NCBI RefSeq assembly: GCF_013155275.1
Contig: NZ_JABJXS010000003.1
Span: 558,001 to 622,000, forward strand
Reading direction: 5' to 3'
Source: Brenneria sp. hezel4-2-4
GTDB taxonomy: Bacteria > Pseudomonadota > Gammaproteobacteria > Enterobacterales > Enterobacteriaceae
DNA: 64,000 nt
Shown: positions 1 to 64,000 of the stretch, piece after piece
Position numbering within the stretch: position 1 is the first letter of the stretch
Layout: each line of letters begins with the position of its first letter
The notes under the pieces: generated by a model
What the model was told of the DNA's origin: nothing
Databases searched by the model: none
What the model saw: only the letters and a program-made list of their open reading frames with translations
Program-made: the position numbers and the translations under genes

Positions 1-2
1 CT

Positions 3-170
3 AATTCAGGGGGACTTTCTTCAGCAACATCATTTAAAAATTTCACTTTATTACTAATAATTATTTTTGGGTTTGTCATAAAATCTTTCCCGAGTGTAGC
101 CTTAAGATTTTATGATGTTCTGATAGCAATGCTAAAGCCGTCAATTGATAAGTTTTTCCCTGGAAGGTAA
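3..170 (+). CDS. C-terminal fragment of a membrane protein (cut by window edge)
   Basis: An open frame runs from the left edge to a TAA at 168-170 and encodes the last 55 residues of a protein whose start lies outside the window. About residues 14-29 form one hydrophobic segment rich in Leu, Ile and Phe, followed by a short basic tail, so the protein probably ends in a membrane helix and a cytoplasmic tail. I do not recognise the family. Coding status rests on the open frame, the plausible membrane segment and a hairpin just after the stop. It could still be a chance frame. Confidence 0.4.
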   Translation, partial: NSGGLSSATSFKNFTLLLIIIFGFVIKSFPSVALRFYDVLIAMLKPSIDKFFPGR

Positions 171-176
171 GTTTTA

Positions 177-210
177 TCAACGATATATAAATCACTTATA
201 TTATCGTTGA
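177..210 (+). terminator. AT-rich stem-loop after the partial membrane-protein gene
   Basis: A perfect 9-base inverted repeat (tcaacgata at 177-185, tatcgttga at 202-210) extends inward through a second AT pairing (tataa/ttata). It begins 6 bases after the stop at 170. There is no clear U-tract on either side, so it may be a weak terminator or an mRNA 3'-end structure. Confidence 0.4.
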
Positions 211-476
211 AACAGCCTCTCCGATAAATGGAATAATGATGCTGTTTATTAACAAGATTGAATACCTGTCAGGGAAAGTTGCAGCGTAGGACGGCCATCC
301 TGTTCGCCCCCTCAGTCCGTTGCTGAGCAATATTTTTATGATTTTTTTGTGCAAAGAATAAGTAAGCGAGTGTAACCAAGGATTTATAAGGATCTTTTCA
401 GGAAGATTCCGCATTGTTTGCCGATTCGCTCCCCTCTATGCTTCGCCTGTGAAGTCCCATTAATACAGAGGTAAAC
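211..476. other. non-coding stretch upstream of the small lipoprotein gene
   Basis: AT-rich sequence without a credible gene. A 72-codon minus-strand frame at 196-414 has no ribosome-binding site and an unconvincing composition. The stretch must hold the promoter of the lipoprotein gene at 477, but no clear sigma-70 boxes were singled out. Confidence 0.5.
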
Positions 477-638
477 ATGAGTCGTATTTTTAAAATCATC
501 GGGGTGATTACATTAGTTACCGCATTAAGCGGTTGTCTGTTTCCGCCTCCGGGCGGCGGTCATGGCGGCGGTGGTGGCGGTGGCGGCCCACACGGTGGCT
601 TCCAGGGAATGCATGGCGGCCAGCCGGGCCCGCGTTAA
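477..638 (+). CDS. small glycine-rich lipoprotein (53 aa)
   Basis: ATG at 477 is preceded by an AGAGG ribosome-binding site seven bases upstream. The 53-residue product has a basic N-terminus (MSRIFK), a hydrophobic stretch and a lipobox LSGC, so Cys20 should be lipidated after signal peptidase II cleavage. The mature part of about 34 residues is almost entirely Gly, His, Pro and Gln, with a run of eight Gly near residues 30-37. No folded domain is expected. The +2 residue after Cys is Leu, not Asp, which favours sorting to the outer membrane. Function unknown; the Gly/His-rich tail could bind metal or be a spacer, which is only inference. The neighbouring pdu operon is convergent and need not be related. 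Confidence 0.75.
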   Translation: MSRIFKIIGVITLVTALSGCLFPPPGGGHGGGGGGGGPHGGFQGMHGGQPGPR

Positions 639-668
639 TTTCCATCCGCAATGACATTTATCTTTTCA

Positions 669-693
669 CAGGCAGGTTTCCCTGCCTGTTTCG
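669..693 (+). terminator. intrinsic terminator between the lipoprotein gene and pduX
   Basis: A perfect 8-bp stem (caggcagg at 669-676, cctgcctg at 681-688) with a 4-base loop is followed by a short T-run (tttcgatt). It lies 30 bases after the lipoprotein stop and 20 bases from the pduX stop, so it may serve both convergent genes, though only the plus direction has a T-run. Confidence 0.6.
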
Positions 694-708
694 ATTATTA
701 GCACATTT

Positions 709-1569
709 TTACCGCACGCCACCGGCGATCATCGGCAGCAGATACTGATTAGGGTAATGCCGCAATATTCCTTTTTGATGTAGCTGTCGGCTTAGTTTTT
801 CCACATCATGATGATGACGATCCAGCAATAGCCCTACCACGCTGCCGCTGTGCGCCACGTTCAAACCATAAATGCCGCTGCTTTCAACCAGGTCGAGCAG
901 ATCGATAAAGGCCGGCTTGACCAGCATATGCTGACTGGCGCGGGCGCTGAGGGTGCAGGCTTCTCCCAGCTTGACGGGATCCCCGGTTTTCGCCGCCGCG
1001 CGGAACAAGCGCCAGGCGCGTTCCAGCGCATCGGCGTTGTCCAGTAATGCCTGCCGACGGTCGAGGCGATGGTAATCCGCTGTGTTCAGGGTTTGCGGAC
1101 TTTCCAGCAGTAAAATATCCATCGTTGGCTGCCAGTCGCAGGAAATCGTTGTACCGGCGGTTTGATGATCAAATAGCGTGAGTTGACGAAACAGGGTGCT
1201 GTCGGTGGGTTCCAGTTGAACACAGAGTGCGGCAAGCGCGGCTTCATCCAGCGTTGCGCCAAGATGGCGGGCGGTAGCCTGCGCGGTGGCGGCAATATCC
1301 GCGGTGCTGCTGGCCATCCCTTTGGCGACCGGGATGGTGGAGGTGAAGTCAATGTGCAGGCCATAAGCGGTATCCGGCGGCAGCCCGAAGTGCGCGACCA
1401 CGGTTTCCAGCATCCGCCGCATCTGCGGACGTTCGGTTACGCCGGGTTGCCCATCCGTCACCGAGACCTCGCTGAACCAGTCCACCGGGCAGGAGATCAG
1501 CTTCTCACCGCCCAGAATCCATCCCTGAAGCAGTTCGCCGCAGGAGGCGGGACAGCGGGCGTCAGCCAT
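709..1569 (-). CDS. pduX: L-threonine kinase PduX
   Basis: A GHMP-superfamily kinase of about 287 residues that phosphorylates L-threonine to L-threonine-O-3-phosphate, the substrate of CobD, for the aminopropanol linker of adenosylcobalamin. The N-terminus (ADARCPASCGELLQGWILGG) is characteristic of PduX, and the Gly/Ser-rich ATP-binding motif of GHMP kinases is present (PVAKGMASSTAD). The ATG at 1569 overlaps the cobD stop by eight bases and gives the usual PduX start; an upstream in-frame ATG at 1596 would add nine residues inside cobD. It is the last gene of the pdu operon, directly after the enzyme that uses its product. The assignment is secure; the start is likely. Confidence 0.93.
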   Translation of the reverse strand: MADARCPASCGELLQGWILGGEKLISCPVDWFSEVSVTDGQPGVTERPQMRRMLETVVAHFGLPPDTAYGLHIDFTSTIPVAKGMASSTADIAATAQATARHLGATLDEAALAALCVQLEPTDSTLFRQLTLFDHQTAGTTISCDWQPTMDILLLESPQTLNTADYHRLDRRQALLDNADALERAWRLFRAAAKTGDPVKLGEACTLSARASQHMLVKPAFIDLLDLVESSGIYGLNVAHSGSVVGLLLDRHHHDVEKLSRQLHQKGILRHYPNQYLLPMIAGGVR

Positions 1570-2635
1570 GACCGAATACCTGATGCAGCGCGGCAACTAA
1601 CCGCTGGTTATCCGCCTCGCTTTTGATGGCGACCCGGTAATCGTTGGCGGTGAGGCCGGGGTAATTGGCGCAGGCGCGGATAAGAATGCGTTGTTCCAGC
1701 AACGCTTGCTGGAGATCGGTTTGCGGGCGTAGGCAGCGCAGGAAAATATAGTTGGCTGTCGGTTGCCAGACCTGTAATTCCGGCATGGCGGCCAGCGCCT
1801 GATAAAGCCAGCGTCGTGCCTGATAAAGCCAGCGGTGAGTGGCGTCGATATAAGCCCGATCGTCCAGCATGATTTCACCGGCCAGCGCCGCGAACGCGTT
1901 AATCGTCCAGGGTTCCCGCGACTGCTTCATGGCCCGGATAGCCGCCCGATCGGCGCTGACCAAATAGCCGAGGCGCAGACCGGGGATGGCGAAAAATTTG
2001 GTTAGCGATCTCAGGATATAAAGCTGTGGAAAGGCGGATAGCTGGGGAATCAGCCCCGGCGCATCGGGTAGAAAATCGATAAAAGCCTCATCGACGATCA
2101 GCGCCGTATGGCGCTGGCGGCAGCGCTCAACAATGGCCTGCAACAGCACGCTGTCGGGCATCAGCCCGGTAGGATTATTGGGGGTGGCGATAAACAGACA
2201 GTCGTAGCGAGTGTTGTCCAGCGCGGTTAACAGTCGGGCATCGGGCTGAAAACCGTCCTCTGCCGACATCCTATAGTCATCGATCTGGCAGCCGACGCGC
2301 AGCAGGGCGCGGCGATATTCGGCAAACCCCGGCGTTAACAGCAGCACCCGCCGTGGCTGGAGGTATTGCGCCACGGCATAAATCAGTTCGGTGGCGCCGT
2401 TGCCGGCGATAAGATTATCCGCTGAACAGCCGTGCGCACGGGCCAGGGCGGCATGAAGCTCGCGGTACTCCACATCGGGATAACGTTCTGCCCGCTCAAG
2501 CTGGCTGACGATAGCCGTTTTTAGCGACGCGGGCATACCCAACGGATTGATGTTGGCGCTGAAGTCGATAATGTCATCGGCGTTCACGCCGATTTTCGCC
2601 GCCATTTCCAGCACATTGCCGCCATGTTCGCTCAT
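1562..2635 (-). CDS. cobD: L-threonine-O-3-phosphate decarboxylase CobD
   Basis: A PLP-dependent fold-type I enzyme (357 aa; family about 360) that decarboxylates threonine phosphate to (R)-1-amino-2-propanol O-phosphate, which CbiB attaches to cobyric acid. The N-terminal signature (HGGNVLEMA, then FSANINPLG) is typical of CobD. The PLP-site residues are visible: TPNNPTG at about 151-157, Asp182 in VDEAF and the Schiff-base Lys213 in SLTK. Residues RWLYQA occur twice, at 268-273 and 275-280, encoded by a tandem DNA repeat near 1798-1836, so this helix may have expanded by slippage. In Salmonella cobD lies apart from pdu; here it sits inside the pdu operon, upstream of pduX and downstream of cobA. 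Confidence 0.95.
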   Translation of the reverse strand: MSEHGGNVLEMAAKIGVNADDIIDFSANINPLGMPASLKTAIVSQLERAERYPDVEYRELHAALARAHGCSADNLIAGNGATELIYAVAQYLQPRRVLLLTPGFAEYRRALLRVGCQIDDYRMSAEDGFQPDARLLTALDNTRYDCLFIATPNNPTGLMPDSVLLQAIVERCRQRHTALIVDEAFIDFLPDAPGLIPQLSAFPQLYILRSLTKFFAIPGLRLGYLVSADRAAIRAMKQSREPWTINAFAALAGEIMLDDRAYIDATHRWLYQARRWLYQALAAMPELQVWQPTANYIFLRCLRPQTDLQQALLEQRILIRACANYPGLTANDYRVAIKSEADNQRLVAALHQVFGHG

Positions 2636-2668
2636 GATGTCCTGATTATCTCCCTGATTTCAATGGGG

Positions 2669-3454
2669 TCAGCATAGCATAAGCGAGGAAACCGCGGCCA
2701 ATGTCAGAGGCTCCGGCGTAAAGGACAACACGGATTGTAGCCTGACCACATCGCCAATCACGATTAACGCCGGTGAAGAGAGTCCGGCCGCGGTCGCCTC
2801 GTCGGCCAGCGTCGCCAGCATGCCGCTGACGGTACGCTGCTGCTGGCGACTGGCATACATCACCACTGCCGCGGGCGTCGCCGGCGATTTACCGCCGGCA
2901 ATCAACTGCTGACAAATAGCGGACAGCTGCGCCATGCCCATCAGGATCACCAGCGTTCCGTCGAGTTTGGCCAGCGCGGCCCAGTCCTGCGGTTGGTTGC
3001 CCTGACGCAGGTGGCCGGTAATGACGTGGAAGCCGGACGAGAAGTCCCGGTGCGTCACCGGGATCCCCGCATAGGCCAGTCCACCGATGGCGGAGGTAAT
3101 GCCGGGCACAACTTCAAACGCGATGCCCGACAGCGACAGCGCTTCCGCTTCTTCGCCGCCGCGCCCGAAGACGTAAGGATCGCCGCCTTTCAGCCTAACC
3201 ACGTTCAGCCCCCGCTGCGCGCACTCGACCAGCGTCTGGTTGATTTGCGGCTGGGGCACGGGGTGATGGTCGGGCATTTTACCCACGTTGATCATTTCAC
3301 AATCGGCAGGGGCTTCTACCAACAGATCGGAACTCACCAGCCGATCGTACACCAGCACGTCCGCATGACGTATGCAGTGCAAACCTTTTACCGTGATTAA
3401 TGTGGCGTCACCGGGTCCGGCGCCAACCAGCCAAACTTTTCCGTTATTCATCAT
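2669..3454 (-). CDS. cobA: uroporphyrinogen-III C-methyltransferase (SUMT)
   Basis: A single-domain SAM-dependent methyltransferase of about 261 residues that converts uroporphyrinogen III to precorrin-2, the first committed step towards cobalamin and siroheme. It has the tetrapyrrole methylase signatures: VGAGPGDATLITVKG near the N-terminus, VVRLKGGDPYVFGRGGEE in the middle, and VVPGITSAIG followed by GIPVTHRD. No N-terminal dehydrogenase/ferrochelatase domain is present, so unlike CysG it only methylates. The ATG at 3454 follows the pduW stop by five bases; a GTG at 3463 would overlap pduW by four bases. The symbol follows SUMT usage and does not mean the CobA/BtuR adenosyltransferase. Confidence 0.93.
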   Translation of the reverse strand: MMNNGKVWLVGAGPGDATLITVKGLHCIRHADVLVYDRLVSSDLLVEAPADCEMINVGKMPDHHPVPQPQINQTLVECAQRGLNVVRLKGGDPYVFGRGGEEAEALSLSGIAFEVVPGITSAIGGLAYAGIPVTHRDFSSGFHVITGHLRQGNQPQDWAALAKLDGTLVILMGMAQLSAICQQLIAGGKSPATPAAVVMYASRQQQRTVSGMLATLADEATAAGLSSPALIVIGDVVRLQSVLSFTPEPLTLAAVSSLMLC

Positions 3455-3459
3455 CGTTC

Positions 3460-5125
<1,666 letters not shown>

Positions 5126-5126
5126 G

Positions 5127-5477
5127 TCAGGTCCGGGTCAGCGAACAGGCGGTGAATTTCATCACATCCCCCAGCGTGTGGGTCACCTGTTTAAGGGCAT
5201 ATTCCACCGCGGACACATCGCCGGTGATCACCACGGCGCCGGTAAACCGATCGATGAAACCGATTTCCACCGCGCCGGACTTGGTGGCGATATCGCTGGC
5301 GATGATTGAGGCTTCGCTGGGGGTGATGGTCAAGATACCAATCGCGGTACTGCTATCACTCAGCCCCAGTTTTTTGTATAGCGCCTTGTTGGGGTTGGCG
5401 ATCAGGTGCGCCAGCGTGATCTGTTTGCCGGGCACATATTCCTGAATAACCCGCTCGGTTGGGTGAGTGGTTTCCAT
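5127..5477 (-). CDS. pduU: PduU, BMC shell protein
   Basis: A shell protein of 116 residues with a circularly permuted BMC domain. In this family the hexamer pore is capped by a small N-terminal beta-barrel, here encoded by the segment ending in [10 protein letters not shown]. The ATG at 5477 is preceded by a perfect AGGAGG at a spacing of four bases, giving the usual PduU length; the frame is open for a further 51 codons upstream inside pduT but that extension has no family resemblance. Follows pduT with an ATGA-type junction. Confidence 0.93.
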
Positions 5478-6034
5478 CATGCCTCCTGTACCAGTTGGCG
5501 CCACAGGGCATCGTGCGGACGGGGGATCACGCTGCGGTAAACCAGCAATCCTTTTTCCCCCGCGCTCTGGCCGGCGACCTCGACGGCGGTGCTGACATCG
5601 GCGATATCGCCGGTGAGCACCAGATAGCATTTACCGCCGATACCGTAGGCCATATGTACTCGTACCAGCGTTACGTTGGCGGCTTTCACGGCGCGGTCGG
5701 CGGCGGCGATGCAGGCCGCCGCGCTCCAGGTTTCGACGATGCCGGCGGACTGCCGGTTCGCCACCGGATTAAGGCCGCTGAGCGCCGGCAGGACCGACGC
5801 GTGGATATTGGGCAGGATCAGGCTGTCGACCAATAAGCTGCCGCTTTGCTGCTCGCCGTGTCGTACCGCCTGACTTACGGCGCCCACGTCTCCGCCAATC
5901 ATCAACAGATATTTACCGGGGCAGAGGGTTTTGCACACCAGCAAATCGACGCGGGCGCTTTTCATCATCAGGTCGGCCACCTCCATGCCTTTGGCGATAC
6001 TGCTTAATTCCACAACTCCAATAGCGTGTGACAT
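5477..6034 (-). CDS. pduT: PduT, tandem-BMC shell protein with a [4Fe-4S] site
   Basis: A 185-residue trimeric shell protein made of two BMC domains in tandem (about 1-90 and 95-185). In the family the Cys38 residues of three subunits hold a [4Fe-4S] cluster in the central pore; Cys38 is present here within KTLCPGKY, with a second Cys at position 34. The cluster may pass electrons across the shell, and PduS is the proposed partner; its gene is immediately upstream, five bases away. RBS and ATG at 6034 give the standard N-terminus MSHAIGVVE. Confidence 0.94.
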
Positions 6035-6039
6035 ACCTC

Positions 6040-7428
6040 TTATCCTCTGGCGGTGCGATGGGCGGTAATAACGATGGCGGAGGCGCTCACTTCGGCGACT
6101 ATCCCATTAATGCTGGCGTGAACCGGGGCGCCCAGCGCGTTGTCCGGGATGGCGGCGATTGGTTGCCCTGTACGAACCGTGCTGCCAACGGCAACCATCG
6201 CTTCTGCCGGTGCGCCGATATGCTGGCGTAACGGCAGCACCACGTGTTCAGGCTGATAATTCATCTCAACAAACGGCGCGTCCTGATACCATTGGGCGAG
6301 GTCGAGGCGGGTAATCAGCCGCGAAATGGGCACCATGCGATAGTTCGCCATCGGATCGGCCGGATAAAGCTCGCCCTGATAGCGTGCGCCCTGGGTTTGC
6401 AACTGCTGTTTCAACAGGCGGTTAATGCGCATGGGCGAAATATCCACCGGGCAGGCGTAACTTTCGCACAGGCCGCATTCCGAGCAGGTCAGCGCGCTCA
6501 GCAGGACGTCGGGGGTCGCGACCTGCTGGTAGTTAACGGCGCGAACCAAAAGATGCGGCGACAGTTCATGCCCCACCAGATGACGGGGGCACAGCTCGGT
6601 ACACATGCGGCACTGCTCGCACACGGTGCGGGCAATCGCCAGAATATCCCGATCGCTGCGCAGGCGGCGGGTCAGCAACAAATGGTCGGCCGGCAGAACC
6701 AGCAGACCGCCGCTGGTTTTGGTGACCGGCAGATCGAGATCGCTCAGGGCGTGTCCCATCATCGGGCCGCCGTTGATAAACCCCGGCTTGTCGATGGTGG
6801 CGCCGCCGGCCAGCGTCAGAACCTCACGGAAGCTGACGCCGAGCGGTACGGTCAGCGTCAGCGGCGTAGCCACGGCGCCGTTAACCGTCAAGGTGCGATG
6901 CGTCACCGGCTGCTGTTCTTCCACGGCGCGCGCCACGTTGAGCACGGTCTGTACGTTATTCACCACCACGCCGATGCTGATGGGCAGGGCGGCGGGCGGA
7001 ACGCGCCGACCCGTCGCCAGCCAGATGGTGATCACTTCGTCGCCCGCCGGATAAACATCCGGCAGAATATGAAGGCGGATCTGCGGGGGGAGCAGCGGCG
7101 TCAGGGCGTCGATGGCGCCGCGATATTTGGCTTTCAGCGCGATAATGCCCTGCTGCGCGCCCGTCGCCGTCATGCCATATAAGATGCCGCGGATCAGCGG
7201 CGCCGCCTGCCGGGACATCAACTGCTGATCGACCTTGAGCATCGGCTCGCACTCGGCGGCGTTGACCAAAAAAAGATCTGCCCGCGCCTGTAGCTTTACG
7301 GCGGTGGGAAATCCCGCGCCGCCCGCGCCCACCACGCCGGCCAGCCGTACCCGCTGGCGGATCGTTTCCGCGTCACAGTCGGTCAGCGAACCGTAAATCG
7401 GCGCATTCGGCAGGGTTAACACGCTCAT
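6040..7428 (-). CDS. pduS: PduS, cobalamin reductase
   Basis: A 462-residue flavin and Fe-S protein that reduces cob(III)alamin for the adenosyltransferase PduO. It resembles RnfC/complex I NuoF: the glycine-rich [16 protein letters not shown] motif at about 30-45 marks the nucleotide/flavin region. Two ferredoxin-type motifs follow, [12 protein letters not shown] and [13 protein letters not shown], each with four cysteines, for two [4Fe-4S] clusters. The C-terminus has a lipoyl-like region. Neighbours are pduT and pduQ, in the Salmonella order. Confidence 0.94.
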
Positions 7429-7462
7429 CCTCTGTTCCTCTTATCGCGAGCGATACGGTGCG

Positions 7463-8578
7463 TTAATCGCATAACGCTTCAATCACCCGGCGGATATCCC
7501 CGGCGCTGGCTTCACGCGGGTTGGTGCGCAGCGTGACGTCCGCCTGAGCGGCGGGGATCATGTCGGGAATGCGCGCCAGCAGTTGGCTTTGCGTCACCTT
7601 AAGAGCCGCCAGCGGACGCGGTAAACCGCACTGGCGTTTGAGCTGCTCAATCTGGTGAATCAACTGATTCACTGCACCGCGATCGTCCCCTTTGGCGGGG
7701 CTGAACCGACACAGCCGGGATAGCCGGGCGTAGCGCTTGCGGGCGCGTTCATCCTGCGCGTTGAAGCGAAGGACGGGCGCCAGCAGCAAGGCGTTCGCCA
7801 GCCCGTGCGCAATGTGAAACTGTCCGCCAAGCTGGTGGGCAATGGCATGGTTCAGCCCCAGTCCGGCCTGACTGAACGCCATGCCCGCCAGCGTTGAGGC
7901 ATTGTGCATTTTCCCCCGGGTAATCACGCAATCCCCGTTGCTACAGGCCGTCGGCAGGTGGCGAAACACCAGTTGCAACGCTTTTTCCGCCAGCGCGTCG
8001 GTGAAGTCGCTGGCGTGCGGCGAGACATAGGCCTCCAGCGCATGGGTCAGCACATCCATGCCGGTATTGGCGGTGATGTCCGGGGGAACGGAGAGCGCCA
8101 GCGACGGATCGAGGATGGCGATGTCGGGGTAAATCTGGTTGTCGAACAGCGGATACTTGATGCCTTTTTCCGGGTCGCCGATCACGCAGGCGCTGGTCAC
8201 TTCAGAGCCGGTGCCGCTGGTGGTCGGAATGGCGATGCAGGTGTCAATCCCGATATCCTGCCGACGGCTGAACCAGACGATAGCTTTGGCGGCGTCCAAC
8301 GCCGATCCGCCGCCAAACCCAATCACCACATCCGGCTGCAACGCGTGCATCTGCGCGATCCCCTTGACCACGGTCGCAATGGTCGGATCGGGGGTGATGT
8401 CGCTGAACAGGTCGATCTGGTTATCCGCCGGCAACGTCTGGGTAAGGTTGGTCAACAGCGGCGAGGTAGCCAGAAAACCATCGCAGACGATCCAGATTTT
8501 GCGCTGATGAAAGCGCTGCAACACGCTGAGGCTGCCGTTGCCGCTATAAATTCGGGTCTGTAAGGAAAAGCGTTTCAT
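7463..8578 (-). CDS. pduQ: PduQ, propanol dehydrogenase
   Basis: An iron-dependent (group III) alcohol dehydrogenase of 371 residues that reduces propionaldehyde to 1-propanol and regenerates NAD+ inside the microcompartment for PduP. The GFGGGSALDAAKA motif binds the dinucleotide and the later HAIAHQLGGQFHIAHG segment supplies metal-binding His residues. The frame extends upstream to 8977, but the ATG at 8578 has a GGAG site and yields the family N-terminus (MKRFSLQTRIYSG). Eleven bases separate it from pduP. Confidence 0.94.
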   Translation of the reverse strand: MKRFSLQTRIYSGNGSLSVLQRFHQRKIWIVCDGFLATSPLLTNLTQTLPADNQIDLFSDITPDPTIATVVKGIAQMHALQPDVVIGFGGGSALDAAKAIVWFSRRQDIGIDTCIAIPTTSGTGSEVTSACVIGDPEKGIKYPLFDNQIYPDIAILDPSLALSVPPDITANTGMDVLTHALEAYVSPHASDFTDALAEKALQLVFRHLPTACSNGDCVITRGKMHNASTLAGMAFSQAGLGLNHAIAHQLGGQFHIAHGLANALLLAPVLRFNAQDERARKRYARLSRLCRFSPAKGDDRGAVNQLIHQIEQLKRQCGLPRPLAALKVTQSQLLARIPDMIPAAQADVTLRTNPREASAGDIRRVIEALCD

Positions 8579-8589
8579 ACGCGCTCCAG

Positions 8590-9984
8590 TCAACGAATGG
8601 AAAAGCCGGTTGTCAGCACGCAGCGGCGTTGTCGGGCAAAGGTGCGGGCTGAGGTGGTGCCTTCGCCGGTCGGGGTGGCGATGGTGAAGGTGGTAAATCC
8701 TTCGCCGCCGACGCCGATGCCGGCATAAGAAGGCCCGTTCTTGACGAAAATGGAGGTCTGGAGCCGGCGTGCGGCCAGATTCAGGCGGGAGACATTCTGC
8801 GAATGCATGATCGCGGTATGATGCAGCCCGCCCTCCACCTGTAACGCCAGCTCCAGCGCCGCGTCGAAATCTTTCACCCGCACCACGGGCAGGAGGGGCA
8901 TCAACTGTTCGTTGGTCACCAGCGGATCGTCGCCTTTTACCTCCACCAGCAAAAGCCGCGGGGGCTTGGCCGGACAAGGCAAACCCGCCGCTTGCAGCAA
9001 CTGCGCCGGACTTTTGCCGACCAGTTGTTTATTGGCATGCCCTTGTGGCGACAGGCAGGTCTGGCGCAGGCTGTCGATATCCTGCGGTGAGGTAATCAGC
9101 AACGCGTCGAAAGCCTGCATCTGTTGCAGCAGCCGATCGGCCACGCTGTCCACCACAATCAGGCTTTTCTCGGCAATACAGGGCAGGTTGTAGTCGAAAG
9201 ACGCGCCGGAAACGATATCCTGCGCGGCTTTGACCAGTTCGGCGGTTTCATCCACCAGACAGGGCGGATTGCCGGCGCCGGCGCCGATGGTTTTTTTGCC
9301 GCTTTTCATCGCCATCGCAACGATGGCGGGGCCGCCGGTAATCGCCAGCAGGGCGATTTTCTCATTCGCCATCATCTGCTGAGTGGCTTCAACGCTGGGT
9401 TCGCCGACCGTCACCACCAGATTGCGGATGCCGCAGCTGTTGAACACGATCTCTTCAATCAGGGCAATCAGCTTCAGCGACACATTTTTAGCGCCGGGAT
9501 GCGGGCTGAAATAGACGGCGTTGCCCGCCGCCAACATGCTGATGCTGTTATTGATTATGGTTTCCGTGGGGTTGGTGCTGGGCGCGACGGAGCCAATGAC
9601 GCCAAACGGCGAGAACTCAAACAGCACCATGCCGCCATCCCCGGTCAGGGCGGTGGTGGTCAGATCTTCAATACCGGGCGTATTATCCAGCGCGGCCTTG
9701 TTTTTCAGTAGCTTATCTTCTTTATTACCCATGCCGGTTTCCCGCGCGCCTTCCTCGGACAATGTCGCCAGGTGGGGTTGTAGCTGTTCGCGCAGGGCGC
9801 TGATAATCGCGCTGCGGGTTTTCAGCGGGCTTTGTTGATAACGCAGGAAAGCGCCGTGCGCCGCGTTAATGGCTTCATCCACGCCGGCGAAAATAGCGCA
9901 GGCGGCATGGTCGGGCGCGGCATCCGGCATCAGTTGTTCGGTGAGGATAGTGCGAATGAGAGATTCAAGCTCAGTGGTGTTCAT
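8590..9984 (-). CDS. pduP: PduP, CoA-acylating propionaldehyde dehydrogenase
   Basis: A 464-residue aldehyde dehydrogenase-superfamily enzyme that oxidises propionaldehyde to propionyl-CoA with NAD+. The first ~18 residues form an amphipathic helix (ELESLIRTILTEQL) of the kind that targets PduP into the shell. The nucleotide region (GAGAGNPPC) and the catalytic cysteine within NLPCIAEKS are present. The ATG at 9984 shares one base with the pduO stop (TAATG). PduQ next door recycles its NADH. Confidence 0.95.
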   Translation of the reverse strand: MNTTELESLIRTILTEQLMPDAAPDHAACAIFAGVDEAINAAHGAFLRYQQSPLKTRSAIISALREQLQPHLATLSEEGARETGMGNKEDKLLKNKAALDNTPGIEDLTTTALTGDGGMVLFEFSPFGVIGSVAPSTNPTETIINNSISMLAAGNAVYFSPHPGAKNVSLKLIALIEEIVFNSCGIRNLVVTVGEPSVEATQQMMANEKIALLAITGGPAIVAMAMKSGKKTIGAGAGNPPCLVDETAELVKAAQDIVSGASFDYNLPCIAEKSLIVVDSVADRLLQQMQAFDALLITSPQDIDSLRQTCLSPQGHANKQLVGKSPAQLLQAAGLPCPAKPPRLLLVEVKGDDPLVTNEQLMPLLPVVRVKDFDAALELALQVEGGLHHTAIMHSQNVSRLNLAARRLQTSIFVKNGPSYAGIGVGGEGFTTFTIATPTGEGTTSARTFARQRRCVLTTGFSIR

Positions 9985-10988
9985 TATTCATTCCCCAGGT
10001 GTAAAGCCGATATGGCCGCTTCTGCAATGTGTTGATCCTGTTCGACGCTGCCGCCGCTGATGCCAAGCCCGCCCACCAGTCGGCCGTTTCGCCACAGCGG
10101 ATAACCGCCGCCAAAGGTGACAACCTTGCCGCCGGTGCTGGACTCAAGCTGAAACAGCTCGGCGCCCGGCTGGATGCTGGGCCCCAGCAAATGGGTGGGC
10201 GTTTTCATCGCCACCGCCGTCCAGGCTTTTTTCGGCGCCAGCTCGCTGCTGACCAGCAGGGTATCCGGCATGCGATAGGTCATAATTGAATTGCCGTGGC
10301 GATCGGCCAGTGCGATCGCCACGGGGACATGGAGCTTGATGGCGGCATCTACCGCCGTCTTGATGAGTTGATGAACCTCGGCGAAGGCCAGCGCGGCGGA
10401 GGCGATGGGCTGTGCGGCTGAGGCGGCGGCCAGATAGCGGCTGAGCACCGTTTCGACCATCCTCGCTTGCCGATGGCGGTGATCTTCATCGCGGGCCAGG
10501 GCGTACAGGCAATCCGACAGTCGGTTCAGATATTGCAGCAGCACCGGCCTGATCGGCGCCTGCTCCGCCAGTTCCACCAGCCTGCGTTCGGCGCGGCGCG
10601 CCAGCGTACGGGCGAAATGAAGACGGCCGCCGGCTTCGCAGACGCCGGGCAAGACAAACCCGTTGACCGGCGGTACAGCCGACATACAGCGGTCGACGGC
10701 CTGTTCCAGCGCCACGATATCCCCGGCTTCGATCCAGCGTCGTCCGGCGGCGAGAGGTTCCGCGTTTTCACTGGCCAATTCGGCGCTGAAATAGAACAGC
10801 TGATATTGCACCGTCTCCAGCAAACGGCCGTTTTCCTGGTTATCCACTACGCGCACGCACAGGCCGAGCGCGGCGTTCAGCTCGTCCAGCGTGCCGTAGG
10901 CTTCAACCCGTGGGTGGCTTTTCTTCACCCTCTGGCCGGTAAATAACGCCGTGGTGCCTGCGTCGCCGGTTTTGGTATAAATGCTCAT
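9984..10988 (-). CDS. pduO: PduO, ATP:cob(I)alamin adenosyltransferase with C-terminal GlcG/HbpS-like domain
   Basis: A two-domain protein of 334 residues. The N-terminal part (about 1-185) is a PduO-type adenosyltransferase, with the ATP-binding motif TKTGDAGTTALFTGQRV at residues 5-21 and the conserved YGTLDELNA after it. The C-terminal part (about 195-334) is a GlcG/HbpS (DUF336) domain, reported to bind heme in related proteins. It makes adenosylcobalamin for PduCDE from cobalamin reduced by PduS. The ATG at 10988 matches the family start; the longer upstream frame overlaps pduN and is not used. AGGAG lies about ten bases upstream. Confidence 0.95.
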   Translation of the reverse strand: MSIYTKTGDAGTTALFTGQRVKKSHPRVEAYGTLDELNAALGLCVRVVDNQENGRLLETVQYQLFYFSAELASENAEPLAAGRRWIEAGDIVALEQAVDRCMSAVPPVNGFVLPGVCEAGGRLHFARTLARRAERRLVELAEQAPIRPVLLQYLNRLSDCLYALARDEDHRHRQARMVETVLSRYLAAASAAQPIASAALAFAEVHQLIKTAVDAAIKLHVPVAIALADRHGNSIMTYRMPDTLLVSSELAPKKAWTAVAMKTPTHLLGPSIQPGAELFQLESSTGGKVVTFGGGYPLWRNGRLVGGLGISGGSVEQDQHIAEAAISALHLGNE

Positions 10989-11004
10989 CAGACGGTCGCT
11001 CCTG

Positions 11005-11280
11005 TTAACGCGAAAAATTATCCACAATGCCGACAATCGCCAGATCGATGGCCTCATTGGGGGCGGCAAACACCCGCCGGGCGCTGGAACCGGAGGACAA
11101 CAGCACCAGTTCGCCTTCTCCCGCGCCAACCGAATCCACAGCCACTTCATCCGGCTCCACGCCGTCCGGCGGCAACGATCCATCGCCCGTCACCCGCCGC
11201 ACCAGCAACAATTTTCTGCCGCTAAGCGAAGGCGACTTCTGGGTTGACACCACCGATCCCACCACTCTGGCTAGCTGCAT
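11005..11280 (-). CDS. pduN: PduN, pentameric vertex protein
   Basis: A 91-residue protein of the EutN/CcmL family, whose pentamers close the vertices of the icosahedral-like shell. The N-terminus ([19 protein letters not shown]) and the [18 protein letters not shown] segment are typical. Three bases follow the pduM stop. Without this protein shells are usually malformed in model systems. Confidence 0.94.
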
Positions 11281-11283
11281 GAT

Positions 11284-11781
11284 TTACTCCTGCCTTAACA
11301 GTTGAATGTGACGCGATAGCAGACTGTCCCGCACCAACGGCGTTATCAGCGTCTTGCGCTGAACAACCAGCCAGCCCGGTTTCTGCGCGGCAATATCCCG
11401 ATAGCTCAGCAGCGGACCGCCGAATAGCCTGACATCGTGTCCCTGATGGTCGCTGAAGCTGAGCGGCAACCGGCTCAGCGCTTTAACCGGCAATGCGCCC
11501 AGCAACTGCCGATGGAGGCTGATATGGATTCGCATCCCCCACGACAGCGCCTCCTGCAACGCGGCCACCGCCGAATGGCGGTTATCCGCGGCGGCAAACT
11601 GCCGCAGAAACGCTAAATCAGGCAACACCAGATGCAGCGTGGCATGCCTGACGAATATCGTCGGATCGATACCCATGCTGAGCTGATGCAAACGCAGGGC
11701 ATAGACCCGGCGCTCGCGCTCGGCAAGCCGCGTGACGATGCGGCTCACCGCGCTTTCCATCTGGGGCGCGGTGAGATTCAT
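11284..11781 (-). CDS. pduM: PduM, microcompartment assembly protein
   Basis: A 165-residue protein in the pduL-pduM-pduN position and similar in length to PduM, which is needed for proper shell assembly but has no known enzymatic activity. Its N-terminal 20 residues (APQMESAVSRIVTRLAERE) are amphipathic and resemble the targeting helices of the core enzymes. The start overlaps the pduL stop (ATGA). Assigned mainly by position and length, with sequence character in agreement. Confidence 0.88.
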   Translation of the reverse strand: MNLTAPQMESAVSRIVTRLAERERRVYALRLHQLSMGIDPTIFVRHATLHLVLPDLAFLRQFAAADNRHSAVAALQEALSWGMRIHISLHRQLLGALPVKALSRLPLSFSDHQGHDVRLFGGPLLSYRDIAAQKPGWLVVQRKTLITPLVRDSLLSRHIQLLRQE

Positions 11782-12410
11782 GCGCCTGATACCAGCGTGG
11801 CGACGGCGTCCGGGTCGTCTGCGCCGGCCGCGTTGGCTTCATCGGTATCAATGTGCAGCTCCAGCCGCATTTGCTCGGATACGCGGATGGCGACATCATC
11901 CAATATCAGCCTGCGTCCGCGGCTCTGAATGGCGACCTGTACGCTGTCGCCGTGGCGCACCCGATAGATCAGCGCATCCAGCGGCGACATATGAATGTGG
12001 CGCTGGGCGACGATGACCCCCTGCGGCAGTTCCAGTTCCGCATAGGGACTGACCAACCGGATGCCCGGCGTGCCGTCCAGATTACCCGACATGCGCAGCG
12101 GGGCGGCGATGCCCAACGTGCGCGCGTCGGTACGGGAAATTTCCACCTGACTGCGGCTGCGCAGCGGCCCCAGAATGCGGACGTTTTTCAGGCTGCTTTT
12201 GGGGCCGACCAGCGTAACGGTCTGTTCGGCGGCGAATTGGCCGGGTTGGCGCAGCGCTTTCTTCTCCGTCAGCGGGCGATCGGGAAACAGCCGCTGGTAA
12301 TCCTGTCCGGACAGATGCAGATGACGGTTGGACACCCCTAGCGGGATCGGACGAAGACGCATTTCGTCGAGGATCTTGCTGACGACAGGTTCCAGTAATG
12401 CTTTTTCCAT
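11778..12410 (-). CDS. pduL: PduL, phosphate propanoyltransferase
   Basis: A 210-residue phosphotransacylase, unrelated to Pta, that converts propionyl-CoA to propionyl-phosphate and recycles CoA inside the compartment. The N-terminus (ALLEPVVSKILDEM) is a targeting-helix-like segment. Two histidine motifs that hold the zinc pair are visible: SNRHLHLS at about 27-34 and AQRHIHMSPLDA near 155. The ATG at 12410 shares a base with the pduK stop (TGATG) and gives the family length; the preceding GTG codon is the alternative. Confidence 0.95.
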   Translation of the reverse strand: MEKALLEPVVSKILDEMRLRPIPLGVSNRHLHLSGQDYQRLFPDRPLTEKKALRQPGQFAAEQTVTLVGPKSSLKNVRILGPLRSRSQVEISRTDARTLGIAAPLRMSGNLDGTPGIRLVSPYAELELPQGVIVAQRHIHMSPLDALIYRVRHGDSVQVAIQSRGRRLILDDVAIRVSEQMRLELHIDTDEANAAGADDPDAVATLVSGA

Positions 12411-12946
12411 CACGCTTTACCTCGTTTACCGGTATGAATACATAAAAAACGGCGCTCTCCTTTCTGCCGCGGGCAGGCTGGATCGAGACAAAGATTGCAG
12501 CGCGCGGTCGGCCGCACGGAGGGGGCGGCCGCGATGGCGCTTTCTGTCTCCGTTTCCGCTGCGAATTGCGGCGCGTCAGCGGCGGTATCGGCGTCTGATA
12601 ACGGGATGTCAGCGACTGGCGCTGACACGGGGTTGTCGATCGGGGGCGTAGTGGCCGGTACGCCCGGTGGCCGAGTCGGTTGCCAATGAACCTTCTGTGA
12701 GTCGGCCGGCCGCGCCAGCACCGCGCTGGCGACCAGCCCATGATGTTGACGGGCCAATGCCGCGCCGCCGGCGATGGCGGCGTTGACCGACGCCACATCG
12801 CCGGCGATTTTAACCAACGTCCAGCCGGAGCCTTTGGTGCTTTCCATGCCGATGATCGTGACCGAGGCGGCTTTCGCCATCACGTCAGCCACGCCGATCG
12901 CCAGCGCTAAACCGCTAACTTCAAGTAAACCCAGTGACGTTTTCAC
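12410..12946 (-). CDS. pduK: PduK, BMC shell protein with C-terminal cysteine motif
   Basis: A 178-residue shell protein. Residues 1-90 are a BMC domain (GLLEVSGLALAIGVADVMAK). About 55 residues of low-complexity Pro/Ala/Asp linker follow, and the C-terminus carries a cysteine cluster, CNLCLDPACPRQKGE plus a later FLC, that could hold an Fe-S cluster as proposed for PduK. Translation starts at GTG (12946), with AGGAG seven bases upstream. Longer than the Salmonella protein (about 160 aa), mostly through the linker. Confidence 0.93.
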   Translation of the reverse strand: MKTSLGLLEVSGLALAIGVADVMAKAASVTIIGMESTKGSGWTLVKIAGDVASVNAAIAGGAALARQHHGLVASAVLARPADSQKVHWQPTRPPGVPATTPPIDNPVSAPVADIPLSDADTAADAPQFAAETETESAIAAAPSVRPTARCNLCLDPACPRQKGERRFLCIHTGKRGKA

Positions 12947-12983
12947 GCTGCGCTCCTGTGTCTGCTACGCTATTTTTCAGCTA

Positions 12984-13259
12984 TCAGGCCGATGCCGGTA
13001 AAATCGCTTCAACCTCGCTGTGCGGACGCGGAATAACGTGGCAGGATTTCACTTCGCCCACCGCGCCGGCCGCCGCCGCGCCGGCATCGACCGCCGCTTT
13101 TACCGCGCCGACATCGCCGCGAACCATAACGGTCACCAGCCCGGAGCCAATTTTTTCGTAACCGATCAGCTGCACGTTGGCTGACTTCACCATGGCATCC
13201 GCGGCTTCAATGGCGCCCACCAGACCTTTTGTTTCGACCAGCCCTAATGCGTTGTTCAT
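12984..13259 (-). CDS. pduJ: PduJ, major BMC hexamer shell protein
   Basis: A 91-residue BMC-domain protein that forms hexagonal shell tiles. It differs from PduA in this window at few positions and keeps the pore loop KIGSGLVTV with its serine, which in PduA lets propanediol pass. The characteristic start is [18 protein letters not shown]. In the PduA/PduJ pair the gene position, more than the sequence, is reported to determine the role, with PduJ needed for shell assembly. Confidence 0.95.
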
Positions 13260-13306
13260 GTTTTACTTCTCCTGTTTAGGGCTATCGCCCCGGTTGAATA
13301 AAATGA

Positions 13307-13648
13307 TCATTTAAACGGTAACCCTTTAACCAGCCGCGCGGCGTTGTTGCCCAGCCGGCGCAGCGCGTCTTCATTCTGCTGCCCCCGCAGGCGGAAAAGC
13401 GGCTGAGCGGCCGGTAAATTCCGGTAATGCACCACCATTTCATGGCCGTTGCAGGCCAGGCCGACCAGCAGCGGCGAACGGGCCGCGGCCTGCCAGGCCC
13501 GTTGGGCGAGATCGCCGTCGCCGTCCTGTTGCCAGCGCCAGGGAATACTCTCTTCTTCAATGCCCAGCAGAACCTGCCGCCAGATATGCTCGCTGGTGGC
13601 ATGGGCGCTGATAAGGATGGCGGGTCTATCGTCAGGCGGCAGATTCAT
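13307..13648 (-). CDS. pduH: PduH, diol dehydratase reactivase small subunit
   Basis: A 113-residue protein that partners PduG in the ATP-dependent exchange of damaged cobalamin in diol dehydratase. Its fold resembles the beta subunit of the dehydratase. The ATG at 13648 shares one base with the pduG stop (TGATG), indicating translational coupling with its partner; a TTG one codon upstream is less likely. Length matches the family (about 116). Confidence 0.93.
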   Translation of the reverse strand: MNLPPDDRPAILISAHATSEHIWRQVLLGIEEESIPWRWQQDGDGDLAQRAWQAAARSPLLVGLACNGHEMVVHYRNLPAAQPLFRLRGQQNEDALRRLGNNAARLVKGLPFK

Positions 13649-15471
13649 CAATGGCGCTCCTTCTGGTAAGCCAGAATCAAACCGGTCGCCACCGCGTTGC
13701 GCGGGCCTTCAATGGCGCGGATATTGCCGCGACCGGCCACCAGCTTGTAGTGCGCGAGGGCGTCGGTGACTAACTGCGGGATTTCAAAGTCCAGCGAGGA
13801 GCCGCCGACCAGCACCACAAAGGGAATATCGCGGATATTGCCCGTCGGGCTGACCTGACGCAGCGCGCGCAAGGCGTTGGTGACAAATACCCGTTCTTTG
13901 GCGGAGCGCCGGATAGTGCGAACTTTTTCCAGCGAAAAATCTCCCGGCAACGGCAGCAGAGTGTCGGGTTTCACCACCACCAGCCGGGCGAACACCTCGG
14001 CGGGCAACGGATGGGGGAAAAACTGCACGCTGCCGTCTTCATGACGCAGGTGAAACAGACTCTCCACCTTTGCCAGCGGGTACTTTTTGATATCCTCCGC
14101 CAGATAGCGATCTTCCAGACCGAGTTCCGAGGCGATAATCATGGTGACCATGTCGCCCGCGCCCGCCAGATGGGTGGCGACAATGTCGCCATCCGTATTG
14201 ATGATGGAGGCGTCGGTGGAACCTGCGCCGAGATCGAGAATCGCCAGCGGACGTCGCGTGCCCGGCGTGGTCAATGCGCCCAGAATGGCGGCTTCCGCCT
14301 CGGCGCCGCCAATTTGTACGGCAATGTGCAGCGACGTTTCGATTTCACTGGCGATGCGCGCCATTTGCAAACGATCCGATTTCACCATTGAGGCGATGCC
14401 CACGGCCTGTTCGAGGGAGAATTCCCCCGCCAGCCCGCCGGTGACGTTTACCGGCACCGCGGTATCCACCGCCAGCAGATCCTGAATAAAGATCTCTTTG
14501 GTCGGGCGATTGGTCAGTTCCGCCATCGTCTGGCGCACGTGTTCCAGCATGCCGCCGATATTGGTGCCGGCTTCGCCCGTCACGTTATCCAGCCTGCGGC
14601 AACTGTCGACCGCTTTCATGATCGGCTCGCCGCCTGCGGCGACGTCAACCCGCAGAGTGCGTCCATCGGCATACAGTTCCAAATGTCCCGCCGGAATCGA
14701 ACGCGCTTTCACATCGCCTGCCGGGGTTTTCACCACCACCGCCGAACGCGTGCCAATCAAGGCCCGGGCAATAGGCACGATATTTTTGGTTTCTTCGGCG
14801 TTAAGGGAAAATACCGTGGCGATGCCGTAGGGGTTGGAAAGGGTTTCAATCACTTTGCCCGGCATGGCCACTTCGACGGCGGCCAACATGCCGAGGGGAA
14901 TGCGGTCGATGTGCAGCACTTCGTCCACCACCGGCAGCGGGGTATGCAGACGGTTGCTGACCAGCACGCCGTCGTCACGTTGCATAATGATGGCGGTAAT
15001 CCGATAACCCGCGCCGCTGGCGGCATTGACAATCGCCGCGACATCGGCGAAATCAACGGCGGCCGGAACCACCAGAATATAAGGCTGCGCCGGATCGCGG
15101 GTCATAAGATCGCCGATACCAATCGTCAGTCCCACGCCCAGCCCCAGCCCGCCGGGGGTTTTCGGGTTATGCCCGATCATGGTGGATTCGGTGATAATGG
15201 TTTCGGTAATGGTTTCCATCGCCACATCGCCAATCACCGGCGTGGCTTCATTGATGCGGATCAGGCTGATATCGCGCTGCGCGATCCCGGCTTTCTCCAC
15301 CAGTTGCGCCAGCGCCTGCCGAATGCCAAAGACGTTGCGCTGTGTCCCTTTGATGCCGGTGGTTTCGGTCAGCGTACTGGCGACAAAGCGCAGTTGCCCG
15401 TCAGCTTGACACTCGGCCAGCGCCACTTCTGTTGACGAGTTGCCAATGTCTACTCCGGCGATGTAACGCAT
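13648..15471 (-). CDS. pduG: PduG, diol dehydratase reactivase large subunit
   Basis: A 607-residue chaperone-like ATPase that, with PduH, releases inactive cobalamin from PduCDE. The actin/Hsp70-type fold shows in the N-terminal phosphate loop (AGVDIGNSSTEVALAE) and the second motif LDLGAGSTDASI at about residue 410. ATG at 15471 has AGGAG seven bases upstream. Family length is 610. Confidence 0.95.
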   Translation of the reverse strand: MRYIAGVDIGNSSTEVALAECQADGQLRFVASTLTETTGIKGTQRNVFGIRQALAQLVEKAGIAQRDISLIRINEATPVIGDVAMETITETIITESTMIGHNPKTPGGLGLGVGLTIGIGDLMTRDPAQPYILVVPAAVDFADVAAIVNAASGAGYRITAIIMQRDDGVLVSNRLHTPLPVVDEVLHIDRIPLGMLAAVEVAMPGKVIETLSNPYGIATVFSLNAEETKNIVPIARALIGTRSAVVVKTPAGDVKARSIPAGHLELYADGRTLRVDVAAGGEPIMKAVDSCRRLDNVTGEAGTNIGGMLEHVRQTMAELTNRPTKEIFIQDLLAVDTAVPVNVTGGLAGEFSLEQAVGIASMVKSDRLQMARIASEIETSLHIAVQIGGAEAEAAILGALTTPGTRRPLAILDLGAGSTDASIINTDGDIVATHLAGAGDMVTMIIASELGLEDRYLAEDIKKYPLAKVESLFHLRHEDGSVQFFPHPLPAEVFARLVVVKPDTLLPLPGDFSLEKVRTIRRSAKERVFVTNALRALRQVSPTGNIRDIPFVVLVGGSSLDFEIPQLVTDALAHYKLVAGRGNIRAIEGPRNAVATGLILAYQKERH

Positions 15472-15505
15472 GACCAGCTCCTGATGGTGGTAAAAGTCGG
15501 GTTAA

Positions 15506-16033
15506 CTAATCGTCGCCTTTGAGTTTTTTGCGCTGCACATACAAATCAGCCGCTTCCCGCACGAAGGCGGCGCAGACCTTGGCTTTGTAGGTCTGTTCAA
15601 GATCGTCCGCGATGGCGTACAGCTCCGTTTTGCTGGAGCGGTAGGGGCGCAGGGCGTTATAAATATCCAGCACTTTGTCATCGGGAACGGCGGTGAGCTC
15701 GGCGGCGCGCTCAAAGTTCATCGCCAGCCGATCGCGCCCGGCGTCGCGGGCAATATCGGCCTGAATGCGCAGGATCTCCGGCGTAATGCGCAGATCCTGC
15801 GGGGTCACGCCGCCGTTAAGCACGTTAGCCAGCGTCAGCTCTTCCAGCGTTTTATTGGTTGCGGTTTTCACCCAGTCAGGGTGCTTGTTCGCCAGCGGAT
15901 AATCGGCGACCTTCGCCTTGATGCCTGTCGTGCTTGCGGCGGCCGTATCGGCGGGTGTCGTCGTCTGCCCTTGTAGGCTGTTCATCTTGCTGAGAACATC
16001 GCGAACCATGGATTCAATAGCTTCGGAATTCAT
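15506..16033 (-). CDS. pduE: PduE, diol dehydratase small subunit
   Basis: The 175-residue gamma subunit of adenosylcobalamin-dependent propanediol dehydratase. The N-terminus carries an amphipathic helix (EAIESMVRDVLSKM) separated from the folded part by a Thr/Ala/Gln-rich linker, consistent with shell association. The conserved segment after it (DYPLANKHPDWVKTATNKTL) is typical of the family. Confidence 0.95.
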   Translation of the reverse strand: MNSEAIESMVRDVLSKMNSLQGQTTTPADTAAASTTGIKAKVADYPLANKHPDWVKTATNKTLEELTLANVLNGGVTPQDLRITPEILRIQADIARDAGRDRLAMNFERAAELTAVPDDKVLDIYNALRPYRSSKTELYAIADDLEQTYKAKVCAAFVREAADLYVQRKKLKGDD

Positions 16034-16047
16034 TGTGTTTTCCTTTG

Positions 16048-16725
16048 TTAAATCGCCACCCGGAGTTCCTGCGGATTCTTGCCGGTCACCACGTATTTGG
16101 TTTCTTTAATGTGCAGAATGGCGGATTTCGCCTGGTATTTCGGCCGCGCCATCTGATCGTTCAGGGTCGGCACCGGCTGGGGCGATTCCCGCTTGGCGTA
16201 ACGCGCGGCGTTCTTGCCGATCTGCCGATAGGTTTCCAGCGTCAGCAACGGGGCCTGCGGGAACAGTTCCAGATTGGACAGGGGCGGTAATCCCTGTTGA
16301 TGGATCACGGTTGTCCCTTTGGATTGCACGCCGATGGAAATCCCGGAGCCGCTGAGTCGATTGCCTTCAACGGCGACAAACGCCACATCCGAGGATTTAA
16401 AGCAGCGGATCACCCGCGCCTTGAGCCCTTCTTCCTCAACCCCGGCGATAAGTTCGCGCAGAATGTTTTTATGCGGAATACCGACGATATTGACGGTTTG
16501 CGACAATCCGAATGCCGGCCCGACGGCAATAATCACTTCATCCTGGCTGGTGCCGGAACGCGCTTCGCCGACCTCGCTCAGAAAGCCGTCGCCCGCGGCC
16601 GATGTCACGGCGTCTGTTGCCGGCGCGCCCGGCTGTTTAAACGAGACGGTTTTGTTCTCGTCGTGCATTTCCTGTAGTACGCCTTCGATAATCTGGCGTA
16701 ATAGCTTTTCGTTAATCTCCACCAT
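16048..16725 (-). CDS. pduD: PduD, diol dehydratase medium subunit
   Basis: The 225-residue beta subunit of diol dehydratase. Residues 1-20 ([15 protein letters not shown]) are the amphipathic helix known in Salmonella PduD to direct the whole dehydratase complex into the microcompartment. A Ser/Ala-rich linker follows to about residue 50. The rest helps bind the cobalamin nucleotide tail. Gene order C-D-E and 11-base spacing from pduC are as in Salmonella. Confidence 0.95.
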
Positions 16726-16736
16726 GACGGAACCCC

Positions 16737-18401
16737 TTAGCCCAGCTCGTTGGGATCAAGCGCGTTAGGAATGTTTTTGATCTCTTCCCAACGCGCGCCT
16801 TCCAGCCGGTAACCGGTGGCCGGCCCGGCGTAATCATTGACGTCGTTCACCGCGGACAGCACCTGACTGTCGCCGACGATAATCGCCGACGTGTGCAGGT
16901 AGTCGCCGGCAATCTTGGCTTTCTGAATATTCAGCATGTCCTGGGCGACATCTTCAAAGCCGCCTTGCGCCAGCGCTTTCACCACGTCCAGCCCGGTGCG
17001 GTTTTTACTGATGATCTCCTGTGCGAACTTGATGTCTTCGACGATATTGCGCTCCGGCATGTCTTTGGAGCCGTGGGCATAGGTGGCGGCGGTGACTTCC
17101 TCATCGCTAATCGGCGGCAGCCCCATGCCGGCAAACACCGCCTGTAGGGCGCGCGCGGCCTTATTGCGGATGGCGACCACATCGGCTTCGCGAACCGGAC
17201 GCAAACCGCCGTCGACTTTGAGGTCGCGCTGCATGATGTTGTAGTCGTCGAAATCTTCCGCATCCTCATTGGAGCCAGCGAACATGTTGTCGTAGTTGGG
17301 GACGGCGGAATAACCGGAGGAGATAAAATCGGTGCCCGGTAAAAACTGCATCAGCAGACGCGCGGTGCGGCGCATGTCCGAGTGGGTAAAGGTCTGGTCG
17401 TTGCTGGAGGCGCACTCCAGATCCAGCGCCGAACAGATCAGGTTTTCCGCCAGAATGGCGCGAATGCCTGACGGCACCGCCGAGGGGATCCCCACGCAGC
17501 TGACCGAGCCGTTTTGCAGGCCCTGAACCCCGGCCGCTTTGGTGATGTAGATACAGCGGGCTTCGAGATACAGCATGGATTTGCCTTCGGCATACCCCAT
17601 CTGCACTTCGGAACCGGAGCCGGAGGTAAAGCGCATTTTCAGGCCGCGCGAGGCATAGGACGAGGCGAGAAAACCTTTCGACCAGGGCGTGTCGTCCCCA
17701 TCCGTGAACACCGGTTCGGTGCCGTAAACGGAGATGGTTTCCGCATAGCAGGTGTGGCCGAGCATGCCGAGTTTCAGTTCGGTGGCTTCCTCCAGCGAAC
17801 ACTGGGTCAACACGCCGGGGCGGCCCACCTGTGAACCCACCATCAGCGCCATGGCGTTGAACGGCGCATAGCGGGCGACGGCGACGGTGGTTTCCTGTTC
17901 GTCAAAACCCCGGAACGCCCCTTCGGCGGCGTCGGCGGCAATCTGCACCGGGTTGTCTTTGACATTGGTGACGTGAGCCTGCTGGGACGGCGTGCGACGG
18001 GCGCGCATTTTTTGCATGGCCATCATCATTTCCACCACGTTCATCTGCGACACCACCTCGACGATTTTCGCCGGGGTCATCGCCGTGGTCAGCGGTACGA
18101 TGGCGCTGCGCGGGACATTGGGATCGCACAGCATGTTCGCCAGCTTGACGGAGTCCATCCGCAGCACCTCTTCCGCGCGATCGAGATTGATGCCGTACCG
18201 GGCGATAAAGTGGTCGATCAGGTCGAAATCGGACTGGGGTTTGCCGTCCAGCTCGGTTACCACGCCGTTTTGAATCGTGATCGACGGTTTGGGATCGTTC
18301 GGACTCTCCATGGCAATGAAGCCTTCTTCGATCCACTCTTTGACAAAACCATCCTGATTGACCGGGCGTTTCGCCAATGCTTCAAATCTTTTCGATTTCA
18401 T
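16737..18401 (-). CDS. pduC: PduC, diol dehydratase large subunit
   Basis: The 554-residue catalytic alpha subunit, a TIM barrel that uses adenosylcobalamin to turn 1,2-propanediol into propionaldehyde by a radical mechanism. Length and the N-terminus ([20 protein letters not shown]) match the family exactly, and the substrate-binding regions are intact (for example the [11 protein letters not shown] and [18 protein letters not shown] segments). Glycerol dehydratase is the near relative, but the surrounding pdu genes decide for propanediol. No frameshift or gap seen. Confidence 0.97.
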
Positions 18402-18421
18402 GAAACTGCCTCGCTGTGGCG

Positions 18422-19222
18422 TCAGATATAGGAGGGGCGATCGTTTTTCGGTTCCGAACCCAGCGTCGCCAATACCGTTTTGCCGATTTCACGGGCGGAA
18501 ATCACGGCCTGACGCACGGCGCCGGAGTCGCCGGAAATGACCAGGATGGCTTCATTGCTGTAGCTGGTGCCGTGCGCCGGCGTGCTGTAAGCCACCACAT
18601 CCACATTGGCGGATTTCACCGCCGTATCCGCCATCAGCACGCCCACTGCCGCCGGCGCGCCGACGATCACCCCGCAGGAGCGGCCAATCGGCGCGCCAAA
18701 GGCTTTTTCCAGCGCATAGCTGGCGCGGGCGCTGTATTGCAGCTCGATGTGTCCGGCTTCGTTGGCGTAAACATCACCAAAGGTGCGATCCAGTTCCTTC
18801 AGCGCGACTTCGATGGCGCGTTTTACGTCGGAGACGTCGTTGCCGCCGAAAACAATCAGTGAGCCGTGCCCGGCGCCGCCTTTGGTATCGCGCGGCAGTT
18901 CGATGCTGACGACTTCGGTGTTGGTCGCTTTCACCGCTTCATCCGCCGCCATGATGTGCGGGCCTGCGCCGGTGCGCGCGCCCAGAATGCCGATAGAGCG
19001 GTAGCGTTTTTCAAGTTTCATGGCATCCAGCAGGGCGCTGTCGACGTTGGCGATCACCAGACCAACGGTGTCGCCAATCGCGGTGCCGACGAACTCGGTT
19101 AAACCACAGGTTTTTTCAGCCATAGCCGTATCTCGCGTTGTGTGAGTGGAGGATGGGGAAGACGCGCCGATTTTTGTCATCACCTGGGCCATGATGTGTT
19201 CGACCAGGTCATTGCTGCTCAT
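18422..19222 (-). CDS. pduB: PduB, trimeric tandem-BMC shell protein (with internal PduB' start)
   Basis: A 266-residue shell protein with two BMC domains; trimers form part of the facets. The first ~33 residues contain an amphipathic helix ([15 protein letters not shown]) and a Ser/Thr linker, and the PduB N-terminus is known to tether the enzyme core to the shell. A second in-frame ATG at 19123 (Met34, starting [11 protein letters not shown]) matches the start of the short form PduB' in Salmonella; only a weak GAGA site precedes it. The long-form start overlaps the pduA stop by four bases. Confidence 0.95.
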
Positions 19223-19503
19223 TGGCTAGTTTCCTTTGGTAAGAATTTTTCGACATCGGCGTGCGGGCGCGGGATCACATGCGTCGAGATCACCTCGCCG
19301 ACGGCGGCGGCGGACGACGACCCGGCGTCCACCGCGGCTTTTACCGCACCGACATCACCACGAACGATGACGGTGACCAGACCGGAGCCGATTTTCTCGT
19401 AGCCAAACAGCGTCACATTGGCGGATTTCACCATGGTGTCGGCGGCTTCGATGGCGGCGGTCAACCCTTTTGTTTCCACCATGCCTAATGCTTCTTGTTG
19501 CAT
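19219..19503 (-). CDS. pduA: PduA, BMC hexamer shell protein
   Basis: The first gene of the operon: a 94-residue BMC-domain protein that forms hexameric facets. The pore loop KIGSGLVTV is intact; its serine lines the channel that favours propanediol over propionaldehyde. The C-terminus is slightly longer than in PduJ. ATG at 19503; the leader continues into the divergent control region shared with pduF. Confidence 0.95.
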
Positions 19504-20095
19504 AAATTACCTCGACGTGATTGTCAGGATAGCGATGCGATGACTATACAAATAAGCGATGAAAAAGAATGGCTGCGTTGAGTTTATTGGCGGGAATGGT
19601 TGGCGACGGGATAATAAAATATTGGCATGGGTTTATATTAACTGCTTGTTTTTGAATCGATTTAAAGCAATTTCGCTATTGTTAATATTCGTTTTCCCCT
19701 TTCCATTTTTATTAAAATCAGCATGACAATGGAGTGGTTTTATGCTATTTGCGCGCGTTTTTTAATAAAGCTGAAATTATTGGGGAAATAAAAATTGCGA
19801 GATGGATAGCAATAACGAAAAGAGAATAGAGCAATAAATTCATATTGCGTTAAATAACAAACCGGCGTTATTCATCAGGAAAAATAAGGCCTGCGCAAAA
19901 ATGCGCGGCAGGGAGATGACAAGAAAGTGTTATCGGCGCTCTATTTTTTTGCCGTTTACCGACAGATTACGCCAACACTTTGCTTCACCCGCTCTCTATA
20001 GTAGCCGCAGCATTGCCCGAAACCCGCGTGTAAGACAGACAAAGCGCGATCGCACGCCGGTATTTCATATTAATAACGAAGGCAGGGTAACGTTT
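19504..20095. promoter_or_regulatory. pduA-pduF divergent control region
   Basis: 592 bases without a gene, AT-rich, between the divergently transcribed pduA and pduF. By analogy with Salmonella it should hold the pdu promoter, PocR sites and targets for global regulators, but I could not identify a convincing CRP, FNR or PocR site by eye. One hairpin-forming stretch (cctgcgc...gcgcggcagg, about 19890-19913) is visible. A frame that continues pduF upstream to 19901 lacks family similarity and is not coding. Confidence 0.6.
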
Positions 20096-20905
20096 ATGAA
20101 TGATTCACTGAAGGCTCAATGTATTGCGGAGTTTCTTGGCACGGGATTGTTTCTATTTTTCGGGATTGGCAGTCTCTGCGCGCTGAAAGTGGCGGGCGCG
20201 GGCTTAGGCCTATGGGAAATCTGCATCGTGTGGGGGCTGGGGATCTCACTGGCGGTGTACCTGACGGCGGGAATTTCGGGCGCGCATCTGAATCCTGCGA
20301 TAACCATTGCGCTCTGGCTGTTTGCCTGTTTCCCCCGGCATAAAGTGCTGCCTTACAGCGTGGCGCAGATTGCGGGCGCGTTTGGCGGGGCCACGCTGGC
20401 GTATGCGCTTTATCATAATCTGTTTATCGAGTTTGAAACGGCGCACGGCATGGTGCGCGGCAGTGTGGATAGCCTGCAACTGGCCAGCATCTTCAGTACC
20501 TATCCGGCAACGGCCATCAACGTATGGCAGGCGGCCGGGGTGGAAGTGGTGATTACCTCGATCCTGATGGGGCTCATCATGGCGATTACCGATGATGGCA
20601 ACGGCGTGCCCCGCGGGCCGTTGGCGCCGTTGTTGATTGGTATTCTGGTGGCGGTGATTGGCGCGTCCATGGGGCCGTTGACCGGGTTTGCCATGAATCC
20701 TGCCCGTGATTTCGGGCCGAAACTGTTCTCTTTTCTGGCGGGCTGGGGGAACGTGGCGATGACGGGCGGGCGCGATATTCCGTATTTCATTATTCCGATT
20801 GTGGCGCCGATTATTGGCGCGTGTCTGGGCGCCGCCTGTTACCGCTATTTAATTGGCAAGAATCTACCCTGTAATACCTGCGTCGTGGAGGACGGAAAGC
20901 CATGA
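20096..20905 (+). CDS. pduF: PduF, propanediol diffusion facilitator
   Basis: A 269-residue aquaglyceroporin (MIP family) that lets 1,2-propanediol cross the inner membrane. Six membrane helices are predicted from the hydrophobic pattern, and the two pore half-helices are marked by the NPA boxes: HLNPAITIAL and GFAMNPARDFGP, the second followed by Arg as in glycerol-permeable channels. The ATG at 20096 gives the family N-terminus (MNDSLKAQCIAEFLGTGLF) with AGGG upstream; the frame's earlier starts are discounted. Confidence 0.95.
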   Translation: MNDSLKAQCIAEFLGTGLFLFFGIGSLCALKVAGAGLGLWEICIVWGLGISLAVYLTAGISGAHLNPAITIALWLFACFPRHKVLPYSVAQIAGAFGGATLAYALYHNLFIEFETAHGMVRGSVDSLQLASIFSTYPATAINVWQAAGVEVVITSILMGLIMAITDDGNGVPRGPLAPLLIGILVAVIGASMGPLTGFAMNPARDFGPKLFSFLAGWGNVAMTGGRDIPYFIIPIVAPIIGACLGAACYRYLIGKNLPCNTCVVEDGKP

Positions 20906-21184
20906 TGTGTTTCCTCATTCTGGCGGCATACCGTTATTTTTTACGCTGTCGGTAAACTGATTGCCCTCCGGCAATGGGATAAAGAGGCAGGATGAGGAAA
21001 TTTCGTGATCGCGATTGATGAATAGGTTAAATAGTGACCAATCGCAAATATAGTCTGCTAAGGTTATTTATTTATTTGGGGCGAAGAAACCAAAAGCGTT
21101 GATGCGGGGAGTGGTAATACGAATTTGTTAAATACTGATTATTGTTATTAACAATAATTTAAAATACACCAAGGGGGTTTTATC
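20906..21184. promoter_or_regulatory. pduF-pocR spacer with an inverted repeat
   Basis: 279 bases upstream of pocR. A near-perfect AT-rich inverted repeat, attattgtta/taacaataat, lies at 21138-21158, about 27 bases before the pocR start, where an operator or mRNA structure controlling pocR would be expected. A strong AGGGGG ribosome-binding site follows. In Salmonella pocR has several promoters under global control; none is resolved here. Confidence 0.45.
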
Positions 21185-22081
21185 ATGATTTCTGCCAGTT
21201 CTCTTAACTCAGAGCTCATAAATAAAATCGCCCAGGATTTCTCTCAGGCAACCGGACTGGCGGTGGTGGTGGTGAATATTCACGGAGAGGAGATTTCCGA
21301 TCTGTTTAACTTTACCTCTTTCTGCCAGTTAATGCGTCAGGATCCGGTTAATCATTACCGTTGCCGTATGAGCGATCGCTGTGGTGGCTTTGAAGCGTCA
21401 AAATCCAATGAGCCTTGTATTTACCGTTGCCATGCCGGGCTAACGGACTTCTCTATTCCACTGGTGATCGCCGGGCATCTTGTCGGTTTCGTGCTCTGCG
21501 GGCAGGTGCGTCTGCGTAATGACGTGTCGTTGATTAACGTGATTAATGTTGACGATCGCTGGCAAAAGGATCCCGTGTTGGTGGATGAGTTCCATAATGT
21601 GCCGATCATGGATTACTCGCGGGTTATTGCCTCTGCGGATCTGCTGAAGCTGATTGTGGAAAATTGTCTAAAGAAGCACCTTAATTTTGTGGTTATCAGA
21701 GACAGCGACGAATCCGGCGAACCGGGTAAAAGCCGTTCTCCGAAGCCGCATGACGCCAAAATGAAAAAGGCGCTGCGCTATATTGATGCGCATTTATCAG
21801 AGGAACTGCGGCTGGAGGATGTGGCGGCCAGAGTGTATCTTAGCCCTTACTATTTCAGTAAGCTTTTCAAGAAATATCAAGGAATTGGATTTAACGCCTG
21901 GGTGAACCGTCAGCGTATGGCGAACGCCCGTGAAATGTTGCGCCACAGCGACTGGAGTATTGCCAGCATCGCCAAAAATCTGGGGTTTTCCCAGACCAGC
22001 TATTTCTGCAAGGTATTCCGTCAGACTTATCAGATGACGCCGCAGGTGTTCCGTTCCAGCGTGGAACACGAGCGGCAGTAA
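21185..22081 (+). CDS. pocR: PocR, AraC-family activator of pdu and cob
   Basis: A 298-residue transcription activator that responds to 1,2-propanediol and switches on both pdu and cbi/cob. Residues 1-170 form the PocR sensory domain, with its conserved cysteines (HYRCRMSDRC and PCIYRCHAG). A linker with basic residues leads to an AraC-type double helix-turn-helix from about 195 (LRLEDVAARVYLSPYYFSKL and WSIASIAKNLGFSQTSYFCK). Located between the two regulons, as in Salmonella. Confidence 0.95.
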   Translation: MISASSLNSELINKIAQDFSQATGLAVVVVNIHGEEISDLFNFTSFCQLMRQDPVNHYRCRMSDRCGGFEASKSNEPCIYRCHAGLTDFSIPLVIAGHLVGFVLCGQVRLRNDVSLINVINVDDRWQKDPVLVDEFHNVPIMDYSRVIASADLLKLIVENCLKKHLNFVVIRDSDESGEPGKSRSPKPHDAKMKKALRYIDAHLSEELRLEDVAARVYLSPYYFSKLFKKYQGIGFNAWVNRQRMANAREMLRHSDWSIASIAKNLGFSQTSYFCKVFRQTYQMTPQVFRSSVEHERQ

Positions 22082-22224
22082 GCGGGTTTAGAAAACGTAA
22101 AGTGCCTCCGCCGATGTTTTCGTGGATGACGACCGAATTTTTCACAAAGAAATCAGCGTATTAAGCCATATTGAGGTTCACACCGTTACTCCCGTAGCGG
22201 AATATAACGGCGCTGGTGTGACAA

Positions 22225-23289
22225 TCAATCCTGAAAACTTGCCTTTAATGACGCAATATCAATGACAAATCGGTAGTGCACGTCGCTTTTTAGCATCCGA
22301 TCGTATGCCGTGTTGATATCCTGCATAGCGATCATCTCAACGTCGCAGTTAATGCCATGTTCGGCACAGAAATCCAGCATTTCCTGGGTTTCTTCGATGC
22401 CGCCGATCAGCGAACCGGCAATCGACTTACGGCCCATCACCAGCGGCCCGCTGTGCAGGGTGGGTTCGATAGGCTCAATCAACCCGACCAGAATCAGCGT
22501 GCCGTCGCGCTTCAGCGTCGCCAGGTAAGGGTTAAGGTCGTGCTGCATCGGCACCGTGTCCAGAATAATGTCGAAGTGGTTGGCGACGGCGTCCATTTGT
22601 GCCGAATCGGTGGAGATAACCACACGATCGGCGCCTAAGCGCCGCGCTTCCTGCTCTTTTCCCGGAGAGCGGGTAAATAGCGTGACGTCCGCGCCCATCG
22701 CTTTGGCGAACTTCAGTCCCATATGACCCAGACCGCCCAGCCCGACAACGGCCACTTTGTCGCCCGGCCCGACGTTCCAGTGCTTCAGCGGCGAGTAGGT
22801 GGTGATGCCGGCACACAGCAGCGGTGCGGCGGATTTCATGTCCAGCGCTTCCGGCACGCTGAGCACAAAATTATCTGCAACGACAATCCGCTCGGAGTAG
22901 CCGCCGAAGGTCGGCAGATTGTCGTGGCGATCGACGCTGCCGTATGTCAGCGTGGCGCCTTCTTCGCAATACTGCTCCAGCCCTTCATCGCAGGCATCGC
23001 AGTGTTGACAGGAATCCACCATACAGCCTACGCCGACCCAGTCCCCTGCTTTGAAGCGATCGACCGCTTTACCGACGCTGACGACTTTCCCAATGATTTC
23101 ATGTCCCGGAACAATCGGATACTGGCTCATATGCCACTCGTTGCGCGCCATATGAATGTCTGAATGGCACACGCCGCAATAGATGATATCGATCACCACA
23201 TCGTTTTCTCGCGGATCCCGGCGGACAAACTGGTGCGGAACCAATGGGCTGGTTGAATCTAGAGCGGCAAAGCCGCGTATGTTTTGCAT
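22225..23289 (-). CDS. zinc-dependent NAD(P) alcohol dehydrogenase (YahK/CAD-like)
   Basis: A 354-residue medium-chain dehydrogenase. The catalytic zinc site is seen in CGVCHSDIH and GHEIIGKV; the structural zinc in a CxxCxxCx7C cluster (CQHCDACDEGLEQYC). The dinucleotide fold has GLGGLGHMGLKFAKAMGA, followed by a Thr-Arg-Ser pattern that favours NADPH. Related enzymes such as YahK reduce aldehydes to alcohols. ATG at 23289 has AGAGGA nine bases upstream; longer frames start at non-ATG codons. It lies between pocR and the cbi operon, transcribed away from cbiA. A role as backup propionaldehyde reductase is possible but unproven. Confidence 0.88.
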   Translation of the reverse strand: MQNIRGFAALDSTSPLVPHQFVRRDPRENDVVIDIIYCGVCHSDIHMARNEWHMSQYPIVPGHEIIGKVVSVGKAVDRFKAGDWVGVGCMVDSCQHCDACDEGLEQYCEEGATLTYGSVDRHDNLPTFGGYSERIVVADNFVLSVPEALDMKSAAPLLCAGITTYSPLKHWNVGPGDKVAVVGLGGLGHMGLKFAKAMGADVTLFTRSPGKEQEARRLGADRVVISTDSAQMDAVANHFDIILDTVPMQHDLNPYLATLKRDGTLILVGLIEPIEPTLHSGPLVMGRKSIAGSLIGGIEETQEMLDFCAEHGINCDVEMIAMQDINTAYDRMLKSDVHYRFVIDIASLKASFQD

Positions 23290-23640
23290 TGTGATTTTCC
23301 TCTTCATTTTATGCACGATATCAAAGGATCGACTTCAGAAGTCAGTATGATGCAGATTGGTTCTCTCCGCTTTAACCATTTATGGCTAAACGGTAACGCC
23401 GTTCGGTATTGGCAATGACTATATTTTGTTATTGCCCGTTGCGGCAATCAGGTAGCAAAGCCGCGTTTTAGCCCGGGAGAAAGGACAATATTTTGCTATC
23501 GAGCGGCAAGATATTCCCTTAAAGAAAATAAACTCAGCCATTTTTTTGTGAATGGAAAGATTATATTGGCTGTAATGGTTCAGGGTATGTAGAGAAATAA
23601 TAACCATATGTTGTCAGGTTAGAATCGAACGCGGAAAACG
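23290..23640. promoter_or_regulatory. divergent promoter region of the alcohol dehydrogenase and the cbi operon
   Basis: About 350 bases with no credible gene; a 62-codon minus-strand frame at 23419-23607 lacks a ribosome-binding site and family resemblance. A small palindrome (aacggtaacgccgtt, 23389-23403) lies upstream of the dehydrogenase gene. The cbi promoter must lie here, upstream of the riboswitch. Confidence 0.5.
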
Positions 23641-23644
23641 ACGA

Positions 23645-23812
23645 TCGATTCTGTATGTTGTCATGCTGCATGACAACTGGGAAGGGGGTGAAATTCCCCC
23701 GCAGCCCCCGCTGCTGTGATGCCGACGACCCCGTAAAAAGCCACTGATCGCTGCGATTGGGAAGGTTCGGGGAAGGATGACGCTAAGCCAGAAGACCGAC
23801 CTGATGATGACA
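23645..23812 (+). ncRNA. cobalamin riboswitch (B12 element)
   Basis: The leader of cbiA carries the conserved blocks of the B12 aptamer in order: gggggtgaaattccccc, then the core block gcagcccccgctgctgtga, gccactg, gggaagg followed by gatgacgc, and the B12 box aagccagaagaccgacct (about 23785-23802). Ends are approximate. Adenosylcobalamin binding should reduce expression of the downstream biosynthetic operon. A stem (agcggc/gccgct, about 23859-23873) lies between the aptamer and the terminator-like hairpin and may be part of the expression platform. Confidence 0.93.
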
Positions 23813-23897
23813 GATTCAACTCCTTCGGCGGGAAGCGGGTTGTCATCCGATGCGTGCAGCGGCAACGCCGCTCTTGCGCACCCTGTGACATTACCTG

Positions 23898-23924
23898 TCC
23901 CGACCGATGACGTCGGGATTTTTT
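23898..23924 (+). terminator. riboswitch expression-platform hairpin with U-tract
   Basis: Stem tcccgac (23898-23904) pairs perfectly with gtcggga (23912-23918) and is followed at once by six T. The cbiA ATG starts on the next base (23925). The hairpin can act as an intrinsic terminator, and because its 3' arm contains the only purine-rich stretch (gggat) before cbiA it may also hide the ribosome-binding site. Confidence 0.75.
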
Positions 23925-25346
23925 ATGCCGTGTGTAAAAGAACAGCAGAAGAACGCGCCAGCGGGCCAGAGGCGAAATAAAACCGCGTTTGTTATCGCCG
24001 GCACCGGCAGCGGCTGCGGCAAAACCACCGTTACGCTCGGTATCTTGCGGGCGTTGATGCGGCGCGGGCTGTCTGTGCAGCCCTTCAAGGTGGGGCCTGA
24101 CTATCTGGATAGCGGCTGGCATAGCGCGGTATGCGGCGTGGCGTCGCGTAATCTGGATGCGTTCATGCTTCCCGCGGCGACGCTTAACGGGTTGTATAAC
24201 CAGCGTATGCGCCATGCCGACGTGGCGGTGATCGAAGGGGCTATGGGGCTGTACGACGGCTACGGCACGGACCCTGACTATTGCAGCACCGCCGCCATGG
24301 CTAAACAGCTCGGCTGTCCGGTGGTGTTGCTGGTGGACGGCAAGGCGGTATCCACGTCGGCGGCGGCAACCGTGATGGGATTTCGCCAGTTCGACCCCGC
24401 GTTGACCATTGCCGGCGTGATTGTCAATCGCGTCAATTCGGTGGAGCACTATCAATTACTGCGTCGCGCCATTGAGCACTATTGCGGTATTCCGGTGCTG
24501 GGCCGCTTACCGGTCATGACCGACACCGAACTGCCTTCCCGCCACCTGGGTCTGATCCCGGCGCGGGAACAGGCCTATGATGATAGCCGCTGGCGGAAAC
24601 TGGCGATGCAGATTGAAGAAACCCTCGATCTGGATCGTCTGCTGACCTTATGCGCCGGCGTTCGGCCCCCCGACGGCGAATTACCCGCCTTATCCGCGCC
24701 TGAACTGGGCGAAGGTCTGACGATGGCGCTGGCGGACGATGAAGCCTTCAATTTCTATTATCAGGACAATCTCGATCTGCTGGAGCAGGCGGGGGTGCGC
24801 CTGCAACGCTTCAGTCCGATCCATGACCGCCGGCTTCCCGACTGTCAGATGATCTTTCTCGGCGGCGGTTACCCTGAAATTTATGCCGCGCAACTCGCGG
24901 CCAATACCGCGATGCACGATGCGTTACGGCATGCGCATCGGCGCAATATCCCGCTGTACGCCGAATGCGGCGGATTGATGTATCTGGGGGAAGGGCTGAC
25001 GGACGCCGGCGGCCGGCGGCATCGCATGAGCGGAATTCTGCCCGGTGAAAGCCGGATGGGAAAACGGCTGACCCGCTTTGGCTACTGTCAGGCTCAGGCC
25101 TTGACCGATACGCTGTTGGCGGCGCGGGGCGAGATTCTGCGCGGCCATGAATTTCATTATTCCGATTTCGCCACCTCGCTGTCGCCCCGTTTCGACTGTA
25201 CAAAATCGCGCGATGGCGCGGTCGTCAAACGGTGGCGGGGGGGATACCAGCTTCAGCAAACCTGCGCCAGCTATCTCCATCTCCATTTTGCCCAGCGTCC
25301 GGGGCTGCTTGAGCGCTGGTTTAGCCATGCCGGGAGGGCGTCATGA
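23925..25346 (+). CDS. cbiA: CbiA, cobyrinate a,c-diamide synthase
   Basis: A 473-residue glutamine-dependent amidase of the corrin ring. The P-loop GTGSGCGKTT is at about residues 26-35, and the C-terminal class I glutaminase-like domain has the nucleophile in YAECGGLMYLGEGL. The start is uncertain: ATG at 23925 directly follows the riboswitch U-tract and gives about 15 residues more than Salmonella CbiA; an ATG at 23907 lies within the hairpin loop. It ends in an ATGA overlap with cbiB. First gene of the cbi/cob operon. Confidence 0.95.
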   Translation: MPCVKEQQKNAPAGQRRNKTAFVIAGTGSGCGKTTVTLGILRALMRRGLSVQPFKVGPDYLDSGWHSAVCGVASRNLDAFMLPAATLNGLYNQRMRHADVAVIEGAMGLYDGYGTDPDYCSTAAMAKQLGCPVVLLVDGKAVSTSAAATVMGFRQFDPALTIAGVIVNRVNSVEHYQLLRRAIEHYCGIPVLGRLPVMTDTELPSRHLGLIPAREQAYDDSRWRKLAMQIEETLDLDRLLTLCAGVRPPDGELPALSAPELGEGLTMALADDEAFNFYYQDNLDLLEQAGVRLQRFSPIHDRRLPDCQMIFLGGGYPEIYAAQLAANTAMHDALRHAHRRNIPLYAECGGLMYLGEGLTDAGGRRHRMSGILPGESRMGKRLTRFGYCQAQALTDTLLAARGEILRGHEFHYSDFATSLSPRFDCTKSRDGAVVKRWRGGYQLQQTCASYLHLHFAQRPGLLERWFSHAGRAS

Positions 25347-26308
25347 TCCTCTCCGCCTGGTTTGCCGCCTTTCTGCTTGACTGCTGGTTGGGCGATCCGC
25401 CGCGCTGGCCGCATCCGGTGCGCTGGATGGGCCATCTTATTTCATGGCTGCAAACCCGAATCCGCGCCTGTTGCGTCAGTGAACGCGCGCTGTGGCTGGG
25501 CGGCGCGCTACTGTGGCTGGCGGTGGTCGGCCTGACCTGGCTGCTGAGTTGGGGCGTGCTTGCCCTGATGACGGCGATTCATCCGTGGCTGGGCTGGCTG
25601 GCCGCCGTGTGGATGATTTATACCCTGCTGGCGGGCCGTTGCTTAAGTGACGCCGCGATGGCGGTGCATCAGGCCTTGCAACATGGCTCGCTGGAAGAGA
25701 GCCGCCGTCAACTGTCGTGGATTGTGGGGCGCGATACCTCGCAGCTTGAAAAGCCGCAGATGACCCGCGCGGTGGTCGAAACGGTGGCGGAGAATAGCGT
25801 GGACGGCGTGATTGCGCCGCTGTTTTTCCTGCTGCTTGGCGGCGTGCCGCTGGCGATGGCCTATAAAGCCGTAAATACCCTGGATTCTATGGTGGGCTAC
25901 AAAAACGCCAAATATCGCGCCATTGGTTTTGTTTCCGCCCGTATGGACGATCTGGCGAATCTGATCCCCGCCCGGTTGAGCTGGCTGTTGCTGAGCGCGG
26001 CGGCCTGGCTGCTGCGCGCCGATTATCGGCAGGCGCTGCGCATCGGCTGGCGCGATCGTTATCAGCATTCCAGCCCTAACTGCGCCTGGTCGGAAGCGAC
26101 GGTGGCCGGGGCGCTTGGCGTACGTCTCGGCGGGCCGAACAACTATTTTGGCGAGCGGGTGGAAAAACCGTGGATTGGCGACGAATGCCGGGAGATTACG
26201 CTGAACGACATCCCGCGCAGCATCAATCTGATGAGGGTGGCCTCACTGTTGGCGCTGCTGTTGTTCGCCCTGACGTCTCTTTTGCTGTCGGCCGCCTTCG
26301 GCGTATAA
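25343..26308 (+). CDS. cbiB: CbiB, adenosylcobinamide-phosphate synthase
   Basis: A 321-residue integral membrane enzyme that attaches aminopropanol phosphate (made by PduX and CobD) to adenosylcobyric acid. Hydrophobic segments occur at both ends and at about 45-100. Family motifs are DCWLGDPPRWPHPVRWMG at the N-terminus, VETVAENSVDGVIAPLF in the middle and the late NYFGERVEKPWIG. It explains why threonine-phosphate enzymes are encoded nearby. Confidence 0.95.
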   Translation: MILSAWFAAFLLDCWLGDPPRWPHPVRWMGHLISWLQTRIRACCVSERALWLGGALLWLAVVGLTWLLSWGVLALMTAIHPWLGWLAAVWMIYTLLAGRCLSDAAMAVHQALQHGSLEESRRQLSWIVGRDTSQLEKPQMTRAVVETVAENSVDGVIAPLFFLLLGGVPLAMAYKAVNTLDSMVGYKNAKYRAIGFVSARMDDLANLIPARLSWLLLSAAAWLLRADYRQALRIGWRDRYQHSSPNCAWSEATVAGALGVRLGGPNNYFGERVEKPWIGDECREITLNDIPRSINLMRVASLLALLLFALTSLLLSAAFGV

Positions 26309-26322
26309 AACAAGGAAACCCG

Positions 26323-26964
26323 ATGAATTATCTCCAGCAACCCCAGCAAATTGAACGGCAAAGTTTTGCCATTATCAGCGATATCATCGCCCGCGAGCGC
26401 CCCGGCTACCGTTTTGTCGATCCGGATCAGGAGGCGGTCATCAAACGGGTGATCCATACCACGGCGGATTTCGACTGGTTGGACGTACTGTGGTTTTCGC
26501 CCGCGGTATTAACGCGGATTACGCAAGCACTGCGGGACGGTTGCATCCTTTATACCGATACCACCATGGCACTGTCCGGCATCAATAAAACGCTGCTGGC
26601 GCAACTTGGCTGCGAATGCCGCTGTTTTATCAGCGATCCCCGCGTGGTGGCGCGGGCGCGCGCCGAAAATATGACGCGCTCGATGGCGGCGGTGGATATT
26701 GCGCTGGAAGAGGCGGGCGATAAGCTTTTCGTGTTCGGCAACGCGCCGACGGCGCTGTTTCGCCTGCTGGAGCGTTCGTCGCAACAGGCGTCGCCGCTGG
26801 CGGTGATCGGCGTACCGGTCGGTTTTGTGGGCGCGGCGGAATCAAAGGCGGCGCTGATGCACAGCGATCTGCCCTGTATCGCCGCGGCGGGGCGCAAGGG
26901 CGGCAGCAATGTCGCGGCGGCGATCGTTAACGCCATCCTTTATCGCATTCGGGAGACGCTGTGA
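26323..26964 (+). CDS. cbiC: CbiC, cobalt-precorrin-8 methylmutase
   Basis: A 213-residue enzyme that moves the C-11 methyl group to C-12 and yields cobyrinic acid. Catalytic His in [13 protein letters not shown], and the family motifs [13 protein letters not shown] and [15 protein letters not shown] are present. The ATG at 26323 is preceded by AAGGA; the longer frame from 26170 overlaps cbiB and is not used. Confidence 0.95.
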
Positions 26965-28097
26965 ACAACGATACCGGGTTGGACACCGTCTGGCATAACG
27001 GCAGGCAATACCGCAAAGGCTACACCACCGGCTCTTGCGCCACCGCCGCGGCGCGGGTCGCCGCGTTGATGGTACTGCGCCAGCAGGTGATCGATCAGGT
27101 TTCCATCGTCACGCCGTCAGGCGTCACGCTGTACCTCAATGTGGAACAGCCGCTGATTGAAGGACAGCAGGCGACGGCCGCCATTCGCAAGGACGGCGGC
27201 GATGATGTTGACGCCACCCACGGCATGCTGATTTTTGCCCGCGTCACCCTGTGTGAACACGGTGATATTCATATCCGCGGCGGCGAAGGCGTCGGCACCG
27301 TAACGCGCAAAGGCATCGGCTTGCCGGTAGGCAGTCCGGCGATTAACCGCACGCCGTTGCAAACCATTGAAGCGGCGGTGCGCGAGGTTATCGGCCCGAC
27401 ACGCGGCGCGGAAATAGAAATTTTTGCCCCGGAGGGTGAGGAAAGGGCGAAAAAAACCTATAACGGCCGATTGGGCATTCTCGGCGGCATTTCCATTATC
27501 GGCACCACCGGCATTGTGACGCCGATGTCGGAAGAGAGCTGGAAACGCTCGCTGGCGCTGGAGCTGGAAATGAAGCGCGCGGCGGGGTTGGACAAGGTGA
27601 TCCTGGTGCCGGGCAATCACGGCGAGCGCTTTGTCCGTGAACAGCTCGGGCTGGATAGTCAATGGGTGGTTACCATGAGCAACTTTGTCGGTTACATGTT
27701 GCAGGAAACGGTACGGCTGAAATTTCGCCATGTGGCGCTGATCGGCCATCCCGGCAAGCTGGTCAAGGTGGCCGCCGGGATCTTCCATACCCACAGCCAT
27801 ATCGCCGACGGACGCATGGAGACGCTGATTGCCCATCTGGCGCTAATGGGCGCGCCGCAGGATTTATTGCTGGCGGTCAACCACTGCGATACCACCGAAG
27901 CCGCGATGGAGCTGATCGCGCAGCACGGCTGGCAGGCGGTGTATGACCGTATTGCGCAGCGTATTTGTGAACGGGTAAACGAGATGCTGCGTTTCTCCAA
28001 TGAACCGCCGCGCATCGACGCCATTCTGTTCTCTTTTGATAATCAGGTGCTGGGAACCAACCGGCCGCTGACCGACATTGTGGAGGCGCTGCGATGA
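26961..28097 (+). CDS. cbiD: CbiD, cobalt-precorrin-5B C1-methyltransferase
   Basis: A 378-residue SAM-dependent methyltransferase of the anaerobic pathway, unlike the other corrin methylases in sequence. It begins with the conserved [13 protein letters not shown] segment. Start is GTG at 26961, overlapping the cbiC stop (GTGA), with GGGAG upstream. Other conserved stretches are [16 protein letters not shown] and [10 protein letters not shown]. Confidence 0.95.
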
Positions 28098-28696
28098 TTG
28101 TGGTCGTGGGCATCGGCCCCGGTTCTGCGGCGTATCTGACGTCGGAAGCGCGGCAGGCGATTGCCGCCGCCGATATTCTGGTCGGCGGGGCGCGGCATCT
28201 GGCGATGTTTCCCGATTTTAACGGCCAGACCCGCAGGCTGGATGCCGATATCGACGGGCTGATGAAGTGGCTTGATGAGCAAAAATCCCATCAGGTGGTG
28301 GTGCTCGCCTCCGGCGACCCCTTGCTGTTCGGCATCGGTAAGCGTTTGTCGGTGCATTTCTCCCCGGACGAGCTGCTGATTATTCCCGGCATCAGCGCCA
28401 TACAGTATCTATGCGCCCGTATCGCGCTGGATATGAACGATATTTACCTGACCAGCTGCCACGGACGGGCGCCGGATTTCGACTGGATTTTACAGCATGA
28501 CAAAGTGGCGATGGTGACGGATTCACGCATCGGGCCACGGGCGATTGCGGACGCCGTTGTGCAACGGCGGCTCAGCCGGACGCTGATTGTCGGCGAAAAC
28601 CTTTCCCTGCCGGATGAACGTATCCACCGCCTGCAACCGCATGACGTGGCGCAACACTATGACATCAACGTGGTGGTGATCCTCAATGAGAGATGA
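28094..28696 (+). CDS. cbiE: CbiE, cobalt-precorrin-7 C5-methyltransferase
   Basis: A 200-residue tetrapyrrole methylase. It shows the family's [13 protein letters not shown] start and the SAM-binding [11 protein letters not shown] motif. Together with CbiT it matches the two halves of the fused aerobic enzyme CobL; here the genes are separate and overlap by 11 bases. Confidence 0.95.
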
Positions 28697-29255
28697 CGAG
28701 TTTTTACGCGGCCAACGGGTGCCGATGACCAAAGAGCCGGTTCGATTGCTGGCGCTGGAACGGCTGGAACTGTCGCAGGCGCAATGCCTGATTGACGTCG
28801 GCGCCGGAACCGGCAGCGTGGCGCTGGAGGCGGCATTGCGCTATCCGCGGCTACAAGTGACGGCGATCGAGCGCAATCCGGCGGCGCTGGCGCTGATTGA
28901 AGAGAACCGTCGGCGGTTTGGCTGCCGGAATGTGGAAATCATCGGCGGTGAAGCGCCGATGACGCTCGACATAACGGCTGACGCGGTATTTATCGGCGGC
29001 AGCGGAGGGCGACTGACCGCGCTGATCGACTGGGCGCTGGCGCATTTGCGCCCCGGCGGACGATTGGCGCTGACCTTTATCCTGCTGGATAACCTGCAAA
29101 CCGCGCTGGCGCATTTGCAGTCGCTGAGCGTTATGTCGCTGGAATGCAGTCAATTACAGGTTTCAGCCCTGACGCCGCTCGGCGACGGGCACTACTTTAA
29201 ACCCAATAATCCCACCTATCTTATTTCCTGCCGCAAGGAGAGCAACCATGTCTGA
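28686..29255 (+). CDS. cbiT: CbiT, cobalt-precorrin-6B C15-methyltransferase (decarboxylating)
   Basis: A 189-residue class I Rossmann methyltransferase. Motif I is [15 protein letters not shown], motif II holds the acidic residue in [10 protein letters not shown], and the FIGGSGGRL segment is family-typical. It methylates C-15 and removes the C-12 acetate carboxyl. The ATG at 28686 overlaps cbiE; its end overlaps cbiF by eight bases. Confidence 0.95.
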
Positions 29256-30042
29256 GCATGCTGAAACATCCGGCAAACACGTTGAGGCCCGCAAAGTCTG
29301 GTTCGTGGGCGCCGGCCCCGGCGACCGCGAGTTAATTACGCTGAAAGGCTACCGCCTGTTGCAACAGGCTGACGTGGTGATTTACGCCGGATCGCTGATT
29401 AATATCGAATTACTCGACTATTGCCCGCCGCATGCCGCCCGTCATGACAGCGCCGGACTGACGCTGGATCAAATCATTGCGCTGATGGTGAACGGCGTGC
29501 GTGAAGGCAAACGGGTGGTGCGGCTGCAAACCGGCGATCTCTCTTTGTACGGTTCGATTCGCGAACAGGGGGAAGCGCTGGCGCAACACGGCATCGGTTT
29601 TGTTTCCGTTCCCGGCGTCAGCGCGTTTTTGGGCGCGGCGGCGCAGCTTGGGGTGGAATACACCGTACCGGAAGTGGCGCAGAGCCTGATTATTACCCGT
29701 ATCGAAGGGCGCACGCCGATGCCGCCGCGCGAACGGCTGGCCGCCTTTGCCGCGCATCAGACCTCCATGGCGATCTTTCTGTCGGTGCAGGACATTCACG
29801 GCGTGGTCGGGCAACTGGTCGAGGGGGGCTATCCGCTATCGACCCCCGTCGCGGTGGTCTACAAAGCCACCTGGCCGGAAAGCCGCACGGTGCGCGGCAC
29901 GCTGGCGGACATTGCCGACCAGGTGCGGACGGCGGCGATCCGTAAAACGGCGCTGATTCTGGTCGGCGCCTTTCTCGGTGAGGAATACCACTATTCACGA
30001 CTCTATGACGCGGAGTTTAGCCATGAATATCGTCAAGCCTGA
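29248..30042 (+). CDS. cbiF: CbiF, cobalt-precorrin-4 C11-methyltransferase
   Basis: A 264-residue tetrapyrrole methylase. The [18 protein letters not shown] motif, [16 protein letters not shown] and [12 protein letters not shown] mark the SAM-binding fold. The first ~14 residues (polar, [15 protein letters not shown]) are longer than in Salmonella CbiF and probably disordered. Overlaps cbiG by 20 bases. Confidence 0.95.
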
Positions 30043-31078
30043 ATCCATCGCGCTGTTTTGTCTGACGCCCGGCGGCGTTCGCCTCGCCCGGCGTTTACGG
30101 GCGCATTTACCGCTGACCTGCTTTACCAGCGAAAAACTGCTGGAGCCGGGGTGCGTCGCCTTCAACGGCAGCTTCGGCGATACCCTGCGCGCGGCGTTCA
30201 AACAGTACACCGCGCTGGTGGTCATTGGCGCGACGGGGCTGACGGTACGGAGTATCGCGCCGCTGGTCAGCGACAAAATGACCGATCCGGCGGTGGTGGT
30301 GATTGATGAGCAAGGGCAACACGTTATCAGTCTGCTGTCCGGGCACGTCGGCGGCGCCAATGCGCTGACGCGCTATCTGGCCGGGCTGCTGGGGGCCGAT
30401 CCGGTGATCACCACCGCCACCGACGTGAATCAACTGGCGGCGCTGGATACGCTGGCGACGCAGCTGGACGCCGAGATGCAGGATTTCCGCCATGCGGTAA
30501 AAGTCATCAACCAGATGCTGGTCAGCGATCGGAAAGTCGGCCTGTGGTGGGATGCGCCGTTAACCTGCGAACGTGAGCGCTGCGACGTGCGCGGTTTTGT
30601 GGCGGTAGACCGTCTGGACGCGTTGCCGGAACTGGATGCGTTGGTGTGCGTCAGCCTGCGCGATAGCCTGCCGGAATTGCCGTTGCCGGTGTATAAGCTG
30701 GTGCCGCGCCGCGTGGTGGCAGGCATCGGCTGCCGGCGGGCGACGTCGCTGCAAACGCTGGTGGAACTGCTGTCGCGGCAGTTGGCGGAAAACCATTTCG
30801 ACCCGCTGGCGTTGCGGGCCATCGGCAGCGCGGCCATTAAAAAGGACGAGCCGGCCTTACAGCAGCTGGCGCAATGCTGGCGCGTACCGTTCGAGCTGTT
30901 TAGCGTTGATGAGCTCAGCCCTCACGAACAACGTTTTCCCGCTTCTGAATTTGTGCGCCAAACGGTGGGCGTCGGCAGCGTTTCGCAACCGGTGGCCTGG
31001 CTGATGAGCGAGGGCCGGTTGATCGGTCATACCCTGCGTCAGCAGGGGGTCACTATTACCCTGGGAGTATCGCATTAA
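30023..31078 (+). CDS. cbiG: CbiG, cobalt-precorrin-5A hydrolase
   Basis: A 351-residue enzyme that opens the delta-lactone ring and releases the two-carbon fragment as acetaldehyde. The N-terminal part contains [16 protein letters not shown] and [18 protein letters not shown]; the C-terminal domain ([13 protein letters not shown] onward) is typical. The ATG at 30023 lies inside the end of cbiF and gives the family length. Confidence 0.95.
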
Positions 31079-31803
31079 TGTTAACCGTGATCGGCATTGG
31101 GCCGGGCAGTGAAGCCATGATGACGCAGGAGGCGATTGCCGCCATTCGCGAGGCGGAAATCGTGGTGGGCTACAAAACCTATACCCATCTGGTGAAGCCG
31201 TTAACCGGTGATAAACAGGTGATCAAAACCGGCATGTGCAAAGAGATCGAACGCTGTCAGGCGGCGATCGATCTGGCGATGGCGGGCCGCAACGTCGCCC
31301 TGATCAGCAGCGGCGACGCGGGTATTTACGGCATGGCCGGGCTGGTGCTGGAGCTGGTCGGTCAGCAACGGTTGGATCTGGAAGTCAGACTGGTGGCCGG
31401 GATCACCGCCAGCATTGCGGCGGCTTCGCTATTAGGCGCGCCGCTGATGCATGACTTCTGTCATATCAGCCTGAGCGATCTGCTGACGCCGTGGCCGGTG
31501 ATTGAAAAACGTATCGCCGCCGCCGCGCAGGCCGATTTTGTGGTGTGCTTCTACAATCCGCGCAGTCGCGGGCGCGAAGGGCATCTGGCGCGGGCGTTTG
31601 AGCTAATGAAACCGTGGACATCGCCGCAAACGCCGGTTGGCGTGGTAAAAGCCGCCGGGCGAAAGAAACAGGAAAAATGGATCACCACCTTCGGCGATAT
31701 GGATTTCACTCCGGTGGATATGACCAGTCTGGTGATCGTCGGCAACAAGACCACCTATTGCCGCGACGGCCTGATGATCACGCCACGAGGCTATGAACTG
31801 TGA
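31078..31803 (+). CDS. cbiH: CbiH, cobalt-factor III C17-methyltransferase
   Basis: A 241-residue tetrapyrrole methylase that also drives ring contraction. Motifs: TVIGIGPGSEAMMT, ISSGDAGIYGMAGLVLE and VVAGITASIAAA-like VAGITASIAAASLLG, then CFYNPRSRGREGHL. The start shares a base with the cbiG stop (TAATG). Confidence 0.95.
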   Translation: MLTVIGIGPGSEAMMTQEAIAAIREAEIVVGYKTYTHLVKPLTGDKQVIKTGMCKEIERCQAAIDLAMAGRNVALISSGDAGIYGMAGLVLELVGQQRLDLEVRLVAGITASIAAASLLGAPLMHDFCHISLSDLLTPWPVIEKRIAAAAQADFVVCFYNPRSRGREGHLARAFELMKPWTSPQTPVGVVKAAGRKKQEKWITTFGDMDFTPVDMTSLVIVGNKTTYCRDGLMITPRGYEL

Positions 31804-32594
31804 GCGCCCCGGCGATCCATGTGTTTGGCGGCACCAGCGATGCGCGGCTGATTTGTCAGGCGCTGGATGCGGCGGGCGAAGGCTACCGTCTGTCCGTCGC
31901 CACCGAGACGGGAAAACAACTGGCCGGCGACATCGCCGGTGAGGTGGTGGTCGGGCGCATGGATACCGACGGCATGGCGGATTATCTCGCCGCCCGGCAG
32001 GTGCGTTGGGTGATCGATGCCGCTCACCCCTATGCCGAGGCGTTGCACCAGAACGTGAGCGCCGCCTGCCGTCGTCTCCGGCTGCCGCTGACCCGCTATC
32101 AGCGGCCGAGCGACATTGACGCCATCGATCATCCATTACTGCATAAGGCGGACAGCCTTGAGGCGGCCTGCGCCGTGGCCCGCACGCTGGGATCGCGCGT
32201 GCTGCTGACCACCGGCAGTAAAGATCTGGCGGCATACCGGCAAAATCTGCCGGGAAAATATCTTCTGGCGCGCGTATTGCCGACGGCGTCCGTGCTGGCG
32301 CAATGCGAAGCGCTGGGGCTGGGCGTTGAACAGATTATTGCCCAGTGCGGGCCATTCAGCGCCGCGTTCAATCGGGCACTGTATGAACTTTGTCGGCCTG
32401 ACGTGGTGATCACCAAAGAGTCCGGCGCCGAAGGCGGTTATCGGCAAAAGGTCGCCCCCTGTCTGGCGCTGAATATCCCCTGCATCGTGGTCTGCCGCCC
32501 GGCGGCGTCAGGGGTGACGGAAGCGAAGGAACGGATTGCGTCACTGGAGGATTTTGTCCGTCGGCTGGCCTGCTGGCAGGCGCGGCAAGAGTAA
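31800..32594 (+). CDS. cbiJ: CbiJ, cobalt-precorrin-6A reductase
   Basis: A 264-residue NAD(P)H-dependent reductase with a Rossmann-type start (IHVFGGTSDARLICQAL) and the family motifs IDAAHPYAEALHQN and ITKESGAEGGYRQK. Translation starts at GTG (31800), overlapping the cbiH stop (GTGA). Confidence 0.94.
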   Translation: MSAPAIHVFGGTSDARLICQALDAAGEGYRLSVATETGKQLAGDIAGEVVVGRMDTDGMADYLAARQVRWVIDAAHPYAEALHQNVSAACRRLRLPLTRYQRPSDIDAIDHPLLHKADSLEAACAVARTLGSRVLLTTGSKDLAAYRQNLPGKYLLARVLPTASVLAQCEALGLGVEQIIAQCGPFSAAFNRALYELCRPDVVITKESGAEGGYRQKVAPCLALNIPCIVVCRPAASGVTEAKERIASLEDFVRRLACWQARQE

Positions 32595-32612
32595 TAACGC
32601 GAGGAGAATAAA

Positions 32613-33407
32613 ATGAAAAAAGCGCTGCTGATTATCAGCTTTGGCACTAGCTACCCACAAACCCGAGAAAAGAATATTGATGCGTGCGAGCAACATCTGG
32701 CCGCCGCCTGTGGCGATCGCGATCTGTTTCGCGCTTTTACCTCCGAAATGATTATCCGCAAGCTGCATAACCGCGACGGCTTGCAGATAGACAATCCCGG
32801 CCAGGCGCTTAACCGGCTGGCCGAGGCGGGGTATCAGGATGTGGCCGTTCAGTCGCTGCATGTCATTAACGGCGATGAATTCGAAAAAGTGGTTCGTGAA
32901 GTCCATGCGTTTCGCAACCGTTTCCAGCGACTGGCGCTGGGCGCGCCGCTGCTCAGCGGCTTTGATGACTACCCGCGGTTGATGACGGCGTTACGGGGGC
33001 AGATGCCGACGCTGGCGGCCGACGAACGGGTGGTGTTTATGGGGCATGGCGCCAGCCATCCCGCTTTTTCGGCCTATGCCTGTCTCGATCACCTGATGGC
33101 GTCGCAGAACTTCCCCGCCCTGGTGGGCGCGGTGGAAAGTTACCCTGAAATCGATCATATCATTGCGCGTTTGCAACAGCAGCGGGTGCGGAAAGTCCAC
33201 CTGATGCCGCTGATGCTGGTGGCGGGCGATCACGCGATCAACGATATGGCCTCTGACGAAGCCGATTCCTGGAAATCGCGGCTCGAAGCCGTCGGGATCG
33301 ACACCCAAAGCTGGTTGCGGGGGCTGGGGGAAAATCCGCTTATCCGGCAAATGTTTGCTCAACATCTTGAGGCGGCGCTACGTCTACAAGAACAGGAGGC
33401 CGCGTAA
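32613..33407 (+). CDS. cbiK: CbiK, anaerobic cobaltochelatase
   Basis: A 264-residue class II chelatase that inserts cobalt into sirohydrochlorin. The two catalytic histidine regions are intact: MGHGASHPAFSAY and VAGDHAINDMASDE. A GAGGAG ribosome-binding site precedes ATG 32613. No signal peptide, so it is the cytoplasmic Salmonella-type enzyme. It shares one base with cbiL. Confidence 0.95.
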   Translation: MKKALLIISFGTSYPQTREKNIDACEQHLAAACGDRDLFRAFTSEMIIRKLHNRDGLQIDNPGQALNRLAEAGYQDVAVQSLHVINGDEFEKVVREVHAFRNRFQRLALGAPLLSGFDDYPRLMTALRGQMPTLAADERVVFMGHGASHPAFSAYACLDHLMASQNFPALVGAVESYPEIDHIIARLQQQRVRKVHLMPLMLVAGDHAINDMASDEADSWKSRLEAVGIDTQSWLRGLGENPLIRQMFAQHLEAALRLQEQEAA

Positions 33408-34120
33408 TGACCGGCAGACTGTATGCACTGGGCGTAGGGCCGGGAGCCGCCGATCTGATTACCGTGCGCGCCGCCCGCATTATCGGCAAGCTTGATCTGC
33501 TCTATGCGCCCGCCGGTCGCAAAGGCGGCGACAGCCTGGCGTTATCCATCGTGCGCGAATATCTGTCGCCGGCGACGGAAGTCCGCACCCGCCATTTTCC
33601 TATGAGCGCCGGGAATGACGCGAAAGAAGCCGTCTGGGACGATATGGCGCAGCAGTTGACCAGCGATGTCGCCGACGGCAAACAGGTCGGTTTTATCACC
33701 CTGGGGGACGCCATGCTGTTCAGCACCTGGGTGTTTCTGCTGGCGCGTATCGGCCGGCAGCCGTGGCTGGAAATCGTGCCGGGCGTGACGTCATTCGCGG
33801 CGATTGCGGCGCGCTCCGCCTTACCGCTGGCGATGGAGCGACAGTCGCTGGCCGTGATGCCCTGTACCGCGCCGGAAGCCGAGCTGGAACGGGCGCTGCT
33901 GACCCATGACAGCGTGGTGCTGATGAAAGTGTACGGCCGTTTTACGCTAGTGCGCGCGCTGCTGGCGCGGCTGGGGTTGTTCAGACACGCGTTGCTGATG
34001 GCGGACGCCTCGCTGCCCGGTGAGCAGTGCTGGCGGCGTTTGGATCAAGTGGCGGACGATCAGCCATTGCCTTACTTCTCAACTATTCTTGTTAATAAAC
34101 AGTGGGATGCAGAGGAATAA
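33407..34120 (+). CDS. cbiL: CbiL, cobalt-factor II C20-methyltransferase
   Basis: A 237-residue tetrapyrrole methylase that follows cobalt insertion. Motifs: YALGVGPGAADLITVRAARI at the start, FITLGDAMLFSTW and VPGVTSFAAIAARS. Start shares a base with the cbiK stop (TAATG), so chelatase and first methylase are coupled. Confidence 0.95.
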   Translation: MTGRLYALGVGPGAADLITVRAARIIGKLDLLYAPAGRKGGDSLALSIVREYLSPATEVRTRHFPMSAGNDAKEAVWDDMAQQLTSDVADGKQVGFITLGDAMLFSTWVFLLARIGRQPWLEIVPGVTSFAAIAARSALPLAMERQSLAVMPCTAPEAELERALLTHDSVVLMKVYGRFTLVRALLARLGLFRHALLMADASLPGEQCWRRLDQVADDQPLPYFSTILVNKQWDAEE

Positions 34121-34123
34121 CCT

Positions 34124-34855
34124 ATGGAACGACAATTAAAGAAACTCTCGTTATCCGGGCTGGCAATGGCGCTGTTGCTGATGCTGGCGCCGCAGGAGGC
34201 TTTCGCCATGCATATCATGGAGGGCTTCCTGCCGACGCTGTGGGCGCTGGCCTGGTGGGTTCTGTTTCTGCCCTGCCTGTTTATGGGGCTGGTGCGTTTG
34301 CGCCAGATTGTCAGCGAAGACAGCAATCAGAAAGTCCTGCTGGCGCTGTGCGGCGCGTTCATTTTCGTGCTTTCCGCCCTGAAGATCCCCTCGGTGACCG
34401 GAAGCTGTTCGCATCCCACCGGCGTCGGTCTGGCGGTGATTTTGTTCGGGCCGGCAGTAGTGGCGGTGCTGGGGGCGATCGTGTTGCTGTTTCAGGCGCT
34501 GTTGTTGGCGCATGGCGGCTTGACCACGCTGGGCGCGAACGGCATGTCGATGGCGGTGATCGGCCCGCTGGTGGGCTATCTGGTATGGAAACTGGCCTGT
34601 AAAGCCGGCGTGCGCCGCGATGTCGGGGTATTCCTGTGCGCCATGCTGGCGGATCTGGCGACCTACTTTGTGACGTCGGTTCAGTTGGGCGTCGCCTTCC
34701 CCGATCCGCAACTGGGGATGATGGCGTCGGTGGTGAAATTCATGGGGATCTTTTGCCTGACGCAGGTGCCGATCGCCGTTGCGGAAGGGCTGCTGACGGT
34801 GATGATTTACGATCAGTTGACCAAACGTCGGCTTATTCATGCGGGGAATCACTAA
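34124..34855 (+). CDS. cbiM: CbiM, cobalt ECF transporter substrate-binding membrane subunit
   Basis: A 243-residue integral membrane protein of the CbiMNQO cobalt importer. A signal-like N-terminus ends in AFA, after which the mature protein would start MHIMEG; a free N-terminal Met-His is the metal-binding feature of CbiM/NikM. Several further membrane segments follow, with the SGSCSHPTGVG-like TGSCSHPTGVGLAV motif. Confidence 0.95.
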   Translation: MERQLKKLSLSGLAMALLLMLAPQEAFAMHIMEGFLPTLWALAWWVLFLPCLFMGLVRLRQIVSEDSNQKVLLALCGAFIFVLSALKIPSVTGSCSHPTGVGLAVILFGPAVVAVLGAIVLLFQALLLAHGGLTTLGANGMSMAVIGPLVGYLVWKLACKAGVRRDVGVFLCAMLADLATYFVTSVQLGVAFPDPQLGMMASVVKFMGIFCLTQVPIAVAEGLLTVMIYDQLTKRRLIHAGNH

Positions 34856-34856
34856 T

Positions 34857-35138
34857 ATGAAAAAGAATCTTATTCTGCTGGCGATGGTGATCGCGCTGGT
34901 GCTGCTGCCGTTTTTTATCGATCACGGCGGCGAATACGGAGGGTCGGACGGTGAGGCGGAAACGTTGATTACGCAAACCGCGCCGGACTATCAACCCTGG
35001 TTCCAGCCGCTGTATGAACCGGCCAGCGGTGAAATTGAAAGCTTACTGTTTACGCTGCAAGGATCGTTAGGCGCGGCGGTGATCTTTTACATTCTGGGCT
35101 ATTACCGCGGCAAGCGCAGCGATCATGCTGGGCATTGA
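34857..35138 (+). CDS. cbiN: CbiN, cobalt transporter auxiliary subunit
   Basis: A 93-residue protein with two membrane helices (about 4-22 and 70-88) joined by a periplasmic loop that helps load cobalt onto CbiM. The conserved GSDGEAETLI segment and PWF motif are visible. The ATG at 34857 sits one base after the cbiM stop and gives the standard length; its end overlaps cbiQ by 14 bases. Confidence 0.95.
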   Translation: MKKNLILLAMVIALVLLPFFIDHGGEYGGSDGEAETLITQTAPDYQPWFQPLYEPASGEIESLLFTLQGSLGAAVIFYILGYYRGKRSDHAGH

Positions 35139-35802
35139 CAAGCTGAGTTATCAAAGCCGCTGGCGGCAGGTTGATCCCATGCGCAAACTGGCGCTTTACG
35201 GCCTGTTTTTGCTGCTGGCGATGAGCTGCCCGCCGCTGTATCAGGCGCTGCTGCTGGGGTTTATCGCCGTGTTGACCTGCTGGCTGCTGCGCGTCGGCCC
35301 GGTTCGCTATCTGAAATGGCTGGCGGTGCCGCTGGGCTTTCTGCTGGTGGGGCTGGTCGCGATTGTGCTATCGGTGTCCCGCCAGCCGGAAACCCTATTG
35401 TGGAGTCTGCCGCTGGGGCGGTTCTGGCTGGGCGTGGATCCGCAGGGGCTGAGCGCGGCGAATCAGACGTTCTGGCGCAGTCTGGCGGCGCTGTCGGCCA
35501 CCTTTTGGTTCGTGCTGAATACGCCATTTCCGCAGCTGATTCAGATACTGCAACGCTGTCGCGTGCCGCAAGTGCTGACCGAGCAAATTTTGCTGACCTG
35601 GCGGTTTATCTTTATTTTTCTTGATGAGGCGGTGGCTATCCAGCGCGCTCAGTCGCTGCGTTTTGGCTACACCTCGCTGGGTAACAGCTATCGTTCGTTG
35701 TCGATGCTGATTGGCATGCTGTTTATGCGGGTCATGACCCGCTATCAGCAGATGGTGACATCGTTGGATATCAAACTCTATCAGGGAGATTTTCATCTGT
35801 GA
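35125..35802 (+). CDS. cbiQ: CbiQ, cobalt ECF transporter transmembrane (T) component
   Basis: A 225-residue membrane protein linking CbiM to the ATPase. It has about five hydrophobic segments and the family start IDKLSYQSRWRQVDPM. Coupling motifs with Ala-Arg/Gly residues near QSLRFGYTS contact the ATPase. Overlaps cbiN and precedes cbiO by 13 bases. Confidence 0.94.
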   Translation: MLGIDKLSYQSRWRQVDPMRKLALYGLFLLLAMSCPPLYQALLLGFIAVLTCWLLRVGPVRYLKWLAVPLGFLLVGLVAIVLSVSRQPETLLWSLPLGRFWLGVDPQGLSAANQTFWRSLAALSATFWFVLNTPFPQLIQILQRCRVPQVLTEQILLTWRFIFIFLDEAVAIQRAQSLRFGYTSLGNSYRSLSMLIGMLFMRVMTRYQQMVTSLDIKLYQGDFHL

Positions 35803-35815
35803 AAAGAGGTCAAGC

Positions 35816-36631
35816 ATGTTAGCGACCCGACGATTGAGTTTTCGCTATCAGGATGAGCCGATCCTGCGCGATCTGACGCTGGATTTCAGCCGGCACCCGG
35901 TCACGGGCGTGATCGGGGCGAACGGCTGCGGTAAATCCACGCTGTTTATGAATCTGACCGGCCTTTTGCGCCCGCAGACGGGCGAGGTGCGCTGGAACGG
36001 GCAGCCTATTGATTACGGCAAGGCCGGGCTACGCCGGCTGCGCCAGCAGGTTGCCACGGTGTTTCAGGATCCGGAACAACAGATTTTTTATACCGATATC
36101 GACAGCGACATTGCTTTCAGTCTGCGCAATCTCGGTATGGATGAAACCCTCATCGCCCAGCGGGTCGATCGGGCGTTAACGCTGGTGGACGCGCAGGGAT
36201 TTCGGCATAAGCCGATTCAGTACCTCAGCCACGGGCAGAAAAAGCGCGTCGCCATTGCCGGGGCGCTGGTGATGGAAGCGGAATACCTGCTGCTGGACGA
36301 ACCCACCGCCGGGCTGGATCCGTCCGGCCGTGAACAGATGATTGCCATTATTGAGCGCATCGTCGCCCAGGGAAAGCAGGTCATCATCTCCAGCCACGAT
36401 ATCGATTTAATCTACACGGTTTGCGATTACCTGTACGTGCTGTCTCACGGGCGGCTGATTAGCGAAGGCGCCGCCGCCGAGGTTTTTTTGCGCCGAGAGC
36501 AGCTAAATGAGGCGGGACTGGCGCAGCCGTGGTTAATCAAGCTGCACAGTGAACTGGGCTTGCCGCTGTGTAAAACGGAACAACAGCTGTTTGCCTTGCT
36601 GCGTGAGCGGGGCAGAGGAGAAGTCGCATGA
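35816..36631 (+). CDS. cbiO: CbiO, cobalt ECF transporter ATPase
   Basis: A 271-residue ABC ATPase. Walker [10 protein letters not shown], signature [15 protein letters not shown], Walker [13 protein letters not shown] and the switch His in ISSHDID are all present. The C-terminal ~50 residues are extra to the core domain. Overlaps cbiP by four bases (ATGA). Confidence 0.95.
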
Positions 36632-38178
36632 GTCTGTCCATCATGATTCAGGGAACGGCGTCGGACGTGGGTAAAAGCGTTCTGGTCGCCGGACTGTGCC
36701 GGATTTTTATGCAGGATGGTTATCGCTGCGCGCCGTTTAAATCGCAGAATATGGCGCTGAATTCCGGTATTACGCCGCACGGCGAAGAGATGGGACGGGC
36801 ACAGATATTTCAGGCGGAGGCCGCCGGGATCGAGCCGGATGTGCGTATGAATCCGGTGTTGCTTAAGCCGACCAGCGATCGTAAGTCCCAGGTGGTGCTG
36901 ATGGGCAAAGTGGCCTGCAATATGGATGCCGTTGAGTATCATCAGTATAAACCGCGGTTACAGCAGCAAATTCACGCGGTCTACCACAGCCTGGCCGGCG
37001 AATATGACGTCATGGTGCTGGAAGGGGCCGGCAGTCCGGCGGAAATCAACCTGCGCGATCGGGATATCGTCAATATGGGCATGGCGGCAATGGCCGATGC
37101 GCCGGTGCTGCTGGTGGCGGATATCGATCGCGGCGGCGTATTTGCCGCCATCTATGGCACGTTGGCGCTGTTGCGTCCTGAAGAGAAAGCGCGGGTGAAA
37201 GGCGTGATCATCAATAAGTTTCGCGGCGATGTCGCCTTGCTCGAACCGGGGCTGGCGCAGATCGAAGCGCTGACCGGCGTGCCGGTGATTGGCGTTATGC
37301 CGTGGTTGAATATCGAACTGGAAGACGAAGACGGCGTGGCGCTGCAAAGCGGAAAATACGATAGGGAGGCGGCGAAAGCGCTGGATATTGCGGTGGTGCG
37401 GCTGCCGCATATCGCCAACTTTACCGATTTCAACGCCCTGACTTGCCAGCCGGATGTGCGCTTGCGCTACGTCACGCGGCCGTCGGCGCTGGCAGGGGCG
37501 GATTTGATTATCCTGCCCGGCAGTAAAAATACGCTGGGTGATTTGCAGTGGCTGCAACAAAACGGGCTGGGCGATGCGTTGCGGTCGAGGCATCAGGCCG
37601 GTGTGCCGATTATCGGTATTTGCGGCGGCTATCAGATGCTGGGCAAACGGATTATTGATGGCGTGGAGTCGGGGCTTGCGCAGATGGATGGGCTGGGGTT
37701 GCTGGATATCGAAACCGAGTTCGCAGCGGAAAAAACCACCACGCGCGTCAGCGGACGCTGTCAGCCGTCGCTGCCGGGCATGGCGATAACCGGATCGGCG
37801 ATGCCGATTAGCGGTTATGAAATCCACATGGGAACATCGCGTCTTGGCGGGCAGGCCGCGCCATTTATCACCTTGACGCACAGTAACGGTCAGCCGATTA
37901 CCCGATACGACGGGGCGATTAACGCGGACGGCAGCGTGATCGGCAGCTATATTCACGGTCTGTTTGATAACGGCGGGTTTACCCGCGCCTTGCTGGATTC
38001 GCTGCGCCAGCGTAAAGGTCTGGCCGCATTTGACGGCGAGGTGGTTGATTATGCCGCTCACAAACAGCGGCAGTTCGATATCCTGGCGGCGGCGATGCGC
38101 GAGCATATTGATATCGCGGCGATATATCGGTGTCTGCAATCCGAGGGCGACAAGTCGCGTATCCAGAACAGGAGTTGA
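36628..38178 (+). CDS. cbiP: CbiP, cobyric acid synthase
   Basis: A 516-residue glutamine-dependent amidotransferase that amidates side chains b, d, e and g of adenosylcobyrinic acid diamide. P-loop GTASDVGKS near the N-terminus; glutaminase-like region with [11 protein letters not shown] and the catalytic His in SYIHGLFDN. Slightly longer than the Salmonella protein (506). Confidence 0.95.
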
Positions 38179-38180
38179 AG

Positions 38181-38726
38181 GTGATTTTAATTACTGGCGG
38201 TGCGCGCAGCGGTAAAAGCGCGTTGGCGGAGAAACTGGCGGCGCGATGCCGCGATCGGGTGCTGTATATCGCCACGTCGGTGGTGACCGACGATGAGATG
38301 GCCGAGCGGGTGCGGCGGCATCAGCAGGGCCGTCCGGCCCACTGGCGCACCTGGGAAGGCTATCGCGATCTGGGGGCGGTGATCGCGCATCAGGTGGCCG
38401 GGGATGAAGCGGTGATCCTCGAATGCATCACCACCATGATAACCAATGTGCTATTCGAGCAGGCGGGGGACACATCGCCTGAACAGATGGATTTCCCGGC
38501 GATAGAGGCCGCTATCGGGCAGCAGATCGACGAATTGATCGCCGCCTGCTCATACAGCGCCGCGCCGATCTATCTGGTCACCAACGAACTGGGCATGGGC
38601 ATTGTGCCGGAAAATCGTCTGGCGCGGCACTTCCGGGATATCGCCGGGCGCGTTAACCAGCGGCTGGCCGCGGCGGCGGAATCGGTTTATCTGGTGGTGT
38701 CGGGCATTGAGGTAAAAATCAAATGA
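38181..38726 (+). CDS. cobU: CobU, adenosylcobinamide kinase / guanylyltransferase
   Basis: A 181-residue bifunctional enzyme that activates adenosylcobinamide to its GDP form. P-loop [13 protein letters not shown] at the N-terminus and the conserved [17 protein letters not shown] block (guanylylated His region) are present. Start is GTG 38181, with AGGAG six bases upstream within the cbiP end; a longer frame from 38130 overlaps cbiP and lacks similarity. Confidence 0.95.
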
Positions 38727-39478
38727 GTCTGCGTCTGTTTCTCGCCACGTTGCAATTTATGACCCGTATTCCCGTGCCGGCACGCTGGACGCAGGGGCTG
38801 GATATGCAGCAGTACGTGCGGGGCATCATCGGCTTTCCGTTTATCGGCCTGATCGTGGGGGGAATTGCCGGCGCGGTGTTTGTTGCGGTTGCGCCGTGGA
38901 GCGGCGTGCCGTTGGCGGCATTGGCCTATGTGTTGGCGCTGGCGCTGATTACCGGCGCCTTTCATCTGGATGGGTTGGCGGATACCTGTGACGGCGTGTT
39001 TTCCGCCCGAACGCGCGAAAAAATGCTGGAAATTATGCGCGACAGCCGACTTGGCACCAATGGCGGGCTGGCGCTGATTTTTATTGTGATCGCCAAAGTG
39101 CTGGTGGTCAGTGAGCTGGCGTTGCGCGGCACATCGATGCTGACGATGCTGACGATGCTGACGGCGGCTTCGGTGACCGGCCGCACGGCCATTGTGCTGC
39201 TGATGTATCGTCAGCGCTATGCCCGTGAGGGCAACGGGCTGGGCAATCTGTATATCGGCCGGGTTAGCGGGCGGCAAACGCTGGCGACGCTGTGCGGCGG
39301 CGTTTTGCTGGCGGGGCTGCTGGGGCAGGGGCCGGCGTTGTTGGCGTTTGGCGTCACCCTGATGCTTATCTGGCTGCTGGGCGCTTACCTGCGCCGTCGT
39401 TTGGGCGGGCAAACCGGCGACACGCTTGGCGCTGCGGCGGAAATCGGCGAACTGGCGTTTTTACTGGCTCTGCTGTGA
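38723..39478 (+). CDS. cobS: CobS, cobalamin synthase
   Basis: A 251-residue membrane enzyme that joins adenosylcobinamide-GDP and alpha-ribazole(-phosphate). The active-site region [14 protein letters not shown] is intact and followed by [10 protein letters not shown]. Several membrane helices. A run [10 protein letters not shown] at about 139-148 comes from three copies of a 9-base unit (atgctgacg, 39137-39163), which looks like slippage within a helix. ATGA overlap with cobU. Confidence 0.94.
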
Positions 39479-39526
39479 AGCATTGGCGGCAGGTGGTGAA
39501 GATAAGACGAAAGATAAGGGGAAAAT

Positions 39527-40135
39527 ATGCGGTTGTTTCTGGTCAGGCACGGACAGACTGAGGCCAATCTCAGCGGCGTTTTTTGTGGTTCAACCGATGT
39601 CGGTCTGACGGAAAACGGCGTGGCGCAGGCTCGGCAGACGGCCGGCTGGCTGGCCGATGTTGTCTTTTCGTCCGCCGTCAGCAGCGCGTTATGGCGGGCG
39701 AAGCAAACGGCGGAAATTGTGCTGGCCGCCCGGGGAATAACGGCTATTGCCGATCCCTGCCTGAACGAAATGCATTTTGGCGACTGGGAAATGCGCCATC
39801 ACCGCGACTTGCAGCATGAGGATGCCGAAGGTTGGGCCGCCTGGGTAGCGGACTGGCAGCAGGCCAGCCCGACAGGCGGAGAGGCCTTTCCTGCGTTTGC
39901 GGCGCGAGTGGAAAATTTCGCTCAGACATTACTGACGCAGAACACTAAACATAATCAACTGATCGTCGCGCATCAGGGGGGGTTGAGTTTATTGCTGGCG
40001 ACGCTGTTGGCGATGCCACCCTCCGCGATGTGGCATTTTCATTTCGATCAAGACGCCTACAGCGTGCTGGATATTCAGGATGGCTTTGTCACGCTGAAGG
40101 CATTTAATCATCGGGCGCGTTGGCTAAGCGTTTAA
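39527..40135 (+). CDS. cobC: CobC, alpha-ribazole phosphatase
   Basis: A 202-residue histidine phosphatase that removes the phosphate from alpha-ribazole-5'-phosphate or adenosylcobalamin phosphate. The phospho-His motif [10 protein letters not shown] is at the N-terminus and the second catalytic His is in VAHQGGL. In Salmonella cobC lies elsewhere, next to cobD; here it is inside the operon between cobS and cobT. Confidence 0.93.
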
Positions 40136-40148
40136 TAACGAGAACAAC

Positions 40149-41216
40149 ATGATGCAAATACACTTACCGCAAACACTCTCATCGCTGGTGGAATCCATTG
40201 CTCCGCTGGATAAGGCCGCCATGCAGCATACCGCCGTCAGGATTGACGGCTTGTTGAAGCCGACAGGCAGCCTTGGCCGACTGGAAACGCTGGCAATCCA
40301 GCTTGCCGGCATGCGCGGTCTAGCCGGCCATCAGGTCGCCCGCAAGCAGATTATCGTGATGGCGGCCGATCACGGCGTCTATGACGAGGGGGTGGCGATT
40401 TCCCCGCGCGCGGTGACGGCGATTCAGGCCGCCAATATGGTAAAAGGGATTACCGGCGTTTGCGTACTGGCCGCCAATGCCGGCACCGAGGTGAAAATTG
40501 TCGATGTCGGCATCGACAGCGATCCCTTGCCCGGCGTGTTGAACATGAAGGTTCGGCGCGGTAGCGGCAATATTCGCCGTGAAGCGGCCATGACGCGCCA
40601 ACAGGCCGAAGGTTTGCTGCTCGACTGCGCGCGGCTGACCATGCGGCAGGCGTCTGAGGGTGTCCGGGTATTTGGCGTCGGTGAGTTGGGGATGGCGAAT
40701 ACCACCCCCGCCGCCGCGCTGGTCAGCGTATTAACCGATAGCGACCCGCATCAGGTCGTCGGTATCGGCGCCAACTTCCCCAGCGAACGGTTAGATCATA
40801 AAGTGGCCGTGGTGCGTGAAGCCATCGCGTTTAACCAACCCGACGCCCATGACGGCGTGGACGTACTGGCTAAAGTCGGCGGTTTCGATCTGGCGGGCAT
40901 GGCCGGCGTCATGCTGGGGGCCGCGGCCGCTGGGTTACCCGTGGTGCTGGACGGCTTTCTTTCCTATGCGTCGGCGCTGGCCGTCTGCCGTATCGCGCCG
41001 CAGGCGCGTGATTATCTGATCCCTTCCCATCTCTCGGCGGAAAAGGGCGCGATGATTGCTATGCGCCATTTACAACTGGAGCCTTATTTGCAATTGGGCA
41101 TGCGGCTTGGCGAAGGCAGCGGCGCGGCCATCGCCATGCATCTGATCGATGCCGCCTGTGCGATGCACAATAATATGGGGCAGTTGGCGGACAGCCATAT
41201 TGTCCTGCCGGCATAA
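40149..41216 (+). CDS. cobT: CobT, nicotinate-nucleotide:dimethylbenzimidazole phosphoribosyltransferase
   Basis: A 355-residue enzyme that makes alpha-ribazole phosphate, the lower-ligand nucleotide. Motifs: [10 protein letters not shown] near residue 40, [28 protein letters not shown] and the glutamate in [11 protein letters not shown]. Last gene of the operon; followed by a terminator-like hairpin. Confidence 0.95.
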
Positions 41217-41262
41217 CTGAAACCTGCGGCGGATAGCTCGGTATATTACTTACCTCTCTATC

Positions 41263-41292
41263 GACGGGAAAAAGTGCGATCTTTTTTCCGTC
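41263..41292 (+). terminator. stem-loop at the end of the cbi/cob operon
   Basis: gacgggaaaaag (41263-41274) can pair with cttttttccgtc (41281-41292) around a 6-base loop, with one mismatch. The T-rich 3' arm is internal rather than after the stem, so it is an atypical terminator. It lies 47 bases after cobT. Confidence 0.45.
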
Positions 41293-41366
41293 TCACCTCG
41301 CGATTCATCTACATTTTGACAGAATCTGCCTTTGTTTTCGCCTGTTAACAGGAGGAATAGATAATA

Positions 41367-41501
41367 ATGAACTATATTATCTATTTTATATTTTTATGGA
41401 ATGATAGCTATCATGTAAATGAAACTATTAACAGCCTATATATGTGTCTGATATGTTTATTTCTTATTGCTGTAGCAATTGATTTAAATATATCCGTCTG
41501 A
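41367..41501 (+). CDS. possible 44-aa small membrane protein or leader peptide
   Basis: ATG at 41367 follows a perfect AGGAGG at 41350-41355, though at a long spacing of 11 bases. The 44-residue product has an aromatic/hydrophobic start, a polar middle and a hydrophobic stretch at about 27-40 (CLICLFLIAVAI), compatible with one membrane helix. It lies in the leader of the RpiR regulator gene. AT-rich DNA gives such frames by chance, so this is only a candidate. Confidence 0.3.
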   Translation: MNYIIYFIFLWNDSYHVNETINSLYMCLICLFLIAVAIDLNISV

Positions 41502-41548
41502 TTTGCATTGTTTTTGCATGTCAGTTTTAAAAAAATGAATTTTATTGT

Positions 41549-41569
41549 TGCAAACACAACATGTTTGCA
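41549..41569. promoter_or_regulatory. palindromic candidate operator upstream of the RpiR gene
   Basis: tgcaaac (41549-41555) and gtttgca (41563-41569) form a perfect inverted repeat with a 7-base spacer, 33 bases before the likely start codon of the regulator. A related tgcat-rich sequence lies about 40 bases upstream. Position and symmetry fit an autoregulatory site of a dimeric regulator. Confidence 0.5.
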
Positions 41570-41602
41570 TTTTACTGTAGTCACGAAATTATTGGGGTGT
41601 AT

Positions 41603-42493
41603 ATGAATTTCACAAGTCTGGTCGGTGAACGTTTTTCAAGTCTGACGCCGGCACAGCAGCTTATTGCTCGTTATATCGAAAGGAATAAGGAACGAGTGGC
41701 GTTCATGACGGCCAAGCAGTTAGCGGGGGCGATAAATGTGAGCGATGCGGCGATAATCCGGTTTTCTCGTGCATTAGGCTACCGTGGTTATACGCATCTG
41801 CGTGAAGATCTGGGCGAGGCGTTGATTGAAAAAACGGGCTTAAGCGGTGTATTCCAATGGGCTCCGATGTCATCAAGCGATACTGAATTAAAAGAACAGG
41901 TATTTGCAAATGGCAGTTTGTTAATAGAGCAAACCGCGGCCTTAAATCAACCGGAAACCATTGTTCGTATCGCCGATAAATTGGTGTCGGCCAGGCGTAT
42001 ATGGGTTACGGCGCATGGCACCACCCACGCCATGGCCGTCTATCTGGCAATGCAGCTCAATGTGCTGAAAAATGCGGAAGTGTTCAATATTGGCGTGGGC
42101 GACATCGCCGACCGTATAAGGCATGTGAGTGAGGAAGATGTCTTTATCGGCATCGGGTATGAACGCTATATTCCTTATACCATTGAAATGATGCATCTTG
42201 CCCGTCTTCGTGGGGCCTATATCGTCGCGGTGACCGATCGACCTTCATCTCCATTAGCTAACGAATCTAATGAGGCGCTTTATGTCGCCCACAGTACGTC
42301 GCAGGTAGCCTGGTGGTCACAGATCGGAACGTTGATTATAGCTGATTGGCTAATGTCACAAATGGTGGTGCGAAATACGGAAAATGTAAGAGGAAAACTA
42401 CAAGAGTCGGATAAAGTTTGGGAATTGCTTGGTCATTGGAAAAATGACAACACCAGGGAAACACTTATAAATAAAAGATTAAATAAAAAGTAA
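41603..42493 (+). CDS. RpiR-family transcriptional regulator (HTH + SIS)
   Basis: A 296-residue regulator. Residues 1-75 form the RpiR helix-turn-helix (MTAKQLAGAINVSDAAIIRFSR), and about 120-255 an SIS domain, which normally senses a phosphosugar or other small ligand. ATG 41603 has GGGGTG upstream and gives the usual start (MNFTSLVGERFSSLTPAQQ); ATG at 41561 lies within the palindrome and is less likely. It heads a co-directional set with an ABC importer and an M24-fold hydrolase and probably controls them in response to their substrate or product. Confidence 0.88.
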   Translation: MNFTSLVGERFSSLTPAQQLIARYIERNKERVAFMTAKQLAGAINVSDAAIIRFSRALGYRGYTHLREDLGEALIEKTGLSGVFQWAPMSSSDTELKEQVFANGSLLIEQTAALNQPETIVRIADKLVSARRIWVTAHGTTHAMAVYLAMQLNVLKNAEVFNIGVGDIADRIRHVSEEDVFIGIGYERYIPYTIEMMHLARLRGAYIVAVTDRPSSPLANESNEALYVAHSTSQVAWWSQIGTLIIADWLMSQMVVRNTENVRGKLQESDKVWELLGHWKNDNTRETLINKRLNKK

Positions 42494-42565
42494 TATTTGT
42501 TGTTAATATATTATTTATACCAGAATGGAGTGGTTTTCGTTATCTTTTATCAAAGGACAATGAGT

Positions 42566-43699
42566 ATGAGTAATAAAAATGAAGATAGACTTTCCACCGG
42601 TCAGGAATCAGCAGTGGAAAGTATTGATACCGTACGTCGCCGGTTAATAAAACAAAGCTCCATTATTAGCGCAGGCGTGGCGCTTGGCGCTTTTTCAGTT
42701 CCTGCGGCATTCGCCAAAGGAAATCAGGAAGTGATTGTCCGGGGATTAGGCGGCGCTTATCAGGAAGCAATGGATACCGCTATTTATAAGCCTTTTACTG
42801 CGGCAACCGGCGTTAATGTCAAAGTTATAACGACAACAGCCTCGCAAATATTGGCAATGGTAAAAGCTGGGCGGGTAAGCATCGATGTTCTGGATTTAGG
42901 CGATATTATTCAGTTTAATCTGGATAAAGCCGGCATATTAGCTCCCATCAATTACTCGGCAATGAAATTCTGTGATCCGAATGACATTCTGCCGGAACTT
43001 CGCCACCCGAATATGGTCGGCAATCTTTTGTTCGCCACCGTTATCGCCTACAACACCGATGTTTTTAGCGCAGAATCGCACCCTAAAAGCTGGGCGGAAT
43101 TTTGGGACGCCAGGCAGTTTCCCGGCGCCCGAACGTTGGCGGATATGCGGTCCGGCGGGATTGATTTGGAGTTTGCGTTGTTGGCTGACGGTGTGGATAA
43201 ATCGCAGATCTACCCTGTCGATATCGAGCGCGCGTTTGCCTCTTTAAGCAAAATCAAACCTTATGTTTCAAAATGGTGGGACACCGGCGCGGTTTCCGCG
43301 CAGTTACTGGAACGCAAAGATGCGGTAGTCGGCGCTATCTGGAACGGCAGGGCGCAGGCGTTAATCGATCAGGGAGCGCCGCTGGCGATCGAGTGGAATC
43401 AGGCTAAACAGCAGGTGCAATATTGGAGCGTGGTTAAAGGCGCGCCGAACCCTGAAAATGCGCAGTTGCTGATTGATTTCGCCTTGCAGCCGGAGGTTCA
43501 GGCCAAGCTGACCCAGTATATCGCCTATGGCCCGACTAATAAAAAAGCCTTCGACTTTGTGCGGCCGGAAGATCGGATGAAGCTGCCCTCGAACCCGGCA
43601 TATTTTTCACATACTTTTGTGCAGGATGCGCAGTGGTGGTCGGAAAATCTGGAACAGGTGGGCAAGGTCTGGCAACCGTGGATCCTGGGTCAGGCTTAA
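42566..43699 (+). CDS. ABC transporter periplasmic binding protein, spermidine/putrescine type
   Basis: A 377-residue solute-binding protein of the PotD/PotF class (family 1 extracellular). The N-terminus has a twin-arginine-like motif (VRRRLIKQ) about 25 residues in, a hydrophobic stretch and an AFA cleavage site, so Tat export is possible. The mature part begins with EVIVRGLGGAYQEA as in polyamine-type binders. ATG 42566 has AAGGA eight bases upstream; ATG 42560 is possible. Substrate not predictable; the M24 hydrolase downstream hints at an amide- or amidine-containing compound. Confidence 0.85.
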   Translation: MSNKNEDRLSTGQESAVESIDTVRRRLIKQSSIISAGVALGAFSVPAAFAKGNQEVIVRGLGGAYQEAMDTAIYKPFTAATGVNVKVITTTASQILAMVKAGRVSIDVLDLGDIIQFNLDKAGILAPINYSAMKFCDPNDILPELRHPNMVGNLLFATVIAYNTDVFSAESHPKSWAEFWDARQFPGARTLADMRSGGIDLEFALLADGVDKSQIYPVDIERAFASLSKIKPYVSKWWDTGAVSAQLLERKDAVVGAIWNGRAQALIDQGAPLAIEWNQAKQQVQYWSVVKGAPNPENAQLLIDFALQPEVQAKLTQYIAYGPTNKKAFDFVRPEDRMKLPSNPAYFSHTFVQDAQWWSENLEQVGKVWQPWILGQA

Positions 43700-44820
43700 T
43701 GAGTGGCGCTAATTTGTTACTTCGTTCCCGCCAGGTGAAGGCGGGGGCGGAGCTTCGTCTGGAAGGGTTGACCCGGCGTTTTGGTCAGACGGCCGCGGTG
43801 GATAATCTGAATCTGAAGGTCGAACCGGGGGAGTTCGTTACGCTGCTGGGCGCCAGCGGGTCGGGGAAAACCACCACGCTGATGATGGTCGGAGGGTTTA
43901 CGGCGCCGACCGCCGGTCGGATCCTGATCGGCGGCAAGAATGTGACGGATTTACCGCCCGCCAAACGGGATCTGGGGGTGGTGTTCCAGAATTACGCCTT
44001 ATTCCCGCATCTCTCGGTGTTCCGCAACCTGGCATTTCCGTTGGAAATGCGCGGCGTGTCGGGGAAAGTCATCCGGCGGAAAGTGGCCGATGCCCTGGAC
44101 ATGGTGCAGTTGTCCGATAAAAGTCAGCGGCTGCCCGATGAGTTATCCGGCGGGCAGCAACAGCGGATCGCCCTGGCCAGAGCATTGATTTTCGAACCTC
44201 AGGCGCTGTTGATGGACGAGCCGCTGGGGGCGCTGGATAAAAAACTGCGCGAGTATATGCAACTGGAATTAAAACGCCTGCATACTTCATGTGGGGCGAC
44301 GGTTCTGTTCGTCACCCATGATCAGGAAGAAGCACTCACGCTTTCCGATCGGGTGGCGGTTATGCAGGATGGGCGGATTGCGCAAATCGACACCCCGCAA
44401 TCTTTGTACGAGCGGCCGGAAAACCGCTGGGTCGCCGAATTTATCGGCCAGTCCAACTTTATCGGCGGGTATATCGATGGGGTTGATGCCGCGGGCTATG
44501 ACGTCAGGTTAGATAGCGGCGAACGGGTCCGCGGGCGGGGAGTCAGGCATCTGTCCGGCGGACAGCGTGTATCCGCAGTGTTGCGCCCGGAGAAGATTCG
44601 TCTGGCGGCGGCGGGGCGGCTGGCGGTCAACGCGGTGGTCAGTGAAGTGTTGTATCTGGGACATACGGTGAAAGTGACCGTGCGGCTTAATGATGGCACG
44701 GCGCTGCTGGTTCAGACTCAGAATATCGATCTGGAAAGGGCGATAACCCCCGGGATGACGATTTCTCTCGGCTGGCGGCCGGAAAGCCTGTGGTTTATTG
44801 CCGGAGAACAAGGCGCATGA
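43699..44820 (+). CDS. ABC transporter ATPase, PotA type
   Basis: A 373-residue ATPase. Walker A GASGSGKTT, Q-loop FQNYALFPHLSV, signature LSGGQQQRIALARAL, Walker B LLMDEPLGALD and switch THDQEEAL are intact. The C-terminal ~130 residues form a TOBE domain. The ATG at 43699 shares a base with the upstream stop (TAATG). It energises the two permeases that follow. Confidence 0.92.
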   Translation: MSGANLLLRSRQVKAGAELRLEGLTRRFGQTAAVDNLNLKVEPGEFVTLLGASGSGKTTTLMMVGGFTAPTAGRILIGGKNVTDLPPAKRDLGVVFQNYALFPHLSVFRNLAFPLEMRGVSGKVIRRKVADALDMVQLSDKSQRLPDELSGGQQQRIALARALIFEPQALLMDEPLGALDKKLREYMQLELKRLHTSCGATVLFVTHDQEEALTLSDRVAVMQDGRIAQIDTPQSLYERPENRWVAEFIGQSNFIGGYIDGVDAAGYDVRLDSGERVRGRGVRHLSGGQRVSAVLRPEKIRLAAAGRLAVNAVVSEVLYLGHTVKVTVRLNDGTALLVQTQNIDLERAITPGMTISLGWRPESLWFIAGEQGA

Positions 44821-45668
44821 GTTTACCGATACCGGCCCGGCGGCATTGGAAGCCCTGGCTGCTGCTGGCGCCGTCGTTGCTGGCGCTGCTGATATTTTTT
44901 ATTTATCCGTTGATAAAAATGCTGAGCGTCAGCGTCTATAGCCCGGATTTTACCTGGATGCACTACCTGCGGATTCTCCATGAGCCTGTTTGGTTGAATG
45001 TGCTGTGGATCACCCTGCGTATTTCCCTGTTAGTGACGTTAAGCACCTTGCTGCTGGGTTATCCTTTGGCCTGGTTTCTGGCAAGGCTGCAACCCCGTAC
45101 GGCGAATATCTTGCTGATTGTGGTGATTATTCCTTATTTCACCAGTGTGCTGGTACGCACTTATGCCTGGATGGTGTTATTGGGGAGCGAAGGTATTATC
45201 AACCAGCTTTTAATCACCACCGGGTTAATCAGCGAACCGCTTAAGCTGATGTATTCCTCAACGGGCGTGTTGATCGGTATGACCTATATTCTGCTGCCTT
45301 ATATGATTCTGGCGCTATACAGCGTAATGCGCGGAATTGACCTGGGATTGCTGAGCGCCGCGGAAAGCCTGGGGGCTTCCCGTCGCCGGGCCTTTTGGCG
45401 GATCGTCGTTCCTCTCTCTTTGCCTGGCGTGGCGGCCGGCGGGTTGCTGGTGTTCATTTTGTCTCTGGGGTTCTTTATTACGCCTGCGCTGATGGGCGGC
45501 CCGCAGCAGACAATGATTTCGATGGTGATTGAAAGCCAAATAGAAACTTATTTCGACTGGGGATTCGGCGCTGCGCTGTCATCGGTATTGCTGGTCTGTA
45601 CGTTATTGCTATTCTGGCTTTATCAGCGGCTGATCGGGTTAGATCGCTTGTTCGAGGCAAAACAATGA
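44817..45668 (+). CDS. ABC transporter permease, PotB type
   Basis: A 283-residue permease with about six membrane helices. The EAA coupling loop (AAESLGASRRRAFWRIVVP) is at about 190-208. ATG 44817 overlaps the ATPase stop (ATGA); upstream frame extension is not used. Confidence 0.9.
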   Translation: MSLPIPARRHWKPWLLLAPSLLALLIFFIYPLIKMLSVSVYSPDFTWMHYLRILHEPVWLNVLWITLRISLLVTLSTLLLGYPLAWFLARLQPRTANILLIVVIIPYFTSVLVRTYAWMVLLGSEGIINQLLITTGLISEPLKLMYSSTGVLIGMTYILLPYMILALYSVMRGIDLGLLSAAESLGASRRRAFWRIVVPLSLPGVAAGGLLVFILSLGFFITPALMGGPQQTMISMVIESQIETYFDWGFGAALSSVLLVCTLLLFWLYQRLIGLDRLFEAKQ

Positions 45669-46444
45669 GTACCATCAAACCGGGGCTGTTTTCGCTGATT
45701 ATGGCGATACTGGTGCTGTTATTTCTGGCGTTGCCCATCATGATTATTTTCCCGCTGGCGTTTAGTCAGTCGGCCTATCTGACTTTTCCGCCTGGCGGAT
45801 TTTCCCTGCGCTGGATGGAAAAGGTGCTGACCGATACGGGCTGGCTGGATTCGCTATGGCTGAGTTTCCGTATCGCTATGATGGCGACGCTACTGGCGAT
45901 GATATTAAGCCTATTTATGGCGATGGCATTGGTTCGCTTTCGTTTTACCGGTAAGAAAATTATCTATGTGTTGGTATTACTGCCGATGATCGTTCCTAAT
46001 ATTATATCGGCGCTCTCATTGTTATTTTTCTTTTCCGCTGTGGATATATTTAATAGCATCAGCGCGATTATTATTGGTCATACGATAATTTCATTACCTG
46101 TGGCGACGATTATTATTTCCTCCACTTTACAGGGAATAGACCGCCAGCTTGAGTATGCGGCGATGAGCCTTGGCGCCGGCAGCTTTGCCGTGTTTCGGCG
46201 TATTACCTTTCCACTCGCCGCCCCGGGCATGATATCGGCGGCGATTTTCGCGTTTCTCAGCTCTTTTGATGAGTTATTGATTGCGATGTTTATGGCTGGC
46301 AATGAAGCGCAAACGCTATCGGTGCGCATATGGAACAGCGTACAGTTCCAGCTCGATCCGACTATTGCGGCGGTGAGCGTATTGCTGGTTCTGATTACCA
46401 TTGTCACGTTGCTGACCGCTAACTTAATAACAAGAAAACGATAG
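45665..46444 (+). CDS. ABC transporter permease, PotC type
   Basis: A 259-residue second permease with about six membrane helices and an EAA-type loop (AAMSLGAGSFAVFRRITFP). Overlaps the first permease by four bases (ATGA). Completes a binding protein-ATPase-permease-permease importer. Confidence 0.9.
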   Translation: MSTIKPGLFSLIMAILVLLFLALPIMIIFPLAFSQSAYLTFPPGGFSLRWMEKVLTDTGWLDSLWLSFRIAMMATLLAMILSLFMAMALVRFRFTGKKIIYVLVLLPMIVPNIISALSLLFFFSAVDIFNSISAIIIGHTIISLPVATIIISSTLQGIDRQLEYAAMSLGAGSFAVFRRITFPLAAPGMISAAIFAFLSSFDELLIAMFMAGNEAQTLSVRIWNSVQFQLDPTIAAVSVLLVLITIVTLLTANLITRKR

Positions 46445-46474
46445 CAATATTGTGAGTTTTTTGAAGGAATAAAA

Positions 46475-47626
46475 ATGAATAGTCATCAAAATTTGATTTT
46501 TTCATTAGAAGAATATCATCAGCGCGTCGAACAGACGCGTTCTCATATGCGCGCCAAAGACGTCGATCTATTATTGATCGACCAAACGGAATTTTTATTT
46601 TATCTGACCGGATTCGGCATTTCCGAAAATATGTACCGCGCCTGTTTATTACCGCTAGAAGGTGAACCGGTGATGGTATTCCGTGCGATGGATGAGCATA
46701 CTTTTCAGGAAAACAGTTGGATAACGGATACCGTGACTTTTGCCGACTGGCAAGATCCTATCGACGTGGTCGTCGACACCATCGTGCGGCGTGGCTGGGA
46801 GCAACTGAAAATCGGCGTCGATTTTGATTCTTACTGTATGACGTTGAACCGTTTTAATCGCCTGCAACGCCGTCTTGCCACCCAGCCTTTCCGCGATTTT
46901 TCCGGGGTACTGGAACGGCTGCGGGAGTGCAAAACGCCACGGGAGATTGACTATATTTCCGCAGCCGCGCGGGTGGGCGATATCGCTTTGTCCGCCGCGG
47001 TCTCCGGGCTGGGCGTAGGCAAGACCGAACGTGATGCGGCGGCTATCGTCCATCAGGTGTTTATGCAAAACGGGTTGGATTCCTCCCGCTACGGCATTAT
47101 CACCAGCGGCGTCGGGAACAGTTTTTTGCACGGTAATCTGCACGATCGGCCGCTGGCGACGGGGGATATTGTCCATATGGAGCTGTTGCCAATTCTGCAT
47201 GGCTACCACGCCCGATTGATGCGCCCGGCGATCGTCGGACGGGCATCGCAACGACAACAGGAGATAGCGGAACAGCTAATCAAGATTCAGGACGCGCAGT
47301 TTGCCGCCATGCGGCCAGGCGCGCTGGCGAAAGATATTGACGCGTTGGCCCGCGATGCCGTGCTGGCGGCCGGCCTGCGGGAAGATTATGTCAATATTAC
47401 CGGATATACATTGGGGTATTATTCGCAATCTACGCCTCATACCAGCGATTTCAGCCGCGTCTTTTTACCCAACGCGGAGTGGCGTCTCAAACCGGACATG
47501 GTATTTCATATGTATATTTATGCCGAGGGGCTGGCTTTCAGCGAGACCATTGCCATTACCGGGCAGGGATACGCCCGTTTAACCCGGGCGCCGCGTCAGT
47601 TATTTATCGCCGACAGTATTTGCTGA
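46475..47626 (+). CDS. M24-fold hydrolase, creatinase/ectoine-hydrolase-like
   Basis: A 383-residue two-domain protein: N-terminal creatinase-like domain (about 1-155) and pita-bread M24 domain (about 160-383). His219 (SFLHGN) matches the catalytic His of the family, but most metal ligands of true aminopeptidases are replaced: Glu236 where Asp is usual, no Asp in GYHARLMR, no His in the GYTLGYYS segment and Tyr in place of the first late Glu; only Glu357 remains. This pattern suits metal-independent members such as creatinase, and the PRQLF end resembles ectoine hydrolases. Probably hydrolyses the compound imported by the adjacent ABC system. RBS GAAGGA precedes ATG 46475. Confidence 0.8.
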   Translation: MNSHQNLIFSLEEYHQRVEQTRSHMRAKDVDLLLIDQTEFLFYLTGFGISENMYRACLLPLEGEPVMVFRAMDEHTFQENSWITDTVTFADWQDPIDVVVDTIVRRGWEQLKIGVDFDSYCMTLNRFNRLQRRLATQPFRDFSGVLERLRECKTPREIDYISAAARVGDIALSAAVSGLGVGKTERDAAAIVHQVFMQNGLDSSRYGIITSGVGNSFLHGNLHDRPLATGDIVHMELLPILHGYHARLMRPAIVGRASQRQQEIAEQLIKIQDAQFAAMRPGALAKDIDALARDAVLAAGLREDYVNITGYTLGYYSQSTPHTSDFSRVFLPNAEWRLKPDMVFHMYIYAEGLAFSETIAITGQGYARLTRAPRQLFIADSIC

Positions 47627-47630
47627 CGCT

Positions 47631-47664
47631 TGCCTCGTATGCTCGGCAGCGCGCATACGAGGCA
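47631..47664. terminator. strong stem-loop after the M24 hydrolase gene
   Basis: tgcctcgtatg (47631-47641) pairs perfectly with catacgaggca (47654-47664), followed by ttattc. It lies five bases after the hydrolase stop. A second perfect stem, cccgttgc/gcaacggg (47687-47708), follows close to the convergent FidL-like gene. Together they probably end transcription of the plus-strand cluster. Confidence 0.65.
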
Positions 47665-47711
47665 TTATTCCCGATTGAGATCGTTTCCCGTTGCCGCAAC
47701 GCAACGGGCGT

Positions 47712-48203
47712 TTAATAGGTGGTACAGGTGAAAAGGTAAGAAATCGGGCCGCCAATCAGATAGGATTTGTCCTGAATGGGAATCACATCCAGTTGCAGCG
47801 TCCTATTATCGATGATTAATTCCGCGAGCAACTGATTGAATAGCGCATCCGGGGTGTTATCCGTTGGCGAGGCCACAATGTCGTTGATCTGGTATCGGAA
47901 GGTATCGCTATCGATTTTCCCTCCTTGTCCCAGATGGAGTGTACGGTTGAGAACCGTGATATTTTCATTATGAATAGCGCGGCCGTTCAGTAAAAAATAG
48001 CCTGAATTTTTGTCCTGAAAGCGCAGATCCTGTGCAAGATAAAACTCCAGATGATTATCATCCTGTGACAGGTTATAGCGGGTAAAGGCCGAACACTTAA
48101 ACGGCCAGATAGTGTGCTGACTGGAAAAAAGCACGGCAAATAGCACAATCAGCAGCGACAGAATACCGATGGCGATGACCGTATGGCGGCTGAATTTTTT
48201 CAA
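47712..48203 (-). CDS. FidL/YqeJ-like inner membrane protein
   Basis: A 163-residue protein with a basic start, one membrane helix (about 9-28, IAIGILSLLIVLFAVLFS) and a periplasmic domain of about 130 residues with two cysteines. The reading frame opens with TTG at 48203, preceded by GGAG. Placement directly behind a ToxR/CadC-type regulator resembles marT-fidL and yqeI-yqeJ pairs, where the small protein may modulate the regulator as ToxS does for ToxR; that role is inference. More A+T-rich than the flanking metabolic genes. Confidence 0.75.
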   Translation of the reverse strand: MKKFSRHTVIAIGILSLLIVLFAVLFSSQHTIWPFKCSAFTRYNLSQDDNHLEFYLAQDLRFQDKNSGYFLLNGRAIHNENITVLNRTLHLGQGGKIDSDTFRYQINDIVASPTDNTPDALFNQLLAELIIDNRTLQLDVIPIQDKSYLIGGPISYLFTCTTY

Positions 48204-48205
48204 CG

Positions 48206-49033
48206 TTATCTCCAGTCGTAATAATAAAAATTATCGCAGGAGATAATGTCATTTTTTATCCCCAGTTGACAAAATGACAACATGGTGCGGCCATAACTTT
48301 GTGTGGAATAGGACGTATAATTATCGAAAATGATTTTTCGGTTTTTGCCGCACTGTAATTTATTCTCATCAAGAATTTTTACGATCTGTTTATCGATCGC
48401 TTCCCGATCTTTGCTATCCATGTTTTTGAGATAGGTGACGTTGCAATCTCCCTGCAACACATCATTCACCGGCTCGATCTCCCGCTCTTCCAGCGGATCC
48501 CGGAACTGGAGAAGCAGCAATCCCACTAGCAGCAGACTAAAGCCGACGCACAAAATCAGAAACCAGGTTTTTCTTTTGTTGTTGCTGCCATTTTGTGCCG
48601 GATTCGCCGGTGTTTCGGGGGGCTGAACTGCGGACGGCGCCTGTTCGACGGGTGGCGTTTCCTCCACGGGCAGCGGTTGCTCCAGGGATAAAGGCGGCGC
48701 AGCGTCATCGCGATGGATGGGGATATCGGTGTTCAGACGAAAACCAATTTTGGGAATGGTGACGATCAGATTTTCACAGCCATAGCCGGCCAGAGCGCGG
48801 CGCAGGATGCTGATATATTGGTTGAGATTGCTATTGGTGCCGCGCAGGCCATATTTGTCCCATACCTCGGTCAGCAGATATTCCCGGGTCAGGGTTTCTC
48901 CGCCGGAGAGCAGCAACTGTTCGAGCAAACGGCAGGCGGGGATGCTAAGTTTAATAAAATCATCGTCTTGATGGTTTACCAGGGTACAATCATCGGGATT
49001 GAATCTGATCTCCTCCGCTATGATATAAATCAT
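48206..49033 (-). CDS. membrane-bound winged-helix regulator (ToxR/CadC/MarT-like)
   Basis: A 275-residue one-component regulator. Residues 1-105 are an OmpR-type winged helix (LSIPACRLLEQLLL, then GTNSNLNQYISILRRAL and PKIGFRL). A Pro/Glu-rich linker (about 110-150) leads to a membrane helix (about 155-178) and a periplasmic sensor of about 95 residues with four cysteines. DNA binding is cytoplasmic, sensing periplasmic. The ATG at 49033 has AGGT seven bases upstream. Forms a two-gene unit with the FidL-like gene, two bases apart. Targets unknown. Confidence 0.82.
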   Translation of the reverse strand: MIYIIAEEIRFNPDDCTLVNHQDDDFIKLSIPACRLLEQLLLSGGETLTREYLLTEVWDKYGLRGTNSNLNQYISILRRALAGYGCENLIVTIPKIGFRLNTDIPIHRDDAAPPLSLEQPLPVEETPPVEQAPSAVQPPETPANPAQNGSNNKRKTWFLILCVGFSLLLVGLLLLQFRDPLEEREIEPVNDVLQGDCNVTYLKNMDSKDREAIDKQIVKILDENKLQCGKNRKIIFDNYTSYSTQSYGRTMLSFCQLGIKNDIISCDNFYYYDWR

Positions 49034-49154
49034 CAAGTTACCTGTAGAAAGGGACGGCCTGCCAAGTAACGGTGATTATATAATGGAGCTTTCCGCAAAG
49101 TATAGTTTACGTCCGCCACTGCTGGCGGATTGCTACGTGGCGGAATAGGTCGGT

Positions 49155-50195
49155 TCAGGCGCCGGGGGCTTTTGCCGCCAGCAGAAAAGCCAGTTTTCTG
49201 CCGCCGCGGATTTGCTCCAGCGTTAATTTGACCGACATGGTCAGCGGCACGGCCAGCAACACGCCGGTCATTCCCAGCAACCCTTCCCATACCAGCAACG
49301 ATATGATCACGGTGCTGGTGGACAAATTGAGCTTACGCCCGATCAGGTAGGGATCCAGCAAGCATCCCACGATCAGGTTAATCAACAGAAACGCCAGCAG
49401 CACCAATGCGCCGGTTGCAAAGCCGTTGAACAGGAATGCCTGGATCAAGGGCGGGACGGCGGCGACCACGGAGCCCACCACCGGAATGAAATTCAGCAGA
49501 AACGCCAGCACGCCCCAGATGAAAGAAAATTTCACGTTCAGCAGGAACAGGGCGGCCCAGACCGCCAGACCGCTCAGCAGGCTAATCAGCGTTTTTAACA
49601 CCAGATAGTGCGTCACATAGCCTATTCCCTGGCGAATGGCGTCAATGCCGGCGGAAGAGTGCCGCAACAGACGATGGCTTTTGGCGGCCAGCGCAGGCGC
49701 CTCTATCAGCATAAATATCACCATCAGGAATACCACCAGCACGGCTGACAGGATCCCGGATATCCGGCCGACGGTCCGGGTCGCCATTCTCAGGAGCTGG
49801 CTGGGATCGATTAAGGCCATCACCTCATCTGGCGTCAACGACAGCCCCGCCCGCGTAAGCGGTTCCAACACGGTAATGAGATGAGCGGCCAGCAATCCGC
49901 GCATTTGGGCGATCATTTGCGTCAGTTCGGGCAGCGCCCCCATGATTTTTACCAGCGAAAGCAGCAGAGCGATCAACAGACTCACGCTTAGCAGCGCAAT
50001 GGCGGCAAGGCGCGGCAGCCCCAGACGCGACATCATGACGATCAGTGGTTCCAGGACAATCGCCAGAAACAAAGCCAGCAACAGCAGCACGATAATCGGT
50101 GCGGCGAGGCGAATGCCGATCATGACTATCACCAGGCAAGCGAGCAGCAACATGCCTCTTAGTACGGTATCACGCGAGCGATCAATGTTGTTCAT
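49155..50195 (-). CDS. AI-2E family transporter (permease)
   Basis: A 346-residue membrane protein with about eight helices. The conserved late segments (NFIPVVGSVVAAVPP, and GCLLDPYLIGRKLNLS) identify the AI-2E/PerM family, whose members export diverse small molecules or ions; autoinducer transport is shown for only one. The ATG at 50195 has AAGGA upstream and overlaps the RND pump gene by 14 bases, so it is translated in the same unit. The frame upstream of 50195 runs inside the pump gene and is not used. Confidence 0.85.
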   Translation of the reverse strand: MNNIDRSRDTVLRGMLLLACLVIVMIGIRLAAPIIVLLLLALFLAIVLEPLIVMMSRLGLPRLAAIALLSVSLLIALLLSLVKIMGALPELTQMIAQMRGLLAAHLITVLEPLTRAGLSLTPDEVMALIDPSQLLRMATRTVGRISGILSAVLVVFLMVIFMLIEAPALAAKSHRLLRHSSAGIDAIRQGIGYVTHYLVLKTLISLLSGLAVWAALFLLNVKFSFIWGVLAFLLNFIPVVGSVVAAVPPLIQAFLFNGFATGALVLLAFLLINLIVGCLLDPYLIGRKLNLSTSTVIISLLVWEGLLGMTGVLLAVPLTMSVKLTLEQIRGGRKLAFLLAAKAPGA

Positions 50196-53100
50196 GCCGA
50201 TGTCCTTCTGATGGTGTGTGCTCCCCGGAAGCCGCCGGTTGGTGAAAGCGTTCCCGCAGCGTCTGAATATGCAGATATAACGCCGGAATAAACAGTATGC
50301 CGACGGTCGTGGCGGCAAGCATGCCCGCGAACAGCGTGACGCCGATGACCTGCCGGCTCAGCGCACTGGCGCCGCCCGCCAACATGAGCGGCACCACTCC
50401 AATAATAAATGAAACGGCGGTCATGATAACGGCGCGGAAGCGTTGCCTGGCTCCCTGAAGCGCGGCCTGTTGCAGACTGTATCCCTGGCTCCGCAGGCTG
50501 AGGGAGAATTCAACGATCAGTATGGCATTTTTGGCGGCCAAACCAATGAGCAGCATCAGGCCGATTTGCGCATAAATATCGTTGGACAGACCGGTCAGTT
50601 TGAGTCCGGTTACGGCGCCCGCCAACGCAAAAACCACTGAGAGCAGTACCGCCGCCGGGATACTCCAGCTTTCATATTGCGCCACCAGAAACAGATAGGC
50701 GAACACCAGCGCCGCCAGGACGAGATAGACAATTTGTCCGCCGGTCTGCTGTTCCTGTAGGGATAATCCACTCCAGCTGTAGCCATACCCTGACGGTAAA
50801 TGTTCCGACAGCACCTGTTCCATCACCTGCATTGCCTGTCCCGAGCGTACCCCTTCCGCCCCGGAGCCGGCGATCGCCACCGACGGAAATAGATTGTATT
50901 GGGTCAGAAAGGGCGAACCGAGCGACGGCTGTAGCGACACCAACTGGCTGAGATTCACCAGCGCGCCGCTGTCGCTGCGCACCGACATCCGGTGGATTTG
51001 TTCGCTGCGTTGCCGGAAGCTCATCTCATTTTGCACCTGTACCCTGAACAAACGGTTATGGTGGGTAAAATCGCCGGCCAGCGTGCCGCCAAACGCGGTC
51101 TGAAGCGTGGCGAACAGACGGTCTACCGGCACCTGCAACAACGCCGCGCGTTCACGATCGATGGTCAAGGTATATTCCGGCGCGCTGGCGCTGAACGTGG
51201 TAAACACGCGCTGTAATTCGGGCTGCTGATTGGCCGCCATAATGATGGCGTGGCTGATGCGGGCCAGCTCCTGCGGCGACTGTCCTTCAAAAGCCTGAAG
51301 TTGCAGATCAAAGCCGGCGGCATTTCCCAGACCGCTGATGGGGGGAGGGGCGACCACCATCAACATCGCCGACGGCACGGCCATAAGCTGTTGCTGGATC
51401 TCCGGCAATAGCCGATCGACGCTCGGGCGTTCTTCCCAGGGTTTCAGCATGATAATCGCAAACCCGGTATTGGCGGCGTTGCCGCCGCCCATCAGGCTGA
51501 AACCGGCGACCTTGATCACGTCCTCAACCGCCGGATTGGTTGAAAGATGCTGATACATCTGATCCAGTACGCTCTGGGTGCGTTCCAACGAGGCGCCATC
51601 CGGTAGTTGCACATTCACAAACAGATAGCCCTGATCTTCCTGCGGCAAAAAGGTGGTGGGAAGCTGACGGTAACATAGCCAAGTGATCGCCACGGCGCCG
51701 GCAATAACCACCAGGGTAACCGTGCCATAGCGGTTGATGGCATTGCTCATTTTCACGTAACCTTCCCGGGTCGCGCCAAGCAGCCGGTTGAATCCGGCAA
51801 AAAATCCTGCCGGTGGCGACGGGCGAGGACGTAAAAGCAGCGCCGACAGCGCGGGGGTCAAGGTCAGGGCGTTGGCGCTGGAAAGCACCATGGCGGTGGA
51901 CAGCGTAACGGCAAACTGGCGGTACAGCTCGCCGGTGATGCCGGGCAGCATCGCGACCGGCACAAACACCGCCAGCAGCACCAGCGTGGTGGTAATAACC
52001 GGCCCGGCGATCTGGCCGACCGCCTCCCTGGTGGCCTGAAGCGCGCTTTTCCCTACGGTTTCGCTCATTAGCCGTTCGACGTTTTCCACCACCACGATGG
52101 CGTCGTCGACCACAATATTCAGCGCCAGAATCATGGCGAACAGGCTGAGCATATTCAGGCTATAGCCGGTCAAATACAGCACGGCCACCGTACCCAGCAG
52201 CGAGACCGGAATGGTCAGCGCCACAATCAGAGTGGCCCGCAGGCTCTGCATAAACAGATAGACTACGGCCAGTACGATCAGCAGCGTCAGCGCCAGCGAA
52301 AACAGGATCTCCTGCAATGAGGCGCGAACCGAGTCGCTGGCGTCGAATTTCACCTGATACTGGATGTCGTCGGGAAAATCGACGGCCAGACGCGCCATCT
52401 CCTGATTAATCGCCCTCACCAGACTCAGCGCATTAGCCCCCGGCGCCGGATAAATCATCAGCAGTACCCCGGGGGTATTGTTTACAGCCGCATTAATCTG
52501 ATAATTTTCCGCGCCCAGTTCGATTTTAGCGATGTCTCCCAGCCGCACCATCCCGCCTTGAGCATTGCTGCGCAGGATAATCCGGGAGAAGGCTTCCGGG
52601 GTGGCGAGCCGGCCTTGTCCGCTCAGGGTCAGCGTTTGCTGTTGTGATACGGGCGCCGGGGCGGCGCCTAGCTGGCCCGCCGCCGCCTGTACGTTTTGCT
52701 GTCTCAGCGCGGCGATCAATTCGTCGCTACTGATATGCAACGCCTCCATCCGTTGCGGATCGAGCCAGATGCGCATGCTGTAATCCCGTGCGCCCAACAT
52801 GTCTACTTCGCCAATACCGTCAATGCGGGCCAATACGTCAATCAGGCGCTGACGGGCAAAATGACTCAGGTAGAGATTATCAAAGGTATTCGCGGGTGAA
52901 ACGATGCTGATCCCCATGAGAATATTGGTGGCGCGTTTACGGACAGTCACGCCCTGACTGTTCACTTCCGGCGGTAGCTGGGCGCTGATCTGAGAGAGTC
53001 GGTTTTGCACTTCAACCATCGCCATGTCCGGGTCGGTTCCGCTGGCAAAAGTCATATTCAACTGGTAGCGCCCATTGTTGCTGCTGTTCGACTCCATATA

Positions 53101-53328
53101 GAGCATATGGCTGACGCCGTTGAGCTGTCGCTCAATCGGGCCGGCTACCGCCTGCGAGACGTCGCGGGCGCTGGCGCCCGGATAGAAGGCGCTGACGCCG
53201 ATCACCGGCGGCGTGATATCCGGAAATTGTTCCATGGCAATAAGCCGTAGCGCCAGCAATCCGCATAGCGCCGTGATCAGCGCGATAACCATCGCCAACT
53301 TGGGTCTTCTGATGAAAAAATGTAACAC
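50182..53328 (-). CDS. RND efflux pump, AcrB/MexB type (HAE1)
   Basis: A 1048-residue inner membrane drug/proton antiporter. The proton-relay residues are present: the VDDAIVVVENVER motif in helix 4 and the helix 10 lysine in GLAAKNAILIVEF. Twelve helices and two large periplasmic loops fit the family. Start is GTG 53328, with AAGGAGG five bases upstream; the upstream extension to 53376 lies inside the adaptor gene. No outer membrane channel gene is nearby, so it would need TolC from elsewhere. Confidence 0.92.
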   Translation of the reverse strand: MLHFFIRRPKLAMVIALITALCGLLALRLIAMEQFPDITPPVIGVSAFYPGASARDVSQAVAGPIERQLNGVSHMLYMESNSSNNGRYQLNMTFASGTDPDMAMVEVQNRLSQISAQLPPEVNSQGVTVRKRATNILMGISIVSPANTFDNLYLSHFARQRLIDVLARIDGIGEVDMLGARDYSMRIWLDPQRMEALHISSDELIAALRQQNVQAAAGQLGAAPAPVSQQQTLTLSGQGRLATPEAFSRIILRSNAQGGMVRLGDIAKIELGAENYQINAAVNNTPGVLLMIYPAPGANALSLVRAINQEMARLAVDFPDDIQYQVKFDASDSVRASLQEILFSLALTLLIVLAVVYLFMQSLRATLIVALTIPVSLLGTVAVLYLTGYSLNMLSLFAMILALNIVVDDAIVVVENVERLMSETVGKSALQATREAVGQIAGPVITTTLVLLAVFVPVAMLPGITGELYRQFAVTLSTAMVLSSANALTLTPALSALLLRPRPSPPAGFFAGFNRLLGATREGYVKMSNAINRYGTVTLVVIAGAVAITWLCYRQLPTTFLPQEDQGYLFVNVQLPDGASLERTQSVLDQMYQHLSTNPAVEDVIKVAGFSLMGGGNAANTGFAIIMLKPWEERPSVDRLLPEIQQQLMAVPSAMLMVVAPPPISGLGNAAGFDLQLQAFEGQSPQELARISHAIIMAANQQPELQRVFTTFSASAPEYTLTIDRERAALLQVPVDRLFATLQTAFGGTLAGDFTHHNRLFRVQVQNEMSFRQRSEQIHRMSVRSDSGALVNLSQLVSLQPSLGSPFLTQYNLFPSVAIAGSGAEGVRSGQAMQVMEQVLSEHLPSGYGYSWSGLSLQEQQTGGQIVYLVLAALVFAYLFLVAQYESWSIPAAVLLSVVFALAGAVTGLKLTGLSNDIYAQIGLMLLIGLAAKNAILIVEFSLSLRSQGYSLQQAALQGARQRFRAVIMTAVSFIIGVVPLMLAGGASALSRQVIGVTLFAGMLAATTVGILFIPALYLHIQTLRERFHQPAASGEHTPSEGHRHEQH

Positions 53329-53338
53329 GATTCCCTCC

Positions 53339-54229
53339 TTAGCGGCTGGCGGCCGCCGGTGTATGCAACGTGACATTGACCACGCCGCCCGGCAGCAGCT
53401 TTTCCTGAGGATTGGGGACTTGCAGGCGCAGCGCGACGGTGCCGGTCAGCGGATCGATGTGGTTATCAAGGGCGTCAAAGATACCGCTATAGGGATAAGG
53501 TGAACCGTCGCTCAGTCGTAACCGAAGCGACAGACGGTCAAGCCGCGGCGCGCCGTCGGCATCGTTTTTCGACAGATTACGCAGATAGTCCGGTTCGTTG
53601 ACCGCGATAACTACCCGCAGCGGATCAAGCTGCGTTACCGTCGCCAGCGTGCCGGTCGCCGGCCCGACCAACGTTCCCTGGTGATAGGGACTATGGCTGA
53701 TGCGTCCGCTGAAAGGCGCGCTAATACGGGTATAGCCGAGCGAAATCTGCTGCGTAGTCAGTTCGGCCTGCGCCTGCGCCAGCGTCGCCTGGGCGATATC
53801 CCAATTGGCTTTGGCCGTATCCTTATCCGCCTGGCTGACTGCCCGACTGACCGTAAGCCGACCGAGGCGTTCAAAATGCAGCCGGGCGTGGTTGGCGCCG
53901 GCTCTGGCGCTGGCGACGGCGGCTTTGGCCCGGGCAACTGCGGCCTGCTGCTGCGCCGGATCAATCTCAAACAGCAGTTGACCGGCCTCAACCCGGTCGC
54001 CGTCGTGAAAATGACGCCGGGCGATAATGCCTTCCACCCGCGAGACGATGTCAGCGGAACGCAGGGATTCAATGCGCCCCAGATAAGTTTGCACCGCTTC
54101 CTGATGCGCGTTGGCGACGCTGACCGTAGCCGCCATGGGGCCGTCCGTTGCCAATGCCGGCCCGGATAGCAGTAAACTCAGCAGCAACAGGCTTACCCGC
54201 GAGATCCTGTTATTAAACATATCTTTCAT
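53339..54229 (-). CDS. short RND periplasmic adaptor (AcrA-like, lacks the C-terminal domain)
   Basis: A 296-residue membrane fusion protein. A signal peptide ends at ALA (about residue 28) and no lipobox cysteine is present, so it is not lipidated. Half-lipoyl motifs (EGIIARRHFHDGDRVEAGQ), alpha-hairpin (about 90-150) and beta-barrel follow. The protein stops just after LLPGGVVNVTL, where AcrA-class adaptors continue for roughly 75-100 residues as the membrane-proximal domain. The stop is followed at once by the pump's ribosome-binding site, with no remnant of the missing domain. ATG 54229 chosen over TTG 54238. Confidence 0.85.
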   Translation of the reverse strand: MKDMFNNRISRVSLLLLSLLLSGPALATDGPMAATVSVANAHQEAVQTYLGRIESLRSADIVSRVEGIIARRHFHDGDRVEAGQLLFEIDPAQQQAAVARAKAAVASARAGANHARLHFERLGRLTVSRAVSQADKDTAKANWDIAQATLAQAQAELTTQQISLGYTRISAPFSGRISHSPYHQGTLVGPATGTLATVTQLDPLRVVIAVNEPDYLRNLSKNDADGAPRLDRLSLRLRLSDGSPYPYSGIFDALDNHIDPLTGTVALRLQVPNPQEKLLPGGVVNVTLHTPAAASR

Positions 54230-54293
54230 AATGTGCAACCTGGTCGAAATAGGAGGCCGGCGGCGAACCAGAGCGTCAGCCCCGGTCTGCGGC

Positions 54294-55142
54294 TCAGGCG
54301 ATACAGTGCGACAGCGCCGTTGTGCTCAAACTGTGACGTTCCGCCGCGCGCTGCAATACAGCGATGTCGGCCGGGCCGGGATTGGGGTGCAGTTCGCCAT
54401 AGCGATAAGGTTTGCCCAATAGCGCATATTTATTCACGCCGAAACGGTGGTAAGGCAACAAATCAATGCCGGTAAAGCAGCGGCTGTGGCGGCTGAGCGT
54501 ACGGATTAGCGCCATCATTTGCTCCGCCTGTTCCGGCCCGTCATTGACCTGCGGGATCGCCGGAATTCGGATACGCACCGGAATATCCCCGGCCAGCAGT
54601 CGTTGCAGATTACGCAAAATAGGCCGATTGCCGACGCCGGTGTAATGCAGATGCATGCTGTTATTCGCCAGCTTCAGGTCATACATGATTAATTGACTGT
54701 ATTCACAGGCTTGCTCCAGCGCTGACCACGGAGCAAAACCGGAGGTTTCCACCGCGGTATGAATACCTTCTTCCCTGAGCGTGGCCAGCAGCGCGCGGGC
54801 GAACGCCGGCTGAAGCGCCATTTCCCCGCCGCTGAGCGTGACCCCGCCGCCGGAGACCCGATAGTGCGCTTCGTCGGCTATGACTTTTTGGCGAACCTGT
54901 TCGACGGTGTAAATCTCGCCGACCCGGCGCGGCGCCGAAGCGCCGGCAAACCGCATCTCGCTATGGGGTGAAATCCCCTCCGGGTTGGCGCACCAGGCGC
55001 ATTGCATCGGGCAGCCTTGTAAAAACACTACCGTGCGGATGCCCGGCCCGTCGTGCAATGAAAAGCGCTGGATATTGAATACCCGACCGCGGCAGTACCG
55101 CAGATCAGAAGTGGCGCAGCAGGGTGCGGCTGATGATTTCAT
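54294..55142 (-). CDS. glycyl radical enzyme activase (radical SAM)
   Basis: A 282-residue activase that installs the glycyl radical on its partner using SAM. The cluster motif is GCPMQCAWC (CxxxCxxC), preceded by FSLHDGPGIRT, and followed by the SAM-binding TLSGGEM. The eight-cysteine ferredoxin-like insert usual in activases of non-PFL GREs is absent; about 35 residues without cysteine lie in its place, making it similar in size to short activases. ATG 55142 has GGGAGG upstream and overlaps the GRE gene end by 38 bases. An N-terminal pair of cysteines (PCC, residues 8-9) is unusual. Confidence 0.9.
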   Translation of the reverse strand: MKSSAAPCCATSDLRYCRGRVFNIQRFSLHDGPGIRTVVFLQGCPMQCAWCANPEGISPHSEMRFAGASAPRRVGEIYTVEQVRQKVIADEAHYRVSGGGVTLSGGEMALQPAFARALLATLREEGIHTAVETSGFAPWSALEQACEYSQLIMYDLKLANNSMHLHYTGVGNRPILRNLQRLLAGDIPVRIRIPAIPQVNDGPEQAEQMMALIRTLSRHSRCFTGIDLLPYHRFGVNKYALLGKPYRYGELHPNPGPADIAVLQRAAERHSLSTTALSHCIA

Positions 55143-57495
55143 CCTGTACCTCCCGGCTAAGTTCGACAAAAAATGCGCTATAACCGGCGACCCGGATCAT
55201 CAGGTTGCGGTAGGACTCCGGATCTTGCTGCGCTTTCAATAGGGTGTCGTTATCCACATAGCTGAACTGCATCTGCGCATTGCCCAGCAGGCTGGCGCTA
55301 CGCAGCAGATGGATGATCCCCTGTTCGCCTTCCGGCGTATCCAGCATGCCGTACAGCAGCTTGAAGTTATGCACCATGCCGATTTCCATCTCTTCGACGT
55401 TAATACGGCTGATGGAATTGATAATGGCCGTCGGCCCGGCGACATCCGACTGCTGGGACGGGCTGATGCCGTCGGCCAGCGGTTGCCCCGCCAGACGGCC
55501 GCTGGGCAGCGCGCCGGTGATCAGTCCGAACGGGGTGTTGTTGGAAATGGACAGCGTACCGTGAGTGAACGGGCCGTACAGCATACGGTACTGACGGTGC
55601 TCATATTCCATAAAGCGGATCAGATCGCGGGCGATCAGGTCGACTTCCTCGATATCGTTGCCGAATTTGGCGACATTTAGGCACTGTTCCCGCAGTTCCG
55701 CGTGGTCGCAGAAGTTATGACGCAGCGCCAGCGCCATTTCCGCCGCCGTGACTTTGCCCTGACGATAGACCAGTTCGCGCATCACCATCATCGAGTTGGC
55801 GAAGTCCGCCATACCGGTCCAGATCAGCCCCGGGCCGTTATTGATTTCGGCGCCGCCGTGCATCACATCGCGCCCGGAGGCGACGCAGCCCTCGATCAGG
55901 CAGGAGATCAGCGGTTTGGGCGCATAGCTTTTGTGCAGTTTCTGTACGATCAGCGTGGCTCTGGCCGCCTGACGAATAATATGGCTTAACTGGGTTTTAA
56001 CCGCCTGTTCGAAAGCGGCATAGTCCGTCAGAGTGCTGATGTCGCCGGTGGCGGGGCCAGCCTGTTTACCATTGGCGCGCTTGCCGTTGTTTATCGCCAG
56101 CTCAATGGCGGCGGTAAACGTTGTGTAGCCGACGGAGGTCCACTGATAGATTTTGCCTGATTTTTGCGGCTCCACGCAGCCCATCAGGCAGTAATCGCGG
56201 GCGTCTTCGTAGTCAAAACCTTTGCGCAGCATCATACGGATATGCGCGTCATCAAAGTGACAGGCGGGAAAGCCCATGCCGGCGCGGATCACCTCCACCA
56301 CTTTGCGCATGAAATTCTGCGGCGTACGGTTATGGATCCGCACCGCCAGCCCCGGCTGATACAACTTCAGCTTGCGCGAACAGTCCATAAACAGCAGAGA
56401 GAGCGGATTGGTGGCATCGCCGCCTTCGCGTTTCTGGCCGCCGACCACCAGATTAATAAAAGGCTGATAGCCGGCAAAGTACATGGCGGTATCGGCGCTG
56501 CATACCCACATGCATTCCGACATTTTGATCATCCAGCAGCAGATCAGCTCTTCTGCCTGCGCTTCCGTCAGCGTGCCGTTCGACAGATCGGCTTCCAGAT
56601 AAGGCCATAGATACTGATCGGCCCGCCCGAGAGAGATGCCGGTTTGGTTCTCCTCCAGAATAAACAGGGACTGAACGAACCAAACGGATTGCAGCGCTTC
56701 ATGGAAGTTGCGCGGCGGATGTTCCGGCACGCGCAGGCAAATTTCCGCCAGCCGCTCCAGCTCCGCCTTGCGCGACAGCTCAGTCTGCCGTTCGGCAAGC
56801 TGTTGTGCATAGGCGGCGTAGCGGTGCGCATATTCAATCACGCCGTCGCAGGTGTTGATCACCGCCTGATGGAAATGTTGTTTTTCCATCTCTTCATCAC
56901 TGACGCCAGAGAGGGCGAGCAGCGACTGGCGCGCCTGTTCCCGAATGCCGGCCATGCCCTGGGTCAGCAGGATATTGTCATACCCCGGACAGGTATCGCC
57001 GCCGCCATTCTGGGTTTTAATGGTTAAATCGCAAATGTTTTCATCATGGCTCCAGGCCCACAACCCGGCCTGACGCAGTTGGGTTTCCGCCATCTCATCC
57101 AGTGAACGCCCTTGCCAGAACGGGAAAATGCGTTCACGCAGCTCCTGCTTGTCGGCTTCGCTGATAAAGTAAGGATCCTGAGCGCGCTCGGTCATGGTGT
57201 CCAGTTCGTCCGCCACCCAGCGCCAGGCGATTTCCGGCGAAATTTCGCCGCCGCGCGCCCGGCCCGCGGGATGGCTGATAATCAACTCGCCTTCTTCTAT
57301 CACCAACGGCGCGATTTGGCAGGCGCGGCGAAAAGCCAGCGCACGCAGCAAAATGGCGGGCATGCCGGGGTGGCGTTGATAAATTTCCGTTACCGCCCGG
57401 GCGCGTGAAATGGAAATAAAGGGCTTGGCCTGCAAATAGTGGTTACGCAGCCTGTTGATGCGTCCGGATAATTCATTTTTGTGGTTGTTCATCAT
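55105..57495 (-). CDS. glycyl radical enzyme (PFL-like; dehydratase/C-N lyase type)
   Basis: A 796-residue glycyl radical enzyme. The radical Gly771 is in RVAGYSAFF near the C-terminus; the thiyl Cys440 and base Glu442 form GCVEP, the pattern of GREs that eliminate water, amine or similar groups rather than of pyruvate formate-lyase (two adjacent Cys). Spacing of Asp167, Phe346, Thr453, Tyr457 and Phe628 from Cys440 equals that of pocket residues I recall for choline TMA-lyase CutC, but the counterpart of CutC Tyr208 is Ile159. Substrate unproven. The start (57495 or 57492) overlaps the upstream SMR gene; the activase overlaps its end. Oxygen-sensitive, so an anaerobic function. Confidence 0.9.
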   Translation of the reverse strand: MMNNHKNELSGRINRLRNHYLQAKPFISISRARAVTEIYQRHPGMPAILLRALAFRRACQIAPLVIEEGELIISHPAGRARGGEISPEIAWRWVADELDTMTERAQDPYFISEADKQELRERIFPFWQGRSLDEMAETQLRQAGLWAWSHDENICDLTIKTQNGGGDTCPGYDNILLTQGMAGIREQARQSLLALSGVSDEEMEKQHFHQAVINTCDGVIEYAHRYAAYAQQLAERQTELSRKAELERLAEICLRVPEHPPRNFHEALQSVWFVQSLFILEENQTGISLGRADQYLWPYLEADLSNGTLTEAQAEELICCWMIKMSECMWVCSADTAMYFAGYQPFINLVVGGQKREGGDATNPLSLLFMDCSRKLKLYQPGLAVRIHNRTPQNFMRKVVEVIRAGMGFPACHFDDAHIRMMLRKGFDYEDARDYCLMGCVEPQKSGKIYQWTSVGYTTFTAAIELAINNGKRANGKQAGPATGDISTLTDYAAFEQAVKTQLSHIIRQAARATLIVQKLHKSYAPKPLISCLIEGCVASGRDVMHGGAEINNGPGLIWTGMADFANSMMVMRELVYRQGKVTAAEMALALRHNFCDHAELREQCLNVAKFGNDIEEVDLIARDLIRFMEYEHRQYRMLYGPFTHGTLSISNNTPFGLITGALPSGRLAGQPLADGISPSQQSDVAGPTAIINSISRINVEEMEIGMVHNFKLLYGMLDTPEGEQGIIHLLRSASLLGNAQMQFSYVDNDTLLKAQQDPESYRNLMIRVAGYSAFFVELSREVQDEIISRTLLRHF

Positions 57496-57821
57496 TTGAA
57501 TAATCCCATGGTTATACAGCCGGTGACGATAAAACACAGACCGATTACGCCGAATCTATCCGGTTTCTGCTGATAAAAAATAAATCCTGAACAGGCAATC
57601 AAAATGATGCCCAGCCCGCACCACAAGGCATAAGCCAGTCCGGGAGAAATAAGCGACATTGCCTGAGCCAGTGCGTAGAAACAGACCAAATAGCACCCGA
57701 TCACCAGCACTGACGGAATAAATTTACGAAAATTCTGGGTTTTTAATAGCAGGCTGGTGCCGGTGACTTCCAGCAATACCGCGATAAATAACCACAACGT
57801 CGCCATAAGCAAAATTGTCAT
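57492..57821 (-). CDS. SMR-family transporter, second of a pair
   Basis: A 109-residue protein with four membrane helices. The essential Glu18 in helix 1 and the AYALWCGLG motif in helix 3 mark the small multidrug resistance family. Overlaps its partner gene by four bases and the GRE gene at its 3' end. Paired SMR genes usually make heterodimers of opposite topology, as MdtIJ and EbrAB; this could be one. Likely exports a cation linked to the GRE, either substrate analogue or amine product, which is inference. Confidence 0.88.
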   Translation of the reverse strand: MTILLMATLWLFIAVLLEVTGTSLLLKTQNFRKFIPSVLVIGCYLVCFYALAQAMSLISPGLAYALWCGLGIILIACSGFIFYQQKPDRFGVIGLCFIVTGCITMGLFK

Positions 57822-58171
57822 ATTCTTTCCGCCTGTGTTTCGGTATTTGACAGTAAATTAATAATCAGCACGCCGATAATAATTAACCACATGCCAATCA
57901 GTGCCCCGCTCTGTAATGTTTCATTGAATAAAATAGTGCCGAGGATATTGGTCGCCAGAATGCCGATACCGGACCAAATCGCGTAGGCAAAACCCATTGG
58001 AATTCGATTCAACGCCAGCGTCAGGGTGTAATAAGAAACGGCATAACCGAGGGTTGCAAATACCGATGGGATCGCCCGACTAATACCGTCGGATAAAATC
58101 AGCATAGTGGTTGCAAATATTTCAGTAATTACCGCGATAAAAAGCCAGAAATAACATTTACCACGACTCAT
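57818..58171 (-). CDS. SMR-family transporter, first of a pair
   Basis: A 117-residue EmrE-like protein: Glu17 in helix 1, and AYAIWSGIGI with Trp66 in helix 3, the form seen in quaternary-amine (Qac) exporters rather than guanidinium (Gdx) ones. Four hydrophobic helices. ATG 58171 has AGGA seven bases upstream. It is the first gene of the putative seven-gene unit running to 49155. No guanidine riboswitch is seen upstream. Confidence 0.88.
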   Translation of the reverse strand: MSRGKCYFWLFIAVITEIFATTMLILSDGISRAIPSVFATLGYAVSYYTLTLALNRIPMGFAYAIWSGIGILATNILGTILFNETLQSGALIGMWLIIIGVLIINLLSNTETQAERI

Positions 58172-58195
58172 TGATCTGTCCTGATGTTAATAAAC

Positions 58196-58216
58196 GTGCG
58201 CTCTTGACGAGCGCAC
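58196..58216 (-). terminator. stem-loop after yfaZ
   Basis: gtgcgctc (58196-58203) pairs perfectly with gagcgcac (58209-58216) around a 5-base loop. Read on the minus strand it is followed by gtttatt. It lies 31 bases after the yfaZ stop and 25 bases before the SMR start, so it probably separates yfaZ from the downstream unit, at least partly. Confidence 0.6.
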
Positions 58217-58246
58217 AACAAAGGTTGGGTAGGGATAGAAATTTAT

Positions 58247-58819
58247 TTAGAAACTCACTTGGCCGCCAACGTAAGGGCCTTCCACCAGACGTTCATTAGG
58301 GCGCTGGTTTTTGCCGTCCATACCGATATAGCGATAACCGGCTTTCAGCGTCAGCGGTTGCACCGGCTTCCAGCTCAGACCGGAATCCACATCCAGATAA
58401 TTTTTTGTGCTGTTGCTCAACTGACGGGGAGCGGTATAAGCGCTGGCATACAGCCCGACCGAGTCGCTAACCGGTAATTGCACGCCGGCGCCGACCGGGA
58501 AAACCACGCCTTCGCTGCTGCCGTTGGAACCTTTGATATAATTAGCCTGAATGCCGAGATTGACCCGCGCCGGACCGGCGGGAAGATTGATCCCGGTTTC
58601 GGCCCCGGCCACTTCACGGCCGTTTTCATTATTTTTAACCCAGCCGCCGTTGATATACAGGCCGGAAGAGTGTTGTCCCATTCCGATATTCACGTCGGTA
58701 AAGTTTTTACCGACATCAACGCCGCCTTCAATTGCCTGCGCCGCCGGGATACTCATCATTGCCGCCAGTGAGAAGCCGATTACCGTCGTGATGTTTTTTA
58801 CTGATGTACGCATTTTCAT
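58247..58819 (-). CDS. yfaZ: YfaZ-family outer membrane protein
   Basis: A 190-residue protein with a signal peptide ending in AQA (about residue 29). The mature part is rich in alternating hydrophobic/polar beta-strand segments and ends in Phe (GGQVSF), which suits an outer membrane beta-barrel. It resembles the YfaZ family, whose function is unknown. ATG 58819 and 58813 are both possible. A hairpin after the gene suggests it is its own transcription unit. Confidence 0.8.
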   Translation of the reverse strand: MKMRTSVKNITTVIGFSLAAMMSIPAAQAIEGGVDVGKNFTDVNIGMGQHSSGLYINGGWVKNNENGREVAGAETGINLPAGPARVNLGIQANYIKGSNGSSEGVVFPVGAGVQLPVSDSVGLYASAYTAPRQLSNSTKNYLDVDSGLSWKPVQPLTLKAGYRYIGMDGKNQRPNERLVEGPYVGGQVSF

Positions 58820-59035
58820 TTACCTTTTTAGTCTGAGGATTGATGAAACCACCGTTAAAGCGGATGGGTTTCGTTGAGGCATATGAAACACCACTGATAC
58901 GATTCGGCACAATTTAATTATGAAAAAACACAATATTTAGTTTTTTATTCCAATAATTATTTCATATTTATACTTACATCCTGTTTTCTGCGCCAGAGGA
59001 TAAGCCGCGGACGTGGTCGAGGTGAAAGGCGTGGC

Positions 59036-59371
59036 ATGAAGCTGGGAATTATCGGGCAAATCACCCGACAGATAACGCGCATGGCGTTGGAAGAGCTAAA
59101 GGATATTCTGGTTCTGAATAGAAATTTTTACCTGAGCATCAATCTTGATATTAACGACGTCCTGGAGATCGAGTTTCAGTCCTATCTTGATGAGCTTGTT
59201 GAACCGCCCGGAGAGCAATGTCCGAATTCGGTCGGGCAGGGATGGTATTTTGATAAACCGATGAACGGTGAGAATTTCAAAGATTATTACCATGAAAAGA
59301 CTATCGATAAATTTCGATGTCGATGCGTTTGCTTATTTCACTATGACTTGAACGCGCTGCCGGGAAATTAG
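59036..59371 (+). CDS. hypothetical protein (111 aa)
   Basis: ATG 59036 is preceded by GAGG and AAAGG at good spacing. The product is soluble and mixed in composition, with an acidic middle (EIEFQSYLDELVEPPGEQ) and a late CRCVC cysteine cluster. No family recognised. It sits alone between yfaZ and tauA in AT-rich DNA. Could be a remnant of a longer gene or an orphan small protein. Confidence 0.45.
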   Translation: MKLGIIGQITRQITRMALEELKDILVLNRNFYLSINLDINDVLEIEFQSYLDELVEPPGEQCPNSVGQGWYFDKPMNGENFKDYYHEKTIDKFRCRCVCLFHYDLNALPGN

Positions 59372-59570
59372 GTTCGCTGCGTCGCCGCCTTTCTATAACT
59401 CGAAATCTATTGGATAGGTTACTTCGCCGGTTTTGGATCGTGCGATTTTATAGACGTTTTTTAGAAAATATTAGTTTTATAAGTTATATAGATAACGTGT
59501 TTATATCCATTGCTTTCATCGTATATTGTGCTGATAAAAGAAAGGAAAGTAACATTTCTATTTAATACGC
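59372..59570. other. AT-rich spacer upstream of the tau genes
   Basis: About 200 bases with no gene seen. It should contain the promoter of tauABC; no Cbl or CysB site could be recognised by eye. It ends at the ERIC-derived sequence. Confidence 0.4.
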
Positions 59571-59631
59571 TAAATAATTCGAGTCGCGGGAAAGCCAACG
59601 CATATGCAACTTGAAGTATGACGAGTATATA
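59571..59631. repeat. internally deleted ERIC (IRU) element
   Basis: The left part (taaataattcgagtcgcggg) and the right part (gccaacgcatatgcaacttg, then aagtatgacgagtatata) match the two ends of the enterobacterial intergenic repeat as I recall it, joined directly so that the conserved central half (about 65 bases of the ~127) is missing. The outer termini can still pair (tatac..gtcatacttcaagttgca type end against aattcgagt..gc). It lies directly before the tauA ribosome-binding site. Confidence 0.7.
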
Positions 59632-59641
59632 GGGGATGACA

Positions 59642-60619
59642 ATGAGATATCTGTTTTTACGGCCGGTGTTAGCCGCAACGATGTTAATCAGTTTGAGCTT
59701 TATGGCGAGCGCCGCCGATCTTACCGTGGCATACCAAACGATTCCGGATCCTTCGCAGGTGGCTCAGGCCGATGGCGTTTATGAAAAAGCGACCGGTTTG
59801 AAAATAGACTGGCGAAAATTTGACGCCGGTGCGGAAGTGATCGCCGCGGTGGCCTCCGGCGATGTGCAGATAGCCTATTTGGGATCCAGTCCCTATGCCG
59901 CCGCGGTGAGTCAGAAAGTCCCGGTTGAAACATTGTTGATCGCCTCCAAACTGGGGGCCAGCGAAGCGCTGGTGGTGCGCAACGGGGCCGGTATCGAAAA
60001 GCCCGAAGATTTGATCGGCAAGAAGGTCGCGACGCCTTTTGTTTCCACCAGCCATTACAGTTTGCTGGCCGCGCTTAAGCACTGGAATATCGATGCGAAA
60101 AAAGTACAGATCCTGAATCTGAATCCGCCGGCTATCAGCGCTGCCTGGCAACGTGGCGATATTGATGCCGCCTATACCTGGGATCCGGCGCTTGGCGTGG
60201 CGAAATCGAGCGGCGATGTTTTGATCTCTTCCGGGGATTTGGCCAATCTCGGCGCGCCGACGTTTGATGTCTGGCTGGTACGCAAGGATTTTGCCGAGAA
60301 GCATCCGCAGGCGGCAAAAGCGTTTGCCAACGTCACCCAGGATGCCTATACCCGCTACCGCCAGGATCCGCAAGCCTGGCTGGCGGATAAAAGCAACATC
60401 GATAAGCTGGTGAAAATCACCGGCGCCAAAGCGGAAGATATCCCCGGTTTGTTGCAGGGAAATACCTATCCTTTGGCGGAGGAGCAACGGGAGTCCCTTG
60501 CCGAGCCAACCGTGAAGGCGATTAGCGATACGGCGGCGTTTCTCAAGGAACAGGGACGCATTGATGCGGTTTTACCCGATTACTCGCCCTATGTTACCGC
60601 CAGGTTTGTTCCCGAATGA
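59642..60619 (+). CDS. tauA: TauA, taurine ABC transporter binding protein
   Basis: A 325-residue periplasmic protein with a signal peptide ending in ASA (about residue 24). The mature start DLTVAYQTIPDPSQVAQADG is typical of TauA, as is GSSPYAAAVSQKVPVE in the sulfonate-binding region. AGGGG at 59631-59635 fits ATG 59642 (spacing six) better than ATG 59636. First gene of a three-gene sulfonate importer, normally induced on sulfate starvation. Confidence 0.92.
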   Translation: MRYLFLRPVLAATMLISLSFMASAADLTVAYQTIPDPSQVAQADGVYEKATGLKIDWRKFDAGAEVIAAVASGDVQIAYLGSSPYAAAVSQKVPVETLLIASKLGASEALVVRNGAGIEKPEDLIGKKVATPFVSTSHYSLLAALKHWNIDAKKVQILNLNPPAISAAWQRGDIDAAYTWDPALGVAKSSGDVLISSGDLANLGAPTFDVWLVRKDFAEKHPQAAKAFANVTQDAYTRYRQDPQAWLADKSNIDKLVKITGAKAEDIPGLLQGNTYPLAEEQRESLAEPTVKAISDTAAFLKEQGRIDAVLPDYSPYVTARFVPE

Positions 60620-60628
60620 TGTTTGACG

Positions 60629-60655
60629 CGCCCGCGCGCCTTGCCGGCGCGGGCG
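60629..60655 (+). other. G+C-rich stem-loop between tauA and tauB
   Basis: cgcccgcgc (60629-60637) pairs perfectly with gcgcgggcg (60647-60655). No T-run follows. Such structures after binding-protein genes often stabilise the upstream mRNA and lower expression of the following ABC genes. Confidence 0.6.
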
Positions 60656-60676
60656 TGATTTGCCAGCGGATACACG

Positions 60677-61474
60677 ATGACATTACTGAAACTTGAACGG
60701 GTTAGCGCGCGTTATACCAATAGCGAACAGGCGGTATTGGAAAATATCTCTTTTACGCTATCCGCCAGACAATTGATGGTGGCCTTGGGCCCGTCGGGCA
60801 GCGGAAAAACCACGTTGCTAAATTTGATAGCCGGATTTCTCCATCCCGTTGCGGGGGCTATTTCGCTTGACGGCGAGGCTGTTGCCGGGCCGGGGCCGGA
60901 TCGCGGCGTCGTGTTTCAGCACGATGTATTACTGCCCTGGCGGGACGTACTGGGCAATGTGGCCTTTGGGCTGGAACTGGCCGGCGTGCCGACGGTCGAG
61001 CGCGAACAGAAGGCGCGGCGGTTGTTGGCGCAGGTCGGATTGAGCGGCTATGACCGCCGGGCGGTGTGGCAGCTTTCCGGCGGGCAGCGGCAGCGTGTCG
61101 GTATTGCCAGAGCGCTGGCGGCCGATCCGCAGGTTTTACTGCTGGATGAGCCTTTTGGCGCGCTGGATGCGTTCACGCGTGAACAGATGCAGGAACTGTT
61201 GCTCACGGTGTGGAAAAAAACGGTTAAGCCGGTTTTTTTGATCACGCACGATATTGAAGAAGCCATCTTCCTCGCTACCGATCTGATCGTTATGTCGCCC
61301 CATCCAGGACGGATTATCGAGCATCTGAAGCTTGAATTTGGCTCACGCTATGCGGATGGGGAAAGCGCGCGGGCCATAAAATCCGATCCGTCGTTTATTG
61401 ATATGCGAGAACATGTTCTTTCCCGCGTGTTCGCCGAACGCGAACAGTTTTCAAACCGCGATGAGGATACATAG
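60677..61474 (+). CDS. tauB: TauB, taurine ABC transporter ATPase
   Basis: A 265-residue ATPase. Walker [10 protein letters not shown], signature [15 protein letters not shown], Walker [12 protein letters not shown] and switch THDIEEA are intact; the [18 protein letters not shown]-loop is typical of the nitrate/sulfonate/taurine class. Two bases separate it from tauC. Confidence 0.93.
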
Positions 61475-61476
61475 CC

Positions 61477-62310
61477 ATGAGCGCCGTCGAGAACCCGACC
61501 ACACAGCAAAATGCCCCCCGGAAACGGCCAACGGTTACCAAACCGCTCCCGCTCTTTGCCGTCAGCACTATCAGCATCAGCGCGCTGTTGCTGGCATGGT
61601 GGCTGGCAACCCGCTTCAATATCATAGAACCGTTATTTCTTCCTGCGCCTGGCGCGGTATTACGGCGGTTTTGGCAGTTGGTTACCGTCGGATATATGGA
61701 TGCCACGCTGTGGCATCATTTGTCCGCCAGCCTGCAACGTATCGGGTTGGCGCTACTGGCGGCGTTATTGACGGCGATCCCGCTGGGCGTCGCTATCGGC
61801 CGTAGCCGGATTGCCCGTGGGGTGTTTGATCCGTTAATCGAGTTCTATCGACCCATCCCGCCGCTGGCTTATCTTCCGCTGATCGTTATCTGGTTCGGCA
61901 TTGGCGAGTTTTCCAAGGTGTTGTTGATTTATCTGGCTATTCTCGCTCCTATCGTGATTGCGACCGCCGATGGCGTGCGCAGTGCGGACCCAGCCAGGAT
62001 CCTCGCGGCCCAGACACTGGGGGCGACGCCGTTACAGCTTATCCGCTATGTCATTTTCCCCGGCGCGCTGCCGGATATTCTGGTCGGGGTGCGAATCGGG
62101 CTGGGGGTGGGCTGGTCAACGCTGGTCGCCGCGGAACTGGTGGCGGCGACGCAAGGGCTGGGATTTATGGTACAGGCCGCCTCACAGTTTTTGGTGACGG
62201 AGGTGGTGATTCTGGGGATCCTGGTGATTGCGAGCATCGCTTTTGTGATGGAAATCGGGCTGCGCTACCTGCAACGCAAGCTGACCCCCTGGCACGGACG
62301 GACGCCGTAG
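61477..62310 (+). CDS. tauC: TauC, taurine ABC transporter permease
   Basis: A 277-residue permease with about six membrane helices. The first ~25 residues are polar and basic; the conserved FYRPIPPLAYLPLIVIWFGIG and EAA loop (AAQTLGATPLQLIRYVIFPGA) mark the SsuC/TauC class. The usual fourth gene tauD (taurine dioxygenase) is missing; the next gene is convergent. Confidence 0.93.
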   Translation: MSAVENPTTQQNAPRKRPTVTKPLPLFAVSTISISALLLAWWLATRFNIIEPLFLPAPGAVLRRFWQLVTVGYMDATLWHHLSASLQRIGLALLAALLTAIPLGVAIGRSRIARGVFDPLIEFYRPIPPLAYLPLIVIWFGIGEFSKVLLIYLAILAPIVIATADGVRSADPARILAAQTLGATPLQLIRYVIFPGALPDILVGVRIGLGVGWSTLVAAELVAATQGLGFMVQAASQFLVTEVVILGILVIASIAFVMEIGLRYLQRKLTPWHGRTP

Positions 62311-62350
62311 CGGTTATCCCGTTGATATTCACTCGCGGCGCGTTGCCTGG

Positions 62351-63898
62351 CTAGGTTTGGGCGTTAAGCGTATTCGCCGAATTAACCATCAGTTGTTCAC
62401 CCAGCTTAAGGCGCTGAATTTTACCGGAAGCGCCGCGAGGCAGGCTGGTCACCAGATAAAAATAACGCGGCGTTTTGTATTTCCCCAGTTTTTCCCCGCA
62501 CCATTCGCGCAGCGCCTCTTCATCCAGCCGGCAACCGGCCTTAAGGACGATGGCGGCGGCGATGTCCTGTCCGTAGTCGGCGTCGGCAATGGCGAAAGCG
62601 GCGGCCTCCATAATCGTCGGGTAGCTGACCAGCGCATCGTCGATTTCCCGCGGCGCGATATTCTCGCCGCCTTTTATAATCAGCTCCTTCAGCCTGCCGG
62701 TAACAAAATAGAACCCGGTATCATTGCGATAGCCTAAATCACCGGTGTGTAGCCATCCGTCCCGATCGATGGCGGAGGCCGTCTGAACGGCATCGTTGTA
62801 GTAGCCATTCATGACGCCGGCGCCGTGCAGAATAATTTCCCCCACGCGGTTATCCGCCAGCCGTTCCCCTTGCTTATTGATGACCGCCGCCTCGACGCCG
62901 CAGGGTAGCCCGACGCTGCCGAATACCCGTTGTGCGTGAGGATTACAGAAAACCAGCGAACTGGACTCCGTCATTCCCATGCCCTCAATCACCGGGATGC
63001 CGAAACGTTGCTCAAACTGTTCATGGTGTGTCTGAGGTAACGGCGCGGAGGCTGAACGGGCAAACCTTATCCGAGGATAGCGCCGTGCGCCGCCGGTATC
63101 GGCATTTAATAAGAACGCAATCATGGTGGGCACCAGATTCAGCCAGGTGCAGCGATGGTTCTCGACCGTTTTCCACCATGCGGAAACGGAGAAACGCCGC
63201 ATGGCGACCAGACTGCCGCCTGAAAAGAGCGGAACCAGTACGCCGATAACCCAGCCGTTAATATGGTAAACCGGCAGGGTGCTCAGCAAACGATCCTGCG
63301 GGCCAAGCCGGTGCCAGCGGCTGATTTCACCCGCGGCGGCGAACAGGTTGGCATGGCTGAGCAACACGCCCTTCGGGTTTCCGGTGGTGCCGGAGGTGTA
63401 CATCAGTAACGCGGGTTGCGCCGGCGCCGGCCGGTAGAGCGGGATGGAATGCCTGGATAACGGTTGTTCGGCGGCAGGCCAGCGCTCGCGGGTGATCATC
63501 AACGGCCTTTCCTGCGCGGGAAGCCGTTGCAGTATGCCCTGCAAGCGGGGAGTGAGCTGGCGCGTGGTGAAAATGATCCGCGCGTCGCTGTGGGGAATAA
63601 TTCGCGCCAGCGCATCGTCGGTCGCCAGCAGGTTAAGCGGCGCCACCACATAGCCGGCCAGCATCAAAGAGAGCGCCAGTCTGACGGTATGAAAACCGCC
63701 TTCCGACAGAAAGGCGATGTTATCTCCCGGCCGGCAGCCTTGCTCGTGCAGCCATGCCGCCGTGGCGGTGGTGCTCTGTAATAGCTGGGCGAAACTCAGG
63801 GCGTCAGGCGATTCGCCGGCGACGATAAACGGCGCGTCCGGGCGCTTAGCCGCCTGCCGCAATAAAATGTCCTGTAGCGTAGCGGGTTGCGTGCTCAT
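62351..63898 (-). CDS. acyl-CoA synthetase / AMP-dependent ligase
   Basis: A 515-residue member of the ANL superfamily. The AMP-binding motif YTSGTTGNPKG is at about residue 167; later motifs include GMGMTESSS, HTGDLGYRNDTG and the hinge segment GRLKELIIKGGENIAP. The C-terminal Lys is in RGASGKIQRLKL. It activates a carboxylic acid to its CoA thioester; the substrate cannot be read from sequence. Its start overlaps the end of an upstream gene (ATGA), so it belongs to an operon that continues beyond the window. Confidence 0.88.
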   Translation of the reverse strand: MSTQPATLQDILLRQAAKRPDAPFIVAGESPDALSFAQLLQSTTATAAWLHEQGCRPGDNIAFLSEGGFHTVRLALSLMLAGYVVAPLNLLATDDALARIIPHSDARIIFTTRQLTPRLQGILQRLPAQERPLMITRERWPAAEQPLSRHSIPLYRPAPAQPALLMYTSGTTGNPKGVLLSHANLFAAAGEISRWHRLGPQDRLLSTLPVYHINGWVIGVLVPLFSGGSLVAMRRFSVSAWWKTVENHRCTWLNLVPTMIAFLLNADTGGARRYPRIRFARSASAPLPQTHHEQFEQRFGIPVIEGMGMTESSSLVFCNPHAQRVFGSVGLPCGVEAAVINKQGERLADNRVGEIILHGAGVMNGYYNDAVQTASAIDRDGWLHTGDLGYRNDTGFYFVTGRLKELIIKGGENIAPREIDDALVSYPTIMEAAAFAIADADYGQDIAAAIVLKAGCRLDEEALREWCGEKLGKYKTPRYFYLVTSLPRGASGKIQRLKLGEQLMVNSANTLNAQT

Positions 63899-63999
63899 GG
63901 ATAGCGCCTGTGCAAATAGCCGCCCAGAACGTCTTCCAGCGCCGGTACGCTTTCGGGGATCGGCGACGAAACCCGGACCAGATTAAAAAAATGACGGTA
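63895..63999 (-). CDS. C-terminal fragment of a gene upstream of the acyl-CoA synthetase
   Basis: An open minus-strand frame enters at the right edge and stops with TGA at 63895-63897, overlapping the ligase start by four bases (ATGA). The last 34 residues end in GGYLHRRYP and contain VSSPIPESVPALEDV. The family is not recognised from this fragment. The tight overlap, typical of operons here, supports it as a real gene. Confidence 0.6.
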   Translation of the reverse strand, partial: YRHFFNLVRVSSPIPESVPALEDVLGGYLHRRYP

Positions 64000-64000
64000 G

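Follow-up and report, generated by a model that had tools for sequence, protein, structure and literature searches.

Seven genes and a recurring four-gene cassette

A 64,000-nucleotide stretch of DNA (the window) carries a glycyl radical enzyme (GRE) gene packed among transporter genes, which raises the question of whether these genes form one system and what compound the enzyme cleaves. The ORF listing and profile matches placed all seven ORFs on the minus strand and returned the families named in the initial annotation. SMR1 (57818..58171, 117 aa), an EmrE/Qac-type small multidrug resistance protein (PF00893, 88.3 bits), is followed by SMR2 (57492..57821, 109 aa; PF00893, 80.7 bits), the CutC-family GRE (55105..57495, 796 aa from the ATG at 57495) and a radical SAM activase (54294..55142, 282 aa from the ATG at 55142; PF04055). 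Next come an RND periplasmic adaptor (53339..54229, 296 aa; TIGR01730, 192 bits for a cut-off of 94.9), an AcrB-type RND pump (50182..53328, 1048 aa from the GTG at 53328; PF00873, 1020 bits) and an AI-2E family permease (49155..50195, 346 aa; PF01594, 168 bits). Judged by gene order in other genomes, the seven genes are the junction of two modules, SMR1-SMR2-GRE-activase and adaptor-RND-AI-2E. We consider it fairly probable that the first encodes a CutC-type lyase that acts on choline or a closely related compound without a microcompartment and is equipped with its own paired SMR exporter.

Using the likeliest start codons, SMR1 and SMR2 overlap by 4 bases, as do SMR2 and the GRE gene if the latter starts at ATG 57495. 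The listed GRE start, GTG 57537, looks too early because relatives (L006, L007) also begin with a 4-base overlap. The GRE and activase genes overlap by 38 bases, gaps of 64 and 10 bases precede the adaptor (ATG 54229) and the RND gene, respectively, and the RND and AI-2E genes overlap by 14 bases (AI-2E ATG 50195). ORF ends, starts and family matches thus confirmed the co-directional, close packing described earlier. Recurrence in other genomes argues against a chance arrangement, for the first four genes only.

Among 12 loci of the GRE clade, the activase gene lies directly 3' of the GRE gene in all 12 and the SMR pair lies 5' of it in 11, so that the proposed association of the SMR pair with the GRE was upheld. 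The cassette of SMR pair, GRE and activase occupies several chromosomal sites, such as the djlA/rluA interval in L007, L008 and L021. SMR1 and SMR2 are the sole PF00893 matches of the genome and, being encoded by two overlapping genes, have the hallmark of paired-type SMR proteins; they probably form a heterodimer. SMR2 groups with the second SMR protein of canonical cut clusters, with a support of 96/90 and a long-branch warning. This tree comprises 36 rows; 5 of 27 SMR matches, weak or partial, and the SMR genes of L018 and L020 were left out, and those of L007 and L008 were taken from G756 instead. Our literature search, which reached parts of the published record, identified no description of an SMR1-SMR2-GRE-activase cassette.

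On the same strand, 3' of the AI-2E gene, lies a pair that had been overlooked in the initial annotation: a CadC/ToxR-like membrane winged-helix regulator (48206-49033; PF00486) and its partner, a FidL-like membrane protein (47712-48203; PF15941, 53.6 bits). The winged-helix protein of the E. coli cut cluster, used as a query, matched this gene alone in the window genome (E 5.5e-29), and the two FidL-like proteins share weak similarity (27%). The pair probably controls the operon in the window genome; regulator genes adjoin the cassette in three of the 12 loci (window, L006, L018). Upstream of SMR1, a hairpin on the minus strand (58195..58217; nine pairs, then TTTATT) may end upstream transcription, terminator-like sites in the region being near chance overall (16 vs 13.2 in shuffles). 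This hairpin separates SMR1 from a yfaZ-type gene (58247-58819), likewise overlooked earlier, which adjoins the cassette only in the window and L006 and was rejected as an operon member. A search for FNR-like sites with at most one mismatch 5' of the cassettes returned one, in L012, and no consistent site.

Family and pocket of the glycyl radical enzyme

The window GRE scored 1155 bits against TIGR04394, the model for choline trimethylamine-lyase CutC, above its cut-off of 1050, which bears out its assignment to the choline-lyase family. Eight other full-length clade GREs also passed this cut-off, and canonical CutC members scored 1505-1567 bits. Eleven of 13 pocket residues are identical to those of canonical CutC, and the equivalents of Cys489, Glu491, Asp216, Thr502, Tyr506 and the radical Gly821 are all retained. 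Tyr208-His209 is replaced by Ile-Lys in the window GRE and at 12 of 12 clade loci, whereas all 44 other CutC-like sequences retain Tyr-His. We named the enzyme CutC-type rather than CutC because the choline-contacting Tyr208, and its neighbour His209, are replaced. The pocket table contains 55 rows, excluding exact duplicates and matches that cover fewer than about 740 residues; the pocket residues of L018 and of a split Leclercia copy were checked separately. Both in this table and in the GRE tree, built from 31 of its rows, L065 stands in for the window; L060 and L011 denote a single genomic site. Clade GREs separate from canonical CutC in the tree with a support of 100 and a long stem branch.

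Since Tyr208 is Ile across the clade, the substrate may be a compound other than choline. It is possible that the clade acts on a different amino alcohol, quaternary or tertiary, or on a zwitterion that the new lysine would hold, with Ile-Lys as the mark of this specificity. The invariance of Ile-Lys at a substrate-contacting pair and the long stem branch are consistent with such a shift, as is the loss of approximately 83-fold reported for Y208F/Y506F in published work cited in an excerpt of PMC12451663. An ordinary CutC occurs alongside the clade GRE in 2 of 11 clade genomes (G756, G760), which also speaks against plain redundancy. However, the two carboxylates are retained, as is every other pocket residue in the table, and the direct electrostatic effect of Tyr208 was reported to be small (same excerpt of PMC12451663). 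Furthermore, betT, betI, betB and betA lie 2.2 kb 5' of the Leclercia cassette (L020), as would suit choline as the substrate. As general neighbours of the cassette, bet genes were ruled out by their adjacency in 1 of 12 loci; a GMC oxidoreductase and an aldehyde dehydrogenase near L006 scored below the BetA and BetB cut-offs.

Naming based on TIGR04394 would label clade members as choline trimethylamine-lyases, and Pantoea, Erwinia and Mixta as trimethylamine producers. Because the pocket has changed, this label calls for caution in plant-associated and environmental genera. A peptide-pattern scan for clade members beyond Enterobacterales, with patterns that catch close relatives only, gave the Ile-Lys type from enterobacteria only, and the window's own GRE was the sole clade member found in a 369-genome sample of the class.

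The second module and the activase

The initial annotation had read the seven genes as one system with two export routes, a proposal that comparison did not support: the adaptor and RND genes lie directly 3' of the activase gene in the window alone among the 12 clade loci, and AI-2E does so in two (window, L006). The window AI-2E protein is 57% identical to the L006 copy that follows the activase, and 37-43% identical to copies in free-standing modules. No GRE gene neighboured the adaptor-RND(-AI-2E) sets of the window subfamily in any of the 13 other stretches read, and of 15 loci read, 7 (L090-L092, L096, L098, L103, L104) have the three genes adjacent in this order. The GRE-activase pair is thus routinely found without the pump, an outcome that had been named beforehand as counting against the single system, and is not routinely found without the SMR pair.

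A single system, in which SMR and RND proteins both export one compound, is unlikely in view of this distribution, despite the tight packing in the window and a 64-base activase-adaptor gap in which a sequence scan revealed no clear terminator or promoter. What favours a looser link is that the window RND subfamily is commoner in genomes with the clade GRE (6 of 11) than in those without (16 of 245; Fisher 7e-5), although shared ancestry confounds this comparison. RND genes also lie less than 10 kb from the cassette in L019 (59% identical) and in L009, where a complete adaptor-RND-AI-2E set includes a distant RND type (22%), but both are on the opposite strand, and two such loci among the 11 fetched are near chance (rough estimate, P about 0.05-0.18). 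The window RND gene was rejected as ancestral in the genus, the best matches in eight other genus genomes being about 40% identical.

The activase retains the SAM-cluster motif CxxxCxxC and is devoid of the ferredoxin-like two-cluster domain; the two CX2CX2CX3C motifs of the CutD domain were not found in it. Between the SAM motif and SGGGVT there are 41 residues with no Cys in the window activase vs 86-90 residues with 8 Cys in five canonical CutDs. It scored 229 bits against TIGR04395 (CutD), below the cut-off of 360, and best against the GRE-activase subfamily TIGR02494. Among the activases of relatives this domain is found in intact, decayed and deleted forms, L017 exemplifying the first and L007 the second. 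Where computable, dN/dS was 0.10-0.36 for the activase and 0.05-0.14 for the GRE, both indicating purifying selection, in comparisons that covered some loci and in which dS was often near saturation. The function of the auxiliary clusters is described as unknown in the excerpts consulted of PMC10239695 and PMC11528403; a series of intact, decayed and deleted domains beside GREs under purifying selection makes their role directly testable. That the cassette is instead decaying, its function gone and the domain loss a symptom, is very improbable: the GRE is split over three frames in L018, the activase is short (186 aa) in L011, the SMR pair is missing from L010 and the SMR1 end is changed in L007, but the window frames are full with their catalytic residues present, dN/dS is low, and GRE and activase frames stay open in all three loci that share the deletion (window, L006, L012).

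Proposed function and known systems

For the proposed microcompartment-free lyase, we infer the reaction, substrate, transport direction and regulation as follows. Under anoxia, the activase, with SAM and a single 4Fe-4S cluster, would place a radical on the GRE glycine, and the activated GRE would cleave a C-N bond in choline or in an amino alcohol closely resembling it. The products, acetaldehyde plus trimethylamine or a related amine, would be released in the cytosol, SMR1/SMR2 would carry the cationic substrate or the amine product through the inner membrane, and general enzymes rather than a shell would handle the aldehyde. The CadC-like/FidL-like membrane pair would regulate the operon in the window genome, and the adaptor-RND-AI-2E genes would be a second module joined here by happenstance.

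In agreement with the initial annotation, the cassette contains neither shell genes nor genes for handling the aldehyde, and the shell-gene search gave zero matches in 8 of 12 clade genomes. The window genome carries shell genes elsewhere, as part of a pdu cluster at a distance of 30-45 kb, the nearest PF00936 match being at window ~19.5 kb. We favour the lyase reading because of the CutC score, the pocket, the recurring SMR pair and activase, the single match to the cut regulator and the purifying selection; a canonical CutC-CutD-SMR set without shell genes in G126 and the bet genes by the L020 cassette support it further. It is weakened by the clade-wide change of Tyr208, the canonical CutC of two clade genomes, the bet genes and regulators being confined to one and three loci, the inconsistent FNR-like sites, the damaged copies in L010, L018 and L011, and the presence of shell genes in the window genome. 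A more far-reaching version, held tentatively, combines a lyase that Ile-Lys has adapted to a new cationic or zwitterionic amino alcohol, a shell-free four-gene SMR cassette, and auxiliary clusters that were shed and hence dispensable; if true, it would provide natural evidence that the auxiliary iron-sulphur clusters of the activase can be dispensed with.

The type II cut cluster of the GRM2 microcompartment (CutC/CutD; E. coli, Klebsiella, Proteus) shares with the window the GRE family and 11 of 13 pocket residues, and likewise has two SMR genes, as well as a winged-helix gene paired with a FidL-like one, inside or beside the cluster. The genes that respond strongly to choline in Proteus mirabilis include both emrE homologues (excerpt of PMC5026066). 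Unlike this cluster, the window cassette has no shell, aldehyde dehydrogenase, alcohol dehydrogenase or phosphotransacylase genes, its SMR genes come first and overlap, and its activase is without the ferredoxin domain. Its GRE (796-810 aa frame) lacks the N-terminal extension of ~350 residues described for GRM2 CutC (excerpt of PMC6325248), is ~57% identical to the core enzyme and has Ile-Lys in place of Tyr-His. PflA-type activases, such as a PflA-like copy in L003, resemble the window activase in carrying the SAM-cluster motif alone, without a two-cluster domain, but the latter scores best with TIGR02494 and adjoins a CutC-type GRE. Free-standing AcrAB-type RND and AI-2E modules have the same gene order as that of the window, but at loci without a GRE.

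Short canonical cutC-cutD-SMR-SMR clusters (G126, G730, G671) consist of the same four gene families as the window cassette, and a search for shell genes in G126, the one of the three searched, gave no match. We know of no name for these clusters. In contrast to the window cassette, they have a Tyr-His pocket, 86-87% identity to the E. coli CutC core and SMR genes located downstream, and their activases carry both cluster motifs with one Cys changed, whereas the window activase has neither. Taken with the minimal cassette, they point to the SMR pair as the central transporter working with CutC-type enzymes, whether or not there is a shell.

Gene layout and identity of the glycyl radical enzyme

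Open reading frames and family assignments confirmed that the seven genes described in the initial annotation exist, share a strand (minus, 49155..58171) and are tightly packed: two SMR transporters (SMR1 and SMR2), a glycyl radical enzyme (GRE), its activase, an adaptor, an RND pump and an AI-2E permease. The overlaps and gaps reported there are those we obtained with the likeliest start codons. Further genes share this strand: SMR1 is preceded by a yfaZ-type gene, with a 9-pair hairpin in between, and about 120 bases past AI-2E come genes for a CadC-like winged-helix protein and a FidL-like protein. A taurine-type ABC binding protein is encoded at 59636-60619.

The GRE scored 1155 bits against the choline trimethylamine (TMA)-lyase model (cut-off 1050) and at most 632 bits against the remaining GRE models, and the solved structures nearest to it are CutC enzymes. 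This model was positive in 35 of 392 sampled genomes; canonical CutC scores of 1505-1567 were obtained in 33 of these, and only the window and genome G579 scored near 1130-1155. Relatives were sought using peptide patterns in one genome per species, a search reaching close relatives, which yielded 16 loci. Window-type GREs were encoded by 12 of them (L006-L012 and L017-L021, 11 genomes) and not by L013-L016. A branch with support 100 separates these GREs, hereafter the clade, from the other sequences in the tree; the 12 clade loci include the window and count the Leclercia contigs L019 and L020 as one. GRE dN/dS was 0.05-0.14 where dS, often near saturation, was computable.

Substrate pocket and proposed substrate

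PMC12451663 names thirteen residues surrounding choline, which we placed in 55 aligned rows by offsets consistent with the published numbering. The pocket read YHDTFFMCETYLI in 39 rows, IKDTFFMCETYLI in 10, YHDCFFMCETFLQ in four and YHDTFFMCETWLM in one. The remaining row belongs to another, distant GRE of the same genome (G000:C23:627948-630326, about 6 kb past the window end), which scored 1528 bits against the (2S)-3-sulfopropanediol dehydratase model (cut-off 1000) and is followed by an activase whose ferredoxin domain is complete. The ten rows with Ile-Lys for Tyr208-His209 comprise every full-length member of the clade, and the broken or split copies of L018 and L020, checked apart from these rows, carry Ile-Lys as well. 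Twenty positions, both pocket sites included, are invariant within yet different between the 10 clade rows and 40 canonical rows.

Taken together, we consider it probable that the GRE of the cassette (SMR1-SMR2-GRE-activase) is a CutC-type lyase that works without a shell, is partnered by the SMR pair and uses choline or a close analogue as its substrate. That the substrate is something other than choline is a serious, if less probable, rival, and the two readings overlap if a close analogue is used.

A second CutC-like clade, often a second copy in its genome, carries the pocket changes Thr334Cys, Tyr506Phe and Ile700Gln (L014:12614-15118, L015:10016-12427, L016:893-3277 and L064:4826-7282, from Endozoicomonas-type genomes, Acetoanaerobium and G023). 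L013, in a MAG labelled Thermoplasmata archaeon, encodes CutC and CutD, with about 67% identity to the E. coli CutC core, possibly reflecting a misbinned contig or transfer.

Conservation of the cassette and position of the pump genes

The activase gene lies directly 3' of the GRE gene, overlapping or abutting it, in all 12 clade loci, and the SMR pair directly 5' in 11, the exception being L010. The four cassette genes sit between djlA and rluA in L007, L008 and L021, as do two cassette genes in L010; other small genes occupy this gap in E. coli K-12. In a Leclercia MAG (L020:1027-6940), betT, betI, betB and betA, all above cut-offs, lie 2.2 kb upstream of the cassette.

In canonical CutD (n=5), 86-90 residues with 8 Cys separate the SAM-cluster motif from the SGGGVT motif; in the CutD of L061, one Cys of the first cluster motif is altered. 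Both cluster motifs are kept in the clade activases of L017, L018 and L019 (85 residues, 8 Cys). In L007, L008, L009, L010 and L021, the segment has 76-77 residues, of which 4-5 are Cys, and neither motif; in the window, L006, L012 and the L011 copy, which is short, it has 35-41 residues, 0-1 of them Cys. Activase dN/dS was 0.10-0.36 where computable, dS again often being near saturation. According to PMC10239695, the role of this ferredoxin domain is largely unknown and IbsAE functions without the clusters; a study cited there obtained a short-lived radical with a cluster-less 4-Hpad activase.

The initial annotation had read all seven genes as one anaerobic system that cleaves an amine- or cation-containing compound and exports substrate or product through both SMR and RND proteins, which we judge unlikely, as adaptor and RND directly follow the activase only in the window among the 12 clade loci, and no GRE was found in 13 stretches (approximately 15-16 kb) around pumps of the window RND subfamily (E below 1e-260). 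In Enterobacter cloacae G761, 18 kb separates pump and GRE. Across 15 RND loci (L090-L104), an adaptor accompanies RND in every case and AI-2E as well in seven. Two loci count against a pure separation into cassette and pump module. In L019, an RND gene lies 3.8 kb from the activase, and in L009, a Pantoea MAG, TetR-like, SMR, adaptor, RND and AI-2E genes stand in a row (2575-8929, minus strand) just upstream of the cassette; the latter set slightly raises the odds of a single system. However, both RND genes are on the strand opposite to the cassette, that of L009 is a distant type (22% identical to the window RND), and two such loci are near chance (P 0.05-0.18 by a rough Poisson estimate, depending on assumed pump density). 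The window RND subfamily occurs in six of 11 other clade genomes and, across the family, in 17 of 246 genomes with the own genome included; leaving the own genome out (16 of 245), the enrichment in clade genomes has a Fisher P of 7e-5, in a test that ignores shared ancestry.

AI-2E follows the activase in two loci, the window and L006. The latter, which resembles the window most closely (83%), has the order SMR1-SMR2-GRE-activase-AI-2E-winged-helix-FidL; the winged-helix/FidL pair is near the cassette in these two and L018. Since the window AI-2E is 57% identical to that of L006 versus 37-43% to those of free-standing modules, the adaptor-RND-AI-2E module may have become linked to the cassette in a common ancestor of the two lineages, with adaptor and RND later lost in L006, or AI-2E may have arrived first.

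Comparison with cut clusters

No PF00936 shell match was found in eight of 12 clade genomes. Matches occurred in the other four: G754, G756, G760 and the window's own genome. G756 and G760 have a second, canonical CutC, and four of their matches are located no more than a few kb from it. Shell genes of the own genome are part of a B12-dependent propanediol/glycerol dehydratase (pdu) cluster inside the window (about 5100-19500; dehydratase large subunit, PduG, acylating aldehyde dehydrogenase, 8 PF00936 matches); a cobalamin riboswitch lies at 23641-23818. Shell genes were present in six of seven canonical genomes or records tested; the exception, G126, has a short cutC, cutD and an SMR pair. 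Loci L061, L062 and L063 (G126, G730 and G671) share this short canonical arrangement, and no further cut genes were found nearby.

The E. coli cut cluster encodes TetR, winged-helix and FidL-like proteins, three shell proteins, aldehyde dehydrogenase, an EutN-type protein and alcohol dehydrogenase, then CutC, CutD, shell, phosphotransacylase, a hypothetical protein and two SMR-type transporters; by similarity, the P. mirabilis cluster is the same. Both P. mirabilis emrE homologues are listed among the genes most changed by choline (PMC5026066), and the cluster's regulators and putative transporters are reported to be important when E. coli 536 forms TMA (PMC12977544). SMR2 clusters with the second cut SMR (support 96/90) and SMR1 is not resolved, in a tree carrying long-branch warnings. 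The FidL-like proteins of the window and E. coli cluster are weakly similar, and the winged-helix proteins share about 28% over their full length, C-terminal part included; used as query, the E. coli protein had one match in the own genome, the window's winged-helix gene.
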